A stretch of DNA of 64,000 bases from Pseudodesulfovibrio portus (GTDB lineage Bacteria > Desulfobacterota > Desulfovibrionia > Desulfovibrionales > Desulfovibrionaceae): assembly GCF_026000375.1 (NCBI RefSeq), contig NZ_AP026708.1, positions 2,392,001 to 2,456,000 of the forward strand, written 5' to 3'. The notes under the pieces are model-generated. The model saw nothing but the letters and a program-made list of their open reading frames with translations. It did not search any database and was not told the DNA's origin. Position numbers and translations under genes: made by a program. Within the stretch, counting starts at the first letter, position 1; each line of letters begins with the position of its first letter. Below are positions 1-64,000 of this stretch, piece after piece.

Positions 1-13
1 GGCTGGGCGAAAA

Positions 14-1879
14 ATGTGTGGCATCTGCGGGATACTGTCCCATACGGGCATTTCCCCGACGAGACAATCGCTTGAACCCATGATGGACGCCCTGGCGCAT
101 CGAGGGCCGGACGGGGCAGGTCATTATATTGACGGTCCCATCGGTTTTGGGCATCGCCGCCTGGCCATTCTCGACCTGTCGGACGCCGGGGCCCAGCCCA
201 TGGTGAGCGCGGACCGTTCCCATGTGATCTCCTACAACGGCGAGGTCTACAATTTCCGCGAGTTGCGCCGGGAGCTGCAGGCCGAGGGCCATGCCTTCCG
301 TTCAGCCTCGGACACCGAGGTGGTCCTGGCGGCGTACGCGGCCTGGGGGCCGGCTTGCGTCGAGCGGTTCAACGGCATGTTTGCCCTGGCCATCTGGGAT
401 ACCCGCAGGCAGCGTCTGTTTCTCGCCAGGGACCGATACGGCATCAAGCCGTTGTACTACTGCACCGCCAGGGATTGTTTTGCCTTCGCCTCGGAGCAAA
501 AGGCCTTTTTGTCTATGCCCGGTTTCGAGCGCAGCCTGGATTCCGAGGCCATGCTCGAATATTTCACCTTTCAGAATCTGTTCACGGACAGGACCTTTTT
601 CAAGCGGGTGAAGCTCTTTCCCGCAGGCTGCCGCGGGTTTGTCTCCGCCGGGGGAACGTTGTCCGTCGAGCGTTACTGGGACTACGATTTTCAAGAGCCT
701 GACACTCCCCTGAGCGAGGAGGAGTACATAGAGGAGTTGGACTACCTGTTCAGCCGGGCCGTGAAAAGACAGATGGTCAGCGACGTGGAGGTCTCCGCCT
801 ATTTGAGCGGGGGTATTGATTCGGGGGCGATAACCGCCTTTGCAGCGCAGGAGATTCCCTACATCAAGAGTTTTACCTGCGGGTTCGACATGCACTCGGC
901 CACGGGCCTGGAGGTCGCTTTTGACGAGCGGGAAAAGGCGGAGCACCTGTCCTACCTGTTGAAGACCGAACACTACGAGATGGTCCTCAAGTCGGGGGAT
1001 ATGGAGCGTGCTCTCCCTTCCATCGCCTGGCACATGGAAGAACCCCGTGTCGGGCAAAGCTATCCGAACTACTACGCAGCGTCCCTGGCGAGCCGGTTTT
1101 GCAAGGTCGTGCTGGCCGGGACCGGCGGGGACGAGCTGTTCGGCGGCTATCCGTGGCGCTACTATCGCGCGGTCAACAACGGTTCCTTCGATGACTATAT
1201 CGACAAGTACTACGTCTTCTGGCAGCGCCTGATCCCCAACCGTCAGATCAAGCGGGTTCTTTCGCCGATATGGGACGAGGTCGAACATGTCTGGACCCGG
1301 GACATCTTCGGCGACGTGTTTTCCGACAAGCAGCGCCGTCTGGGGCAGCCCAGGGATTTCATCAACCACTCCCTGTACTTTGAGGCCAAGACGTTCCTGC
1401 ATGGCCTGCTGATCGTCGAAGACAAGCTCTCCATGGCGCATGGGCTCGAGACCAGGGTGCCGTTTCTCGATAACGACCTGGTCGATTTCGCCATGCGGTT
1501 GCCGGTGAGCATGAAGCTCGGCAACCTGGACGAGGTCGTCAGGATCAACGAGAACGAGGCGGGCAAGCTCAAGAAGTACTATCAGAAGACCAGGGACGGG
1601 AAGCTTCTGTTCAGGAAGACTCTTGCCCCTTACGTGCCCGAGACTGTCAGCGACGGCATCAAGCAGGGCTTTTCGGGGCCGGATGCGTCGTGGTTCAAAG
1701 GGGAAAGCATCCGCTATGTCCGGGAGACTCTTTTCAGTCGGCAGGCACTCATTTTTGATTATCTGGACAAGCGAGCCGTACAGGAGCTTGTCATGGAGCA
1801 CCTGGAGGGGAAGGCCAACCGGCGCCTTTTCATCTGGTCCCTGTTGTTGGTTGAGGAATGGTTGAAACACTATGCATGA
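14..1879 (+). CDS. Asparagine synthase (glutamine-hydrolysing) family, copy 1
   Basis: This 621-residue protein is a two-domain glutamine-dependent amidotransferase of the AsnB family. Cys2 in the opening MCGI is the class II glutaminase nucleophile, and the N-terminal domain fills about residues 1-210. The ATP-pyrophosphatase loop SGGIDS lies at 265-270, followed by a GTGGDELFGGY motif. It opens the visible glycan cluster and is followed 15 bp later by the pyruvate-kinase-like gene. Members in such clusters often amidate a sugar carboxylate or a precursor rather than supplying free asparagine; that role here is inferred. Two paralogues lie nearby, at 3464 and 11353. Confidence 0.9.
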   Translation: MCGICGILSHTGISPTRQSLEPMMDALAHRGPDGAGHYIDGPIGFGHRRLAILDLSDAGAQPMVSADRSHVISYNGEVYNFRELRRELQAEGHAFRSASDTEVVLAAYAAWGPACVERFNGMFALAIWDTRRQRLFLARDRYGIKPLYYCTARDCFAFASEQKAFLSMPGFERSLDSEAMLEYFTFQNLFTDRTFFKRVKLFPAGCRGFVSAGGTLSVERYWDYDFQEPDTPLSEEEYIEELDYLFSRAVKRQMVSDVEVSAYLSGGIDSGAITAFAAQEIPYIKSFTCGFDMHSATGLEVAFDEREKAEHLSYLLKTEHYEMVLKSGDMERALPSIAWHMEEPRVGQSYPNYYAASLASRFCKVVLAGTGGDELFGGYPWRYYRAVNNGSFDDYIDKYYVFWQRLIPNRQIKRVLSPIWDEVEHVWTRDIFGDVFSDKQRRLGQPRDFINHSLYFEAKTFLHGLLIVEDKLSMAHGLETRVPFLDNDLVDFAMRLPVSMKLGNLDEVVRINENEAGKLKKYYQKTRDGKLLFRKTLAPYVPETVSDGIKQGFSGPDASWFKGESIRYVRETLFSRQALIFDYLDKRAVQELVMEHLEGKANRRLFIWSLLLVEEWLKHYA

Positions 1880-1894
1880 CAAAAGGGTTTTCCT

Positions 1895-2908
1895 ATGAAG
1901 AAAAAGTTGCTTGTTACCCTTGGCCCCAGTTCCATGAAGCCGGAAGTCATCGGCCAACTGGACTCTCATGACATCTATGTCTACCGGATCAACATGTCCC
2001 ACACGGCCATCGACGTCCTTGAGGGGCAGCTCGATCTGATCCAGTCATCCACGGACGTGCCTGTCTGCATAGACAGCGAAGGCGCGCAGATGCGCAGCGG
2101 CTCCTCGGCCGACGGCGTGGTCGAATATGCAAAGGGCGCGCTTGTCCGCATCCCCTTCGAGCTGTGCGTCAGCGACCCGGAAACCCTGTGCCTGACCCCG
2201 GTGGGCATCGCCCGGCAATTTAATCCCGGCGACGTCCTCAAGGTCGATTTCAACATGGCGCAGTTCAAGGTCGTGGAGCAGAAGGCCGATCACTGTTTGG
2301 TGGAAGTTGTCCACAGCGGTGCGGTGGGCAACAACAAGGCCGCAGACATAAACCGTCCTGTGGAGCTTGATCCCATTACCGACAAGGACCGGCTGGCCGT
2401 GGCCCTGGGGCGCAGGATGGGGATCAGGCATTTTGCCCTCTCCTTTGCCAACACCGGCGAGGGCGTTCGCCAGATGCGCGAGCTGGCCGGACCCGAGGCG
2501 ACCATCATTTCCAAGATCGAGAGCCGCGAGGCCCTGGCCAACCTCAGGGAAATCGCCCAGGCCACCGATGAAATGCTCATCGACCGGGGAGACCTTTCCC
2601 GCAGCGTCCCTCTGGATAAGATACCCTTCCTCCAGAGAAGGGTCGTTTCCATGGCGCGAATCTGGGAGAGGCCGGTCTACGTCGCCACCAACCTGCTCGA
2701 GTCCATGCTGTCGCGGGCCGAGCCGACAAGGGCCGAGGTCAACGACATCGTCTCCACCATTCTCATGGGCGGCAGCGGCCTGGTGCTGGCTGCGGAGACG
2801 GCCGTGGGCGACTACCCGGTCGAAGCGGCGGCCATGACGCGGGCCCTGATGAATCATTGTGACAAGTGGACGAACAACACCACCCTCGACGAAATTCTGG
2901 AGATGTAA
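1895..2908 (+). CDS. Short pyruvate-kinase-like barrel protein
   Basis: The 337 residues match the catalytic barrel of pyruvate kinase. They include the TLGPSS start, RINMSH, ALSFANT, IISKIES, the RGDLSRSVP segment and a VATNLLESML...PTRAEV stretch, then a GDYPVEA-like end. The usual nucleotide-site DTKGPE(I/V)R motif is altered to DSEGAQMR. The roughly 130-residue C-terminal allosteric domain of ordinary pyruvate kinases (about 470 residues) is absent. It lies inside a glycan cluster and overlaps the next start codon by one base (TAATG), so it is probably translationally coupled to the APS-kinase-like gene. It may be a specialised PEP-handling enzyme rather than glycolytic Pyk; its function is not known. 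Confidence 0.8.
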   Translation: MKKKLLVTLGPSSMKPEVIGQLDSHDIYVYRINMSHTAIDVLEGQLDLIQSSTDVPVCIDSEGAQMRSGSSADGVVEYAKGALVRIPFELCVSDPETLCLTPVGIARQFNPGDVLKVDFNMAQFKVVEQKADHCLVEVVHSGAVGNNKAADINRPVELDPITDKDRLAVALGRRMGIRHFALSFANTGEGVRQMRELAGPEATIISKIESREALANLREIAQATDEMLIDRGDLSRSVPLDKIPFLQRRVVSMARIWERPVYVATNLLESMLSRAEPTRAEVNDIVSTILMGGSGLVLAAETAVGDYPVEAAAMTRALMNHCDKWTNNTTLDEILEM

Positions 2909-3450
2909 TGGAGGGGATCAACCAGCCGTTCGCGATCTGGATCATGGGGCCGACCTCGTCCGGCAAGACCACCCTGTCGGAGAAGCTGGTCGGGGTGTTG
3001 CGCAGCAACGATGTCCAGGTCATGCATTTTGACGGGGACGAGGTCAGGAACTTTTTCCCCGAGGACATGGGGTTCAGGCCGGAGGATCGGTTGCGGGTGG
3101 TGGACACCATATGCCACCTCGCCAACAAGTGCGTGGATGCGGGCGTCAACGTGGTCGTCTCGGCCCTGACCGCCAACGAAAACGCACGGAACCGGGCTTT
3201 TTCCTGCGTGAAGAACCTGGCGGTCGTCTACATCGACTGCCCCATAGAGACCTGCATGCAGCGCGACCCCAAGGGGCTGTACAAGAAGGCGGCTGCGGGG
3301 GAGATAGACACCCTCGCGGGGTACAACACCCCCTATGAAGCGCCCGCCCGGTACGAAATCGGCGTGGACACGTCGGTGCTGTCTCCGGACCAGGCCGTGC
3401 AGGCCATCATCGAGGGGTTGGCCGGGTGCCGCCTGAGGAACCCCGCCTAG
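2908..3450 (+). CDS. Adenylylsulfate kinase (CysC)-like protein
   Basis: This is a P-loop kinase of the APS kinase family, 180 residues from the start chosen here. The chosen ATG overlaps the previous stop (TAATG) and has GGAG five bases upstream; an in-frame ATG 42 bases earlier lacks that support. Visible motifs are GPTSSGKTT (14-22), FDGDEVR, GFRPEDRLR and a CysC-typical LYKKAAAGEI...PYEAP tail. APS kinase makes PAPS, the donor for sulfotransferases, and a sulfotransferase gene lies at 13204-14565. Some CysC homologues in capsule loci instead phosphorylate CDP-linked substrates (the Campylobacter phosphoramidate pathway), so the substrate is uncertain. Confidence 0.82.
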   Translation: MEGINQPFAIWIMGPTSSGKTTLSEKLVGVLRSNDVQVMHFDGDEVRNFFPEDMGFRPEDRLRVVDTICHLANKCVDAGVNVVVSALTANENARNRAFSCVKNLAVVYIDCPIETCMQRDPKGLYKKAAAGEIDTLAGYNTPYEAPARYEIGVDTSVLSPDQAVQAIIEGLAGCRLRNPA

Positions 3451-3463
3451 GCGCGGCAGAGAC

Positions 3464-5314
3464 ATGTGCGGTATAGCGGGCATACTCAGGCATGGCGGGC
3501 CGCCTCCGGGAGAGCGGGAGATCGCGGCCATGACGGCGGCTCTCGACCATCGGGGGCCGGACGGTTCGGCCACGCGCGTCCGCGACCGGGTCGCCCTGGG
3601 ACACACCCGGCTTTCCATCATCGATCTTTCCGATGCGGCCAGCCAGCCCATGGTGTCGGAGGACGGCAACCTGGCCCTGACCTTCAACGGCGAAATCTGC
3701 AACTACAGGGAATTGCGCCGGGAGTTGGAGCAGGCGGGCTGCCGGTTCCGCACCACATCGGACACCGAGGTCATCCTCCATGCCTATGCCCGGTGGGGCG
3801 AAGACTGTGTGGGGCGGTTCAACGGCATGTTCGCCTTCTGCATCGCCGACCATGGCGCACGCAGGTTGTTCCTGGCCCGGGACCACGCAGGCATCAAGCC
3901 GCTGTATTATCGGGTTGAAGGCGACTATTTCGCTTTCGCCTCCACTCTGGGCGCATTGCGGAAGGTGGAGGGGCCTCCGCCCCGGGGGAGCTTGCAGAGC
4001 ATCGATTATTTCCTTCGCTATCAGTACATCCCGGCCCCGGACACCATTTATCATTCCGTGCACAAACTGCCGCCCGCGCACACCCTGACCGTGGAGTTCG
4101 ACGGCGCGGTCCAACCGCCCGAGCGTTACTGGCGGCTCGGCTTCAACGGGGACGGGACCACCACCCAGGCCGACGTGGACAGGGTGCTGGCCGCATCGGT
4201 CGACCGGTGGATGACGGCGGATGTGCCCGTGGGCATTTTCCTGTCCGGCGGCATCGACTCGACCTGCGTGGCCTCCCTGGCCTCGCGGATGTCGGACATC
4301 CCCATGAAGGCGTTCAGCATCGGTTTCAGCGAGGCGGGGTACAGCGAGTTGGAGCACGCCGAGAAGGCGGCCCGGACGCTGGGGCTGGAATTTTTCGGGG
4401 AGGTCATCAAGGGAACCACCCTGGAAGTTCTGCCCGAGCTGGTCGAACACTACGGGGAACCCTTTGGCGACGCCTCCGCCATTCCCACCTGGCATGTGTC
4501 CAGGCTCGCGCGGGCGCACGTCAAGACCGTGCTTTCCGGGGACGGAGGGGACGAGGCGTTCGGCGGGTACGATCGATTCTTCGCGTGGGTGAACGGCGGC
4601 AGGTGGAGCCGGGCGAGACGGCGGGAGCTGGCCATGGACTTCCGTGCGGGCCGTCTCAAGTCCATGCGGGCCGTCCTGGACGGGCTGGGCTTCGGCCCCG
4701 AGGCGTGGACCCGTTTCGTCTGCTATACGTTCTATCCGCAGCGGATGAGGCTGTGGCGACCGGAGCACCGCCATCTGCCGGACACGCCGTCATCGCTTTT
4801 CGATGCGGCATACGGCCATGCGAGGAAGGCTTCGGGAATGGGTTATTGCCAATCCATGGATTTCGAGACCTACCTGCCGGGAGCCGTGCTCGCCAAGGTG
4901 GATACGGCCAGCATGTATCACGGGTTGGAAGTGCGTCCGGCCATGCTCGACAGGGAACTCCTCGAGGTGGCGGCCAAGCTGCCGGAGGAGCTGAAATACA
5001 CCGGCGGCACCGTGGGCAAGGTGGCCCTGCAGCGCGTCCTTGAAAACGACTTTTCCCCGGAGTTCATCCGCCGCCGGAAACAGGGCTTCGGCATCCCGCG
5101 CGCCGACTGGACTTCGCCCGGACAGTTGGGCTGGGAGATGCTGACCGACCTGTTGCTGACCGGCAGCTCGCCGCTGTTCGACTGGCTGGAGCGCAGCGAG
5201 GTGGAGCGGCACGTCCGCATGCACGAGCAGGGACTGGACAACTCCCAGCACGTCTGGCTGCTCCTGGTGCTGGCCCTGTGGGCCGAGAAAAACAGCGACA
5301 TCGTGTTTCAGTAG
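3464..5314 (+). CDS. Asparagine synthase (glutamine-hydrolysing) family, copy 2
   Basis: This is the second AsnB-type amidotransferase of the cluster, 616 residues. It begins MCGIAGI with the glutaminase Cys2, and has FNGEICNYRELR and GIKPLYY motifs in the N-terminal domain. The synthetase loop SGGIDS is at 261-266 and SGDGGDEAFGGYDR follows. The gene starts 13 bp after the CysC-like gene and ends at a hairpin terminator, so genes 14-5314 read as one operon. It differs clearly from copies 1 and 3, which suggests separate substrates rather than recent duplication (inference). Confidence 0.9.
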   Translation: MCGIAGILRHGGPPPGEREIAAMTAALDHRGPDGSATRVRDRVALGHTRLSIIDLSDAASQPMVSEDGNLALTFNGEICNYRELRRELEQAGCRFRTTSDTEVILHAYARWGEDCVGRFNGMFAFCIADHGARRLFLARDHAGIKPLYYRVEGDYFAFASTLGALRKVEGPPPRGSLQSIDYFLRYQYIPAPDTIYHSVHKLPPAHTLTVEFDGAVQPPERYWRLGFNGDGTTTQADVDRVLAASVDRWMTADVPVGIFLSGGIDSTCVASLASRMSDIPMKAFSIGFSEAGYSELEHAEKAARTLGLEFFGEVIKGTTLEVLPELVEHYGEPFGDASAIPTWHVSRLARAHVKTVLSGDGGDEAFGGYDRFFAWVNGGRWSRARRRELAMDFRAGRLKSMRAVLDGLGFGPEAWTRFVCYTFYPQRMRLWRPEHRHLPDTPSSLFDAAYGHARKASGMGYCQSMDFETYLPGAVLAKVDTASMYHGLEVRPAMLDRELLEVAAKLPEELKYTGGTVGKVALQRVLENDFSPEFIRRRKQGFGIPRADWTSPGQLGWEMLTDLLLTGSSPLFDWLERSEVERHVRMHEQGLDNSQHVWLLLVLALWAEKNSDIVFQ

Positions 5315-5341
5315 TGCTGCCGACTGGCGGCACGGGTTTTA
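5314..5341 (+). terminator. Rho-independent terminator
   Basis: An 8-bp stem (GTGCTGCC with GGCGGCAC, one G-T pair, loop GACT) is followed by GGGTTTTAT. It starts at the last base of the copy 2 stop codon and closes the first operon. Confidence 0.6.
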
Positions 5342-5377
5342 TCGTGGACATCTAATGGGCAAGACAAGGTACAGACC

Positions 5378-6358
5378 ATGAGCGCACACAGCGAAATAGC
5401 CCCCTTCATCGTTCCCGGCTATAACGAGGTCGTGATCGCGGACAATCTCATCGCCGCGACCGGCCGGGAGTTTTGCGACACGCAGGAGCAGACCGCCGAT
5501 GCCTTCTCCAACAAATGGAGCCGGTTCGACTACGAAGCGGACGGTTTCGAGCGTCGCGTGCAACGGCAGAAGGCGTGGTATCTCAAGCTCTACGGCTTTG
5601 AAAGCGAAGCCGGGCTGAAGGAATATCTCTCGGGCTGCCGGTTCATTCTGGATGCCGGGGCCGGCCTCGGATACAAGGCCGCGTGGTTCGCCGAGCTGTG
5701 CCCGGACGCGATCGTGGTGGCCGCCGACATCTCGGCTTCCGTGGTCAATGCGTCGAAACAGTATCGCCACCTCCCCAACCTCCTGTTTCTTCGGTGCGAC
5801 ATCGGCAACCTGGACATGTTTGCGGACGACGTTTTCGACTATGTCTCCTGCGATCAGGTCATACAGCACACGGCGGACCCGCATGCGACCTTCCGGGAAC
5901 TGGTCCGCGTGACCAAACCCCGGAGGGACGCCTCGGTCTATGTGTACAGGAAGAAGGCGCTTCCCCGGGAGCTTCTGGACGAGTACTTCAGGGACGCGTG
6001 CAAGCAGTACAGCCATGAGGAGCTGATGGAACTGTCCCGGCAGATAACCGAACTGGGAAAAGTCCTGAGCGCCGTGGACCAGGAGGTCGAGATCCCGGAC
6101 ATTCCCGCTTTCGGCATTGAGGGCGGCAAAATGACCGTGCAACGGTTCCTGTATTGGAATTTCATGAAGTGCTTCTGGAACGAGGAGCTGGGCGAGGAAA
6201 ACAGTCTCATGACCAACTACGACTGGTATTCACCGTCCCAGGCCTTCCGCTACTCCGAGGAGGAGTTCCGGGGCTGGATCGAGGAGGCTGGGATGGACAT
6301 CGTCCACTTCCACAAGGAAAAAGCCTGCTATTCCGGACGATTCAAGAAAGTCGAATAA
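5378..6358 (+). CDS. Class I SAM-dependent methyltransferase
   Basis: The 326-residue protein carries a Rossmann methyltransferase core. Motif I is DAGAGLG from residue 92, an AADIS acidic-loop segment follows, and then a CDQVIQHTADP motif resembling post-motif II of small-molecule methyltransferases. The N-terminal 90 residues and the long C-terminal segment are not recognised. It sits alone between the terminator at 5314 and a convergent gene. Given its neighbours, it probably methylates a sugar or glycan precursor; the acceptor cannot be read from the sequence. Confidence 0.8.
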   Translation: MSAHSEIAPFIVPGYNEVVIADNLIAATGREFCDTQEQTADAFSNKWSRFDYEADGFERRVQRQKAWYLKLYGFESEAGLKEYLSGCRFILDAGAGLGYKAAWFAELCPDAIVVAADISASVVNASKQYRHLPNLLFLRCDIGNLDMFADDVFDYVSCDQVIQHTADPHATFRELVRVTKPRRDASVYVYRKKALPRELLDEYFRDACKQYSHEELMELSRQITELGKVLSAVDQEVEIPDIPAFGIEGGKMTVQRFLYWNFMKCFWNEELGEENSLMTNYDWYSPSQAFRYSEEEFRGWIEEAGMDIVHFHKEKACYSGRFKKVE

Positions 6359-6544
6359 CAGGCTTGGGCCATGATGGCGGGCGTGAATCCGCCCCGCACG
6401 AAATTGTTATTCCAAAAGGAATGAATTCTCCCCACTCAAGGCCGGACCGACGGCCGTGGCCATGCCGGTGCTGATTCGGCCCGCACGGCGCAGCGGGCGG
6501 GTTTCCCGCCGTGTCCCGCGAGGAGAGTGCGCAGGTGAAGCCGC

Positions 6545-7753
6545 CTAGGCGCAGGGCTCTTTCGAGCCTTTCCGGTCCACTTCCATGTCGCCGGTCCACA
6601 GGGAATCCGTGATGATCTTGGTCGTGTCGCACCGGTCCTTGTACTTTTCCGCGATACTGATGACTTCCTGCATCAACCCGTTGCCCAGGGTTGTGGGCTT
6701 GAGCCCGAGGCCGAGGAATTTGCCGTTCTCCACCTGGAGCTGGTTGACCGCGTCCTCGCGGCGCGGGTTCTTGTAGTAGCGGACCTCGGCCCCGGTCTGT
6801 TCGGCCACGATCTCGGCCAGGTCGCGCACGGTGCGGGTCTCGGTGGCCTGGTTGAATATCTGTACCCTGTCGCCGTGGGCGGGCGGGTTTTCCACGGCCA
6901 GCCGGATGCATTTGACCGTGTCGGAAATGTGGATGAAGGCGCGGGTCTGTCCGCCGCAGCCGTAGACCGTGAGCGGATGGCCGATGACGGACTGCATGAG
7001 GAAGCGGTTGAGGACCGTGCCGTAGTCGCCGTCGTAGTCGTACCGATTGATGAGGGCCTCATCCAGCATGGTCTCGGCCGTGTTGGTGCCCCAGACCACC
7101 CCCTGGTGCAGGTCGGTGATCCGCAGCCGGTCGTTCTTGTTGTAATAGTAGAACATCAGGGCGTCCTGGGTCTTGGTCATGTGGTAGACGCTGCCCGGGT
7201 TGGCCGGATAGAGGATCTCGATTTCCTGGGGGCCTTCGGACCCTTCCACCACGGCCTTGAGGTAGCCTTCGGGGATGGGCATGCCCGCAGTCCCGTAACC
7301 GTATACGCCCATGGTGCCGAGGTGGACCAGGTGGACGTCCACGCCCGATTCCACGATGGCCGCCAGCACGTTGTGGGTGGCGTTGATGTTGTTGCCCACC
7401 GTGTACCGCTTGCAGAAGCTGTTCTTCATGGAATAGGGCGCGGCCCGCTGCTCGGCGAAATGGATCATGGCGGTGGGGCGGGTCTCCTCGATCAGGGAGA
7501 GCAGCTTGTGGTACTGCACGGCCACGTCGAGGTTGACGTAATTGATCGTTTTGCCCGTCTTGTTCGCCCATGCGGCAATGCGCCGGTGGATGGGCTGGAT
7601 GGGCGTGAGGGACTCGCATTCGAGTTCCACGTCAATTTTACGGCGTGAAAGATTGTCCACGATGGTGACGTCGTAGCCTGCCTGGGAAAAGCCCAGGGCC
7701 GTAGGCCAGCCGCAGAATCCGTCGCCGCCGAGAATTATGACATGTCCGTTCAT
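6545..7753 (-). CDS. UDP-sulfoquinovose synthase-like SDR (SQD1/SqdB family)
   Basis: The 402-residue protein is an extended short-chain dehydrogenase that reads along its whole length like plant SQD1, which converts UDP-glucose and sulfite to UDP-sulfoquinovose. The family-specific dinucleotide motif GGDGFCGW is at 9-16. HFAEQRAAPYSM matches the HFGEQRSAPYSM signature, and LGTMGVYG lies at 145-152. The catalytic Tyr-Lys pair is Y190/K194, and NQATETRTV sits near the C-terminus. It is the most upstream gene of a minus-strand pair with the epimerase at 7819. It could feed sulfolipid or a sulfonated surface glycan; no SqdX-like transferase is certain here. Confidence 0.85.
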   Translation of the reverse strand: MNGHVIILGGDGFCGWPTALGFSQAGYDVTIVDNLSRRKIDVELECESLTPIQPIHRRIAAWANKTGKTINYVNLDVAVQYHKLLSLIEETRPTAMIHFAEQRAAPYSMKNSFCKRYTVGNNINATHNVLAAIVESGVDVHLVHLGTMGVYGYGTAGMPIPEGYLKAVVEGSEGPQEIEILYPANPGSVYHMTKTQDALMFYYYNKNDRLRITDLHQGVVWGTNTAETMLDEALINRYDYDGDYGTVLNRFLMQSVIGHPLTVYGCGGQTRAFIHISDTVKCIRLAVENPPAHGDRVQIFNQATETRTVRDLAEIVAEQTGAEVRYYKNPRREDAVNQLQVENGKFLGLGLKPTTLGNGLMQEVISIAEKYKDRCDTTKIITDSLWTGDMEVDRKGSKEPCA

Positions 7754-7818
7754 TCTACCCGATTCCTCCGAAGTGGTGATGTACTTTTCGGATAAAGCAA
7801 AAGGCGGGCCAATCCGGC

Positions 7819-8745
7819 CTACAGGACATGTTCCCGGAACCAGTCCCAGGTCCGCGCCAAGCCTTCCTCCAGCCCGGTGGACGGGTTGAAGCCGATGGTC
7901 TCGCGGGCCAGGTCAAAGGCGGCGAAGTTGCGCTGCACCTCGCCGGGCCGGGCGTCCCTGAGCACTATCTCATGGTCCGGCCTGCCCCCGGTGGCGGCCA
8001 CGAGGCGGGCCAGCTCAAGGACCGTGGTCTCGTTCCCCGAGGCCAGATGGAGCACCGTGGCGGGCGCGAGGTCGGCCTCGGCCACGCCGGTGATGCCCCG
8101 GCACAGGTCGTCGGTGTACAGGAAGTCGCGGCTGGCCGATCCGTCCCCGAAGAGCACGATGGGCTCATTGGCGTGCACCGCCTTGATGAAGGCCGTGACC
8201 GCGCCCAGCTTGTGGCCGCTGTAGGGCCCGTACACGTTGGCGAAGCGCATGATCTTGGTGCGCAGGCCGTAGGACCCGGCAAAGGCGTTCAGGTAGCCTT
8301 CGCAGGCCAGCTTGCCCGCGCCGTAGGGCGAGATCGGCTTGGGCAGGGATTGCTCGTTCACCGGCGGCTCGGCGTTGCCGATGAGCGCCCCGCCGGTGGA
8401 GGAGAACACGAACTGCTCCACCCCGGCTTCCACCGACGCCTGGAGCATGTTCAGCGTGCCGCCGGGGTTCATGTCGAAATTGGTTTTGGGGTCTTCCACG
8501 GAGGCCACCACCGATCCGAAGGCCGCCAGGTGGATGACCGTGTCCACGCCCCTGACCGCGCGGGCCGCATCGCCCGCGTCGCGGATGTCGCCCTGGACGA
8601 ACTCGACGTCCAGCCCCTTGATGTAGTCCCGGCTGCCCAGGATCAGGCTGTCCAGGACCCGGACCTCGTACTCCCTGTCCAGGAGCATGGGGAGGAGATT
8701 GGCGCCGATGAATCCGCAACCGCCGGTGACAAGAATTTTTTTCAT
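7819..8745 (-). CDS. NAD-dependent nucleotide-sugar epimerase/dehydratase
   Basis: This 308-residue extended SDR is of the UDP-glucose 4-epimerase/dehydratase type. GGCGFIGAN near the N-terminus binds NAD, and the catalytic YGAGK is at 141-145. The ATG at 8745 is chosen because MKKILVTGG is the normal family start and the 19 residues upstream look non-coding. A substrate-specific role cannot be assigned. It sits between the SQD1-like gene and a glycosyltransferase on the same strand, so it probably makes an activated sugar for the same product. Confidence 0.85.
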   Translation of the reverse strand: MKKILVTGGCGFIGANLLPMLLDREYEVRVLDSLILGSRDYIKGLDVEFVQGDIRDAGDAARAVRGVDTVIHLAAFGSVVASVEDPKTNFDMNPGGTLNMLQASVEAGVEQFVFSSTGGALIGNAEPPVNEQSLPKPISPYGAGKLACEGYLNAFAGSYGLRTKIMRFANVYGPYSGHKLGAVTAFIKAVHANEPIVLFGDGSASRDFLYTDDLCRGITGVAEADLAPATVLHLASGNETTVLELARLVAATGGRPDHEIVLRDARPGEVQRNFAAFDLARETIGFNPSTGLEEGLARTWDWFREHVL

Positions 8746-8767
8746 GCGTACAGACCTTTCCGGGAGA

Positions 8768-10021
8768 CTATTGCCCGGCGAGAATTTCTCTGTAGATGGC
8801 AATATATGCGTCCGCCTGGACCGCGACGTCGTATTCGGCCACGGCCTTGTCCCTGCCCGCCCGCGACCACGCGGCGCGGACGGAATCGTCGCCCAGGATC
8901 GTCTTCATGCCCTCGGCCAGGTCGTCGGTTTCAAACGGCCGGGCAAGCCAGCCGTTGGCCTGGTGGTCGATCATGTCCGGCAGGCCGCCGATGTCGAAGG
9001 CCACGCACGGCGTCCCGCAGGCCTGGGCCTCCATGACCGAGAAGGGCAGGTTGTCCATGGTCGACGGGGCGACCAGCACGTCGGCGGCGGAATAGGTCAG
9101 GGCCAGGCTGACGTCGTCCGACAGCTTGGGAATGTAGTGCACGGGCATGCCGAAGTCCGGCGCGTCGGTCGGCCTGGACGAGCCGAGGACCAGGGCCTCC
9201 ACTTGGCCGGAAAAGGCCGAGGCCACGTCGCGCAGGGCCGGGGAGAGCAGGTGGAATCCCTTGCGCGGGTCGCTGGTGGCCGAGAGTGCGCCGAACAGGA
9301 TGAGTTTCTTGTCCTGAGGGAGGTTCAGCAGTTTTCTGGCCTCAGTGCGACCGATCGGTTTGTATACCGATATATCGATACCGCTTTTGACCGCTTCCAC
9401 TCGCTTGTTTTGGAACAGGCGACTGCGTTTGGCGCACTCGGCCAGCCACCTGGAACCGGTAATGATGGTCATTTCCTTGTCCAGCCAGTGCTTCATTTTG
9501 CGTTTCCAGACCCAACTGTCCACATCCGGACCACCGTATTCCCGGGGTCTGTTCTCCGCGGTGTAACCGTGAATGTAGCGCTCAACCTGACCGGCAAGGG
9601 CATAGTGCTCGGCACCGCTGAAAGCCCACTGGTCGGCCAGCCGCCAGACAATGGGCTTTTGAATCGCGGCCACTTCCCTGATCGAGATCATCTCCGAGCC
9701 GATCCAGTGCAACTGGACGATATCGGCGTCAAATTCATTTACCCGTCGTCCATTGCCTGTCGGCAGCATGTTCACCGAATGGATGATCGGGTTGGTGGTG
9801 CGTTGTAAACGGAGCACACCCTTCTCGACCCAGTGGCGAAAGTTCCAGTACCGTCGTTCCCAGACGGATCTTGGTCCCAAGACGGTCGGGTCGTCGCTGA
9901 ATTTCATGGCGCAGAGCATGGTGGAGTCCACGCCCTTGTCGAGCAGCCCGCGGTGCAGCCGGTAGGCCCCGCGCGCCGCGCCGCCCATGATGTCGAGTGT
10001 GGAGAGATAGAGGATTTTCAT
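8768..10021 (-). CDS. Glycosyltransferase, GT4 family
   Basis: The 417-residue protein begins MKILYLSTLDIMGGAARG, a typical GT-B N-terminal start. It ends with the GT4 donor-site region SFSVMEAQACGTPCVAFDIGG. The middle has an SDDVSLALTYSAADVLVAP segment, as in retaining GT4 enzymes. The start at 10021 is preferred; the open frame reaches 57 residues further upstream but those residues are unlike the family. It lies 22 bp upstream of the epimerase and 17 bp downstream of another glycosyltransferase, so the three form an operon. Sugar specificity is unknown. Confidence 0.88.
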   Translation of the reverse strand: MKILYLSTLDIMGGAARGAYRLHRGLLDKGVDSTMLCAMKFSDDPTVLGPRSVWERRYWNFRHWVEKGVLRLQRTTNPIIHSVNMLPTGNGRRVNEFDADIVQLHWIGSEMISIREVAAIQKPIVWRLADQWAFSGAEHYALAGQVERYIHGYTAENRPREYGGPDVDSWVWKRKMKHWLDKEMTIITGSRWLAECAKRSRLFQNKRVEAVKSGIDISVYKPIGRTEARKLLNLPQDKKLILFGALSATSDPRKGFHLLSPALRDVASAFSGQVEALVLGSSRPTDAPDFGMPVHYIPKLSDDVSLALTYSAADVLVAPSTMDNLPFSVMEAQACGTPCVAFDIGGLPDMIDHQANGWLARPFETDDLAEGMKTILGDDSVRAAWSRAGRDKAVAEYDVAVQADAYIAIYREILAGQ

Positions 10022-10038
10022 GGTCGGTCTTTCCTGGC

Positions 10039-11133
10039 TCAACGCGCTTTCAGTTCCTTGAGGATGATATCGTGCAGGAGGGCTATCCTGTCCTTCAGGC
10101 GATGGTCCTTCATGGTACGCTTTTGCCCGGCCTCGGCAATGGCCTTGCGTTCGGCGGGGTGGGCGAGGAGCCAGCGCACTTTGTCGGCGCATTCGTCGGG
10201 TGAGGCGTAGGTCACGATTTCGGTGCCGTCCTCGAACAACCGGTCCAGTTCGGGCACCCGGTCCGTTACCAGGCAGGTGCCCGCGCCCGTGGCCTCGAAG
10301 AGCCGCATGTTCGACGCGCTGGGCAGGGCGTCGATATGGATGTTGAAAGCGGTCTTTGCGCCGGACAGGGCCCGGTACATCGAGATGCCCCAGACGGGCG
10401 GCTTGATGCGCGCGGCCAGTTGCGGAGGGATGCTCGCCTTGACCTCCACGGGGTTGGAGCGGACCTGGAGATCGATGCCCCGGTCCACCAATTCGGTCAG
10501 GAATCGGCCCCGCTCGAGGTGGTAGCCGTTGGACAGGACGATGCCGCCGACGAAAAGGAAATCGGTCTCTTCCAGCGGCCCCATCTCACGGATACGGGGG
10601 AGCAGGGTGTGCTCGAAGGCGTGGTAGATGTGATAGGGGTTGGCCCCGGCTTCCTTGAGGCGGGAGTAGAGCCCGGACTCGTTGGTGATGACGAAGTCCA
10701 GCCCGGCGAAAGAGGGAAAGTGCTCCCGCTCGAAACCGACGCCGATGTTCCCGTGGATAACCCTGACGCCCGGCACGTTGTCCCGCACCAAGGGCAGGAA
10801 CCGGGCGTACATGGGGTAGCTGATGTGCAGGAAGACCACGTCCGGCGAGAGCTTTTTCAGTTGCGCGATCAGCAGTTCCGGGCCCTCGGCGTCAACACCG
10901 TTTTCCCGTGCCCAGGCCCGTTGGAGCGGCTCGGCGCTGTACACGATCTCGTGCGCGTCCGCGCCGAGCTCGTTCAGGTGGCGGGAAATGTGGTTCGCCC
11001 AGACGTGGGTGTCCTGCATCAGGGCCGCGAATTGAGTGTCGTAATCCTGTGCGTCAAGGCCGGGATGGCGCGCGTAGAAGTCGTCGAGGTAGAGCGGCGA
11101 CAGGGTGGTGACTTTGACGTAGGTGTAACTCAT
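10039..11133 (-). CDS. Glycosyltransferase, GT-B fold (CgeB-like)
   Basis: This 364-residue protein resembles the CgeB/DUF3880 plus Glyco_trans_1_2 architecture. Its C-terminal region (PSASNMRLFEATGAGTCLVT...ELDRLFEDGTEIVTYASPDE) is the characteristic part. Such proteins occur in surface polysaccharide and protein-glycosylation clusters. It is the first gene of a minus-strand run, divergent from the asparagine synthase at 11353 with about 220 bp between them. The exact transfer reaction is unknown. Confidence 0.8.
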   Translation of the reverse strand: MSYTYVKVTTLSPLYLDDFYARHPGLDAQDYDTQFAALMQDTHVWANHISRHLNELGADAHEIVYSAEPLQRAWARENGVDAEGPELLIAQLKKLSPDVVFLHISYPMYARFLPLVRDNVPGVRVIHGNIGVGFEREHFPSFAGLDFVITNESGLYSRLKEAGANPYHIYHAFEHTLLPRIREMGPLEETDFLFVGGIVLSNGYHLERGRFLTELVDRGIDLQVRSNPVEVKASIPPQLAARIKPPVWGISMYRALSGAKTAFNIHIDALPSASNMRLFEATGAGTCLVTDRVPELDRLFEDGTEIVTYASPDECADKVRWLLAHPAERKAIAEAGQKRTMKDHRLKDRIALLHDIILKELKAR

Positions 11134-11352
11134 GGCGTTTCAACCGGTTATAAATTCAATCCCGAAGAGCCCCGGCCATAATGTTACTATCGGTTGTTTC
11201 CGAAAAACTATTTATGGAGTGAATGATCTTTTCCGGGTACAACTGCGATTGGAGTACGCGCTGTCCCTGGGCATGTCAATTACGTGCTTGTTTTCAACGG
11301 CTTGGAATGGCGATAACCGGGAATGCGCCCGGATTTTGCAGGAGCTCTTTCC

Positions 11353-13197
11353 ATGTGTGGAATTTTTGGCGTCATAGGGCATATCGATCCGGGCCGGGCA
11401 GCGGCCTGCCGCGATCTCATGGCCCATCGCGGACCGGACGGGGCCGGTCTGTGGACCGGCGACGGGGTGACCCTGGGCCACCGGCGGCTGTCGATCCTGG
11501 ACCTGTCCGACCGGGGCGGCCAGCCCATGGCCTACGCCGATGGGCGATACCGCATCGTCTACAACGGGGAACTCTATAATTTCGTGGAGGTCAGGGCCGA
11601 GCTCGAAGCGCGAGGCGAGACCTTTGTCAGCGACAGCGATACCGAGGTCCTGCTGGCCGCCTACGCCGTATGGGGGCCCGACTGCATGGACCGGTTCAAC
11701 GGCATGTGGGCGTTGGCCATCTGGGACGATGCGGAACGCACCCTGTTCCTGGCCCGCGACCGGTTCGGCAAGAAACCGCTCTTCTACGCCCGCACCGGCT
11801 GCGGCTTCGTGTTCGCTTCGGAGATGAAGGCGATCATGCCGCTCATGGACACAATCGAGCCCCATGACGAGCTGACCCGGTCCAGCCGGCGAATCATGCA
11901 TTACGAGTCCACTGACGAATGCCTGATCAAGGGCATTTCCCGCTTTCCGGCCGGGCATTTCGGCGTCCTCCGGGACGGGGAGCTCAGGCTGACCCGGTGG
12001 TGGAACACCCTGGACCACGTGATGGACGTACCGGACTCCTTCGAGGAGCGGGCCGAACTGTTCCGCGAAATTTTCCTGGACGCCTGCCGTATCCGCATGC
12101 GCAGCGACGTGCCCATCGGCTGCGCCCTGAGCGGCGGTCTTGATTCCAGTTCCGTGATCTGCTCGGTGGCGCATGTGGCGCGGCATGCGTCCGGCAGCCG
12201 CATCAGCAGCGATTTCCAGCATGCCTTCAATGCGGGGTTCCCCGGCACGCCCCAGGACGAGACCCCATATGCCCGGCGGGTGGCCGACCATCTCGGCATT
12301 CCGCTGACAACGCTGACAGTGGACCCGCTGGCGTCCGTGAACGAACTTTACAGCCAGCTCTATCTCTTCGAGGAAATGCATCTGACCATGCCGCTGCCGT
12401 TCATGCTCACCTACGGGGCCATCCGGGAGGGAGGCGTCACGGTCACCCTGGACGGGCACGGCACGGACGAGTGCTTTGCGGGATACCTGTTCACCGCCAA
12501 GGAGGCCCTGGCCGATGCCGGTTGCAACATCCGGGCGGCCAGGGGGGTGTTGGACGCCTTCTACTACGGGCGGCCCCAGTCCACCCAGTTCCCCGCGACG
12601 CCGCGCTGGAAGTTCGTGCTCGACTTTCATCTCCAGAGGCTCTCCCGGGCGCTCAAGGGGGCGGGGGGCGTCTCCTGCCGGGACAGCGGGCATCCGCGCT
12701 GGAAGGAACTGGATCACCTGACGCGTATCCTCTACGTGGCCACGCACGAGTCGATCCTGCCGACCCTGCTGCGCAATTATGACCGGTACTCCATGGCCAA
12801 CGGCGTGGAGATTCGGATGCCGTTCATGGACCACCGCATCGTCACGCTGGCTTTTTCCCTGGCCTGGGACGACAAGGTGCGGGACGGGTACACCAAGGCC
12901 GTGGTGCGCCGGGGCGTCGACGGCATCGTGCCGCCGGACATCACCTGGCGGCGGACCAAGATCGGTTTCAATTCTCCGGTGGTGGACTGGATGAAGGGGC
13001 CGCTCAAGGAATTCTTTCTCGACGAGGTCCACTCTCAGGCATTCGGTCAGAGCGCTCTGGTGGACCGGGAGCTTGCCCGGACCCGGCTGGAGGGCGTCAT
13101 CGCCGATCCGGACGCCACCTACGCCCAGGGCGAGGCGGCGTGGACGGCCCTGTTGCCCTATTTCTGGGAGCAGGCCATGCTCAAGGGGCGGCGTTAG
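11353..13197 (+). CDS. Asparagine synthase (glutamine-hydrolysing) family, copy 3
   Basis: This is the third AsnB-type amidotransferase, 614 residues from the ATG at 11353. That start places Cys2 at the mature N-terminus (MCGIFGV), which the glutaminase chemistry needs, and has GGAG nearby; a longer frame from 11323 would block it. The synthetase loop SGGLDS is at 260-265 and DGHGTDECFAGY takes the place of the usual GDGGDE motif. It converges on the sulfotransferase gene with only 6 bp between the stops and no visible terminator. Confidence 0.9.
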   Translation: MCGIFGVIGHIDPGRAAACRDLMAHRGPDGAGLWTGDGVTLGHRRLSILDLSDRGGQPMAYADGRYRIVYNGELYNFVEVRAELEARGETFVSDSDTEVLLAAYAVWGPDCMDRFNGMWALAIWDDAERTLFLARDRFGKKPLFYARTGCGFVFASEMKAIMPLMDTIEPHDELTRSSRRIMHYESTDECLIKGISRFPAGHFGVLRDGELRLTRWWNTLDHVMDVPDSFEERAELFREIFLDACRIRMRSDVPIGCALSGGLDSSSVICSVAHVARHASGSRISSDFQHAFNAGFPGTPQDETPYARRVADHLGIPLTTLTVDPLASVNELYSQLYLFEEMHLTMPLPFMLTYGAIREGGVTVTLDGHGTDECFAGYLFTAKEALADAGCNIRAARGVLDAFYYGRPQSTQFPATPRWKFVLDFHLQRLSRALKGAGGVSCRDSGHPRWKELDHLTRILYVATHESILPTLLRNYDRYSMANGVEIRMPFMDHRIVTLAFSLAWDDKVRDGYTKAVVRRGVDGIVPPDITWRRTKIGFNSPVVDWMKGPLKEFFLDEVHSQAFGQSALVDRELARTRLEGVIADPDATYAQGEAAWTALLPYFWEQAMLKGRR

Positions 13198-13203
13198 CTC
13201 CCG

Positions 13204-14565
13204 TCACCACCAGCGGACGAGTTCCTGGTTGGGGAACATCACGGCCGTGAAGTCCGCGAATCTCCGAAGTCCCCGCGCTTCCAGATCCTTGCTTATCTCC
13301 GAATAGTAGGAAAAGGACGTGATCAGAATGAGGTCGTATTCGCTCAGGTCGGCGTCTTCCGTCTTGATGATCGGGATGCCGTCCAGGGTGCCTGCGGCCC
13401 CCTTGTCCAGGATGGCGGCAAAGGCGAACCGCTCGCCCAGCCCGCGGGCATGGAATTCCTTGAGGAACGCCTTGGTCGCGCCTCCGGCGGAATAGAGTGC
13501 GAGACGCATGTCGGCCAGATCGGGCCGGGCCTCCAGCAGTCCGTTCCACGAGGGATAGTCGAACCGGACATCTTTCTCCATCCGGTCGAACCGGTAGAGG
13601 TAGAGGTGTTCGTCGTTCGGGGCCTGCTCGAACTCCCCGTATCCTTCCAGCCGGATCGAGCGCGGGCCGTCCGCCTCCGGGAAACGGATGCCCAGCGCGC
13701 CGACGGATGCCAGGTCGATCAGCACATCGCCTTCGTGTATCACCGTTTCATCCGAGAGGTGGAGTCTCGCACCGAGAAGCTGCGCTCCCCTGCCGTTGCC
13801 GTTGATCCGCAGCCGGACCTTGCGGTCCTTGTATACGGGATACCCCAGTTCGTCGATGATCGGAAACAGCTCGTTGAGGTCGAGCAGGTCCAGGGTCGGC
13901 AGTTGCCGCCTCCACCGCTCCGTGACCGATCTGTCCGGCTTGATGTCCCGGGCGTTCAGGTCGGCCAGGTCAAGGGCCGGGGAGACGTTGTGGGAAATAC
14001 GCCGGGCCAGGGGCGTGAGCATGTCGTCAGTATAATCGACGTCCAGGAACTCGCAGAGAGATTGCAGGGTTTCCACCGGTCGGGTGGTCAGGTCCTCGTA
14101 GCGCAGGATGTGGTGGGGCGCGTTTGAGTCTTCATAAAAGCGGGTGAGGGCCGCGTAGGCGGTCCTGAACGCCATGGGTGAACTGAAGATGCCCGTGCGC
14201 AGCGTGGAAATCAGGGTATCCCTGGGGTCGCGGATGATGTGCACGAACTTGGCCTCGGGATAGAGGGAGTGCAGGTAGGCGGCGTGGGCGGCGTTCTGGC
14301 AGCCGATGGTCTGGAGTCCGAAGCGGCCTTCTTTCTTCAACAGTTCCCTGTGCATGACGCGGACGGCATCGTCCCACCCCGCGTCATTCCCCCGGGTGAA
14401 GTAGGCTGTGTACAGTTTCTTGCCTTCGTTCATGGAGGGCAGCCACCAGCATTCGTCGGTGAGCTCCATCCGGCCGGACGCATCGATGATGGTCTGCAAC
14501 AGGGTAGTGCCCGACCGCTGCATTCCGACGAGAAAGAATTCCGGGTCCGTGTAGGTGCGCTTCAT
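13204..14565 (-). CDS. Sulfotransferase with extra C-terminal domain
   Basis: The N-terminal half is a PAPS-type sulfotransferase: FFLVGMQRSGTTLL near residues 10-23 holds the 5'-phosphosulfate-binding loop, and IIRDPRDTLIST is the usual 3'-phosphate-binding Arg/Ser region. After about residue 270 comes unrelated sequence. It ends in a Rossmann-like tail (LALYSAGGATKAFLKEF...DLILITSFSYYSEI) of the kind appended to glycan-modifying methyltransferases. The start at 14565 is chosen for its AGGAGG site; total length is 453 residues. It would consume PAPS from the CysC-like enzyme at 2908 (inference). Confidence 0.85.
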   Translation of the reverse strand: MKRTYTDPEFFLVGMQRSGTTLLQTIIDASGRMELTDECWWLPSMNEGKKLYTAYFTRGNDAGWDDAVRVMHRELLKKEGRFGLQTIGCQNAAHAAYLHSLYPEAKFVHIIRDPRDTLISTLRTGIFSSPMAFRTAYAALTRFYEDSNAPHHILRYEDLTTRPVETLQSLCEFLDVDYTDDMLTPLARRISHNVSPALDLADLNARDIKPDRSVTERWRRQLPTLDLLDLNELFPIIDELGYPVYKDRKVRLRINGNGRGAQLLGARLHLSDETVIHEGDVLIDLASVGALGIRFPEADGPRSIRLEGYGEFEQAPNDEHLYLYRFDRMEKDVRFDYPSWNGLLEARPDLADMRLALYSAGGATKAFLKEFHARGLGERFAFAAILDKGAAGTLDGIPIIKTEDADLSEYDLILITSFSYYSEISKDLEARGLRRFADFTAVMFPNQELVRWW

Positions 14566-14741
14566 GCCGTGGAGCCTCCTTGGCGGCGTTGGGATACTGA
14601 CACGAAAATCATTGAAGCAAGTATCATTCCCCAGGGCGTCAGGCAAACGACCCGCGTCCCTGTGGACCATGATGCGCGAGGGTGGTATGTTCCGCCGCAG
14701 CCGAACAGGGCTTTGTCGACAAACCATGCAGGAGACCCCCC

Positions 14742-15770
14742 TTGCCGCATCCCATCGTCTTTACGCACCCCGAACCGCCGCCTGCGACAACTCGTATCTG
14801 GCCGGTGTTTCTGCCCTTTGCCGGGTGCCCGTACCGTTGTCTCTACTGCGCTCAGGACAAACAGACCGGGCGGGACCATGTGGATTTGGGCAATATCCTG
14901 CGCGACCTGGAAACCGACCTGGAACAGGCGCTGGCCGCTGGCCGAGGGCCCTATGAGATCGCCTTTTACGGCGGCACGTTCACGGCCCTGCCGGAACCGT
15001 GGCCCGAAACGTTCCTGTCGATGGCGGCCCGGTTCCGGGAGCGCGGCCTGATCACCCGTGTCCGCTGCTCCACCCGGCCCGACTGCGTGGACCCCGATGG
15101 GCTCGCAGGGCTTCGCGCTCAGGGGCTCGACATGGTTGAGCTGGGAGTTCAGTCCTTTGATGACGCGGCGTTGCGTACGTCCGGGCGCGGTTATACTGGA
15201 GAGACCGCCCGCGCGGCCTGCGCAATGGTGAAGGAGGCGGGGCTGGCGCTCGGCATTCAGCTGTTGCCCGGCCTGCCCGGCGACCGGGACGGCGTCTTCG
15301 CCGACGACGTGCGCCGGACTGCCGGTCTCGCCCCGGAAACCGTCCGGTTGTATCCCTGCCTGGTCATCCGGGACACCCCCCTGGCCGCGCTATGGGAGCA
15401 AGGCGAGTACGCGCCGTGGACTTTGAGCCGCACCCGGGCGGAGCTGGCCGGTGCGCTCCTCGCCCTGTGGGCAAAGAACGTCCGGGTCATCCGGCTCGGC
15501 CTGCCGCCCGAGGGCACCCTGGCCGAACACATCCTGGACGGGCCGTGGCATCCTGCGCTGGGGCAGTCCGTACGGGGCCTGGCCCTGGCGCAAGTCATCT
15601 GGGAAAAGATACAGCTGCTGGGAAAGGGACCCTCATCCCTTGATGTGCCCCGCCGCTATCAGGGCGAACTCCTGGGACATGCCGACGAGTTGGCGGAAGA
15701 GTATGCCATTCTCGGTTTCGGCAAGGGCATGGTCAGGTACGTTGACGGGGACGAGTTCGTTCTGGAGTGA
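14742..15770 (+). CDS. Radical SAM protein, Elp3/HemN-like
   Basis: The CxxxCxxC cluster CPYRCLYC (Cys29, 33, 36) binds the radical SAM 4Fe-4S centre. AFYGGTFTALP, ELGVQSFDD and GIQLLPGLPGD are hallmarks of the Elp3/HemN subgroup. No ATG fits. TTG at 14742 has GGAGA (14731-14735) correctly placed, whereas the longer frame from 14682 starts inside poor sequence. It gives 343 residues, shorter than Elp3, and there is no acetyltransferase domain. Such stand-alone proteins are common and poorly characterised, so the reaction is not assigned. Confidence 0.8.
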   Translation: MPHPIVFTHPEPPPATTRIWPVFLPFAGCPYRCLYCAQDKQTGRDHVDLGNILRDLETDLEQALAAGRGPYEIAFYGGTFTALPEPWPETFLSMAARFRERGLITRVRCSTRPDCVDPDGLAGLRAQGLDMVELGVQSFDDAALRTSGRGYTGETARAACAMVKEAGLALGIQLLPGLPGDRDGVFADDVRRTAGLAPETVRLYPCLVIRDTPLAALWEQGEYAPWTLSRTRAELAGALLALWAKNVRVIRLGLPPEGTLAEHILDGPWHPALGQSVRGLALAQVIWEKIQLLGKGPSSLDVPRRYQGELLGHADELAEEYAILGFGKGMVRYVDGDEFVLE

Positions 15771-15880
15771 CCGGAATTCCCTTTACCGCGACGCCAAAAC
15801 GTACTACGAATTATTTTCAGCCCGTGCGCGGGCACTTCACCGGACTACATAACCCCTGGAATGGGAGCCAACACGATCGA

Positions 15881-17011
15881 ATGATTGAGCTTATTCGTGC
15901 GGCCAAAGCCGCGACCATGATCCCCGGCGCGCCCGTTATCGAGGATGCGGCCATCCTGGTTGACCAGGGAATCATCAGGGAAGTCGGAACATACGGCGAC
16001 CTGGCCCCGGCCCATTCCGGAAAAATCATCGACCTCGGCGACGCTTTCATCACTCCCGGCCTGATCAACGCCCATTCCCATCTCGAATTGGCCCATCTGC
16101 GAGGCAAGTGCCCGTCAGGCCAGGGGTTCGTCGCCTGGGTCGAGGACCTGCTCAAGCAGCCCATCTTTGACCTCGATCCCCAGGCGCTCGAGGACGCGGC
16201 CCGGGAGTTGAAACGAACCGGGACCTGCATGGTCGGGGACATCGCCACCCGATTTGCCAAGGAAATGGCCGGAACGCTCGAAGCTTCCGGTCTTTTTTTC
16301 GTGGTTTTCTGCGAGGCCATCGGCGAGACGATTCCGAAAAAGACCTTTATCCCGTCCGGCGACTTCGAGGCGGGCGTCATCTCCGTGGCCGGGCACTCGC
16401 TCTACACCACGCATGTGGACGTGCTCCGCGCGGCCAAGGCCGAGACCCGCGACAAGGGACTGCCGTTTTCCCTGCACCTGGCCGAGCACGACGACGAGGT
16501 CGCCATCATGGCCGATGCGCCGAGCAGATTTCTCGATCTGCTCCAGGCGCGGGGCAGGCTGCTCGACTTCCAGCCGCCCGGCAAGCGCCCGGTGCAGCAG
16601 GCCGCCGCCCTCGGGCTGCTCGACGAGACCACCCTGGCCGTGCACTGCGTCAAGGTCACGGATGAGGACATTGAGACCGTGCGCGCATCAGGGGCGACCG
16701 TCTGCCTCTGTCCGCGCTCCAACGAGTTCATCGGCGTGGGCCGGGCCCCCTGGGAAAAATGGGTCGCGTCCGGCGCCCCGGTCTGCCTCGGCACCGACTC
16801 CCTGGCGTCCAACCACGACCTCGACCTGTGGAACGAGGCCGCCTACCTCAAGGAACATTTCAACGGCGAGCTGGCCCTCGACGACCTGCTCGCCATGATG
16901 ACCCGCACGCCCGCAAAAATCATGGGCGCGGGCCATATACTTGGTACCCTGGAACCCGGAAAGGTCGCGGCGTTTGCCAGGGTTTCTGAACGGATATCGG
17001 ATTTATTCTAA
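15881..17011 (+). CDS. Amidohydrolase, aminodeoxyfutalosine deaminase/chlorohydrolase-like
   Basis: The 376-residue protein is a metal-dependent amidohydrolase. The metal-binding HxH is H65/H67 in INAHSHLEL, a further His lies in [10 protein letters not shown], and the catalytic Asp is in GTDSLASN. The [10 protein letters not shown] and ASN motifs resemble the deaminases of the futalosine menaquinone route (MqnX), which fits an anaerobe using menaquinone. Other purine or triazine deaminases of the superfamily cannot be excluded. It is 22 bp upstream of pyrB and probably co-transcribed. The ATG at 15881 is preferred over a frame extending to 15767. Confidence 0.7.
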
Positions 17012-17033
17012 GGATGCCGGAGGCATAGACAGT

Positions 17034-17963
17034 ATGAAATGGCTGCACAAGGACCTGTTGGACGTTGTCCAGTTGTCCAAATCCGAGGTCATGGCGATTT
17101 TCGAGACCGCCGGGCGGTTTCAGGAGTTGCAGGAACGGCCGGTCAAGAAGGTGCCGACCCTCAAGGGGCGGTCCGTGATCCTGTTTTTCGCGGAACCCAG
17201 CACCCGGACCAAGACCAGTTTCGACGTGGCCGGGAAGCGGTTGTCCGCGGACACCTTTTCCCTGGCCAAGAGCTCGTCGAGCCTGACCAAGGGCGAATCC
17301 CTCAAGGACACGGCCCTGACGCTCCAGGCCATGGCCCCGGATGCCATCGTCATCCGCCACTGGTGCTCGGGCGCGGCCCGGTTCCTGGCCGACCGCCTGG
17401 ACTGCTCGGTCATCAACGCGGGCGACGGGCGGCACGCCCACCCGACACAGGCCCTGCTCGATTCCTTCACCCTGTACCAGGAGTGGGGCGACGTGGCCGG
17501 CAAGACCGTCCTCATCCTGGGAGACATCGCCCACAGCCGCGTGGCCCGGTCCAACGTCATCCTGCTGAACAAGCTCGGGGCCAGCGTCCGCATCTGCGGC
17601 CCGCGCACCCTGCTGCCGCCCGCCATCCGCAAATGGCCGGTCAAGGTCTACTCCGACCTGAACGAGGCGATGAAGGGCGTGGACGCGGTCATGTGCCTGC
17701 GCCTCCAGCTGGAACGGCAGAAGGAGGGGCTGCTGCCCGACCTGCGCGAGTACGCCCGGACCTTCGGCCTGGCCCAGCGCCATGTGGACCTGGCCAACCC
17801 CGAGGTGCGCATCCTGCACCCCGGCCCCATGAACCGGGGCGTTGAGATCAGCTCGGACCTGGCCGATTGCGCGGATTCACTGGTCCTGGACCAGGTGTCC
17901 AGCGGCGTGGTCGTGCGCATGGCCCTGCTCTTCCTGTACATGACCCGCAAGGGCGAAGAATAA
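17034..17963 (+). CDS. pyrB: Aspartate carbamoyltransferase catalytic subunit
   Basis: PyrB joins carbamoyl phosphate and aspartate in the second step of pyrimidine synthesis. The carbamoyl-phosphate motif STRTKTS is at 56-62 (canonical STRTRTS with Lys in place of Arg). [13 protein letters not shown] and [12 protein letters not shown] are standard ATCase motifs. The length, 309 residues, is normal. No pyrI regulatory subunit is visible; pyrC follows after 15 bp, an arrangement seen in many bacteria. The ATG at 17034 is chosen because the family start [10 protein letters not shown] lies there. Confidence 0.95.
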
Positions 17964-17978
17964 GCCGGAGATACCAAG

Positions 17979-19262
17979 ATGGCTAAGATAGATTTGATTG
18001 TCAGGCGCGCCAAGCTCGACGGCAAAGAGGTGGACATCTTTGTTTCCAGGGGCAGGATCGAGTCCGTGAAGAAGTCCGTGAAGTCCCTCGACGCGGGCGA
18101 CGCCAGGGTGGAGGAGGCCTTCGGGCTGACCGCCATGGCCTCCATGACCGACGTGCACGTCCATCTGCGCGAGCCCGGGTACGAGTACAAGGAGGACGTG
18201 GAGTCCGGCCTGCGGGCCGCAGCCTGGGGCGGGTTCTCCAACATCATGTGCATGGCCAACACCAAGCCGGTGAACGACACCGCTTCCGTGACCGAGTTGA
18301 TGCTCGAGAAGGCCCGCCTGCACTGGCCCAAGGGACCGCGCCTGTTTCCCATCGGCGCCCTGACCAAGGGGTTGTCCGGCAAGGAGCTCGCCCCCATGGC
18401 CGAACTGGCCAAGGCCGGGTGCGCGGCGTTTTCCAACGACGGCGTGCCGGTCAAGTCTTCCAAGATATTTCTCCGGGCCGTGGAGTATGCCTCGGACTGG
18501 GACCGCGTGGTCATCGACCACTGCGAGGACCCGTACCTGGGCGTGGCCACCGGCATCAACGAGGGCGAGGTGTCCAGCCGTCTCGGCCTGCCCGCCCAGC
18601 CCGACGTGGCCGAGGCCATGCAGGTGTCCCGCGACATCCTGCTGGCCGAGTACCTGGATATTCCCATCCACCTGGCGCACATCTCGTGCAGGAAATCCGT
18701 GGACCTCATCCGCTTCGCCAAGGAGCGGGGCGTGAAGATCACGGCCGAGACCACGCCCCATTACCTGACCATGACCGAGGACTACCTGGAAGCCGAGGAG
18801 ACCGAGTACGACACCAACGCCAAGGTCAACCCGCCCCTGCGTCCCGAAGCGGACCGGCTGGCCGTGATCGAGGCGCTGAACGACGGCACCCTCGACTGCC
18901 TGGCCACGGACCATGCGCCCCACGCCGCCCATGAGAAGGAAGTGGAGTTCGACGTGGCTCCCTGCGGCATCACCGGCCTGGACACGGCCCTTTCCGTGAC
19001 CTGGCAACTGGTGCGCGACGGCGTGCTGACGCAGGAGACCTTCACCCGCGCCTGGACAACGGCCCCGTGCTCCATTTTCAACCTGCCGGTCAACCGGTTC
19101 GAGCCCGGCGACCCTGCGGACTTCTTCCTCTTTGACGAGGGCGAGGAGTGGACAGTCTCCCCGCAGACCTTGTACTCCAGGGGCAAGAACACGCCGCTGC
19201 TGGGAACCGTCCTGAAAGGGCGGGTAAAAACCCATTTCATTGCGGGTAAAAAGATTGTATAG
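17979..19262 (+). CDS. pyrC: Dihydroorotase (class I)
   Basis: PyrC cyclises carbamoyl aspartate to dihydroorotate. The zinc-binding HVHLREPG (H60, H62) is present, as are NTKPV and the catalytic-Asp motif LATDHAPH, all typical of class I enzymes. The length is 427 residues. It lies 15 bp after pyrB, and the pair forms an operon with the amidohydrolase. Class I dihydroorotases often assemble with PyrB, which fits the tight linkage, but a complex is not shown here. Confidence 0.95.
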   Translation: MAKIDLIVRRAKLDGKEVDIFVSRGRIESVKKSVKSLDAGDARVEEAFGLTAMASMTDVHVHLREPGYEYKEDVESGLRAAAWGGFSNIMCMANTKPVNDTASVTELMLEKARLHWPKGPRLFPIGALTKGLSGKELAPMAELAKAGCAAFSNDGVPVKSSKIFLRAVEYASDWDRVVIDHCEDPYLGVATGINEGEVSSRLGLPAQPDVAEAMQVSRDILLAEYLDIPIHLAHISCRKSVDLIRFAKERGVKITAETTPHYLTMTEDYLEAEETEYDTNAKVNPPLRPEADRLAVIEALNDGTLDCLATDHAPHAAHEKEVEFDVAPCGITGLDTALSVTWQLVRDGVLTQETFTRAWTTAPCSIFNLPVNRFEPGDPADFFLFDEGEEWTVSPQTLYSRGKNTPLLGTVLKGRVKTHFIAGKKIV

Positions 19263-19388
19263 AGAAAGTCTTGGAAATGGTTGTTTCAAGGCGGTTACGA
19301 ACCAAATTCGTCCCCTGAGGACGAAATAAGCGAATAAATGCGGCTGTCCAGGATCAGACGGTCATGGGCGGTCGGACCAAGGAGAGAC

Positions 19389-20735
19389 ATGAGCCAGCCT
19401 TTCAAAGACGCTGTCGGCTTTTGCAAAACCATCATGCGCAACGGATACGATGCGTATGTGATCAACGCCCGGCTCCAGGCCCTGACCCTGGACGAGACCG
19501 GCAAGGAGCAGGAACTGGACATCTGCACCGAGGCCGGGTTGGACGAGCTCCTGAAGTATTTCCCCAATATCGAGGAGTCCCAGGACAAGGGCACCATCGG
19601 CTATCTGGTGGAAGGCGGCGTGAAGTATTTCTTCTACCCGGCCTCCACGGACGAGGCCGCCTACACGGACGAAGCCGTGTCCGTCATGACCCCGCGCCTG
19701 CTCAAGAAGCTCGAGCAGCGCGGCGACATCCCCCTGTCCGCCGTCTGCCCGTTCATCCCCAAGGCCAAGGATTTGTACGCGGACTTCGCTGATTTCTCCG
19801 AAGGCCAGATCCGCTTCAAGGGGCTGCCGGATCAGGCCCTCAAGAAAGACTACTCCCTGGCCTACCGGGCTTTGCGGTTCGCGGCCAACTTCGACAAGGA
19901 AATCGAGGCCAACTCCTGGGCGGCCATCGTGCGCAACGCCCGCCGCGTGCTCGACTACGTGCCCATGTCCGACTTCCTGGACGAGTGGCGCAAGGTCGAG
20001 GCCGAGTCCATGCACAAGTTCTTCAGCCTGCTTTTCGATTCCATGCTGCTGCACGGGTTGATCCCGGAGATCGCGGCCCTGTCCCGCGTCACCCAGATCA
20101 AGAACCCCGAGGAAGGGACCGAAGAGTCCGTGCTCGAGCACACCCTGGACGTCATGAAGGCCTACCCCGAAGAGCTGCCCTATGACTGGTTCGGCACCGT
20201 GGCCTGCCTGTTCCATGACGTCGGCAAGCTCTACACCGCCGATTTCCACGACGATCAGTGGCATTTCCTCCAGCACCACCGCGTGGGCGCCAAGGTCACC
20301 CGCAAGGTGCTGAAAAGGCTTCGCTTCGAGGAGCAGGACATCGACCTGATCTGCGAACTGGTCCAGAACCACATGCGCCCGCACTTCATGCTCACGGACA
20401 AGGGCATCCGGCGGCTGCGCTCCCTGGACGAGTACCCGCGCATCATGGAGATGGTCAAAGCGGACATCAAGGCCCGCGACGGCTCCTGGCGCGAGTTCAA
20501 CCACAACCTCAAGATGGCCGAGCGCGCCGATATCCCGGAGGACGAGATCGAACCCCTCCTGGACGGCAACCGGATCATGACCATCACCGGCCTCAAGCCC
20601 GGCCCCGTGGTCGGCCAGATTCGCGACGAGCTGCTCAAGGCCCAGATCGCGGACGATGTGACGACCGACGAGGACGCCGAGGCCTTTGTCAAAGCCTACG
20701 TGAAGAAGCACCAATGCAAGGGCGCAACCTGTTAG
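19389..20735 (+). CDS. HD-domain protein with CCA-adding/poly(A) polymerase-like layout
   Basis: The 449-residue protein has the helical and HD parts of a bacterial tRNA nucleotidyltransferase. IRFKGLPDQALKKDYSLAYRALRFAANF matches the nucleotide-recognition neck, and LEHTLDVMK...CLFHDVGKLY is the HD metal site. The N-terminal 130 residues lack an obvious GGxVRD and DxD catalytic motif, so the nucleotidyltransferase head is divergent or lost. The start at 19389 has GGAGAG just upstream. It may be a repurposed HD phosphohydrolase; activity is unproven. A strong terminator follows. Confidence 0.72.
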   Translation: MSQPFKDAVGFCKTIMRNGYDAYVINARLQALTLDETGKEQELDICTEAGLDELLKYFPNIEESQDKGTIGYLVEGGVKYFFYPASTDEAAYTDEAVSVMTPRLLKKLEQRGDIPLSAVCPFIPKAKDLYADFADFSEGQIRFKGLPDQALKKDYSLAYRALRFAANFDKEIEANSWAAIVRNARRVLDYVPMSDFLDEWRKVEAESMHKFFSLLFDSMLLHGLIPEIAALSRVTQIKNPEEGTEESVLEHTLDVMKAYPEELPYDWFGTVACLFHDVGKLYTADFHDDQWHFLQHHRVGAKVTRKVLKRLRFEEQDIDLICELVQNHMRPHFMLTDKGIRRLRSLDEYPRIMEMVKADIKARDGSWREFNHNLKMAERADIPEDEIEPLLDGNRIMTITGLKPGPVVGQIRDELLKAQIADDVTTDEDAEAFVKAYVKKHQCKGATC

Positions 20736-20744
20736 GGGCGGCAC

Positions 20745-20790
20745 CAAAAAAAAGACCCCGGTCAGCTTTGCTGATCGGGGTCTTTTTTTT
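20745..20790 (+). terminator. Bidirectional rho-independent terminator
   Basis: The near-perfect stem GACCCCGGTCAGC / GCTGATCGGGGTC has a short TTT loop and is flanked by a run of A on the left and a run of T on the right. It ends transcription of the HD-domain gene and works from either side. Its T tract marks the left edge of the tandem repeat. Confidence 0.9.
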
Positions 20791-21009
20791 GGTGACCCGG
20801 CTTGGGATAGCGGGCCATCTGCACATTTTCCGGGCGATCCGCGTCCTCGCCGTACGGGGAGTACGGCTGCGGGGCGGCTGCGCCCGAAAAATGCACATCT
20901 GACCCACTCTTCCAAGCCTCACGGCGTCGGGGAAAGAAGAGCGCTCCGGGCGGGGTGGTCGTGGGGCGACCCGCTGTTGGGTGCCCTTGGCACCCAAATC
21001 GCTCAGGGT
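20783..21009. repeat. 227-bp tandem intergenic repeat, copy 1
   Basis: This unit recurs immediately at 21010-21236 with period 227 bp and only a few differences, for example C/T in GGGC(C/T)ATCTGC and the edges around CCCAAATCGCTCAGG versus CCCAAGGCGCTCGAGG. It holds the palindrome CCGTACGGGGAGTACGG. It also has an imperfect inverted pair around TGCACATTTTCCGGGCG, and a perfect hairpin TTGGGTGCC/GGCACCCAA at 20977-20997. Open frames run through it on both strands but have no ribosome sites and look accidental. Confidence 0.9.
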
Positions 21010-21236
21010 GTTTTTTTGGTGACCCGGCTTGGGATAGCGGGCTATCTGCACATTTTCCGGGCGATCCGCGTCCTCGCCGTACGGGGAGTACGGCTGCGGG
21101 GCGGCTGCGCCCGAAAAATGCACATCTGACCCACTCTTCCAAGCCTCACGGCGTCGGGGAAAGAAGAGCGCTCCGGGCGGGGTGGTCGTGGGGCGACCCG
21201 CTGTTGGGTGCCCTTGGCACCCAAGGCGCTCGAGGT
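21010..21236. repeat. 227-bp tandem intergenic repeat, copy 2
   Basis: This is the second copy of the unit starting at 20783. The hairpin TTGGGTGCC/GGCACCCAA recurs at 21204-21224 and is followed by a T tract, so it may also terminate the convergent gene at 21270. The near identity of the two copies points to a recent duplication. Confidence 0.9.
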
Positions 21237-21269
21237 TTTTTTGGGGGAGAGGCGGGGGTTGTCGGGCGG

Positions 21270-22136
21270 TTAGACCGTGAGACTGGCCAACTGGGGCCGG
21301 TTGGTGCCGGGGGCGGCTTCGTAGGCGGCCAGGGCGGCTTCGGGGGAAGTCCGGGCCGGGCTGAAGTCGGCTTCGAGCTGGGTGACCAGGTCGTTGAGTT
21401 CGCCGATCTTGTCCAGTTCGCCCTTGAGTTCGTCGAGGATGTCGGTCAGCTGGTCGAGATTGTCCTCGGTGTCCGTGGCCGCCGCCACCTGGGAGATGAA
21501 GCGGGCGTTGAGGTCCTGGCCGGCGGTGGAGCCGTCGGAGGATTCCGCTGCAAAGAAAAGCTCATTCAGGCCGTTGTCGAAGAACTCGTTGACCGCCCCG
21601 TTGACGGTGTTGTTGAACTGGGCGATGGCCTCATCACCGGCGGCGATGCCGAAGTTGCGGTCAATGAACTTGAGGGTGTTGAGCAGGCCGTTGCCCAGGG
21701 TCTCTTCGGTGACGCCCGAGGACGTGGCCTGGATGATCATGCCCGCAGCGGCTGCGGCGGTTTCCTCGCCGTAGCGCTCGCGAATCCAGTCCATGGTGGA
21801 GCCAAGGGACTGGCGCAGGTCGGTGGAGTCCTTGGGCTGGCCGTCTTCTCCGGTCACCTCGCCCATGCGGCGCATGATCTCGTTGGCGAACGCCTTGCCG
21901 ACGGTATCCGGGAAATCCTCGGAAAGCTTGCCTGCCTGGCCCGGGGCTTCGAGCAACGCCTCGCGTGCGGGCGTCAGGCCGGCCTTGGCCGGGTTGACCG
22001 TCATGTACTGGCCCAGGTGCAGACCGGTATGGGCGTCGGAACCGACGGACCGACTCCCGTAGGAGTCCTCCCGGTTCTGCTCGGCCATCATCTTCTGCAT
22101 GAAGCCGTAATTCATGTGCGCGCCCTGGATTATCAT
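21270..22136 (-). CDS. Uncharacterised protein, 288 aa
   Basis: I do not recognise this protein. It is 288 residues, acidic and Ala/Glu/Asp-rich, with no signal peptide or membrane segment. The C-terminal 90 residues (around TEDNLDQLTDILDELKGELDKI) look like a coiled coil. AAGMIIQATSSGVTEETLGNGLL in the middle may pack as helices. The start at 22136 has AAGGAG six bases upstream; a second ATG lies seven codons later. It is single and faces the repeat region. Codon use matches the chromosome. Confidence 0.75.
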   Translation of the reverse strand: MIIQGAHMNYGFMQKMMAEQNREDSYGSRSVGSDAHTGLHLGQYMTVNPAKAGLTPAREALLEAPGQAGKLSEDFPDTVGKAFANEIMRRMGEVTGEDGQPKDSTDLRQSLGSTMDWIRERYGEETAAAAAGMIIQATSSGVTEETLGNGLLNTLKFIDRNFGIAAGDEAIAQFNNTVNGAVNEFFDNGLNELFFAAESSDGSTAGQDLNARFISQVAAATDTEDNLDQLTDILDELKGELDKIGELNDLVTQLEADFSPARTSPEAALAAYEAAPGTNRPQLASLTV

Positions 22137-22325
22137 GTTCTCCTTATCGGAAGGCGGGCGCGTATCTTTATGGTCGGGGGCAAGGAAAAATGCCGGTCGT
22201 CAGAGGGGCGCTTGGCGACCGTTGCGCCGGGCGCGGGGGAAATCCGGGAAACCCCTTGATTCCGGCGGGAAATTGGGGGAATATGCCGCTACTTTGCGAC
22301 ATACCATTTTTGCGAGGAGTATATA

Positions 22326-22814
22326 ATGGCTAAAGATTTCAGGGAATATCTGGTGGAGGCGTCCCGGCACGACGTATTCGGGCGCGTGTTCAAGGAAGTG
22401 GCCGTGGGCAGGGTGATGATCTCTTTCCAGGCGAGCGAGACCCATGCCTGCTACCCGGCCGAAACCCTGGACGATCTTCACGCCTACAGCCGTTGGGAGG
22501 TCTCCCTGCGCGCGGTCAAGCCCGCCATCGACGTGGCCCGGGCCGGGGCGTGGAGCTACCTGATGCACAACTCCTGGGCCAGGCCGTTCGAGAAACCTGA
22601 TTTCCAGCGGACCATGCAGGGCGACAACATCCCGGCCAGGGACTGCCAGCAGATACTTGAAGACGTCATCGAGTACGCCAAGGCCAAGGGGCAGATCGAG
22701 TCCGAGGACGAAATCCGCATCCTGGAACCCGATGAAGAGGTGAAGAAGAACAAGGCGCTGGAGGGCACCGGCTGCGGCGGTTGCGGCGGCCAGAAGACCC
22801 TGGAAAAGATGTAG
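22326..22814 (+). CDS. Uncharacterised protein with CGGCGG tail, 162 aa
   Basis: I do not recognise the family. The 162-residue protein is soluble and probably mostly helical (for example ARDCQQILEDVIEYAKAKGQIE). It ends in a Cys/Gly-rich motif, CGGCGGQK, that could bind metal or be a modification site. A good GAGGAG site lies about eight bases before the ATG. It is a single-gene unit bounded by a perfect hairpin terminator at 22856. Confidence 0.75.
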   Translation: MAKDFREYLVEASRHDVFGRVFKEVAVGRVMISFQASETHACYPAETLDDLHAYSRWEVSLRAVKPAIDVARAGAWSYLMHNSWARPFEKPDFQRTMQGDNIPARDCQQILEDVIEYAKAKGQIESEDEIRILEPDEEVKKNKALEGTGCGGCGGQKTLEKM

Positions 22815-22855
22815 CGTCGTTGAGATTTTCGCGGAGGGTGCTGCCCCCCGTCATG

Positions 22856-22900
22856 AACCTAAAAGCCCTTGGAGCACACGGCTCCAAGGGCTTTTAGGTT
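22856..22900. terminator. Bidirectional terminator, perfect 20-bp stem
   Basis: A perfect 20-bp inverted repeat (left arm starts AACCTAAAAGCCC) has a 5-base loop ACACG. It separates convergent genes at 22814 and 22949. There is no long T run outside the stem, but internal AAAAG/CTTTT serves both directions. Confidence 0.8.
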
Positions 22901-22948
22901 CGAAGAAAGGAGGACCAGGCTCGGGGCTCTCCGCGTCAGGCTCTCAGG

Positions 22949-23323
22949 TCAGTTCTTCAGCAGCCATGCAAGCGCTTCAGCCTGTGTGGCGAAGGTCTTG
23001 TACGACGCAGAGCGGTTGGTGAGCGTCGTTTCGATCAAGCGGCTTATTTCGGGGTTTTTCGGGTTGGGCAGTACGGCCATCCGCAGCCCCAATTGCACCA
23101 CGTTCAGTTCTTCGTATCGCTTGGCGAACAAAACGGTGTCCAGCGGTGTGAGGTTCAGGCGAAAGGTCCTGTTGTCGTAGAGAATCTTTTTATGCCCTGT
23201 TTCCTGGACTTTTTTGAGCGTAGCCAGGCCCCATGCGATATACTCTTCCGCGTCGTTGACCGAACCATCCGTGATGCATAGGAGATGATCCGCTTCCTCG
23301 GAAAAAACGATTCGATAGTGCAT
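22949..23323 (-). CDS. STAS/SpoIIAA-like small protein, 124 aa
   Basis: The 124-residue protein (from ATG 23323) has the pattern of small SpoIIAA-like STAS proteins. There is a short N-terminal strand, a helix (VNDAEEYIAWGLATLKKV), the strand KKILYDNRTF and a C-terminal helix TQAEALAWLLK. A distant homologue with the same order of elements lies in the island at 28328. Such proteins often act in signalling or membrane association, but no partner is visible here. The longer frame to 23410 is rejected because its first 29 residues look non-coding. Confidence 0.65.
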   Translation of the reverse strand: MHYRIVFSEEADHLLCITDGSVNDAEEYIAWGLATLKKVQETGHKKILYDNRTFRLNLTPLDTVLFAKRYEELNVVQLGLRMAVLPNPKNPEISRLIETTLTNRSASYKTFATQAEALAWLLKN

Positions 23324-23426
23324 GGTTGAAGCTAAGGAAAGTGGAATGGGTTGGCAAGTATAACATCCCGAATGGGGCGTTGCCCCGACCTGATTCCAGG
23401 CACCTTTCACCTGAATGCGGGCCTTT

Positions 23427-24110
23427 TTAACCGAAGAAGAAGGTCAGGACGACCACGTAGACCAGCGAGGGCAGCAGGTTGGCCAGCCGGATTTCGGCCA
23501 GCTCCAGCAGGTTGATGCCGATGCCGACGATGAGCAGGCCGCCGCAGCCGGTGATCTGGGCGATCATCAGGTCCGAGAAATACTGCTGGAAAAAGGATGC
23601 GCCCAGGGTGATGGAGCCCTGGTAGACCAGCACGGGGATGAAGGAGAAGATGACGCCCGTGCCGTAGGTGGCGGCAAAGGCGATGGACGCGAACCCGTCG
23701 AGGATGGACTTGGTGTAGATGACGGTCGCGTCGCCCCGGATGCCTTCCTCCAGGGAGCCGATGATGGCCATGGCCCCGATGCAGAACAGCAGGGAGGTGG
23801 TAACCAGCCCGTCGGTGAACTGGGGGTTTTTGGACCGGATCATCTTCTTGAAGCGGTTGCCGAGCCGTTCCAGCAGGGTGTCCAGCCGCAACAGTTCCCC
23901 GGTGATGCCGCCGAGCAGGATCGCGAAGATGACGATGAGGATGTTGTCCACCTTGAACGCCATCTGGAAGCCGATGAGCAGGACGCACAGCCCGAGCCCC
24001 TGAAAGACGATGGACCGGATGCGCTCCGGAAATCGCGCCTGGAGCCAGCACCCGATGAGCGAGCCGCCGATGATGGCCAGTGCATTGACGAAGGAACCGA
24101 TGGGCAACAT
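23427..24110 (-). CDS. DUF554 family membrane protein (YdfK-like)
   Basis: The 228-residue protein begins MLPIGSFVNALAIIGGSLIG and has about six to seven hydrophobic segments. The conserved core LLFCIGAMAIIGSLEEGIRGD and AATYGTGVIFSFIPVLVYQG is diagnostic of DUF554. Function is unknown; it is presumed to be a small-solute transporter in the inner membrane. The start at 24110 fits the family better than the frame extending to 24158. It is divergent from the tRNA-Leu gene. Confidence 0.88.
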   Translation of the reverse strand: MLPIGSFVNALAIIGGSLIGCWLQARFPERIRSIVFQGLGLCVLLIGFQMAFKVDNILIVIFAILLGGITGELLRLDTLLERLGNRFKKMIRSKNPQFTDGLVTTSLLFCIGAMAIIGSLEEGIRGDATVIYTKSILDGFASIAFAATYGTGVIFSFIPVLVYQGSITLGASFFQQYFSDLMIAQITGCGGLLIVGIGINLLELAEIRLANLLPSLVYVVVLTFFFG

Positions 24111-24222
24111 ATATTCAATCCTCACACGGAAATATCCGCATCCGGGACCTACCACCAACCCGAACCCATGACAAGAACATTGACATCCGACGCCCGCCTA
24201 CTCTATGAAGAACCTCTCCCAT

Positions 24223-24309
24223 GCCAGGGTGGCGGAATTGGTAGACGCAGCGGACTCAAAATCCGCCGGTTTCGCGACTGTGAGGGTTCGAGTCCCTCCC
24301 CTGGTACCA
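24223..24309 (+). tRNA. tRNA-Leu (anticodon CAA)
   Basis: The 87-nt sequence, CCA included, folds as a class II tRNA. The acceptor pairs GCCAGGG with CCCTGGT. The anticodon arm GCGGA/TCCGC encloses loop CTCAAAA, giving anticodon CAA (leucine, UUG codons). A long variable arm and the GGTTCGAGTCC T arm follow. CCA is encoded. Its 3' half is the insertion point of the island and is repeated at 41858. Confidence 0.95.
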
Positions 24310-24316
24310 GAATGAA
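24253..24316 (+). repeat. attL: 3' part of tRNA-Leu
   Basis: This 64-bp stretch runs from the anticodon stem to just past the CCA end and is repeated at 41858-41921 with 60 of 64 bases identical. All four differences lie in the variable arm (TTCGCG versus AGCGAT), leaving a 40-bp identical block at the 3' end. Confidence 0.93.
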
Positions 24317-24318
24317 AT

Positions 24319-24367
24319 CAGGGCTTTAGAGGTGTTTTTTGAGATCCTCTGAAGCCCTGTCTTTTTT
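24319..24367 (+). terminator. tRNA-Leu terminator supplied by the island
   Basis: A 14-bp stem (CAGGGCTTTAGAGG with CCTCTGAAGCCCTG, one T-G pair) is followed by TCTTTTTT. It lies just inside the left repeat. The probable original tRNA terminator is now beyond the right repeat at 41926. Confidence 0.85.
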
Positions 24368-24602
24368 GTGGCGCTGTCTGTTTGACACCAAAGTGACACC
24401 AGATTTGAAAGAGTACTTTCGGGCTGGTGGTCTTGGTGGATTCTCTTTGAACAGACGTTCTTGACGAATTAGGGAGATTAGAGTACGCGGTATAAACAAA
24501 TAATTCAGATTAGACGTTTTTCTGTCTCTTAAAAAGAAGACCTCTGGCATTTGGTAGTGCGCCACACTGTATTGGTGCGCCTAAATTTTGGAGGTATTTT
24601 TT

Positions 24603-24827
24603 GTGCCTAATAATATCCTGTCTCAGTTGGTAGATGAGTTGCCACCATTGATCGCCCGTACCGAAGTTGGAAGACTTACTGGTGGGCTAATCTCGCCACG
24701 TACAATGGCTAATTTGGATTCAAAAAAACTTGGCCCTTCTAAGCTTAAGTTTGGTCGTAAGGTCGCCTATGAGCGTGAAGCCTTTATTAATTTCTTGGCT
24801 GAAAGATTGGTGGCGGACTCCGCGTAG
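24603..24827 (+). CDS. Excisionase/AlpA-like HTH protein
   Basis: The 74-residue protein carries a MerR/AlpA-like winged-helix pattern: ARTEVGRLTGGLISPRTMANLDSKKLGP, then a basic wing (KLKFGRKVAYEREAFINFL). Such small proteins act as excisionase or as activators of integrase in tRNA-borne islands. The start is taken as GTG 24603, because GGAGG at 24590-24594 lies eight bases before it. The TTG at 24588 would sit on the ribosome site itself. It precedes the RepA-like gene by 95 bp, consistent with a control role. Confidence 0.75.
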   Translation: MPNNILSQLVDELPPLIARTEVGRLTGGLISPRTMANLDSKKLGPSKLKFGRKVAYEREAFINFLAERLVADSA

Positions 24828-24921
24828 GAACTACTGCCAGCGTTTCGATTAGGTGTTGGTAGCGGGCAATTTGACGCTACCAACAACGATTCACGGATAG
24901 CAATCCACTTGAAGGTATACC

Positions 24922-26949
24922 ATGAATAATGTCCCTGAAACACATACTGCAGCAGATTACATCGGTGCCTACTCCGGCTTGCCACAGCCAACCACTGGCC
25001 AAAGCTTTTTTCAGAGCTATTCAACGGCCTTTTGTGCAACGTCGCAGTTGGATATCGACCATAGATCTCACATCCTCTACAAGATTATTCAATCTTTAGA
25101 AAAGACGGCTAAGACCTTATTCCAGGGAGGCCAAAAAAGTGAAGACAAACAGTGGATCACGCTAGGAAACTGGCGGGTCAAAATCTGTGAAGGCAAGCAC
25201 TTAGAAGGTGTGCCGCATCTTCCTTTAGGAGGTTTTTATAACAAGAGTACGTGTCAATTCGGTGCTGATCCTATTGAGCTTTTTGCCGTGCTCAACAACG
25301 TTGACTACGGTAAAGCCTTGATGGTGTTTGCTGAGCATTTGAAGGTTGGCTCTGACACCATTGGTCAAATCGACAAAAACAAAGGGTTCGTTCAGGAGAA
25401 AAGCCCACTGGCAACCCCTTTGCTCCCGTACCCTTCATTAGCTGTTAACTTAGGACAGCCTTTTCATTATTCGATTTATCGAAGCCTTACAGGAATGCCT
25501 ATTAGTCTAGTGTGGTTTTGGAAGTTATATAACGGCCAAATCGTTATGCAACACAGTACATTATGGCGGCCGCTTCGAGGCGTTAATTTGAGCTGGCTCG
25601 ACCTGTTTCCTACAGCACCCTATACCCTCTACAATGCTCATATCTTGTGTGGTAATGCTGGTGTGCCAGTGCATTTTGTTCACAATGAAGGCTTTGCAGA
25701 TGAACAGTCCAGAGGTCGTTTTTCATGCATTTTTTCAGCTTGCCCTGGTGGAGTTAGAAATCTTGTCGATGCAGATCTGTCTCAGTTAGCATTTAGGGAT
25801 GTTTGCATCGATGTGGCACCAGCGACCGATGGTGTGGCCCTTCCTGCAATCATCGAGAAGATGAAACGTGTGAATGTTCGAAATGTGACTTTACGTTTTC
25901 TGGACTCTGGAAATTTTGTCTCCAGTGATGACTTCTTAAAAGAACCCATTGCGTATGGCTGTTACCTGTTCGACATGAAGCCAAATCCTGAAGACACTGA
26001 GGCAGCAATCACCGGGCCAGGTGAGATGCTTCCTGGCTCTGATATCGACCGAAAGATGCTGATCTCTCCAATTATTCGTGAGGGTGAGGCAGTCTGGCTC
26101 TACGGCAAAGAGAAATCTGGAAAGTCATGGCTAGGGCTCACCTTGGCTTATATGTTGTCAAAGGGACATTGTTCAGCTGGACGATGGACTACAGGCGACG
26201 CATTTGGCGTCTTGTATGTCGATGGTGAAATGTTGCCTGATGACCTTGAGAACAACACCCAAATGGTCATGAACGGTTTTGGTAACGCAAATGGAGATGT
26301 TCCATTTGCGAGACTGTGTGCCAAGTCTCAGACTGGTGGTGCTATCAGCATCCTAGAAAATGACTGGCAAGAGACCATTGAGAAATCGCTGGATGGGATC
26401 AAGTTGCTTATCTTGGACAATTTCTATTGCCTTACAGACAACAAGGTGAGCGACATTAAGGTTGTCAGTGCCTGGTTGCATCGACTGACTCAAAAGGGAA
26501 TTGCGGTCATCATGCTGGATCACACAAACCGTGAAGGAGAGCTGCAAGGAAGTATTTCCAAGGGAAGAATTGCGAATCTTTGCATTGAGATTGAGGATAT
26601 TGGCAACAACCGTTTGAGTATTTCCTATCCTGTTGCTCGCCGTCTGCACGGTGATGATGCACAGAGTTGCGTTGTGCGCAAAATATTTAGTGATGACAGC
26701 TTTCATGTCGAGCTTGATGAAGCCACACTTTGCTCTACTCCCGTGAGTGAAAAGATTAAGCAGCTTGCTTGGATAAAATATTATGTTGATGTATTGGGGT
26801 TGACATATGCAGAGATTGAAGAAAGGTGTGGTACCAGTAAGTCAACTGCCAATCACCAATATAATCATCAGATTCCCAAGCTGAAGGGAGAGATGCTAGC
26901 TCAATTTGATGAAGAAGTTGTCCGAATTACAAATAGTATCTCGTGTTGA
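24922..26949 (+). CDS. RepA-like AAA ATPase/helicase (replication protein)
   Basis: The 675-residue protein has a RecA-fold ATPase of the RepA/AAA_25 type. Walker A GKEKSGKS lies at about 395-402, the family motif GVLYVDGEML follows, Walker B is LLILDNF with Asp near 499, and a VIMLDHTNREGEL sensor segment comes after. The C-terminus (LTYAEIEERCGTSKSTANHQYNHQ) is a helix-turn-helix. The N-terminal 370 residues may be a divergent primase-like or DNA-binding region. It probably starts replication of the excised island. Codon use is AT-rich, unlike the chromosome. Confidence 0.82.
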   Translation: MNNVPETHTAADYIGAYSGLPQPTTGQSFFQSYSTAFCATSQLDIDHRSHILYKIIQSLEKTAKTLFQGGQKSEDKQWITLGNWRVKICEGKHLEGVPHLPLGGFYNKSTCQFGADPIELFAVLNNVDYGKALMVFAEHLKVGSDTIGQIDKNKGFVQEKSPLATPLLPYPSLAVNLGQPFHYSIYRSLTGMPISLVWFWKLYNGQIVMQHSTLWRPLRGVNLSWLDLFPTAPYTLYNAHILCGNAGVPVHFVHNEGFADEQSRGRFSCIFSACPGGVRNLVDADLSQLAFRDVCIDVAPATDGVALPAIIEKMKRVNVRNVTLRFLDSGNFVSSDDFLKEPIAYGCYLFDMKPNPEDTEAAITGPGEMLPGSDIDRKMLISPIIREGEAVWLYGKEKSGKSWLGLTLAYMLSKGHCSAGRWTTGDAFGVLYVDGEMLPDDLENNTQMVMNGFGNANGDVPFARLCAKSQTGGAISILENDWQETIEKSLDGIKLLILDNFYCLTDNKVSDIKVVSAWLHRLTQKGIAVIMLDHTNREGELQGSISKGRIANLCIEIEDIGNNRLSISYPVARRLHGDDAQSCVVRKIFSDDSFHVELDEATLCSTPVSEKIKQLAWIKYYVDVLGLTYAEIEERCGTSKSTANHQYNHQIPKLKGEMLAQFDEEVVRITNSISC

Positions 26950-26991
26950 AGCTTTTAAAGGCTACTAAATTGGCAGGCTGCCAAAATTATC

Positions 26992-27022
26992 ATGAGGAGG
27001 CAGGTGTGCCTCCTCATTTTTT
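26992..27022 (+). terminator. Terminator of the RepA-like gene
   Basis: A perfect 11-bp stem ATGAGGAGGCA/TGCCTCCTCAT with loop GGTG is followed by TTTTTT. A smaller palindrome TTGGCAGGCTGCCAA lies just before it. From here to 27317 no gene is evident. Confidence 0.9.
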
Positions 27023-27317
27023 CAACAATAGGCATCCAACCGTCCAATCCTACAACAGTCAAGTTGGACGAAGGTGTGCGAAATAAAATCCTATAATAAT
27101 TTAAATTTTTTGCATCCGTCCAACGGTTCAATGCATCCAATGGGGCTGAACTGACTCCCTTAATAGCAGGTAGACCGTCCCTAGGGTACTCTATCTTGGA
27201 TAGCGTTTGATCGCTTCCTGGCGAACCTGTATACTAGAGTTTCCTCTTCTTGAAGTAGCGTTTGCCCATTTTGATCGACTAACACAAGCTTGGCTAAAAA
27301 AAGAAAATAGTGCTCTC

Positions 27318-27980
27318 ATGATTAGACATTTACCGGCTATCTTTCTGCTGCTCTGGATTTCATCTACAGGGGTATCACATGCTTTTACTGGCAAGGTCGT
27401 CAGCGTAGCCGACGGAGATACAATCACTGTCCTGACCAAGGACAAAAGCCAGGTCAAAATCCGACTATACGGCATTGATTGTCCTGAGAAGGCACAGGCC
27501 TTTGGAACCAAAGCCAAGCAGTTTACAGCTAACTTGGTCTTCGGAAAACAGGTGGATGTAGAAGCCATTGATCAAGATCGGTATGGACGCACTGTTGGTG
27601 TCGTTTCGGTTCAAGGTGCCAACGTGAACGAAATGCTCCTTAAAACTGGCTATGCTTGGGTCTACACCCGCTACTGTAGAAAATCATTTTGTTCAACTTG
27701 GCAAGATACTCAAGAAGCAGCTCAAGCAGGTTCTCTAGGCCTTTGGAGCGATCCCAACCCAACACCACCATGGGAGTACCGCCGTGGATCAAAGGCTGGA
27801 ACGAAGAAGCAACAGACGCAGGTCAAGAGCAGTGGAGCCTACCATGGTAACACCAGCTCCCACGTCTTCCATAGACAAGGTTGTCGTTACTTCAATTGCA
27901 AGAATTGCACGGTAAACTTCCAGACCAGAGAAGCTGCGATCAATGCCGGATATCGTCCTTGTGGAATTTGTAAACCATGA
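27318..27980 (+). CDS. Exported thermonuclease-like (SNase) protein with Cys-rich tail
   Basis: The 220-residue protein begins with a signal peptide (cut near SHA/FTG, about residue 22) and then an SNase fold. VADGDTITVLT, VKIRLYGIDCPE and DRYGRTVGVV supply the catalytic Arg/Asp/Glu set. The end (about 175-220: HVFHRQGCRYF...CKNC...GYRPCGICKP) is an Ada-like zinc-binding domain. It should cut DNA or RNA outside the cytoplasm. The ATG at 27318 is chosen because it starts the signal peptide. It is a single-gene cargo unit. Confidence 0.85.
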   Translation: MIRHLPAIFLLLWISSTGVSHAFTGKVVSVADGDTITVLTKDKSQVKIRLYGIDCPEKAQAFGTKAKQFTANLVFGKQVDVEAIDQDRYGRTVGVVSVQGANVNEMLLKTGYAWVYTRYCRKSFCSTWQDTQEAAQAGSLGLWSDPNPTPPWEYRRGSKAGTKKQQTQVKSSGAYHGNTSSHVFHRQGCRYFNCKNCTVNFQTREAAINAGYRPCGICKP

Positions 27981-28051
27981 TCCCTGGGTCACTACCCATG
28001 AAAGCCTCAAATACGCTGCTAGATAGCTCGATAACGTAGATTTTTTCAGGT

Positions 28052-28195
28052 CTAGAAACGTCTTTTCCCCTCTTCACTCTTCTTGGTGTCAAAATCGATG
28101 TTGAGCTGATTTGGTTGTCTTTTTGACCTGAAGAGGAGGAAGCCGACAAGGACTACGGCAAGTACTCCGCATATGGTGATGGCAATTTCGATCAT
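28052..28195 (-). CDS. Small single-pass membrane protein, 47 aa
   Basis: A 47-codon frame encodes one hydrophobic helix (MIEIAITICGVLAVVLVGFLLF) and then a highly charged tail, SKRQ...DTKKSEEGKRRF. This layout is that of a small inner-membrane protein with a cytoplasmic tail. The ribosome site is weak and there is no homologue I recognise. The frame is short, so coding status is uncertain. Confidence 0.4.
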   Translation of the reverse strand: MIEIAITICGVLAVVLVGFLLFRSKRQPNQLNIDFDTKKSEEGKRRF

Positions 28196-28327
28196 GGGAT
28201 CATCTAGTTTACAAATGGTTGGTGGCGATATTCTGGTAGTCGGTATTGTTGAATTGATTCTTTACAACAGATGCTGTTCCCTCTAGCATATCCAAGCTTT
28301 GAGGGTAAACCTAAGCTGAATATCGCT

Positions 28328-28690
28328 ATGAACGTCTTCTACCAGTCTGAAATAAAAGATAATTACCTCCTCGTGACAGCCCATGGAGCTATATGGTCCG
28401 TTGAGCAGATGATGGAGTACATTGAGAAAGTGAGAGTTGACTTGCAGAAAGCAGCCCTCAAGAAGCTCCTGATTGACGAGAGTCAATGTCATCTCCATAT
28501 CGATCTTGGAAAAGCTGTTACAGTGGTCCAGGGAGGAGAGGAGTTAGACTCTTCATCACCTGACTTACAAAAAGCTTTTGTGTGCTCAGAGATGAACTAT
28601 GCGCTTTACAGACATCTTTTCGGTTCCAATAAAAACGTGAAAATATTTACGGAGTTAGAAGATGCTGAAACTTGGCTGATGAGTCGGTAA
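28328..28690 (+). CDS. STAS/SpoIIAA-like small protein, island copy
   Basis: The protein has 120 residues from ATG 28328; an earlier ATG at 28271 would add 19. The order of elements resembles the chromosomal protein at 22949: an N-terminal strand, a helix (VEQMMEYIEKVRVDLQKA), the strand KKLLIDES and a C-terminal helix LEDAETWLMSR. These are SpoIIAA-like STAS features. The two proteins share little direct identity. No partner gene is adjacent. The role is unknown. Confidence 0.65.
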   Translation: MNVFYQSEIKDNYLLVTAHGAIWSVEQMMEYIEKVRVDLQKAALKKLLIDESQCHLHIDLGKAVTVVQGGEELDSSSPDLQKAFVCSEMNYALYRHLFGSNKNVKIFTELEDAETWLMSR

Positions 28691-28875
28691 AGACATGCCT
28701 CCTTGGTAACGACCTAGCTGGAGTCTTTGCGTTTCTCTAGCAGATAATTTTCGCAGCATAGTACAGCTGAAAATCGATCTTTCCCTCTGGTTGTCCTTTC
28801 TTCTTCAATATTTACACACAGCGATGATCCCGGTTTTCGAAAAGAACTCCGAGATCACCGCCATGTGTTATGCCG

Positions 28876-29271
28876 TTAAAAGATGCTGCCTTGATCAGCT
28901 ACTTCGAAGGTAGGAAATGAGAACCTGTTGTTGGTGACGACAGTCAAGCGAGTAACTACGGTCTTCAGTGTCTCCTGCCGTAGAGCGAGTTCCGAAAGGT
29001 AGGGTTTAAGACCTTTGACGATGACTCCGTGGCTAATGGTCAAGCGATACACCTCGTCACCGACAGCTAGGTCCAGGTCATAAGCTAATGTCCATCCTTG
29101 TGGGATCTGTGATTCGTTGAGACACAGCTGTTCGCCTTCCAGTCCACTCGGTCCCCATTTCAGAAAGCGTTTACCAGCTATGGTCAGCTGACAGTCGATC
29201 ATTGGTCCAATTACGTTGTTGAAGTACACAAAGTTACCGTTTTTAATGTTTAAAAATTTCATAGAAGTCAT
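28876..29271 (-). CDS. Uncharacterised island protein, 131 aa
   Basis: I do not recognise this 131-residue protein. It looks mainly beta-stranded and soluble (MKFLNIKNGNFVYFNN, DLAVGDEVYRLTISHGVIV), with no signal peptide or cysteine motif. An AGGAGG site stands before the ATG at 29271, which strongly supports translation. It lies downstream of the Gp2-like gene on the same strand, but a terminator separates the two, so it probably has its own promoter in 29272-29304 or is read at low level. Confidence 0.7.
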   Translation of the reverse strand: MTSMKFLNIKNGNFVYFNNVIGPMIDCQLTIAGKRFLKWGPSGLEGEQLCLNESQIPQGWTLAYDLDLAVGDEVYRLTISHGVIVKGLKPYLSELALRQETLKTVVTRLTVVTNNRFSFPTFEVADQGSIF

Positions 29272-29304
29272 GGGAGAACTCCTCCTAAGGTCTTGTGTTG
29301 ATAT

Positions 29305-29339
29305 AAAAAAAGTCCTGACAGAGTAATTCCATCAGGACT
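29305..29339 (-). terminator. Terminator of the Gp2-like gene
   Basis: On the minus strand AGTCCTGA pairs with TCAGGACT across a 13-base loop and is followed by a run of seven T. It lies between the Gp2-like gene and the 131-aa gene. Confidence 0.85.
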
Positions 29340-29367
29340 GACTAGCCTTTGTTGCGTGTATGGTTCG

Positions 29368-30009
29368 TTATTTTGGGGATTTCGGTAGCCGAGAACACAG
29401 CACCTCACGTTTGTGTTTAGGTTGGTTGCCCTTGGTGTTGATCTTTGCCAGGTAGCTGCATCTCTTGAAGCATTCGTTCTTTACACCCTCGAAGTCTTCA
29501 TCGCTCCGGTTTAGCCGATAGTTGTTAGTCTGTTTCTTTCCATCTCTGTCTTTTGTGCAGTGGTCCACCAACCCTTTAGCGTTGTCTAAACCGTTTGCTG
29601 CTGCCCAATGCTTCTCAGCTTTCTCGATGAACTTGTGAGGGAACTGGTGGTTTCTCTGGTTGGTAAGAAGGATGAGGTGGTAATGCTGATGTTTTTCTCG
29701 ACTCTGCTCACGGACACACACGTACTCAGGATCGTCTCCACTTCGCTTCAGATCCTTGTTGTAGGTAGAAAGGAACTTCGTCATGCGACTGTTGTCCTTT
29801 GGTGGATGTGAGTTACGTGCAAACCTAAAATCCATACGAGTGCAGAGAGTCCTGGAACGTTTACCTGTGGCATGTTCAATGCGCTGATCGATAGCTTCGA
29901 GGATGTCTTCTCTACATCCATACCCTTTCTCTTTGTCAGTCAGGATCGTCTTACCATTGAACTTGTCTTCGTAGGTGACTTTGCCATAGTTGTTCTTTTT
30001 CTTTGTCAT
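29368..30009 (-). CDS. Inovirus Gp2-family protein (YagK/YfjJ type)
   Basis: The 213-residue basic protein matches the Inovirus Gp2 family found in phages and P4-like islands. The core is TRMDFRFARNSHPP, then a YVCVREQSREKHQHYHLILLTN region holding an HxH pair (HQHYH), then DHCTKDRDGKKQTNNYRLNR. The HxH and following Tyr residues resemble HUH replication initiators, and the family is thought to act in replication; this is inference. It is read opposite to the RepA-like gene and ends at its own terminator. Confidence 0.8.
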   Translation of the reverse strand: MTKKKNNYGKVTYEDKFNGKTILTDKEKGYGCREDILEAIDQRIEHATGKRSRTLCTRMDFRFARNSHPPKDNSRMTKFLSTYNKDLKRSGDDPEYVCVREQSREKHQHYHLILLTNQRNHQFPHKFIEKAEKHWAAANGLDNAKGLVDHCTKDRDGKKQTNNYRLNRSDEDFEGVKNECFKRCSYLAKINTKGNQPKHKREVLCSRLPKSPK

Positions 30010-30255
30010 TGTCTTTCTCCAATCATGTTAAGTGATTGTGTCTATTAGATATTACTAATCACCACAGCCAAAAATGACGTTGGCGTGTGTCGTAGAGCTG
30101 AAGGTCATTGCTCATGATCATCCACCAAGTCATAAAATTTCTGACTGTAATATTTTTTAATCAGATCAACAGGATTTGTATCGGCTGCATCCTGTTTTGT
30201 ATGTAATTCTAATACGATGTGTAGCTATAATATGACTACAAAAAGAGGAGGGACG

Positions 30256-30453
30256 ATGCAAAAACCGATAAGCGTAAGGGTTCCAGAAGAGCTGAAATCC
30301 GATGCTAAGGAGGTTTTGGAGGCTATAGGACTGTCACCGAGTACTGCGGTAAGACTCTTTCTCACCCAGGTCGTGAAGCAGAAGGGGATACCTTTTGAGT
30401 TGGTAGGCGACAGGGAGAGTCATATCCATGTGCAGCCAGAAGGAAGAGGTTAA
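30256..30453 (+). CDS. RelB/DinJ-family antitoxin
   Basis: The 65-residue protein starts at ATG 30256 behind GAGGAGGG. It has the ribbon-helix-helix pattern of DinJ/RelB antitoxins: ISVRVPEELKSDAKEVLEAIGLSPSTAVRLFL, then QVVKQKGIPFEL. No RelE/YafQ-type toxin frame follows; the next 50 bases lead into a decayed recombinase fragment on the other strand. It is either an orphan antitoxin/repressor or one that lost its partner. A TATAAT box lies at 30226-30231. Confidence 0.85.
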   Translation: MQKPISVRVPEELKSDAKEVLEAIGLSPSTAVRLFLTQVVKQKGIPFELVGDRESHIHVQPEGRG

Positions 30454-30500
30454 AACGAGATAGAGGAAGGAGCGAATAGCTCCTTCCCCTATCAACGGTG

Positions 30501-30732
30501 TTACGGTTTGCGGAGTCGGCGTATGATGCCTACTTTAGGGTCACTGTCTGTGTCGTTTGTTAGCGTCTTTGGTGACTCCGGTTCGGTGGGATTACTTTTC
30601 AAAACGGTGTAAATCGTCTGCCTCGATACTCCATACTTATTAGCAAGGTCTGTAACCCTCCATCTGTCAGCTTGTTTCCCCTTGATCTTTTGGATCTGCT
30701 CAGAAGTGAGTTCTGGATAACTTGATAAATTT
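30501..30732 (-). pseudogene. C-terminal HTH remnant of a serine recombinase
   Basis: Translation of the minus strand gives an open stretch of about 76 residues without a start codon, bounded upstream by a stop. It reads LTSEQIQKIKG...WRVTDLANKYGVSRQTIYTVL, which is the C-terminal helix-turn-helix of resolvase/invertase recombinases. The catalytic N-terminal domain is missing; the neighbouring sequence belongs to another decayed gene. It marks an earlier mobile element. Confidence 0.65.
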
Positions 30733-30804
30733 TAGTGGATGGGAGTATTCTAATCGAAACTAAACCTAGGTGGAGAATTAACCACCCAAGAGGAATTCAA
30801 AAAT

Positions 30805-31576
30805 ATGAAAAAATTCATATTAGTTTTCATTGCCTTGATTGCGTGGTTGCATACCCCCCCCTCTTTTGCTCAAGTAGAGACGGCCATCAAAATCGCATAC
30901 GCCGATAAGGCTCCGCCTTATAGCTGGAAAACAAACACCGAGAAATGAAAGGGGTATTGGTAGATTTGTTAACTGAAGTATTTCAAAACATACTTGGATA
31001 CCACGTAATCCATGAAGGATACCCGTGGGTAAGAGCGCAAGAAATGGTAAAAACGGGTGAAATGGATGGATTTTGTATAGTCGCAACTCTTGGCAGAGAA
31101 AAGTATACTATATTTGCTGAAACACCAGTTCTTCAGTCGCCAATTTTGATTGCCACAAGTTCAAACAGCCCTAAAAAAGAGGAAATACTAAGTACCAAGA
31201 CTATAAAAGGACTAAGTAAATACCAAATTTCGAGCTATAGAGGGAACGGATTCGTAGCAATGAATTAACATTTAAAAGTCAACTTGTTTGATAATTCTAT
31301 CGACGCACTCAAAATGGTGTCATCAAATCGTGCTGACATATTCTTTGATTTAGATATGCATGTATATCATACAATAAATCAGCTTGATTCAAAACAGAGC
31401 ATTATAACAGCACCATTTATCCTATTTCCAACATCTGATTTTAGCATTGGCGTTAGTCGATAATCATTTTTCTCCTCTAAAATAAAAGAGATCAATGGCG
31501 CCATACGAGTAATGCATATTAACGGATCATAAAAAAAATATCAAACAAATACATATATGGTCAGTCTTTGGAATAG
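30805..31576 (+). pseudogene. Decayed amino-acid-type solute-binding protein gene
   Basis: The frame opens with a signal peptide (MKKFILVFIALIAWLHTPPSFA) and reads as a periplasmic substrate-binding protein: IKIAYADKAPPYSW, then GVLVDLLTEVF...VKTGEMDGFCIVATLGRE. It shifts frame near 30945, has in-frame stops at 31266 and 31461 and shifts again near 31530, where the typical ending (IKKISNKYIYGQ) resumes. The homology runs almost to the gene's end, so loss was by point changes and small indels. Confidence 0.8.
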
Positions 31577-31590
31577 GCATGTTTATAGGC

Positions 31591-32154
31591 CTATTTAGCC
31601 TTGTCCGTTTCTTGCAAACCTTTTAATGGTGAGTACGCAGATTGGTAAATTTTGCTCATATCTCGAGCCTGTTCAATGACGTAAAATAGTTTTGGATCAA
31701 TGCGACGAACTTCGGGTAGAATCCATTTAAGGTCCCTTCGCTGGCAAGCTATATAAAGTTCATAGACTGTCCCATGCATACCCTCACCCTCGTAAATTGT
31801 GACTGGTTGACCTTTGTTTCTTAAATGTACCGCGATGGCATGTCCTTTGTCAGGAGTAATAATTCTGAGTATTTTCGTTCCAAAGGCTAATCTTCGTTCT
31901 ACAAGTATTCCAACCACGTTGCCAGTTGCAAAACCGAATGCATAAAAAATTACCAACAGCGGTTTCTCCGAAATTTGATTAATCACTGTACTGGCGACAG
32001 TCAGCCAAATAATGATTTCAAAAAATGCCAAACAAAATGCGATGGCGGTTCGCCCTTGAATTGTAGTGATCACGCGAACAGTGCCAATGGATACGTCACA
32101 TATTCTGGCAAAAAAAATGATGAATCCAGTCGTTATGATTTCAGGATCGAACAA
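31591..32154 (-). CDS. DUF2179 (UPF0316) membrane protein
   Basis: The 187-residue protein has two to three N-terminal membrane segments (IITTGFIIFFARICDVSIGTVRVITTIQG, then IIIWLTVASTVINQI and VIFYAFGFATGNVVG). A soluble C-terminal DUF2179 domain follows, with the motif GHAIAVHLRNKGQPVTIYEGEG. It fits the UPF0316 family, found mostly in Gram-positive bacteria and in some proteobacteria. Function is unknown. It is convergent with the decayed binding-protein gene. Confidence 0.85.
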   Translation of the reverse strand: MFDPEIITTGFIIFFARICDVSIGTVRVITTIQGRTAIAFCLAFFEIIIWLTVASTVINQISEKPLLVIFYAFGFATGNVVGILVERRLAFGTKILRIITPDKGHAIAVHLRNKGQPVTIYEGEGMHGTVYELYIACQRRDLKWILPEVRRIDPKLFYVIEQARDMSKIYQSAYSPLKGLQETDKAK

Positions 32155-32267
32155 TTACGTTTCCTCATTGCTTTGCACCTCTCGTGCCGACAGTGATTAT
32201 AAATTCGTAGTAAAATAGATAAGACTGCAACCGTTTAGTCCATGGGGAAAATAGACAAACTTGATAT

Positions 32268-32678
32268 CTAGAGGGAGTATGCCCCCTCTCTTTCTGGTTG
32301 GTAAACAACCTCATCAACGATTATTTCCATTTTAGAGCCATTGGGTTTTGTCCATCTGATTTTCTCTCCTTTAGTTAGGCCTATAAGGGCACTGCCCACA
32401 GGTGCAAAAACCGAGAGAGTATCATTTTCGGCTGTTTTGTCCGGATAAACAAGCTGAAGACAAAATTTTTTGCCGGAAGGCAGAATTCTAAATGCAACAA
32501 CCGAATTCATAGTAACAGTATTTGGACAAACCTTTTCTGAGGGAACAATGATTGCCCTCTCAAGTTCCCGTTCTAGATCGGCCAGGTGTTTGCCTTTGCT
32601 ATCAAATGAAGAGGATAGTATAGTTTCAAGACGCATCGCATCCAGGTCTGTAATTGTTATGGTTGTTTTGTTATTCAT
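32268..32678 (-). CDS. Rnk-like GreA/GreB C-terminal-domain protein
   Basis: The 136-residue protein has the layout of Rnk, the regulator of nucleoside diphosphate kinase. A short N-terminal helical stretch (ITDLDAMRLETIL...LADLERELERA) precedes a GreA/B-type FKBP fold (VTMNSVVAFRILPSGKKFCLQLVYPD, SVFAPVGSALIGLTKGEKIRW). Rnk-type proteins bind RNA polymerase near the secondary channel. It stands close to a small membrane-protein gene on the same strand and is AT-rich in codon use. Confidence 0.85.
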   Translation of the reverse strand: MNNKTTITITDLDAMRLETILSSSFDSKGKHLADLERELERAIIVPSEKVCPNTVTMNSVVAFRILPSGKKFCLQLVYPDKTAENDTLSVFAPVGSALIGLTKGEKIRWTKPNGSKMEIIVDEVVYQPEREGAYSL

Positions 32679-32716
32679 GATTTTTCCTAATTTAGTAATT
32701 GTAATATATTTCTGCC

Positions 32717-32917
32717 TTAGTAAGAAAAGGGGTATTTTCTTCCTTCTTTTTCGTACTTCTTTTGTTTGTCAAACCTAAAGTTACTTAGTTTTTTGGGGTT
32801 TCGACGATTTTTTCGAGATCGAAATGTCATTTTCCCTCGCAGTATCATAATTAATACAGCGAACCCTAGAATAAACCCTGTAACGAGCCCTATCCCAACA
32901 GCAAAGTATGTATTCAT
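32717..32917 (-). CDS. Small single-pass membrane protein, 66 aa
   Basis: The 66-residue protein has one N-terminal hydrophobic helix (YFAVGIGLVTGFILGFAVLIMIL) and a strongly basic tail (RSRKNRRNPKK...DKQKKYEKEGRKYPF). An AAGGG site precedes the ATG. It is probably the first gene of a unit with the Rnk-like gene, 38 bp downstream. There is no recognised family. Confidence 0.55.
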   Translation of the reverse strand: MNTYFAVGIGLVTGFILGFAVLIMILRGKMTFRSRKNRRNPKKLSNFRFDKQKKYEKEGRKYPFSY

Positions 32918-33264
32918 GATTTAGCCCTTATAGTCGGTAGTGTGTTCATTTTATCTCAAATCAATGGCAAAACGTCTTTATAATACCACACAAATAAAAA
33001 CAGTCAAAAGAAATCAAAAGCCAAACAAAAGCAAAAAAAACAACAAAAAAGAAACTATTATTCGCTTTTGACTCTATTTAAACGCTCAATGCTCATTTAA
33101 GTTTTGGTGGGCTGATGTTTCATAGCGTAAACGTCAGGGCTTTTCACTGAGAGTATTTGACTCTCTCTTGATCCTTTACTTTTGATCAAGATTTCAAAAA
33201 GACACAAAGTTCTATTATACCCGAAACTGTTTACAGCTTAGTTTTCGTTCTGTTTTTCATTTGT
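32918..33264. other. AT-rich intergenic region with A tract and short repeats
   Basis: No gene is visible. Positions 32990-33056 form an A-rich tract. The heptamer TCAAAAG occurs at 33004 and 33014, and its complement CTTTTGA at 33065 and 33179. A small hairpin GAGAGT/ACTCTC lies near 33150. The layout is compatible with a promoter or an origin-like site for the island, but no defined motif was found. Confidence 0.4.
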
Positions 33265-33357
33265 TTTCAGACATATATTACTATTTTGAAAGCTAGATCT
33301 TTTTGGCTTCGGATTGACCAACTGCCCTGGTGCTGCATGATGCAGTACTGGGGTTTT
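33265..33357 (+). promoter_or_regulatory. Leader A: 46-nt element, hairpin and T tract before the ERF gene
   Basis: The 46-nt block 33265-33310 (TTTCAG-ACATATATTA ... TCTTTTTGGCTTC) matches 36170-36215 at 34 of 46 positions without gaps. It is followed by a 13-bp hairpin (33325-33337 with 33341-33353, loop TGA) ending GGGGTTTTC, then AAGGAGG and the ATG at 33378. The hairpin plus T tract looks like an attenuator or a processed leader. Confidence 0.7.
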
Positions 33358-33377
33358 CTCTTTTCAAGGAGGTAATT

Positions 33378-34058
33378 ATGAACTCCCAAATGAGTTCCCA
33401 GGAAATCACTGAATTGGCTGAGGCGATGATCCTGGTGCAGCAGACCCTTTCTCCTGCGCTCAAGGATGCCGAAAACACTTTTACCAATAGTCGATACGCG
33501 ACGCTTCATTCGGTCATGAACGCTTGCCGGGATGCTCTGCTTGAGCATGGCATTTGGTTGACCCAGTATCCCGTCTCGGTCGACTCCAATCAGCTTGGGC
33601 TGGTGACCAAGATCGTCCATGCGGAGACCGGCCAGTGGCAGGCCTCTTTGTTGACCATGCCCCTGCCGAAGAACGATCCGCAGGGATATGGTTCGGCTAT
33701 GACCTATGCGCGTCGATACGGATTGTCGGCTTTGATCGGGATCGTGACGGAAAGTGACGATGACGGCGAAATGGCTTCACCTCGTGGAGAAAGTCAAAAT
33801 CGAGGTTTTACCCCCCGTAATCCCGATGATCGAGTAACCGCTACAACAGCAATATCGCCTCGCAAGGGTAATGACCCAGGAGCATCAAATCTGCCTCGTC
33901 TGGATGGCGTTCAATACAGGTCTGGCACTGCCAATGATGGCAAGCAATGCGTGCTGGCGACCGGCGACACCCATTCCAAGAAGGAATTCCTCCGCAAGGC
34001 CGGATTCCGATGGGATGGTACTCGTAAGGTCTGGTGGAGGTATGCAGATGCGGCATAG
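33378..34058 (+). CDS. ERF-family single-strand annealing protein
   Basis: The 226-residue protein matches the ERF recombinase family (phage P22 Erf type). The core is FTNSRYATLHSVMNACRDALLEHGIWLTQ, then GLVTKIVHAETGQW and QGYGSAMTYARRYGLSALIGI. ERF proteins pair complementary single strands and work with an exonuclease; the next gene, overlapping by 11 bp, is a nuclease-like gene. The region after residue 145 is low-complexity and probably flexible. The start at 33378 follows AAGGAGG. Confidence 0.9.
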   Translation: MNSQMSSQEITELAEAMILVQQTLSPALKDAENTFTNSRYATLHSVMNACRDALLEHGIWLTQYPVSVDSNQLGLVTKIVHAETGQWQASLLTMPLPKNDPQGYGSAMTYARRYGLSALIGIVTESDDDGEMASPRGESQNRGFTPRNPDDRVTATTAISPRKGNDPGASNLPRLDGVQYRSGTANDGKQCVLATGDTHSKKEFLRKAGFRWDGTRKVWWRYADAA

Positions 34059-35265
34059 CGATATCAAAGCACAAGGGCTGATACGGTTGTTGACTCAAGG
34101 ACTCCTAGCTCTTGGCGAGCAGAAGACGGCCAATGAGCTAGGAGACCGTAGCCGGTACATCGGCATGTCGGACATCGGCAAAAGCATGGAATGTATGAGG
34201 GCAGCCGTGGCGAGCAAGCTGGGTTTGTCCGCCGTTCCTGCCGCAACCGCCGTAGGTGGACTTGCTCCAGACGATTTGGTCCGTGTCCTTGGCCAACAGT
34301 TAATCTTGCAACGTGGCCATTGGCAGGAGCATGGCATCGAGAAGGCGCTTGATGCTACCGGAGTAAAGCTGGTGCCGCAGCTTGAGATCAGCGTCGAGCA
34401 CAACGGCGTGCCTATCAAGGCTCACCTTGACTTCACCCTGGTTTGGGGCGGCCAGCGGCCTGCCGTGCGGATTCTGGAGCTCAAAAGCAATGGACGTATC
34501 CTAGAGTCACTGTATGCGTCATATGAGGCGCAGCTTTATGGCCAGGTGGGGTTGCTCAAATCCTGCTGGGCTGAACCAAGCTTTTCGGTTCCGCAAACGG
34601 AGTTACAGCAGGTCACATTCCCACAAGCCATACAGAGGCTCTTCAACGTGGCCTTGCCTGAGTCGCCTGACAACGTGGATATCGAAGCCTGGGTGCTCTC
34701 CATATCCATGGACAAGGTCAAGCCGTTCGGGCCGTATCTGCCGGATATGGGCATGCTTGAGACGTGTCTGCAAACGGCGGTGGCTATCTGGCGAACCACT
34801 GAGGACGTGCGCTCCGCTAGTCTAGGGTTGAACGACCTCGACTATTGCCAGGGTTTTCATCCTCTGTGCGACTGGTGCGATGTCAACACGGACTGCCCGA
34901 AGTTTCAGGCTGTGAGCATCCCCTCGGATTCCGCTTGCGGTTTGGAGTTGGAAGAGCTGGCCATGCTCAAGGAACGGAAGACGGCCTTAGAGGAGCGCAT
35001 CGCCGAGTCAGAGAAACGCATCCGGCAGACATATAGTTTGATCGGTGCACAGGACTGGATCTCGACCGGAAATCACCGGTTTCGGGTTGTAACCGTGGCT
35101 GGAAGGAAGACCTTAGACCGCTCGTTGGTGCTGGACACGCTGTCGTCTTTGATTGGTAATGAAATCAAGGCACAATCAGCGCTAGATGAATGCGTAAAGA
35201 CAGGCAAGCCGTATGATCGGTTGTATATTGGCAAGATAAACAAGCCGCTGAAGTCGGCGGCATAA
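34048..35265 (+). CDS. Cas4/RecB-like Fe-S PD-(D/E)XK nuclease
   Basis: The 405-residue protein carries a PD-(D/E)XK nuclease core: D128 in HLDFTLVW and E144-x-K146 in ILELKS, with a downstream YEAQLYGQ helix. Cys49 near the N-terminus and Cys274, Cys277, Cys283 (CDWCDVNTDC) give the split four-cysteine pattern that holds a 4Fe-4S cluster in Cas4 and AddB. The ATG at 34048 is chosen because GGAGG lies seven bases before it; the ATG at 34042 would be too close. It probably makes single strands for the ERF protein. Confidence 0.8.
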   Translation: MRHSDIKAQGLIRLLTQGLLALGEQKTANELGDRSRYIGMSDIGKSMECMRAAVASKLGLSAVPAATAVGGLAPDDLVRVLGQQLILQRGHWQEHGIEKALDATGVKLVPQLEISVEHNGVPIKAHLDFTLVWGGQRPAVRILELKSNGRILESLYASYEAQLYGQVGLLKSCWAEPSFSVPQTELQQVTFPQAIQRLFNVALPESPDNVDIEAWVLSISMDKVKPFGPYLPDMGMLETCLQTAVAIWRTTEDVRSASLGLNDLDYCQGFHPLCDWCDVNTDCPKFQAVSIPSDSACGLELEELAMLKERKTALEERIAESEKRIRQTYSLIGAQDWISTGNHRFRVVTVAGRKTLDRSLVLDTLSSLIGNEIKAQSALDECVKTGKPYDRLYIGKINKPLKSAA

Positions 35266-35268
35266 TAG

Positions 35269-35303
35269 CAAGGTGCACTTCTGCTGGGGTGCACCTTGTT
35301 ATT
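35269..35303 (+). terminator. Terminator after the ERF-nuclease operon
   Basis: A perfect 10-bp stem CAAGGTGCAC/GTGCACCTTG is separated by 10 bases and followed by TTATT. It ends the two-gene operon. Confidence 0.8.
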
Positions 35304-35311
35304 AAGTCATG

Positions 35312-35336
35312 CACGACCTCTTGAATGCCGTTTAAG
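35312..35336. repeat. 25-nt direct repeat, left copy
   Basis: CACGACCTCTTGAATGCC and the next seven bases recur at 36102-36126 with 23 of 25 identical. The right copy is part of a tRNA-Ala(GGC) fragment. The 790-bp interval holds the GFA gene. Confidence 0.75.
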
Positions 35337-35408
35337 GTACGGGTGTCACCTGCGCTGAAATCATCCCGGAGTCTTCCAGGTAAACAACAGAAAGTCACAT
35401 GGACTTAT

Positions 35409-35813
35409 TTACTCATGATTCTCTTCGGGAAGCCTGTCAAAAACCGTGACATTCTCTAATTTTTCATCCCAATTCGCCTTGTTTGCGACAAATATATGCC
35501 CGTCAGGTCTGGTCGAGACATCCGTGTCGAGGCTGCCCGCCGGAACGACGACCAAAGCTCCATCCATCTGCAGGTTCGGCAGAGCGGAGCCGCAATTGAC
35601 GCAAAAGCTCTTGATATGCCCGTCCAAATCAAACACCCGGACAGATTCTTGACCCGTCAACCAACTCAAGCTGGCCGTAGAAGAAAACAAATTGGCTGCA
35701 TGCGCAGATCCTGTATCCTTCCGACAACGCTCACAATGGCAAAGATAGAAATTCTCAAAATCGCCTTCGACCTGAAAAACCACCTTGCCGCATAAACATG
35801 ATCCCTTATGCAT
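35409..35813 (-). CDS. GFA/CENP-V family zinc protein
   Basis: The 134-residue protein has the zinc-binding layout of the GFA (glutathione-dependent formaldehyde-activating) family. CLCG near the N-terminus, CHCERCRKDTGS and SFCVNCGSALP provide the paired cysteines. Most members have no proven activity; some act on glutathione adducts. The start at ATG 35813 is preferred to the preceding TTG. It sits alone between the two 25-nt repeats, as if acquired as a one-gene cassette. Confidence 0.88.
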   Translation of the reverse strand: MHKGSCLCGKVVFQVEGDFENFYLCHCERCRKDTGSAHAANLFSSTASLSWLTGQESVRVFDLDGHIKSFCVNCGSALPNLQMDGALVVVPAGSLDTDVSTRPDGHIFVANKANWDEKLENVTVFDRLPEENHE

Positions 35814-36036
35814 CAACGACTATCTTCCTCAGTAGTTTTCCTTATCCAGTTTCAGCTCCAGACACATTAAATTGAACCACAATGTGGAACAAAAACGAAT
35901 CACAAAGTGACCCAATGAGCGTCCCTATATCCATTTATACCAGAGCATTCATATACCGAATGTGCGAAATACGCCATATGTCCCACAAGCTGACCACTCA
36001 CCAACAATATAATTGGCATTGTGTGTAAAATACAAA

Positions 36037-36068
36037 AAAGGCTTAGAAGAAAAACATTCTAAGCCTTT
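36037..36068 (-). terminator. Terminator after the tRNA-Ala fragment
   Basis: On the minus strand a 12-bp stem AAAGGCTTAGAA/TTCTAAGCCTTT with an 8-base loop is followed by further T. It stands just past the 3' end of the tRNA-Ala fragment, where a tRNA terminator belongs. Confidence 0.75.
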
Positions 36069-36075
36069 ATAATCA

Positions 36076-36127
36076 TGGGTGGAGCTGGAGGGGATTGAAC
36101 CCACGACCTCTTGAATGCCATTCAAGC
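36076..36127 (-). pseudogene. 3' fragment of tRNA-Ala (GGC)
   Basis: Read on the minus strand, the sequence has an anticodon arm CTTGA-ATGGCAT-TCAAG (anticodon GGC). A T arm GTGGGTTCAATCCC and an acceptor strand AGCTCCA follow. The 5' half is absent and the end reads CCACCCA rather than CCACCA. It is the typical remnant left by insertion or deletion at a tRNA gene. Confidence 0.8.
36102..36126. repeat. 25-nt direct repeat, right copy
   Basis: This pairs with 35312-35336 at 23 of 25 positions. It covers the anticodon-arm and adjoining part of the tRNA-Ala fragment, which makes the fragment the likely source of the repeat. Confidence 0.75.
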
Positions 36128-36169
36128 GGACATACCTTTCGACTTTTTAGCAGCCTGCTATTCATTTAA

Positions 36170-36266
36170 TTTCAGGCATATATTATTCACATAAGAACGA
36201 GTTCTTTTTAGCTTCCCAACACAATTCTTTGAGTCCCCGCTCCACATGACGTGGAGCGGGGCTTTT
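36170..36266 (+). promoter_or_regulatory. Leader B: 46-nt element, hairpin and T tract before the CobS-like gene
   Basis: The block 36170-36215 matches leader A at 34 of 46 positions. A perfect 11-bp hairpin CCCCGCTCCAC/GTGGAGCGGGG (36235-36261, loop ATGAC) ends in CTTTTC, then AGGAGG and the ATG at 36288 follow. The conserved order suggests shared control of the two operons. Confidence 0.7.
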
Positions 36267-36287
36267 CATTTCCATAGGAGGAAAACC

Positions 36288-37271
36288 ATGAATAGCGTTT
36301 TGAAAGAATTACAATCCCTCCAGCCCGCAGAACATGATGCCGGTGAGATTTTTAGCGGTAAAAAGTCCAATCGGAAAGTGCGCGGATTTATGGCCCCGTG
36401 CTCGTTTACCCCAGATCTCAACCCGGAATACCTGTTCCATGACTCCAGCCGCGATGCCGTGGTCTGGTTTATGGAATCGTCCGATCCGCTGTACGTGTTC
36501 GGACCTGCCGGTTCAGGCAAGACGAGCCTCATCAAGCAGCTTGCTGCCAAGCTCAATTACCCGGTGTTCGACATTACCGGCCATGGACGGTTGGAGTTCC
36601 CGGATATGGTCGGGCATCTTACCGTGGAAGATTCCAACATGACCTTCCAGTACGGGCCGCTTGCGCTGGCCATGAAGTTCGGCGGGCTCTTCCTCCTGAA
36701 CGAAATCGACTTGCTTGATCCAGCGACTGCCGCTGGCCTGAACGGTATTTTGGACGGAGATCCACTGTGCATTCCCGAGAACGGAGGGGAGGTCATCAAG
36801 CCCCATCCACTGTTCCGGTTTGCGGCCACAGCCAACACCAATGGTGGGACCGATGAGACCGGACTCTACCAGGGAACACTTCGGCAGAACCTTGCCTTCA
36901 TGGATCGGTTCTGGCTTTGCGAAATCGGTTACCCCAGTCCTAAAGCCGAGCAGGAACTATTGCATCGCAAGGCTCCGGGACTCCCCAAAGACGTGCGGAC
37001 CAAGATGGTGGATTACGCCAATGAGGTCCGCAAACTGTTTATGGGTGAGGCTGACGGTAATTTCCGCGACACCATCGAAGTGACGTTCTCGACCCGTACT
37101 CTGATTCGCTGGGCAGATCTGACCGTCCGATTCCAACCGCTTGCCCGCCAAGGCATCCAACCCGTGACTTACGCATTAGACCGCGCCCTCGGCTATCGTG
37201 CCACACCGGAAACCCGGACCGTGCTGCACGAGCTGGCTCAGCGCATTTTTCCCCAGGAAACCAAGGAGTAA
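36288..37271 (+). CDS. CobS/MoxR-like AAA ATPase
   Basis: The 327-residue AAA protein has Walker A GPAGSGKTS, a Walker B-like LFLLNEIDLLDP and sensor-1 FRFAATANTNG, as in CobS and MoxR ATPases. It is the first gene of an operon with the DUF3150 and VWA genes, the same kind of pairing as CobS-CobT and MoxR-VWA chaperone systems. A cobalamin role is unlikely on an island without cobN. Similar CobS-like genes occur near recombination genes in SXT/R391-type elements (from memory). The start follows AGGAGG. Confidence 0.87.
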   Translation: MNSVLKELQSLQPAEHDAGEIFSGKKSNRKVRGFMAPCSFTPDLNPEYLFHDSSRDAVVWFMESSDPLYVFGPAGSGKTSLIKQLAAKLNYPVFDITGHGRLEFPDMVGHLTVEDSNMTFQYGPLALAMKFGGLFLLNEIDLLDPATAAGLNGILDGDPLCIPENGGEVIKPHPLFRFAATANTNGGTDETGLYQGTLRQNLAFMDRFWLCEIGYPSPKAEQELLHRKAPGLPKDVRTKMVDYANEVRKLFMGEADGNFRDTIEVTFSTRTLIRWADLTVRFQPLARQGIQPVTYALDRALGYRATPETRTVLHELAQRIFPQETKE

Positions 37272-37274
37272 ACT

Positions 37275-38243
37275 ATGAATACGCATACTGACATTACCGT
37301 GCTCGACAACCTGATGGCCCTGAACCTGGATGTGAGCATCTGGACTGCCCGCAAGAAACTGACGCCTGCCGACTTCGGCGGAGCGGAATTGCCGCCCGGA
37401 GAACTCGCGTCGCTCGGCAGCAAGAAGGTCTGCGACCCGAGGGAACTGCGTGTCTTTGGCACCCTCAAGGCCCGTGCGGTAAACCTTCTTGATCGGACCG
37501 GCGTCCGTTTCCTCGGCGGCTGGGCTATCCCCGAAGACAAGGCTGATGAAATCGTGACCGAACTGACAACCATCCGGGATGATTTCCTGATGGCAAAAGA
37601 ACAGTTCCTGAATCGGTATGACCAGGCCGTGCAAAACTGGATCGCTCAGCATCCCGGCTGGGAGCGGCTGATCGGCGCTTCGACGGTCAGTGCGGATTAC
37701 GTCCGCAGCCGTATCGGCTTCAAGTGGCAGTTGTTCAAGCTGCTTCCGCCCACGGATGGTACTGTCCACCAGGGACTGCATGAGGAAGTGAGCGAACTCG
37801 GCGACACGCTCTTCGGCGAAGTCGCCAAGGCAGCAACCGATACCTGGCATCGCTGCTTCGAGGGCAAGGATAAAGTGACCCACAAGGCGCTGTCGCCCCT
37901 GCGCTCCATCCACAGCAAACTGTCTGGTCTCAGCTTTGTTGAACCCCGCGTCATGCCTGTGATGGATCTCCTTGATACTGCCTTCAACCGCATGCCCAAA
38001 CGAGGGCATATCCAGGGAAGTGCGTTGGTCATGCTTCAGGGGGTGGTGTCGCTGCTGCGAGATCCGGCTACACTCCTTGTACATGGGCAGAAGATCCTGG
38101 AAGGGCATGATGCGGCAGACATCCTGTCAGGTCTGGTTGCGGATACGATTCCGGCTGTGCGGGAGAAAGTACCTGCCGCAACGATCGGTTTTGTGCCTGA
38201 GTCGGTGCATCAGCACGCAATCGACAGCCATGGGCTTTGGTGA
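37275..38243 (+). CDS. DUF3150-family protein
   Basis: The 322-residue protein is soluble and mainly helical and fits DUF3150, which is regularly found between CobS-like AAA and VWA genes. It starts with ITVLDNLMALNLDVSIWTARKKL, the conserved N-terminal region; a long central helix DKADEIVTELTTIRDDFLMAKEQFLNRYDQAV follows. It begins only 3 bp after the AAA gene, so it is co-translated. Function is unknown; a bridging subunit between the AAA and VWA proteins is an inference. Confidence 0.8.
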   Translation: MNTHTDITVLDNLMALNLDVSIWTARKKLTPADFGGAELPPGELASLGSKKVCDPRELRVFGTLKARAVNLLDRTGVRFLGGWAIPEDKADEIVTELTTIRDDFLMAKEQFLNRYDQAVQNWIAQHPGWERLIGASTVSADYVRSRIGFKWQLFKLLPPTDGTVHQGLHEEVSELGDTLFGEVAKAATDTWHRCFEGKDKVTHKALSPLRSIHSKLSGLSFVEPRVMPVMDLLDTAFNRMPKRGHIQGSALVMLQGVVSLLRDPATLLVHGQKILEGHDAADILSGLVADTIPAVREKVPAATIGFVPESVHQHAIDSHGLW

Positions 38244-38248
38244 TCGTC

Positions 38249-39838
38249 ATGACGAACAACCTCATCATGAAGTCCCTGCCTATGGTCGCCTCCGTTCTTG
38301 GACGGAAATACGGTGTGAAAGTCGTCATCGGCGGCAAGGGCGCGTACACGGACGGCAATACTGTCCACCTGCCTGCACTCCCTCTGGAATGCAGTGAGAC
38401 CCTCATCGGTCTGGCCCGTGGCTACATCGACCATGAGGCTGCACATATCCGGGAAACCCGGTTTGACTGGCTTCGTCTGGCGAACCTGACGCCGCTGGAG
38501 ATGCACGTGTGGAACACTTTTGAGGACTGGCGCGTGGAACATCGGTTGGCCAAACTGTTTCCTGGTTGCAGGCAGAACTTCAACTGGCTCATTCAGCATC
38601 TGTTCGGCAATGACAACGAGCAGGCAACTGATCCGGCCATGGCTGTGCTCAACTGGCTGTTGCTGTCAGTCCGGGCATGGGACGTTCCTTCGTTGATCGG
38701 CCAGCGTGATGGCGTGGGCAGCTTCATCGAAAGCCATTATCCGGGGTTGATCTCTCGACTGAACCACGTCCTGAAGAAGGTGCATGCGTACTGTGATTCG
38801 ACTCAGGATTGCATCCTCTACGCTCGGGAGGTCGTTTCCATCCTCAAGGACAAATCGGCCTCTGAGCCCCAGGAGAACAGGGGCGATCAACCGGATAAGA
38901 CGGCAGTGGTGGGGAGTCCTGATGGGCTACCCTTGGATACTGTCAGCATCGATTCGAGACGCCAGCTTGAGTGTCTGATTCACGCTGATGAAAACCACTT
39001 GCCCGCCGACTTCGGTGAGACTCTGGCTGCCAAACTGCGGAATGAGACGCCGATAAACGTGGACGAGTCCCTTCGGGTGGCACAACTGGGAACCAAGAGT
39101 ATGAAGCCCATCGATCCCGAGGGCATCGCTGCAACGAAACGGGCGTCGATTGCCCTGCGGACCCAGCTCCAGGGACTGCTGCAATCCTCGGTGCTCACGC
39201 GAAGCAAAGTCGGTCGTCATGGTCGATTGGATGCACGGCAACTACATAGAGTCTCGGTGGCTGATGCTCGTGTCTTCAAGCGCAACGGGCGCAAGGTCGG
39301 CATCGACACTGCCGTACACATCCTTCTGGACTGCTCAGGCTCCATGCGAAGGCGTATCAAGCTGACGACCCAGATCTGCCATGCCGTGACCACAGCCCTG
39401 GACTCCATCGACGGTATCAACGTGGCTGTGACGGCATTCCCGGCTGGCTCTCCCACAGACGGTGGAAATGAGAATAGCCCTGGCCCCACGGTCTGCCCGA
39501 TATTGAGGCACGGAGAACGACTTCACGCCAACTTCGACATGAGCGCTACCGGCTGTACGCCCCTCGGTGAAGCCTTGTGGTGGGTGCTTCAGCAAATGCA
39601 ACCGCTTCCCGAATCGAGGAAGATGATCCTGATCCTGACGGACGGCGATCCGGATTCATTCCACCTTGCCCTTGATGCGGTTGAAGAGGGCAGAAGGTTC
39701 GGCGTCGAGATCTACGGCCTGGGCATCCTGTCTGAGGCCATCAATAAACTGCTTCCTGACCACAGTCGTACTGTCAATGACTTGTCCGAGCTGGCTCCTG
39801 CCATGTTCGGCATGCTGCGCAGTGCGTTCGTCCGATAA
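38249..39838 (+). CDS. CobT-like VWA-domain protein
   Basis: The 529-residue protein ends in a VWA domain with the metal-adhesion site DCSGSM (about residue 360), a threonine-rich GCTPLGEAL and LTDGDPDS. The N-terminal region has a zincin-like GYIDHEAAHIRETR, followed by a linker, as in CobT-type proteins that work with an AAA partner. The start is uncertain: ATG 38249 is used, but GTG 38240 would overlap the previous stop (GTGA). It is the last gene of the AAA-DUF3150-VWA trio. Confidence 0.83.
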   Translation: MTNNLIMKSLPMVASVLGRKYGVKVVIGGKGAYTDGNTVHLPALPLECSETLIGLARGYIDHEAAHIRETRFDWLRLANLTPLEMHVWNTFEDWRVEHRLAKLFPGCRQNFNWLIQHLFGNDNEQATDPAMAVLNWLLLSVRAWDVPSLIGQRDGVGSFIESHYPGLISRLNHVLKKVHAYCDSTQDCILYAREVVSILKDKSASEPQENRGDQPDKTAVVGSPDGLPLDTVSIDSRRQLECLIHADENHLPADFGETLAAKLRNETPINVDESLRVAQLGTKSMKPIDPEGIAATKRASIALRTQLQGLLQSSVLTRSKVGRHGRLDARQLHRVSVADARVFKRNGRKVGIDTAVHILLDCSGSMRRRIKLTTQICHAVTTALDSIDGINVAVTAFPAGSPTDGGNENSPGPTVCPILRHGERLHANFDMSATGCTPLGEALWWVLQQMQPLPESRKMILILTDGDPDSFHLALDAVEEGRRFGVEIYGLGILSEAINKLLPDHSRTVNDLSELAPAMFGMLRSAFVR

Positions 39839-39861
39839 CTTCTCATCATCACGAGGAAAAT

Positions 39862-40197
39862 ATGAGTGAAGAGACTCCAAAATGCCCGAACTGCGGCAGT
39901 TCGGATCACGTCGTATTGGTAAATGCTTCCCAGAAGATCGGCACGGCGATCGGCGGTGCTGCTGGCGGAGCCGTCGGATACTACAGCACTTCCGCAGGGG
40001 CGACCGCAGGCGGAATCATCGGCTCCGTAATTCCTGTCGTCGGAACCGGCATCGGTGTCCTCACCGGAGGATTGGCTGGAGCGGTAGCTGGATTCTTTGC
40101 CGGGTCAGCCGTGGGCAACCAGGTGGGGGAGCACATCGACCGGCATATCATCTGCGAATACCGCTGCAATCGTTGCGGCTATGTTTTCGAAGTATAA
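39862..40197 (+). CDS. Zinc-ribbon plus glycine-zipper protein, 111 aa
   Basis: The protein opens with CPNCGSSDHV and closes with CNRCGYVF, so the two CxxC pairs could form one zinc ribbon across its ends. Between them lies a long Gly/Ala/Val-rich hydrophobic stretch, about residues 28-90 (GTAIGGAAGGAVGYY, GGIIGSVIPVVGTGIGV). This resembles glycine-zipper membrane proteins. The arrangement would put both ends on one side of the membrane. It follows the VWA gene by 23 bp and shares the operon. Confidence 0.75.
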   Translation: MSEETPKCPNCGSSDHVVLVNASQKIGTAIGGAAGGAVGYYSTSAGATAGGIIGSVIPVVGTGIGVLTGGLAGAVAGFFAGSAVGNQVGEHIDRHIICEYRCNRCGYVFEV

Positions 40198-40212
40198 CCT
40201 AAGGAGAAAACC

Positions 40213-40401
40213 ATGCGAGACTTTTGGACGTTTATCGGCGGTGTGGCCGTTGGCATTCTGGCCGTAACTGGTGTCTATGCGTTGGAAGAGGATGAAGAAC
40301 ATCGTCCCTTTGAACCGGATAAGAATATGGTGGACGAACTGGAGGAAGAAACCGAAAAAGAAGCGGATGATGAAGGAAGACTGATTGTCCGAGCTTCGTA
40401 A
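40213..40401 (+). CDS. Small acidic membrane-anchored protein, 62 aa
   Basis: The 62-residue protein has one N-terminal membrane helix (FWTFIGGVAVGILAVTGVYAL) and a strongly acidic tail (EEDEEH...DELEEETEKEADDEGR). AAGGAG lies eight bases before the ATG. It is the last gene before a terminator, 15 bp after the glycine-zipper gene. There is no recognised family. Confidence 0.65.
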   Translation: MRDFWTFIGGVAVGILAVTGVYALEEDEEHRPFEPDKNMVDELEEETEKEADDEGRLIVRAS

Positions 40402-40407
40402 AAAAAG

Positions 40408-40443
40408 GAAGAGCCACGAGTGAATTAGTGGTTCTTCTTTTTT
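40408..40443 (+). terminator. Terminator of the CobS-VWA operon
   Basis: A 10-bp stem GAAGAGCCAC/GTGGTTCTTC (one G-T pair) with a 10-base loop is followed by TTTTTT. It is preceded by A on the left and may also serve the convergent integrase gene. Confidence 0.88.
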
Positions 40444-40473
40444 GGCAAATACGATTCTTACATGAGTTCGTAA

Positions 40474-41694
40474 TTAGCCGTTGTGTTTTGCTCCCCAGCT
40501 TCCCTGAATGACCTTCCCGGTGGGTCGCTTTGCCAATGCCTTTTCCAGTGAATTAACCGCCGCACGTTTAGATTCATCCATCGCATGCGTGTATCGTTGG
40601 AGCATGGCGAGAGTTGACCATCCGAAGTGGGTTTGGATGGTCCTCACGTCTACACCTGCAGTCATCATCATGGATGCTGCGGTATGTCTGAGGCTATGGA
40701 AACAAATCCATTCCCGTTTGTCTGACCGGCCTTCGTTGAATTTGAGATCCTTGATCGCTTGCCTGAAGCCCCATGGAGCTTCTCGCCATCTTTCTCCCTT
40801 AGAGTTCGTGAATACGAGATCTTCAGGAGCGCCCTCATTTTTTGTTTTGAGTATCTCAAATAAGGGGTTGGCCATAGGAAGGGCTCGGGGTTTGCCTGTT
40901 TTCGTATGCAGAAGCGTAATGGATTTTTCTTGAATATCGATTGCGCTCCACGTCAGGCTGGTGAGTTCTCCGAGCCTGGCGCCGGTGTATAGGGCTGCCA
41001 AAGTCAGTTCATATGCGCCTTCATCAAGACCCTTCACAGTCTCCAGCAGCTTTTGTGCTTCTTCTGGTTTGAGAAAGCGGGTTCGTTCGTTGTTGATCTT
41101 GCCAATTTCAATTGCACGGGTAGGGCTGTCTGTTTCAACGATCCTTCTTTTGCGGGCGTGATTCCACACGAGCCGAAAAACTGCCAGGACATGTTGGGCA
41201 GTTCGGAGGGTACGTCCCTTGTCTAGTACGGCGAGTTTGATTTGTTCGATATCGTCTGGCGTGATGGAACGCATGGGCTTCCCATTCAGTTGGGGAGAGA
41301 GCCAGTCTCTGAGGTGTTGTTCCTCTGTCCTAATAGTGTGTGGCTTTTTTCGGGTGCGAGCCTCAGGAAGATAGCGGTTGTTGAAGTAAGTTTCAAAAGA
41401 GATGTCTTTGCGTTTTTCAGCCTGAATGGCTTCGCGGGACTGTTCCGCCTCTTCAATAGGGCTCGTGGGTCCGTGTCCTTTCTTGACGTTCTCAAGGTAG
41501 AGTTCTTTCTTTGTGTGGGCCTTCAGTTCACTCCAGCCTTCTGTTTCCCAGCCAAGAAATCCTTCATACCTTTTCCCTTGGAACATGAACCGATAGCCAA
41601 AATGACGATCGAAGCGGACACCATGCTTGCGCTTTGGATGCTGCTGCCATCTGATTCCGGGGTATTTATCTGTCGAGAACCATTTCTTTCTCAC
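40474..41694 (-). CDS. Tyrosine recombinase (island integrase)
   Basis: The 406-residue integrase has an N-terminal Arm-type region (WFSTDKYPGIRWQQHPKRKHGVRFDR), a SAM-like core-binding domain and the catalytic domain. The active-site residues are visible: Arg in TGARLGELT, His-x-x-Arg in HSLRHTAAS, His/Trp in HFGW and Tyr in RYTHAM. GTG 41694 is chosen because AGGAGG stands five bases before it; an ATG 63 bases upstream has no such site. It lies about 160 bp from attR and reads away from it. Confidence 0.95.
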   Translation of the reverse strand: MRKKWFSTDKYPGIRWQQHPKRKHGVRFDRHFGYRFMFQGKRYEGFLGWETEGWSELKAHTKKELYLENVKKGHGPTSPIEEAEQSREAIQAEKRKDISFETYFNNRYLPEARTRKKPHTIRTEEQHLRDWLSPQLNGKPMRSITPDDIEQIKLAVLDKGRTLRTAQHVLAVFRLVWNHARKRRIVETDSPTRAIEIGKINNERTRFLKPEEAQKLLETVKGLDEGAYELTLAALYTGARLGELTSLTWSAIDIQEKSITLLHTKTGKPRALPMANPLFEILKTKNEGAPEDLVFTNSKGERWREAPWGFRQAIKDLKFNEGRSDKREWICFHSLRHTAASMMMTAGVDVRTIQTHFGWSTLAMLQRYTHAMDESKRAAVNSLEKALAKRPTGKVIQGSWGAKHNG

Positions 41695-41857
41695 TTCGGC
41701 CTCCTGGGCTAATCTCCAGCTGACCACCAAATTACCACCAAATAGTGCGGTAAGCAAGGTGATCTCCAGTGACGTTAAATGAAGAATGTTTTATTTAACT
41801 GTTTGAAATGGTATTCTAAAATGATGTTTAGTGAATTTCAGTGAAACATTAGTTATT

Positions 41858-41921
41858 GACTCAAAATCCGCCGGTAGCGATACTGTGAGGGTTCGAGTCC
41901 CTCCCCTGGTACCAGAATGAA
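41858..41921 (+). repeat. attR: duplicated 3' part of tRNA-Leu
   Basis: This is the second copy of the 64-bp repeat at 24253 (60 of 64 identical). It starts in the anticodon stem and runs to just past CCA. The 5' half of the tRNA is missing, so this is not a tRNA gene. Confidence 0.93.
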
Positions 41922-41925
41922 TTCA

Positions 41926-41957
41926 GCGGGCTGCGATGTAAAACGCAGCCCGCTTTT
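41926..41957 (+). terminator. Probable original tRNA-Leu terminator
   Basis: A perfect 10-bp stem GCGGGCTGCG/CGCAGCCCGC with an 8-base loop is followed by TTTT. It lies 4 bp after attR, the position a tRNA-Leu terminator would hold before insertion. Between here and 42228 no gene is evident. Confidence 0.8.
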
Positions 41958-42228
41958 ATGTGGGCCATCATGTTGACTTGCCTTATTGCCCCACTTTTGC
42001 GCCTCTTTGGGGCTTAATCTTCAAGGTCATAGTTTCCGAAAATTCCAATTCTGCGAACGGATTCCCTGCCTCGGTGTTAGTCTGTTCCAGAGATTTCCAA
42101 CATCCCGCATTGGGCTGACATCAAGGTTTGATGGGAAAACATGGCGTTTTGCCAGGGGCCCATACGACGGCCCTTAAAACACCTTTTTGTTTGTCTGCAT
42201 ATCCACTTCTTCCATGTTTGAAGGCAAG

Positions 42229-42255
42229 AAAAAGGGGCACCCGAACGGGCGCCCC
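42229..42255 (-). terminator. Terminator of the glpSTPQUV operon
   Basis: On the minus strand GGGGCGCCC pairs with GGGTGCCCC (one G-T pair) and is followed by five T. It lies 28 bp past the last gene of the transporter operon. Confidence 0.85.
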
Positions 42256-42283
42256 TTGGATGGTGTTCTGTTGACCGGGATGG

Positions 42284-44011
<1,728 letters not shown>

Positions 44012-44107
44012 ACGTACCTCCGTATGCTGATTAAATAAAACCTCTGCCTCTCTAACTCCATTCTTTGACGGTTTCCCAATCCCGGCTCGGGGAATGAGAC
44101 GACGGGG

Positions 44108-44386
44108 CTAGCCCCACCGCATAATCACGATCATGAAAAGGGCGGCAATCACCGTCGCCACCCACAGGGGGAAGTCGGTCAACCCCACCCAGGACAGATG
44201 TATGTAGGCGCTGCCGAGCAGCCCGATGAAAAGGCGGTCTCCGCGTGTGGTCGTCAGGGGCAGGAAACCGTGCCTGGCCACGCAGGGCGAAACGATTTCC
44301 CAGACGGTCATGCCGATGAGCATGAGGACGATGAAGGTGAAGAACCCGGCCGTGACCGGCGTCCATGCCATCCATTCGAGATTCAT
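44108..44386 (-). CDS. glpU: GlpU-type DUF2160 membrane protein
   Basis: The 92-residue protein has three hydrophobic segments (TPVTAGFFTFIVLMLIGMTVWE, RLFIGLLGSAYIHLSWVGL, WVATVIAALFMIVIM). DUF2160 proteins are found only beside glycerol-type ABC transporters and are presumed to be an accessory subunit. The start at 44386 follows GGGGAGG, and the longer frame to 44452 would overlap glpQ. It is 19 bp after glpQ and 96 bp before glpV. Confidence 0.88.
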   Translation of the reverse strand: MNLEWMAWTPVTAGFFTFIVLMLIGMTVWEIVSPCVARHGFLPLTTTRGDRLFIGLLGSAYIHLSWVGLTDFPLWVATVIAALFMIVIMRWG

Positions 44387-44405
44387 ATCAGTGTCCTCCC
44401 CCAGA

Positions 44406-45209
44406 TTAGACTCGACCCAAGGCAAAGCCCTTGGCGAGGTGGTTGCGTACAAACCAGATGACCAGTGCGCCGGGGACGATGGTCAGGATGCCCGCTGCGG
44501 CCAGCAATCCCCAGTCGAGGCCGGTGGCGCTGACGGTGCGGGTCATGGTCGCGGCGATGGGCTTGGCAACGGTGGTGGTCAGCGTGCGGGCGAGCAGCAG
44601 CTCCACCCAGCTGAACATGAAGCAGAAGAACGCCGTGACGCCGATGCCCGCCCGGATCAGGGGGATGAACACCCGGATGAAGAAGCGCGGGAAGCTGTAG
44701 CCGTCGATGAAGGCGGTCTCGTCGATTTCACGCGGTACGCCCGACATGAAGCCTTCCAGGATCCAGACGGCCAGCGGCACGTTGAACAGGCAGTGCGAAA
44801 GGGCCACCGCGATGTGGGTGTCGATGAGGTTGAAGGTCGAGTACAGCTGGAAGAACGGCAGCAGGAAGACCGCAGGCGGGGCCATGCGGTTGGTCAGCAG
44901 CCAGAAGAAGATGTGCTTGTCGCCGATGAACTCGAACCGCGAGAACGCATAGGCCGCGGGCAGGGCGGTCAGCAGCGAGATCACGGTGTTCATGGTGACG
45001 TAGATGATCGAATTGATGTAGCCGGAGTACCATGAGGAATCGGAGAATATCTTCATGTAGTTTTCCAGCGTCGGGTGGCTGGGGAACAACGCGAAGGTAC
45101 TCATGATGTCCGCGTTGGTGCGCAGGGACATGTTGAGCATCCAGTAGATGGGCAGGAAGAGCAGGATCAGGTAACAGATCAGCGCAAAGTGTCTTTTCTT
45201 TATTTTCAT
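44406..45209 (-). CDS. glpQ: Glycerol ABC transporter, permease
   Basis: The 267-residue permease begins MKIKKRHFALICYLILLFLPIYWM and has six predicted membrane helices. The EAA loop (EIDETAFIDGYSFPRFFIRVFIPLIRAGI) contacts the ATPase subunits. Its start overlaps the glpP stop by four bases (ATGA), so the two permeases are co-translated. The much longer frame reaching 45626 is not used; it runs antisense-like through glpP in another phase. Confidence 0.92.
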   Translation of the reverse strand: MKIKKRHFALICYLILLFLPIYWMLNMSLRTNADIMSTFALFPSHPTLENYMKIFSDSSWYSGYINSIIYVTMNTVISLLTALPAAYAFSRFEFIGDKHIFFWLLTNRMAPPAVFLLPFFQLYSTFNLIDTHIAVALSHCLFNVPLAVWILEGFMSGVPREIDETAFIDGYSFPRFFIRVFIPLIRAGIGVTAFFCFMFSWVELLLARTLTTTVAKPIAATMTRTVSATGLDWGLLAAAGILTIVPGALVIWFVRNHLAKGFALGRV

Positions 45210-46081
45210 GACTTGTCTCCCGTTCCGACCGCCTGCAGGGCCTGGTAGAAGAGCCAGCAGAACAACAGGATGATGAGGAAGTAGATGAGCGAGAATGCCG
45301 CTGCCGGGCCGAGGTCGAACTGGCCGACCGCGATCTTGACCAGATAGATGGACAGGAAGGTCGTGGCGTTGCCGGGCCCGCCGCCCGTGAGGACGAAGGG
45401 TTCGGCGTAGATGAGGAAGCTGTCCATGAACCGCAGCAGCAGCGCGATGGTCAGGACCCCCCGCATCTTGGGAAGCTGGATGAACCGGAAGATGGCCCAG
45501 GCGGACGCGCCGTCGATCTTGGCGGCCTGGTAGTAGGCTTCCGGGATGGCGCGCAGCCCTGCATAGGCGAGCAGCGCAACCAGCGGCGTCCAGTGCCAGA
45601 CCTCCATGAGCATGAGCGTGATCCATGCGTCCACGCCGCTGGCCGTGTGGTCAAAGGCGATGCCTGTGCTGTTGATGAACGCCCCGAACAGTCCGATGTC
45701 CGGCCGGGTGAAGATGATCCAGATGGTGCCGATGACGTTCCAGGGAATGAGCAGCGGCAGGGCCAGGATGACCAAGCAGGCCGAAGAGGTCCACCCCTTC
45801 TTGGGCATCATGAGGGCGATGATGATGCCCAGCGGCATCTCGATGAGCAGCACCAGGCCGGAGAATGCGAGCTGTTTGAACAGTGCGTCGTGCAGCCTCT
45901 GGTCCAGCAGGACCTCCTTGAACCACTCGATGCCGACGAAGAATCGCTGGCCGGGGCCGAAGATGTCCTGCACCGAGTAGTTGACCACGGTCATCAGCGG
46001 AATGATGGCCGAAAACGCCACGATGACGAAGACCGGGAGGACCAGGAACCATGCCCTGTTGTTGCGCCATTTATTCATCAT
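45206..46081 (-). CDS. glpP: Glycerol ABC transporter, permease
   Basis: The 291-residue permease begins MMNKWRNNRAWFLVLPVFVIVAF and has about six membrane helices. The EAA loop reads IPEAYYQAAKIDGASAWAIFRFIQLPKM. LTGGGPGNATTFLSIYLV is the conserved stretch of sugar- and glycerol-type permeases. It lies 9 bp after glpT and overlaps glpQ by four bases. It forms the channel with GlpQ in the inner membrane. Confidence 0.93.
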   Translation of the reverse strand: MMNKWRNNRAWFLVLPVFVIVAFSAIIPLMTVVNYSVQDIFGPGQRFFVGIEWFKEVLLDQRLHDALFKQLAFSGLVLLIEMPLGIIIALMMPKKGWTSSACLVILALPLLIPWNVIGTIWIIFTRPDIGLFGAFINSTGIAFDHTASGVDAWITLMLMEVWHWTPLVALLAYAGLRAIPEAYYQAAKIDGASAWAIFRFIQLPKMRGVLTIALLLRFMDSFLIYAEPFVLTGGGPGNATTFLSIYLVKIAVGQFDLGPAAAFSLIYFLIILLFCWLFYQALQAVGTGDKS

Positions 46082-46090
46082 ATCCTCCCG

Positions 46091-47176
<1,086 letters not shown>

Positions 47177-47187
47177 GGTGGCTCCTG

Positions 47188-48267
<1,080 letters not shown>

Positions 48268-48345
48268 AAAGCGCACTCCCCGGTGGTCTATTCCGGTCAA
48301 AATATTTTTTAGCTAATCCCAAACCGACATAACATCGTCACAAAA

Positions 48346-48361
48346 TGTTCGCAAGCGAAAA
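48346..48361. promoter_or_regulatory. Putative GlpR operator upstream of glpS
   Basis: TGTTCGCAAGCGAAAA contains the palindrome TTCGC-AA-GCGAA and resembles E. coli GlpR half sites (TGTTCG). It matches 14 of 16 bases of the motif at 49271 near glpA. It lies 79 bp before the glpS start. Confidence 0.6.
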
Positions 48362-48412
48362 CGCAACATGAACGACATCTCATATTAAACAAGAAGCCGA
48401 TTACCGCAAAAA

Positions 48413-49213
48413 CTAATCGCCTACATGCAGTTCGACCTCGTTCTGCTTCATGACTTCCACCAGCTCGGCGGGGGGCATCTTGTCGGTGAACATGGCGTCC
48501 ACTTCCTGGATGTTCCCGAGCCGGACCATGGCGTTCCTGCCGAACTTCGTATGGTCGGTCACCAGGAATATCTTTCTCGAGTTGTCCATGATCGAACGGG
48601 CGGCTGTGACCTCGCGGTAGTCGAAGTCGAGCAGGGTGCCGTCCCGGTCCACGCCGCTGATCCCGATGATGCCGTAGTCCACCTTGAACTGGCGTATGAA
48701 GTCGATGGCCGCCTCGCCCACAATGCCGCAGTCCTTGGGCCGGACCAGTCCCCCCGTGACGATGACCTCGATGTCGCTGTTGCCGCTTAACGTCTTGGCG
48801 ACATTGAGATTGTTTGTGATGACCCTGAGTTTCTTGTGATGAATGAGCGCCTTGGCGACTTCTTCATTGGTGGTGCCCATGTTGATGAACAGGGAGGACC
48901 GGTTGGGAATCCGTTTGGCCACCAGCTTGGCGATTATCTGTTTCTCCTGAAGGCACAGAACCTTGCGGTCCGTGTAGTCCACGTTCTCGGTGCTGTAGAC
49001 CGGCCCGGCGCCGCCGTGGTGGCGTTGCAGGCGGCCCTGCTTGCTGAGAATGTTGATGTCCCGCCGAATGGTCTGCGGCGTGACGTTGAACTGGGCGGCC
49101 AGGGTGCCGATGGCGACAAAGCCTTGTTCCCTGACAAGATTGACGATCTGGGTGTGGCGAGTGCGGACGGAGGCGTGTTTTACTCTGCTGTCGGTGTCGT
49201 TTTTGCCGGACAT
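48413..49213 (-). CDS. glpR: DeoR-family repressor, GlpR-like
   Basis: The 266-residue protein has a DeoR-type winged helix at the N-terminus (RTRHTQIVNLVREQGFVAIGTLAAQFNVTPQTIRRDINIL). A sugar-phosphate-sensing domain follows, with FINMGTTNEEVAKAL, VTGGLVRPKDCGIVG and FLVTDHTKFGR. Placed between the divergent transport and dehydrogenase operons, it is the likely glycerol-3-phosphate-responsive repressor of both. The start at 49213 fits the family; a longer frame to 49351 adds unrelated residues. Confidence 0.88.
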   Translation of the reverse strand: MSGKNDTDSRVKHASVRTRHTQIVNLVREQGFVAIGTLAAQFNVTPQTIRRDINILSKQGRLQRHHGGAGPVYSTENVDYTDRKVLCLQEKQIIAKLVAKRIPNRSSLFINMGTTNEEVAKALIHHKKLRVITNNLNVAKTLSGNSDIEVIVTGGLVRPKDCGIVGEAAIDFIRQFKVDYGIIGISGVDRDGTLLDFDYREVTAARSIMDNSRKIFLVTDHTKFGRNAMVRLGNIQEVDAMFTDKMPPAELVEVMKQNEVELHVGD

Positions 49214-49236
49214 TGGGGAATCCCTTAAGTTCAATA

Positions 49237-49286
49237 AGTTCAAATACGAAAAGAAAAATCGAGCTCTTTTTGTTCGAAAGTGAAAA
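49237..49286. promoter_or_regulatory. Putative GlpR operators upstream of glpA
   Basis: TGTTCGAAAGTGAAAA at 49271-49286 matches the motif before glpS at 14 of 16 bases. A weaker relative, AGTTCAAATACGAAAA, lies at 49237-49252. Both are in the divergent region between glpR and glpA. Confidence 0.55.
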
Positions 49287-49468
49287 AAATAATGACGCAA
49301 TCCTGAATTTTCGGTATCCTTGACCGTGGTGTGTCTATGGAACTGAAACAAATTTGTGTTTTTTACTCATAACATTTTCATTTTTTTGCTACAAGAGAAA
49401 ATAAAAATAGGCGGAAGCATGTCGAGTCACGAAAACGGTGGTCCGACCTGCCTTCCCAAAGGCAGAAA

Positions 49469-51055
49469 ATGATGAAGGTTTTGCAGACCAGGGTGCTCAT
49501 ACTCGGCGGCGGCGCCACGGGAACCGGCTTGGCGCGCGACCTGGCGCTGCGTGGCGTGGAGTGTCTGCTGACCGAACGCCGCGACATCAATGCAGGGGCT
49601 TCAGGCGGCAATCACGGGCTGTTGCACAGCGGGGCCCGGTATGTCGCTTCCGACGTGGAGGCGGCCGTCGAGTGTCGCGAAGAGGGGGCCATCCTCAAGA
49701 AACTGGCACCCCAGTGCATCGATGATACCGGCGGGCTGTTCGTGGCGGTGGAGGGCGACAACGAGCAATATGTCGCCGACTTTCCCGCCATGTGCGGGCG
49801 GAGCGGCGTCCCGGCCAGGGAGCTCGACCTGGCAGAGGCCCGGAACATGGAGCCGGTCCTTTCGGACAAGCTCATCGCCGCCTACGAGGTGGAGGATGCG
49901 TCCGTCGATCCCTTCATGCTTTCCCTGGACAATCTCGCGCAGGCCATGACTTTGGGGGCCGGATACGAGCGCAACGCCAAGATCGTGGGCTTCACCAAAA
50001 AAGGCGGACGGATTCAGCGCGTCGGTTTCCTCAACGAAGCCACAGGGGAAGAATTCGAGGTCGAGGCGGAACTCGTCGTCAACGCCACGGGCGCATGGGC
50101 CGGGATCATCGCGGAACTGGCCGGTGCCACCATTCACATTCTCTATTCCTCCGGCAGCCTGCTCATCACCCAGGACCGCCTGACCCGGCGGGTGGTGAAC
50201 CGTCTGCGCAAAGCCTCGGATTCCGATATCCTGGTGCCGGGTGGGACCGTCTCCGTACTCGGCACCACCTCGGTGACCATCGACCATCCCGATCATTGCC
50301 GTCCCACCGTGGCCGAGGCCGATGCCATCATCGACGACGCCCGCGCCATGATCCCCTGCCTCGAAACCACCCGCTACATTCGGGCCTATGCCGGGGTGCG
50401 CCCGCTGGTCATGACGGGCCAAGGCAGTGACGCCCGCAGCGTCAGCCGGGGGTTTTCCCTTATCGATCACGCCCACGACGACGTGGAGAATTTCATCACC
50501 ATAACCGGCGGCAAGCTGACCACCTATCGCATGATGGCCGAAAAGACCGCCGACATGGTCTGCGCCAAGCTCGGCGTGGACGCGCCATGCCTGACAAAGA
50601 CCGAGCCGCTGCCGCCCTCGACCATGGGCCGCTGGACCGAGCCGGGGCTGGGACCGAAGTCGTGGATCGGCGATCGGGACGGCGACGACCTGATCCTGTG
50701 CGAATGCGAGATGGTCTCCAAAAACGCGGTCAATACGATCATCGAGCACATGGGTCCCATGCGCGGGGAGTCCATGCTCCAGGCCATCGGCATGCGCAGC
50801 CGTGTCGGGAAAGGCCCGTGCCAGGGGGGATTCTGCGGACTGCGCGTGACAGGCCATCTCTACGACCGGGGACTTGTCGAGGGACATCAGGGCATGGACG
50901 AGCTGCGGCAGTTCGTGGGCAGGCGGTGGCGTGGATTCGCCCCGGTCCTCTGGGGGCTGGGCATGGTCCAGGCCGACCTGCAGGAGGCGCTCTACTGCGG
51001 GGCGCTTGATCTGGAGCTGGAAGACGACGACAGCCGATGCGGAGGTGACCTGTGA
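49469..51055 (+). CDS. glpA: Anaerobic glycerol-3-phosphate dehydrogenase, subunit A
   Basis: The 528-residue flavoprotein oxidises glycerol 3-phosphate to dihydroxyacetone phosphate. GGGATGTGLARDLALRG binds FAD, and NHGLLHSGARY is the GlpA/GlpD signature. The C-terminal BFD-like domain (LCECEMVSKNAV...GKGPCQGGFCGLRV) has four cysteines for a [2Fe-2S] centre, as in GlpA. The start is one of two adjacent ATGs. It overlaps glpB by four bases. Confidence 0.95.
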   Translation: MMKVLQTRVLILGGGATGTGLARDLALRGVECLLTERRDINAGASGGNHGLLHSGARYVASDVEAAVECREEGAILKKLAPQCIDDTGGLFVAVEGDNEQYVADFPAMCGRSGVPARELDLAEARNMEPVLSDKLIAAYEVEDASVDPFMLSLDNLAQAMTLGAGYERNAKIVGFTKKGGRIQRVGFLNEATGEEFEVEAELVVNATGAWAGIIAELAGATIHILYSSGSLLITQDRLTRRVVNRLRKASDSDILVPGGTVSVLGTTSVTIDHPDHCRPTVAEADAIIDDARAMIPCLETTRYIRAYAGVRPLVMTGQGSDARSVSRGFSLIDHAHDDVENFITITGGKLTTYRMMAEKTADMVCAKLGVDAPCLTKTEPLPPSTMGRWTEPGLGPKSWIGDRDGDDLILCECEMVSKNAVNTIIEHMGPMRGESMLQAIGMRSRVGKGPCQGGFCGLRVTGHLYDRGLVEGHQGMDELRQFVGRRWRGFAPVLWGLGMVQADLQEALYCGALDLELEDDDSRCGGDL

Positions 51056-52314
51056 CCAGGGATACCGTCTACGACGTCATGGTCATCGGCGCGGGTTTCG
51101 CGGGCATGGCCGCCTCGTTGTTCGCCTCATCCAGGGGGCTGAGCGTGGCCCAGGCCGGGACCACCGGCGGCATCGATTTCAGCACCGGCTTCATCGATCT
51201 CATGGGCGTGCATCCCGTGAGCGAGCAACGCCGCCGCATGCGTCCCTGGAAGGCTGTCGAGGCGGTGGTCCGCGACTGTCCGGGACACCCGTACGGGCTT
51301 GTCGAGCGCGACGAACTGGCCGCATCCATCAACGAATTCACGGCTTTTCTGGCCGAGCAGGGATTGGAATACGTCGGGCACGACGATCGAAACACCTGTG
51401 TCCTGACCCCTGCCGGAACGGTCAAACGGACCTACCGCGTTCCGCGCACGGCGTGGAACGGCGTGGTCGCCCTTGAGCAAAAGGCCCCGACCCTGATCGT
51501 CGATTTCCATGGCCTGAAAGGGTTCAGCGCCAAACAGCTCATGCAGACGCGCAAAGACTCCTGGCCGCAACTCGAAGCGGTGCGGGTGGAGTTCCCCGCC
51601 GGTCGGGGAGAGCTCTATCCCGAGCACATGGCCTGGGCGCTGGCCGACCCCGCCAACCGGGTCAGGCTGGCCGAAACGGTCATGGCCCGGGCGGGCGGCG
51701 CGGAGTACGTCGGCTTCCCCGCAGTGCTCGGCCTCAACGACCCGCTGAAGGTGGTGACCCACCTCGAGGAGCTGACCGGCAAAAAGATTTTCGAGATCCC
51801 GACCATGCCGCCTTCCATTGCCGGTCCCCGCCTGCGCGGTGCCTTTGATCGCGGTCTCCCGGCCAAAGGGGTGCGCACTCTCTCCCAGAAAATGGTGCTG
51901 AAGGCGAGCGCGGCGGACGGAGACATGCTTCGGTTCGAGGTCGGCACCGGCGCGGCGGCGGTCACGGTCACGGCCAAGGCGGCCATTCTCGCCACGGGCC
52001 GGTTCTTCGGCAAGGGGCTGCGGGCGAACCGCCAGGGCATGACCGAGCCGTTGTTCAACATCCCCGTGGTCCAGCCCCGGACCCGTGACGAGTGGCACGG
52101 ACCGGATTTCTTCGGCCCGCAGGGCCACCCCGCGAACATGGCCGGAATCGAGGTCGACTCCAGGCTTCGCCCGCTGGGCGACGGCGCTCCGGTGCACCGG
52201 AACCTGTTTGCGGCCGGGGCCATCCTGGCGCACCAGGACTGGATGCGCATGAAGTGCGGCGCGGGGCTGGCCATTGCCACGGCTTTCAAGGCCGTGAAGG
52301 AACTGACGGGATAA
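51052..52314 (+). CDS. glpB: Anaerobic glycerol-3-phosphate dehydrogenase, subunit B
   Basis: The 420-residue subunit has an N-terminal FAD-type Rossmann motif (DVMVIGAGFAGMAASLFAS) and a GlpB-type body (GGIDFSTGFIDLMGVHP, GRFFGKGLRANRQGMTE). It starts at GTG 51052, overlapping the glpA stop (GTGA). In E. coli GlpB links GlpA to the Fe-S subunit GlpC; here GlpC is replaced by the two genes that follow. Confidence 0.92.
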   Translation: MTRDTVYDVMVIGAGFAGMAASLFASSRGLSVAQAGTTGGIDFSTGFIDLMGVHPVSEQRRRMRPWKAVEAVVRDCPGHPYGLVERDELAASINEFTAFLAEQGLEYVGHDDRNTCVLTPAGTVKRTYRVPRTAWNGVVALEQKAPTLIVDFHGLKGFSAKQLMQTRKDSWPQLEAVRVEFPAGRGELYPEHMAWALADPANRVRLAETVMARAGGAEYVGFPAVLGLNDPLKVVTHLEELTGKKIFEIPTMPPSIAGPRLRGAFDRGLPAKGVRTLSQKMVLKASAADGDMLRFEVGTGAAAVTVTAKAAILATGRFFGKGLRANRQGMTEPLFNIPVVQPRTRDEWHGPDFFGPQGHPANMAGIEVDSRLRPLGDGAPVHRNLFAAGAILAHQDWMRMKCGAGLAIATAFKAVKELTG

Positions 52315-52345
52315 ATATCTTTTCAAAGGCAGGAAGGACGGTCGT

Positions 52346-53956
52346 ATGCATTTCTTCGACTTCGGTTTGAGTATCGCCTCCGTGATCTGCGTTGCCGGTG
52401 TGGCCCGACGCATTGCACTGTGGTGGCGGCCGACGACCAAGCCCGTGTCCGACCCCCGCCCCCGCCCCATCCTTTCCGCCGTCAAGGCCCTGGTTCTCGA
52501 CGTCCTGCTGCTGGCCCGCACCGTCAGGACCGGCCCGTTGCGCTGGCTGGCCCATTGCCTGGTCTTCTTCGGCTTCATGGGGCTGCTCCTGTTCCACGCC
52601 CTTGACGAGACCGTCACGGTCTCTTTCTTCCCGGCCTACGAATCGACCCTCGACCCGTGGCAGTTCCTGCGCAACCTGTTCGCCGCCATGACCCTGGCCG
52701 GACTGGGCCTGATGATCTACCGCCGACTGGCCGTCCGCCGGTTGCGGGCGGTGACGCGAACGCAGGACTGGGCCATTGTGCTGGCGGTCGGCTGCATCAT
52801 CCTGTCCGGGGTCTTCCTGGAGATGTCCAAGATCATCTCCCCGGCGGCGTACCAGCGCATGGCCGACGAGTATTTTTATTCCGACAACGGGCAGGAAGTG
52901 ACGGCCCTGAAGGCCTTTTGGGCGCACGAATACGGCGTGGTCTTTTCCCGGCGGCTCCCCTCGGATGCGGCGACCCTGGAAATGGGGGCTGAACTCAACG
53001 AGGACAACTGCGCGGCCTGCCACGCCGACACCCGCTCCGCGTTCCTCTCCCGGTCGCTGGCGACCGCCCTGGCACCCTTGTCTCCGGCCATGAACACCAG
53101 CCGGGCCGATACGGTCTTCTGGTACTTCCACATGATCTTCTGCTTCATAGGTTTGGCGGCCCTCCCGTTCGCCAAGTTCTTTCATCCCCTGTCAACCCCG
53201 GCCAACATGATCGCCCGGCAGGGACGGCGCGACGGCGACGCGGAATCGCCCCTGGCGCAAAGGATGGGCATGGACGCCTGCACCCGTTGCGGTGAATGCA
53301 GCGTCCGGTGCAGCGTGGCCCCGAGCTTCAGCGTGCTCGGCAACCCGGACATCCTGCCGTCGGAGAAGCTCGCCTCCCTCAGGCGGTTCTGGTCGGACGG
53401 GTCGTTGGCGGGCAGACCGCTTGCCGACTTCGCCCAGGGCAGCCGCATCTGCACGGAGTGTCTGCGCTGCACCGATGTCTGCCCGTCCGGGATCAACCTT
53501 CAGGACCTGTGGATGCGGTCCAAAAAAGAGGTTGCACGCAGGTCGCCCGACCCCAACGGCGCGGTGCGCCTGATGCGCCCCAGCCAGAGGGTCGTTTCCT
53601 TCGAGGACTGCAACATCGTCCCGCCCATATCCGGATTGGCCGACAATGCCGAGTCCTATTGGGCCTGCGTGCAGTGCACGACCTGCACCAGCGTCTGCCC
53701 GGTGGTGGCCGTGTGCGAGGACCCGTCCACCGATCTCGACCTGACGCCGCAGCAGATAATGAACCTGCTGCGCATGGGGCTCAAGGACCAGACCCTCGGC
53801 GCGCGCATGGTCTGGAGCTGCACCACCTGCTACAAATGCCAGGAGCACTGTCCGCAGAATATCCGGGTGGCCGACGTTCTCTACGAACTACGAAACACCG
53901 CCGCCGCCCGCATGGGGTGCGGAGACCGGGCCGGCATCGACGGAGAAAGCCAATGA
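52346..53956 (+). CDS. Membrane cytochrome b/haem c/ferredoxin fusion (GlpC substitute)
   Basis: The 536-residue protein has an N-terminal membrane part of about five helices with conserved His (LRWLAHCLVFFGFMGLLLFHAL). A c-type haem motif CAACH (222-226) lies in a periplasmic loop, and another His-bearing helix pair follows (FWYFHMIFCFIGLAALPFAKFFHP). The C-terminal half has ferredoxin motifs CTRCGECSVRC and CTECLRCTDVC and further clusters CVQCTTC, CTTCYKCQEHC. It resembles HdrE/DsrM-HdrD fusions. With the HdrB-like protein it should carry electrons from GlpAB to menaquinone or a periplasmic cytochrome. Confidence 0.85.
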   Translation: MHFFDFGLSIASVICVAGVARRIALWWRPTTKPVSDPRPRPILSAVKALVLDVLLLARTVRTGPLRWLAHCLVFFGFMGLLLFHALDETVTVSFFPAYESTLDPWQFLRNLFAAMTLAGLGLMIYRRLAVRRLRAVTRTQDWAIVLAVGCIILSGVFLEMSKIISPAAYQRMADEYFYSDNGQEVTALKAFWAHEYGVVFSRRLPSDAATLEMGAELNEDNCAACHADTRSAFLSRSLATALAPLSPAMNTSRADTVFWYFHMIFCFIGLAALPFAKFFHPLSTPANMIARQGRRDGDAESPLAQRMGMDACTRCGECSVRCSVAPSFSVLGNPDILPSEKLASLRRFWSDGSLAGRPLADFAQGSRICTECLRCTDVCPSGINLQDLWMRSKKEVARRSPDPNGAVRLMRPSQRVVSFEDCNIVPPISGLADNAESYWACVQCTTCTSVCPVVAVCEDPSTDLDLTPQQIMNLLRMGLKDQTLGARMVWSCTTCYKCQEHCPQNIRVADVLYELRNTAAARMGCGDRAGIDGESQ

Positions 53957-54810
53957 GATACGCCTATTTCCCGGGGTGCAAGATTCCCCATCATCTGCCG
54001 GAGTACGGCTCCTCGGTGGAAGCGGTCTGCGCGGCCCTCGGCATCGAACTGGTGAAGCTTGAATTCAACTGCTGCGGCTGGCCCGTGCGCCATGAAAACG
54101 AACTCGCCTCCATTTTTTCGGCGGTGCGCAACTTCGCCATCGCCGAGGAGGCCGGGCTGCACATCCTGACGCCGTGCAAGTGCTGTTTCGGCAATCTCAA
54201 GTATGCCGTGTCCCGCCTGGAAGAAGACCGCAAACTCGCGCTTCTCGTGGGCAGCCTGCTGGCCCGGGACGGGCTGGCCATGCCCAGGTCCATGCATGTT
54301 TCCCATCTCCTGACCATTCTGGACGAACAGGTCGGGGTCGAAATCCTCCAACGACATGCTGCAACCCCTCTGACCGGGGTGAAGGTGGCCTGCCACTATG
54401 GATGCCACGCTCTCCGGCCGGGGAATGTCACCGGGTTTGACGACCCTTTGGCCCCGACCTTGTTCGAAAGGATCATCCGCGCCCTCGGTGCCGAGACCGT
54501 GGACTGGGACCTGCGCCTGGAATGCTGCGGCCATCCCCTGCGCGGGCGCGACGACGTCATCTCCGACGCGTTGATGCGCAAGAAGCTGGAGGGCGCGGCC
54601 TCGGCAGGGGCGGACGTCATCGCCACGGCATGCACCTACTGCCAGCTCCAGTTCGACAAGGAGCGGGACCTGCTGCCCGTCAACGCCGCCTTGCGCCAGG
54701 CCCCGCCCGCAGTCCTGGTGACGCAGCTCATCGGCACGGCCCTGGGCCTGGATTCCGGCGCGGTGGGCATGGACAAAAACAATATCCCCTGGCACGCGCC
54801 CATTTTGTAG
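53953..54810 (+). CDS. HdrB-like CCG-domain protein
   Basis: The 285-residue protein has two CCG-type cysteine motifs, as in heterodisulfide reductase subunit B and GlpC: YFPGCK...FNCCGWPVRHEN with TPCKCCFGNL, then CHYGCHALRP...ECCGHPLRG with ATACTYCQ. These bind non-cubane 4Fe-4S centres. The ATG at 53953 overlaps the previous stop (ATGA). In E. coli the same two domains are fused inside GlpC. It is soluble and probably docks on the cytosolic ferredoxin part of the preceding protein. Confidence 0.88.
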   Translation: MRYAYFPGCKIPHHLPEYGSSVEAVCAALGIELVKLEFNCCGWPVRHENELASIFSAVRNFAIAEEAGLHILTPCKCCFGNLKYAVSRLEEDRKLALLVGSLLARDGLAMPRSMHVSHLLTILDEQVGVEILQRHAATPLTGVKVACHYGCHALRPGNVTGFDDPLAPTLFERIIRALGAETVDWDLRLECCGHPLRGRDDVISDALMRKKLEGAASAGADVIATACTYCQLQFDKERDLLPVNAALRQAPPAVLVTQLIGTALGLDSGAVGMDKNNIPWHAPIL

Positions 54811-54878
54811 GACGCAAGTTTATGCTACAGGGACAATCGACATAAGTGATTGTTTATCGACAGGATAAGGAGAGGATG

Positions 54879-56390
54879 ATGGCCAAATACGTCGGAGCCG
54901 TTGATTCGGGCACAACCAGCAGCCGGTTCATTATTTTTGATGAAAAGGGACGCATCGTCGGGTTGGATCAGAAGGAACACAGGCAGATATACCCCCAACC
55001 CGGCTGGGTCGAACACGACCCCATGGAGATATGGAACAACACCGGCGAGGTGATCAAGGGCGCCCTGACCAAATCCGGCATCAAGGGGAGCGAGCTGGCC
55101 GCCATCGGCATCACCAATCAGCGCGAGACCACCGTGGTCTGGGATCGCAACACGGGCAAGCCCTTCTACAACGCCATCGTCTGGCAGTGCACCCGCACCC
55201 ATGAGATATGCAAGGAGCTCACGGCCGACGGCGGACAGGACCGTTTCCGCGAGAAGACCGGCCTGCCCATCGCCACGTATTTTTCCGGGCCCAAGATCAA
55301 GTGGATTCTCGACAACGTGCCCGCTGCCAGGGCCGCATCCGAGAGAGGCGAGGCCATGTTCGGGACCATCGAGTCCTGGATCATCTGGTGGTTGACCGGC
55401 GGCCCCAAGGGCGGCGCGCACGTCACCGACGTGACCAACGCCAGCCGGACCATGCTCATGGACCTGCACACGCTCAAGTGGGACCGCGAGATCATGGAGA
55501 TCATGGGCATCCCGGCACGGGGACTGCCCCGCATCGTGCCGTCTTCGGATCAGGCCACCTGGGGACCGACCTCGGAGAGCGGGCCCCTCGGCGCGCGCGT
55601 GCCGGTCTGCGGGGCCGTGGGCGATCAGCAGGCCGCCCTGGTCGGCCAGACCTGTTTCGCTCCCGGCCAGGCCAAGAACACGTACGGCACCGGCTGCTTC
55701 CTGCTCATGCACACGGGCCACGAGCCCATCCAGTCCAAGCACGGGCTGATCACGACCCTGGCCTACCAGTTCAGCGGGCGGAAGCCGTCATACTGCCTCG
55801 AAGGGTCCATCGCCATTGCCGGGGCCCTGGTCCAGTGGCTCAGGGACAACCTGCGGATGTTCGAGTCCGCGCCCGAAGTCGAGGCCTTGGCCGGCAAGGT
55901 GGAGGACACCGGCGGCATGTACATCGTCCCGGCGTTCTCCGGGCTCTATGCCCCGTACTGGCGGCCCGACGCCCGCGGGGTCATGGTCGGCCTGACCCGC
56001 TACATCAACCGGAACCACATCGCCCGCGCCGTGCTGGAGGCCACCGCCTACCAGACCAAGGACATCGTGGAGGCCATGAACAAGGACTCCGGCGTGGAGC
56101 TCAAGACCCTCAAGGCGGACGGCGGCATGGTCTACAACGAGCTGTTGATGCAGTTCCAGTCCGACCTGCTCAACGTGCCCGTGGTCCGTCCCAAGGTGGC
56201 GGAAACCACCTGCCTGGGCGCGGCCTACGCAGCCGGTATCGCCGTGGGCTTCTGGTCCGGGCGTGAAGAGCTGTACAACAACTGGGAAGAGGACAAGACC
56301 TGGCATCCGAACATGACCGAAGCGGTCCGGGCCGAGGGGTACAAGGGCTGGAAGAAAGCCATTGAACGGACCTTGGACTGGGTGGACTAA
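54879..56390 (+). CDS. glpK: Glycerol kinase
   Basis: The 503-residue kinase has the standard FGGY architecture: [16 protein letters not shown] at the start, [23 protein letters not shown] and [31 protein letters not shown] lies near the end. The length equals that of E. coli GlpK. The ATG at 54879 is used because AAGGAG stands six bases before it. It phosphorylates imported glycerol, giving the substrate for GlpAB. Confidence 0.95.
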
Positions 56391-56425
56391 AGCCCCCGTC
56401 CCCATAAGCAGGGCGGTCGATCCCG

Positions 56426-57580
56426 ATGGCCGTCAACAACACCGAGGTGACCATGCGGCCCCAGATTTCCACGTCAAAGCGTATTCCCCTGCTTGATGTC
56501 GCTCGATTTTTCGGCATCATCCTGGTCTATTACGGCCATATCATCGAACGGATCATGTACCTCGAGAACCCGGTGGCCACCGCGCAGTACAAGTTCATCT
56601 ACTCGTTCCACATGCCGTTCTTCTTCCTGCTGGCGGGATTCACCATTGCGCCGGAAAAGACGCTGTTGCCCCTTGGGCGGTATGTGAAACGGCTGGCCGC
56701 TTCCCGGCTGGTCCCCTACTTCGTGTTCACCGCAGTACTGGCCGTCCTGAGCCTGCTCTTTGCCGGTCATTTCGTGGTGGTGGACCTCACCACGGCAGAC
56801 GGATACCTCAAGGGAATCGTCGCCTCGCTGCTCGGCTTCCCGGTGTTCAACATCCCCCTGTGGTTCATGGCCTGCCTCGTGTCGGTGGAAATCCTGCATT
56901 ACGCGGTGGGGCGTTTCCTCGACTCCACCCTCAAGCTCGCGGGCGCGGCCATCCTTTTCTACGTGGGCGGGTATTACCTGACCTTGAAAATCCAGTTCTT
57001 TCCCGGCCCGAACTTCTGGCTGCTGCACGAAGCGCTGGTGGTCTACGCCTTCTATCTCGTCGGCGTGGTCATGCGGCGGGAGTCGATCCTGCTCGGTGCG
57101 CACTCGCGGTGGCGGCTGCTCCTGGCGAGCGCGGTCTGCCTGCTCATCGTGGTCTTCACCTATGACCTGAACACCGGCCCGTTCCGGCTGTTCCAAGCCG
57201 TGGTCATCGTCCTGTCGGGGCACGGCAACGTGCTGCTGTTCCCCTTGACCGCGCTGGTCGGGAGCCTGCTGCTTCTGCTGCTGGCCAAGTCCGCCGGGGC
57301 CAACCGCTTCCTCATGTTCATGGGTGAAAACGCGCTCATCCTCTTCTGCCTCAACGGGGTGTTCTACCATTATTTCAATGGTCCATACGCAGAGTGGTTC
57401 GCAGCGAACTTCCCCGGCCACTGGATGGCGGTCACGGCTGCGGGCGCGGCCTTCACCGCGGTCAGCCTCGCCTGCTGCATCCCGTTTATCCTGCTGTTCA
57501 ACAGGGTGGTCCCCCAATTGGTGGGGAAGCCCGCTCGGCAGGGCCCGCTGTTGCCCCGCCTGATAAGCGGTCGCCTCTGA
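56426..57580 (+). CDS. Acyltransferase 3 family membrane protein
   Basis: The 384-residue protein has about ten membrane segments and opens with the family motif IPLLDVARFFGIILVYYGHI. YSFHMPFFFLLAGF follows as the conserved loop region; these match O-acetyltransferase-type acyltransferase 3 proteins. Substrates are commonly surface sugars. It stands 36 bp after glpK, with no terminator visible between, but a link to glycerol metabolism is not evident. It is convergent with the alcohol dehydrogenase gene. Confidence 0.85.
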   Translation: MAVNNTEVTMRPQISTSKRIPLLDVARFFGIILVYYGHIIERIMYLENPVATAQYKFIYSFHMPFFFLLAGFTIAPEKTLLPLGRYVKRLAASRLVPYFVFTAVLAVLSLLFAGHFVVVDLTTADGYLKGIVASLLGFPVFNIPLWFMACLVSVEILHYAVGRFLDSTLKLAGAAILFYVGGYYLTLKIQFFPGPNFWLLHEALVVYAFYLVGVVMRRESILLGAHSRWRLLLASAVCLLIVVFTYDLNTGPFRLFQAVVIVLSGHGNVLLFPLTALVGSLLLLLLAKSAGANRFLMFMGENALILFCLNGVFYHYFNGPYAEWFAANFPGHWMAVTAAGAAFTAVSLACCIPFILLFNRVVPQLVGKPARQGPLLPRLISGRL

Positions 57581-57598
57581 TCGGAAGCAGGCCTCGGG

Positions 57599-58753
57599 CT
57601 AGAGCGCCCTGGCCAGTATCTCCAGCAGCTCCTCGTCGGTCAGGACCACGGGATTGCCTTTCATGCTGCTGGCCTCGGCCGCTTTCCGGGCGAGGTCGGG
57701 GAAGTCCGACTCGGAGAGTCCGAATCGGGACAATCCGGGGATGTCCAGGTCTGCACACAATCCCTTGATCCAGCCGATACAATCCATCGCCGTCGACCGG
57801 TTGCTGCGGGTGATGATGCGTGCGATCTCATCGTAGGCGTCCAGGGCTCGATTGTCCTGTGCCCGACTGTCGAGGGCGCGGAGATTGACCTCCATGACAT
57901 GGGGCAGAAGGGCGGCGCAGACCGTGCCGTGCGGGATGTGGAACTGCCCGCCGAGGGGGGCGGCAAAACCGTGGACCGCGCCGAGCTTGGCGTTGGCCAG
58001 GGCGATGCCGGAAAAGAGGCTGGCCAGGGCCATATCCGTCCTGGCTCCGATATCCCGGCCTTCTTTGCAGGCCTTGTGAAGAGAGCGGGCCGCCTTTGCC
58101 ATGCCTTCCCTGCACAGGGCATCGGTCATGGGGTTGGAATGGGTGGAAACAAAGGCCTCGATCAACTGGGTCAGGGCGTCCATGCCCGTGGCCGCCGTGA
58201 CGCCGGGAGGCAGCGACAGGGTCAATTCCGGGTCCACCACGGCGATGTCTGCGATCATGTCCGTGGAACGCAGGCTGACCTTGACGCCGTGCGCCTTGGA
58301 CAGCACCACGCCGTTGGCTGTGACCTCCGAGCCGGTCCCGGCCGTGGTCGGGATGGTGATCAGGGGCACCGGCCCGGCGGTCAGCGGCAGTCCCTTGCCC
58401 ACCACTTCGAGGTAGTCGAAAATATCGCCCGTATTCGTCATCAGCGCGGCAATGATTTTGGCCGCATCCATGACGCTGCCGCCGCCCGCGCCGATGACCA
58501 CGTCACAACCGTGTTCACGGGCCTGTCCGGCCGCTTCCTGAACGGCGTCGGTGTCGGGTTCGCCCGTCGTCGGGATGACAAGGGGCGGAGCCGTGGCCGC
58601 AGCCAGTGCATCGGCAAGCCACTGCATGCGGGCCGGGTTGCTTCCGGTCACCAGACATGGACGACGTCCCATTCCTGCCGCCAGGGCCGGTATATCCCTG
58701 GCCGCGCCTTCCCTGAAGATGATGCGTGAGGCGGTGGCAAAATCAAATTGCAT
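57599..58753 (-). CDS. Iron-containing alcohol dehydrogenase
   Basis: The 384-residue protein belongs to group III metal-dependent alcohol dehydrogenases. GAGGGSVMDAAK binds NAD, IPTTAGTGSEVT is a family signature, and the metal ligands are Asp in ATGMDALTQLIEAF and the His residues in VHGFAAPLGGQFHIPHG. Substrates in this group range from ethanol to propanediol and phosphonoacetaldehyde; the substrate here is not known. It is single, with its own start region, and its product could act on C3 compounds in a glycerol user. Confidence 0.9.
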   Translation of the reverse strand: MQFDFATASRIIFREGAARDIPALAAGMGRRPCLVTGSNPARMQWLADALAAATAPPLVIPTTGEPDTDAVQEAAGQAREHGCDVVIGAGGGSVMDAAKIIAALMTNTGDIFDYLEVVGKGLPLTAGPVPLITIPTTAGTGSEVTANGVVLSKAHGVKVSLRSTDMIADIAVVDPELTLSLPPGVTAATGMDALTQLIEAFVSTHSNPMTDALCREGMAKAARSLHKACKEGRDIGARTDMALASLFSGIALANAKLGAVHGFAAPLGGQFHIPHGTVCAALLPHVMEVNLRALDSRAQDNRALDAYDEIARIITRSNRSTAMDCIGWIKGLCADLDIPGLSRFGLSESDFPDLARKAAEASSMKGNPVVLTDEELLEILARAL

Positions 58754-58820
58754 AATCGCACCTATGGTAAATATTCGATACGGTTACCTTTGTTTAGCAT
58801 CGAATCCGTAATGCGGCAAT

Positions 58821-58846
58821 AAAAAGGCCCGGACAGACCGGGCCTT
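58821..58846 (-). terminator. Terminator of the HdrD-like gene
   Basis: A 9-bp stem AAGGCCCGG/CCGGGCCTT with loop ACAGA is followed, on the minus strand, by a T run (TTTTTATT). It lies 26 bp after the HdrD-like stop codon. Confidence 0.85.
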
Positions 58847-58871
58847 GGCAGATTCCATGGAATGGGGAGGG

Positions 58872-60167
58872 TTATTCGAGGGTCACGCCGAGCGCTTTCC
58901 ACTGGGCTTCGGCTTCCTCTTCGGCGCGTTCCACGGAGACCTTGTCCCACGGCTCGATGACCAGGGCCTCGGCCACCAGTTGCCAGATGTATTTCACTTC
59001 GAAGCCGCATCCTTCGTAGTACTTGGGGATGCGTTTCATGATCTGGTCGCGGCAGTTGGAGCAGCCCACGACCACGACGTCCGCGCCGCTGTCCTCGATC
59101 TGCTGGCGCTTGATCCGGGCATGCCAGGCGGACTGGTCCTCGAACGGCATGGGCCAGAGCCCTCCGCCCGCGCCGCAGCAGTAGTTCTTCTCGCGGTTGG
59201 GGGTCAGCTCCACGAAGTCGTCCACGCACTGGTTGACGATCCAGCGGGGTTCGTCGAAGTACCCCTTGCCGAAGTTGCGGGCCAGCTCGCGACCATGCTT
59301 ACAGGAATCGTGAAAGGTGAAGGTCTTTCCGGCATGGACCGATTTGTCCACCCGAATCCTGCCCGCCTTGAACAGTTCAATGAGGTAGTCGTACAGGTAG
59401 AGAAACCCGACCTCGTTGGCGGGGTCCTGCTTGACCAGCTTGCTCATGCCCTTGCGGAAACCGTATGAGCCGCCGCCGCAGTCCGGCATGATCATCCGCT
59501 TGATCCCGATCTCCTTCATGTAGGCGATCTTGCGCCGGGCCAGTTCCACGTTGGCTTCTTCATTGCCGGTGAACAGGGCCCAGTCCACGGCCTCCCACTG
59601 GGTGCCGGGGACGGTCCAGTTCTCCCGGGCCGCGTAGAATATCTTCCACCACCAGAACTGGTCCTCGAAGTCGCCGTACACTTCCTTGGAGTTGGGGAAG
59701 AAAAGAATGTCCGCCCCGGGCTTGTCCACGGGCACGTAGAAGCCCGGGCACTCCTCGGCCATTTCCACGCCGAGCTCGGCCATCCCCTCAAGATAGTCCT
59801 CTCTGGAGATGCCCAGGTTGTTGCCGGTTTCGAGGTTGTTGACCATGCCCTTGTGCAGCGAGCCGGGCACATCCTCTCGCGGACGAAGACTCTTGAGGTG
59901 ACCCATGAGCGCAGTGATGTCGATGCCGGCGGGGCAGGTGCTGGTGCAGCGGCCGCAGCCGGTGCAAAGCCAGGGGAATTTCGAGGCGACGACTTCCTCG
60001 ATCAGGCCGTTGGCCAGCATGCGCATGACCTTTCTCGCATCCCACCCGTCCAGGCCGGGAGCGCCGGTCGTGGGGCATCCGTTGGAACAGGAGCCGCACA
60101 CGAGGCAATTGGAGAAGTCGTAATCGTCTAAAAACGTGAGCGATTGATTTTCGATTGATTGATTCAT
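58872..60167 (-). CDS. HdrD/GlcF-like Fe-S oxidoreductase
   Basis: The 431-residue protein has two N-terminal 4Fe-4S motifs, CLVCGSCSNGC and CTGCGRCTSTCPAG. Two C-terminal CCG regions (FHDSCKHGREL...NYCCGAGGG and VVGCSNCRDQ) follow, the layout of HdrD, GlcF and GlpC. The family passes electrons between flavoproteins and quinones or disulfides. It is preceded by about 350 bp of non-coding sequence and has its own terminator. No flavoprotein partner lies next to it; the redox partner is unknown. Confidence 0.85.
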   Translation of the reverse strand: MNQSIENQSLTFLDDYDFSNCLVCGSCSNGCPTTGAPGLDGWDARKVMRMLANGLIEEVVASKFPWLCTGCGRCTSTCPAGIDITALMGHLKSLRPREDVPGSLHKGMVNNLETGNNLGISREDYLEGMAELGVEMAEECPGFYVPVDKPGADILFFPNSKEVYGDFEDQFWWWKIFYAARENWTVPGTQWEAVDWALFTGNEEANVELARRKIAYMKEIGIKRMIMPDCGGGSYGFRKGMSKLVKQDPANEVGFLYLYDYLIELFKAGRIRVDKSVHAGKTFTFHDSCKHGRELARNFGKGYFDEPRWIVNQCVDDFVELTPNREKNYCCGAGGGLWPMPFEDQSAWHARIKRQQIEDSGADVVVVGCSNCRDQIMKRIPKYYEGCGFEVKYIWQLVAEALVIEPWDKVSVERAEEEAEAQWKALGVTLE

Positions 60168-60518
60168 ATGTGCACCAGCCTTGTTCTGCGGCGCAGTTTG
60201 AGTCCGAGCCGATGCTTGCTTGATTTACGGAAGAGAGCAAGCGGGCAGACAGGGCCTCTACATAAGACCGGTGAATAAGTCAAAACCAGTTGAATGCCGC
60301 ATCCCCGATTCTTGTCGAACCTTGCCAGTCGTGGAATTAAAGGGGGCTTGGCCTGATCGGGACAAGCGAACCATGCGGCATCATGCGGCAATCTTACGAA
60401 GCGCCTCTTGCCCGCGATTTTCCCGTAGGCCGTTGAGCACTGTGTCGGAGGGGGGCATGTTGACGGGTGTCGATTATGGCGATAACAATTATTTATAAAC
60501 AGTCATCACGGGTAACCC
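60168..60518. other. Intergenic region between HdrD-like gene and perR
   Basis: No gene is supported here. Near the perR start, TTATGGCGATAACAATTATTTATAA (60475-60499, broken palindrome) resembles a PerR box and follows TTGACG at 60460. This suggests PerR autoregulation. The rest shows no clear structure. Confidence 0.4.
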
Positions 60519-60953
60519 ATGGATTCGCAAAAGCGGCTCGACTATCTTCTCGACGTTCTCAGGGAACGCGGCAACCGGCTGACCCCCCAGCGGGTGGCCA
60601 TTCTGCGCGCCCTCGTCAGGAACGACAACCATCCGTCAGCCGAGCAGATTCACGGTGAAATCCTCCGGGACTTCCCGACGACCAGCCTGGCCACGGTGTA
60701 CAAGACCATCGCCCTGCTCAAGGAAATCGGCGAAATCCTGGAGCTCGGTTTCGGTGACGACGGCAGCCGGTTCGACGGGCGCAAACCCTACCCCCATCCC
60801 CACCTTATCTGTACGCAATGCGGGGCCATCCTGGACTCCGAGGTTGATAATTTCAACAAACTCATTGACAACCTCGCCTCCCGGAACGGATTTTCAGTAC
60901 AAACCCATCGCTTCGATATTTTCGGCCTCTGTTCCGCTTGCAATAAGAATTAA
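60519..60953 (+). CDS. perR: Fur-family peroxide regulator PerR
   Basis: The 144-residue protein has the Fur winged helix (GNRLTPQRVAILRAL...TTSLATVYKTIALLKEIG). Regulatory-site residues align with Bacillus PerR: H38, D86 in SRFDG, H93, H95 and D106. The aspartate at 86 is the PerR-specific one. The structural zinc site is CTQC (98, 101) and CSAC (138, 141). It senses peroxide by oxidation of the iron-ligating His residues. katG lies 183 bp downstream behind a PerR-box-like palindrome. Confidence 0.9.
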   Translation: MDSQKRLDYLLDVLRERGNRLTPQRVAILRALVRNDNHPSAEQIHGEILRDFPTTSLATVYKTIALLKEIGEILELGFGDDGSRFDGRKPYPHPHLICTQCGAILDSEVDNFNKLIDNLASRNGFSVQTHRFDIFGLCSACNKN

Positions 60954-60975
60954 GCAAAAAGTCACAGGCCGGTTG

Positions 60976-61016
60976 TTGACAACAATTAAAACTTATGGAT
61001 AATAATTATCCTTAAG
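60976..61016 (+). promoter_or_regulatory. katG promoter with PerR box
   Basis: TTGACA at 60976-60981 and TAATAA near 61000 form a plausible promoter with an 18-bp spacer. The 25-bp palindrome 60992-61016, centred on GGATAATAATTATCC, matches the 7-1-7 PerR consensus and covers the -10 region. Bound repressor would block RNA polymerase. Confidence 0.75.
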
Positions 61017-61103
61017 GAAGTTGTTTCTCTTGGCCGTAAAGCCTGTGGCGACATTGAGCCATGCTTCGGATGAGCAGCAGTCGAGAAGAGCGTAACATCT
61101 TGA

Positions 61104-63332
<2,229 letters not shown>

Positions 63333-63367
63333 TCCGGGACGCCCCGGTCGCGTACGAATGCACAATG

Positions 63368-63404
63368 AAGGCCCCCCTTCCCGGATGTCGGGGAGGGGGG
63401 CCTT
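63368..63404. terminator. Bidirectional terminator between katG and cytochrome gene
   Basis: A stem of about 15 bp (AAGGCCCCCCTTCCC with GGGGAGGGGGGCCTT, one T-G pair) encloses a 7-base loop. It separates the convergent katG and cytochrome c genes. Confidence 0.85.
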
Positions 63405-63429
63405 GTGGTTTCTCGGGCGGATGCGCCGG

Positions 63430-64000
63430 TTACTGCATGGGCCTGCCCAGATGGTGGGCGTTCATCGGATCGACCTTGCCGGTGTGGCACACCGTGCAGT
63501 TGTTGTCGGCACCGATGGCCCGGGTGTTGCCCTGGTATTGCAGGGGGGCGATGTTGTCGCGATTCTTTCCGTGCTTGTTCACGGCGGGGTAGTTGGCGTG
63601 CGGGCTGTTGTGGCAGGCGATGCACATGATCGACCCCGTCTTGCTCGGGCTGTTGCGGTACAGGACGTTGCCGCCCTCGGTCCAGGTGTTGTAGCCGTTG
63701 GACTTGACCTTGTCGGGCAGGGTGCCCCACTTGGTGTGGCAGGTGGAGCAATCCGGCTCCTGCATCCAGGGCAGGCGCGGGTTGACCGCGTCCACGGAGG
63801 CCACGGTGCGCGGCTTCAGATGGGCCATGAGCCTGTCGGCCCCGGGCTTGCCGTTCGCCTTCTCCAGCTTGAGCAGGGACAGGGCGTGATCCTCAAGGTA
63901 GCCGTGGCAGCGGACACACCCTATGTCGGCCTGGCCGTGCGTGCCTCGCAGACACTGGGTCGGGCCGTCCGGACGGTTGGGATGGCAGTACGCGCAGGCC
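63430..64000 (-). CDS. Multihaem cytochrome c, C-terminal part (runs off the window)
   Basis: The open frame continues past the right end, so the N-terminus is missing. The visible 189 residues hold five CxxCH haem motifs: CAYCH, CVRCH, CSTCH, CIACH and CTVCH. Extra His residues (SPHANYP, HTGKVDPMNAHHLG) can serve as distal ligands. The spacing resembles NapC/NrfH-associated or periplasmic decahaem-type cytochromes rather than tetrahaem c3. It should be exported. Size and partner cannot be judged. Confidence 0.85.
   Translation of the reverse strand, partial: ACAYCHPNRPDGPTQCLRGTHGQADIGCVRCHGYLEDHALSLLKLEKANGKPGADRLMAHLKPRTVASVDAVNPRLPWMQEPDCSTCHTKWGTLPDKVKSNGYNTWTEGGNVLYRNSPSKTGSIMCIACHNSPHANYPAVNKHGKNRDNIAPLQYQGNTRAIGADNNCTVCHTGKVDPMNAHHLGRPMQ

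Follow-up and report, generated by a model that had tools for sequence, protein, structure and literature searches.

The window analysed here is a 64,000-nucleotide stretch of the Pseudodesulfovibrio portus genome (contig NZ_AP026708.1). Between positions 14 and 14,565 it was found to encode the following genes:

14–1879, + strand: AsnB1, an asparagine-synthase-type amidotransferase (PF00733 and GATase_7; TIGR01536 446 bits, cut-off 267); first visible gene of the operon
1895–2908, + strand: a pyruvate kinase (PK)-like protein of 337 aa with the barrel (A+B) domains only (PF00224 188.5 bits); central to the finding
2908–3450, + strand: a CysC-like protein of the APS-kinase family (PF01583 126.6 bits, cut-off 21.1; TIGR00455 133.0, cut-off 138.7; both scores computed on a longer frame starting at 2866)
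3464–5314, + strand: AsnB2, an asparagine-synthase-type amidotransferase (PF00733 and GATase_7; TIGR01536 403 bits, over the cut-off), 13 bases beyond the end of the CysC-like gene
5378–6358, + strand: a SAM-dependent methyltransferase (PF08241 59.2 bits), probably a member of the operon
6545–7753, − strand: an SQD1-like (UDP-sulfoquinovose-synthase-like) SDR protein (310 bits to SQD1, 1i24; NF041015 325, cut-off 575)
about 7819–8745 (start inferred), − strand: an NAD-dependent sugar epimerase/dehydratase (PF01370 177.7 bits; 79–82% identity in L210 and L211); SQD1-like block
8768–10,021 (start inferred), − strand: a GT4-type glycosyltransferase (PF00534 75.7 bits; 76–79% identity in L210 and L211); SQD1-like block
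10,039–11,133, − strand: a glycosyltransferase (PF13524 107 bits; 60% identity in L210 and L211); SQD1-like block
11,353–13,197, + strand: AsnB3 (PF00733 234.8 bits; 76–79% identity in L210 and L211); SQD1-like block
13,204–14,565, − strand: a sulfotransferase-family protein (PF13469 82.0 bits, PF00685 45.6 bits), outside the block conserved in L210 and L211

The initial annotation had listed AsnB-type genes at 14, 3464 and 11,353, a CysC-like gene at 2908, an SQD1-like gene at 6545 and a sulfotransferase at 13,204. All were present at these positions with the expected domains, and their third-position GC (0.78–0.87) matched that of the local coding sequence. Each of the three AsnB-type genes encoded a class II GATase domain with an N-terminal MCG followed by PF00733, AsnB3 being read from an internal ATG at 11,353. 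The PK-like gene, the methyltransferase, the sugar epimerase and the two glycosyltransferases were absent from that list. A fourth AsnB gene and another sulfotransferase-family gene lay directly upstream of the window, and one more sulfotransferase candidate there scored below the cut-off. The stop codon of the PK-like gene and the start codon of the CysC-like gene shared one base (TAATG), and the CysC-like protein was a near miss for the TIGR00455 equivalog domain.

Analysis of the PK-like protein revealed it to belong to a distinct family with a cut-down pyruvate-kinase barrel. The PF00224 domain and the PK fold were present but the score against the TIGR01064 equivalog was 224.9, below the cut-off of 306.4. 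Residues 1–329 of the 337-residue predicted structure aligned along PKs at least 460 residues long, with 23–30% identity among the 50 entries listed, which sets the protein apart from PykF, PKM and other PKs. In a tree that included seven of the 18 canonical PKs and left out three near-duplicates, the family was split from the canonical PKs with a support of 100, so an ordinary short PK was rejected as an explanation. The long or short form of the protein changed four times on this tree, or three times without L059, which is short only since its contig ends. A role as the glycolytic PK was also rejected, as a separate PK was found in the organism's own genome and, at full length, in 17 of the 18 carrier genomes tested.

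The PK catalytic positions for the PEP phosphate, Mg and proton transfer were retained in 199–200 of 200 family sequences from bacteria and archaea. PMC10338316 describes one Arg and one Lys as contacting the PEP phosphate in PK. D230 (Ala in canonical PKs), Q65 (canonical Lys), S235, R236 and N266 were fixed in 200/200 family members and seen in none of the 18 canonical PKs compared, all of which came from the window's own order. The canonical ARGDLG loop read D-R-G-D-L-S in the family (Leu in 198, Met in two). Position 117, which is Glu or Lys in canonical PKs, was Gln in all 200 sequences; Gln at this position is reported among Crenarchaeota PKs in PMC4374775. Given these fixed changes in the active-site region, the PK-like protein may use a substrate other than PEP or ADP.

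As a search with the single PK-like protein gave no relative, homologous loci were found with the family alignment as the query. The resulting 81 loci (the best 80 of 206 plus the window) were not independent, being skewed toward close relatives and metagenome-derived genomes and including eight rhizobia. Of the 81 loci, 70 had a CysC-type gene, a match to ATP sulfurylase or both, compared to 0 of 18 canonical-PK loci (Fisher p about 1e-12, relatedness ignored), and a chance neighbourhood of PK-like and sulfate-activation genes was rejected on this basis. CysC-type genes were found at 45 of the 81 loci, on the PK strand in every case, and sulfurylase matches at 53, with both at 28. Neither was found at 11 loci, of which two stop directly behind the PK match and another two start at it. 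In 22 of the 25 genomes with a sulfurylase but no CysC near the PK-like gene, an APS-kinase match was present elsewhere in the genome. In Desulfovibrio sp. L056, from the window's bacterial family, CysC, PK-like and Sat genes were encoded in a row and the first two overlapped by four bases. The association of the PK-like family with sulfate activation is strong.

It also extended to gene fusion. A long frame was found in 48 of 78 family rows, mostly encoding PK, PUA_2 and ATP sulfurylase. PF00224, PF14306 and PF01747 were together in seven of nine long proteins scanned, the sulfurylase match being incomplete in two of the seven, and two Myxococcota long forms (L060 and L080) had no PF01747 match. 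The same three-domain architecture was found in all of the 120 homologues listed out of 2479 at E ≤ 1e-100, and the fusion probably occurs in about two thousand proteins in the databases. Carriers of the family included bacteria of many phyla, among them Mesorhizobium amorphae, Ensifer and Halobacteriovorax, as well as archaea. A scan of the phylum at E ≤ 1e-60, a strict threshold that may miss diverged fusions, found the PK-like protein only in the organism's own genome (1/395). A plasmid search returned two rhizobial records that match over 96% of the query; the one inspected carries no annotation there.

A scan of further neighbours at 76 loci, which left out the window, the near-duplicates L081, L082, L104 and L114 and neighbours over 700 aa, showed Sulfotransfer_3 in 19 of 256, Sulfatase in nine and TauE in at least five among the 25 families listed per scan. 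Around canonical PKs (17 of 18 loci, no PK being found at the other) Sulfotransfer_3 was present in at most one of 62 neighbours. The excess gave a one-sided Fisher p of 0.07 if one of 62 and 0.014 if none, so the sulfotransferase enrichment is only suggestive. The count of Na/H-exchanger neighbours was the one most inflated by the eight rhizobial loci.

The partner enzymes also carried changes. The QxRN motif had His in place of Gln in 121/121 sulfurylases fused to a PK-like domain, compared to 0/31 canonical sulfurylases (30 from the window's order plus that of L056). The window CysC retained GDxxR, GF, DR and DPKGLYKKA but had lost the Asn of ENxRR, and its FISPYR region read SALTAN; the APS contacts at these positions we presume from the fungal APS kinase. 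These changes, together with the His-type sulfurylases, suggest that the oxyanion might not be sulfate. The L056 partners, by comparison, were a Gln-type sulfurylase and a CysC retaining the R, the N and the PYRETR loop, and Nitrospina loci paired a PK-like fusion with a CysC having ordinary motifs. Against TIGR00455, the module CysC of L116 passed (143.1) whereas that of L100 fell below the cut-off (133.5). The PK-like and sulfurylase parts scored below NCBIfam cut-offs.

Among 60 genomes of relatives, the organism's own included, PF01583 was over the cut-off in 58, with a best E-value of ≤2e-53 in 53. The statement that sulfate reducers have little need for PAPS therefore did not hold, and the CysC-like gene was rejected as the mark of an odd sulfate reducer. 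The proposal that PAPS is made and used here was supported by context: the CysC-like gene lies in a sulfate-activation setting and a sulfotransferase-family gene, likely a user of PAPS, in the same region, which makes PAPS for O-sulfation the best reading.

Sulfate activation runs uphill, and pyrophosphatase, APS kinase or a GTPase is known to pull it; in CysDN, for example, it is coupled to GTP hydrolysis. APS kinase also forms a dead-end complex with ADP and APS. We propose, with a probability of roughly 0.55, that the operon between 14 and 6358 carries a module for PAPS synthesis: CysC would act together with a dedicated PK-like partner, whose most likely task is PEP-driven ADP removal and ATP restoration. 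APS would be supplied by an ATP sulfurylase encoded elsewhere in this genome, which has two PF01747 genes, both outside the window; in many other carriers the sulfurylase would be the one fused to the PK-like domain. The PK-like protein, judging from its retained residues, would hand the phosphate of PEP to the ADP released by APS kinase, regenerating ATP, and removal of ADP would pull the unfavourable APS step. PAPS would then pass to sulfotransferases such as that at 13,204–14,565 for a sulfated surface glycan made by the surrounding genes. Only tentatively, PK-like protein, ATP sulfurylase and APS kinase may form a widespread machine in which a reshaped PK-like site couples PEP cleavage to the sulfurylase/kinase pair, much as CysDN uses GTP, so that synthesis of PAPS or a PAPS-like donor is driven directly by PEP.

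Sat-CysC fusions (2gks, human PAPSS1) and CysDN/CysC similarly join ATP sulfurylase and APS kinase in one operon or chain but have no counterpart of the PK-barrel protein, which here either shares a chain with the sulfurylase or has a gene overlapping that of the kinase. Another similar system is an in-vitro PAPS cascade; the paper (PMC9885120) names the APS kinase dead-end complex and reports that the PAPS peak was practically missing without pyruvate kinase. That cascade combined PK with sulfurylase and APS kinase activities as separate, engineered enzymes, PK being the ATP regenerator, whereas the pairing described here is natural and often within one chain. The Campylobacter HS:19 sulphation cluster (cysD, cysN, cysC and a sulphotransferase; PMC8743553) likewise has sulfate-activation genes in a surface-glycan region, and the term pyruvate kinase was absent from the main text of that paper. 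No PK-sulfurylase fusion or PK-like gene in sulfate activation was found in the titles and abstract openings of the open-access papers that the searches listed.

The cut-down barrel and the fixed changes around the RGDL loop would also suit a regulatory or structural partner without turnover, one that binds a phosphate such as PEP and serves to tune the sulfurylase and APS kinase or as a scaffold for them. We consider this rather unlikely, as the catalytic residues kept across bacteria and archaea would be unneeded by a non-catalytic domain. The same family-specific residues (D230, Q65 and N266) can be read differently again, alongside the His-type fused sulfurylases, the divergent positions in CysC of the window's kind and the scores below NCBIfam cut-offs, as signs of another oxyanion or nucleotide. 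The PK-like protein would then make or use a phosphorylated substrate, the sulfurylase-like part would couple it to a nucleotide, the CysC-like protein would add a 3′-phosphate and the sulfotransferase-like protein would transfer the group, much as in the Campylobacter phosphoramidate route, in which the substrate of a CysC relative is a CDP compound. The neighbours of the sulfotransferase, sulfatase and TauE families, the ordinary partners in L056 and at the Nitrospina loci, and the L116 CysC that passes TIGR00455 all argue for sulfate, and make this reading distinctly unlikely.

That an ordinary PAPS supply serves a sulfated glycan, with the PK-like gene an unrelated metabolic gene present by chance, would agree with how common APS kinases are in relatives and with the sulphate adenylyltransferase, adenylylsulphate kinase and sulphotransferase of the surface-glycan cluster described in PMC8743553. 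It is very improbable given the fusions, the difference between PK-like and canonical loci, and the overlap with CysC in both the window and L056. The initial annotation had assigned the SQD1-like, AsnB-type, CysC-like and sulfotransferase genes to a single polymer carrying sulfate and sulfonate, for which their clustering speaks. However, the block of AsnB3, the two glycosyltransferases, the epimerase and SQD1 (6545–13,197) recurred at 60–89% identity in the same-genus genomes G023 and G019. No PK, CysC, methyltransferase or sulfotransferase match nor a further AsnB was found in the 19 kb examined there, and no close PK-like copy in either whole genome. The single polymer was therefore rejected, as the block occurs without the PK-CysC operon and the sulfotransferase gene in these two relatives. 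The SQD1-like protein aligned with Arabidopsis SQD1 at the SDR Thr (gtmg) and YxxxK (yhmtk), residues presumed to have their usual SDR roles, but missed the NF041015 equivalog cut-off. One surface polymer or glycolipid with O-sulfate, sulfonate and uronamide made by the whole cluster, which would be compatible with the PK-like module, is for these reasons improbable.

Where the fusions were named in their sources, they were called 'pyruvate kinase' or 'ATP sulfurylase' among the homologues listed, by which metabolic models are misled. Because some carriers are named isolates (Mesorhizobium amorphae, Ensifer and Halobacteriovorax), the proposed PAPS-synthesis module is testable. A PK-like family beside or fused to sulfate-activating enzymes is a hint that PAPS synthesis may include an additional kinase. 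Such a natural PK-like partner, if confirmed, would be another way of energising sulfate activation and would bear on how microbes synthesise sulfated glycans.

The initial annotation of this region named six genes, including those for AsnB, CysC-like, sulfotransferase and SQD1-like proteins. All six are real, but the list was incomplete, as it left off a gene for a 337 amino acid protein with a pyruvate kinase barrel, which we refer to as PK-like. This gene is the second of an operon of five:

14–1879, + strand, AsnB1 (operon gene 1)
1895–2908, + strand, PK-like (operon gene 2)
2908–3450, + strand, CysC-like (operon gene 3)
3464–5314, + strand, AsnB2 (operon gene 4)
5378–6358, + strand, methyltransferase (operon gene 5)

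The stop codon of the PK-like gene overlaps the start codon of the CysC-like gene in TAATG. The closest PK-like protein with a named source, 81% identical to that of the window, was from Pseudodesulfovibrio. On the single 3.40 Mb contig of this genome the glycan region continues upstream beyond the window, encoding a fourth AsnB, a cytidylyltransferase, an acetyltransferase and one sulfotransferase-family protein, with a second below the cut-off. Two adjoining radical-SAM proteins are also encoded there (locus L005, 8857–11,951); in one of them a B12-binding domain scores over the cut-off.

Analysis of 81 PK-like loci (the best 80 of 206 genome loci plus the window) revealed a CysC-type gene at 45, on the PK strand in every case. 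It lay 90 bases or less from the PK match in 18 of these and 1.1–1.4 kb downstream, about the length of one sulfurylase domain, in 20 of the remaining 27. A sulfurylase match was present at 53 of the 81 loci, both genes at 28 and either at 70. Among the 11 loci with neither, the PK match stands at the very end of L039 and L059 and at the very beginning of L048 and L052. Around the canonical PKs of the window's relatives, neither gene was found at any of 18 loci. In Desulfovibrio sp. OttesenSCG-928-I05 (L056) the gene order was CysC (PF01583, 129 bits), PK-like, sulfurylase and a Na/H-exchanger-type antiporter, the first two overlapping in ATGA. In the same-genus relative G001 it was sulfotransferase, PK-like and CysC; this trio sits on a separate 17.5 kb contig (L121), a hint of mobility.

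PK-like and sulfurylase domains are also found joined in one chain. A Pfam scan of nine long PK-like proteins showed complete PF00224, PF14306 and PF01747 domains in five; L075 and L086 have these three domains too, but their sulfurylase match is incomplete. No PF01747 match was found in the two from Myxococcota (L060, 9890–11,839; L080, 1757–5488), which carry a PUA_2 match and were nevertheless counted among the 53 loci with a sulfurylase match; their sulfurylase part looks degraded or replaced. Using one fusion as a query, 2479 of 7995 scored sequences were homologues at E ≤ 1e-100, and all 120 listed carried the three domains, the source names, where given, being 'pyruvate kinase' or 'ATP sulfurylase'.

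The PK-like sequences formed one group apart from canonical PKs (SH-aLRT 100), in which that of the window paired with a Pseudodesulfovibrio sequence (support 95) inside a group of 25 short forms (support 93). Placing long and short forms on the tree takes four changes, or three without L059, where the contig is cut, apparently reflecting more than one fusion or fission event. Bacterial carriers, many of the carrier genomes being metagenome-derived, include Pseudomonadota, Thermodesulfobacteriota, Nitrospinota, Omnitrophota, Myxococcota, Planctomycetota, Verrucomicrobiota, Acidobacteriota, Bdellovibrionota, Chloroflexota and Actinomycetota; the archaeal carriers are Thermoplasmatota.

A PF00224 search found a separate full-length PK in 17 of 18 carrier genomes, the exception being an Omnitrophota record (L117). 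Of the 25 carriers in which the PK-like gene has a sulfurylase close by and lacks a nearby CysC, 22 had an APS-kinase match elsewhere; these matches may serve other pathways. The P. portus genome has two PF01747 genes, both away from the window. One encodes 427 amino acids, is of a kind common in its order and is inferred to have a dissimilatory role. The other is part of a Sat-CysC fusion (L007, 9262–10,953; near 3,197,422 on the contig), a second PAPS-type locus. The sulfurylase part of this fusion has a low score (123.9 bits), with QAGRPLHRADR in place of the QxRNxxHxxH of others, and the gene lies beside a pair of SDR genes on the opposite strand, named by eye as GDP-sugar-type. A third CysC-like protein (L008, 8555–9139; 370,632–371,120 on the contig; 58 bits), near a sugar-kinase-like ORF named by eye, has similar-scoring matches (about 47–81 bits) in about 46 of 60 genomes and is probably not an ordinary APS kinase.

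At 76 loci the flanking genes outside the core, at most two per side, were scanned, giving 256 neighbouring proteins in two sets. Sulfotransfer_3 occurred in 19 (8 and 11), Na_H_Exchanger in 2 and 12, and Sulfatase in 7 and 2; TauE occurred five times in the first set and did not appear in the second, for which 25 families were listed. Among 62 control neighbours of canonical PKs, Sulfotransfer_1 occurred in one, and a family not listed there has one member at most. The Sulfotransfer_3 excess is thus suggestive only (Fisher one-sided p = 0.07 with one in the control, 0.014 with none). At rhizobial loci L074, L100, L105, L108–L110 and L113 an antiporter-like gene comes after the PK-Sat fusion and CysC (in that set of neighbours Na_H_Exchanger ranks first among the families), and at several a PqqD-like ORF, named by eye, follows as well.

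It had been proposed that the CysC-like protein supplies PAPS for one surface polymer or glycolipid bearing both O-sulfate and sulfonate, an interpretation supported in part. The block at 6545–13,197 (AsnB3, two glycosyltransferases, an epimerase and SQD1-like) had the same gene order in the same-genus relatives G023 and G019 (60–89% identity), with one extra ORF between the glycosyltransferases. No PK, CysC, methyltransferase or sulfotransferase matches were found within the 19 kb examined at these blocks, and no close PK-like copy in either genome. SQD1-like proteins were present in 21 of 95 genomes searched; five of these, P. portus included in both counts, had the window kind (63–100% identical), the rest being 36–41% identical. 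The SQD1-like proteins of the order (window 6545–7753; L201–L204) are of two kinds, about 40% alike, and that of the window may make a product other than sulfoquinovose.

Elsewhere in the window, at 24,223–40,000, a tRNA-Leu gene (24,223–24,309) is followed by low-GC DNA (40–47%, against about 58–65% before it). This DNA contains a nuclease-like ORF and a 675 amino acid ORF with a P-loop ATPase motif; AAA- and VWA-type ORFs lie further along. This is probably an integrated island, its ORFs being named by eye.

Comparison of 200 PK-like family sequences with 18 canonical PKs showed that R31, N33, S35, H36, D60, R67, K207, E209, R231, G232, D233 and T265 were kept in 199–200 of the 200. All 200 have Q65, where 18 of 18 canonical PKs have Lys, and D230, S235, R236 and N266, where canonical PKs have Ala, Gly, Leu/Val and Gln respectively. 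The Gln of the sulfurylase QxRN motif was His in 121 of 121 sulfurylases (120 fusions and L046) but in none of 31 comparison sulfurylases, and is Gln in all four solved sulfurylases aligned. The L056 sulfurylase, which adjoins the PK-like gene, is of the Gln type, so the His is not required for the partnership. The CysC partners are of at least three kinds: that of the window keeps GDxxR, DR and DPKGLYKKA and lacks FISPYR and the Asn of ENxRR; another keeps this Asn and lacks the preceding Arg; the motifs of the Nitrospina partner look ordinary. L056 CysC has both that Arg and Asn, plus PYRETR. With these changes in the three proteins the chemistry could be altered, and chiefly for this reason confidence in the exact reaction is moderate.

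The sulfurylase equilibrium lies far on the ATP side. For a built cascade with human PAPSS1, ATP regeneration by pyruvate kinase is reported to prevent ADP inhibition of APS kinase, and the PAPS peak was practically missing without it (PMC9885120). The PK-like partner would likewise use PEP to clear ADP in the cell, which is the most economical reading given the fusion and the retained catalytic residues. What is new is a PK-like partner of sulfate activation, whose reaction is a prediction.
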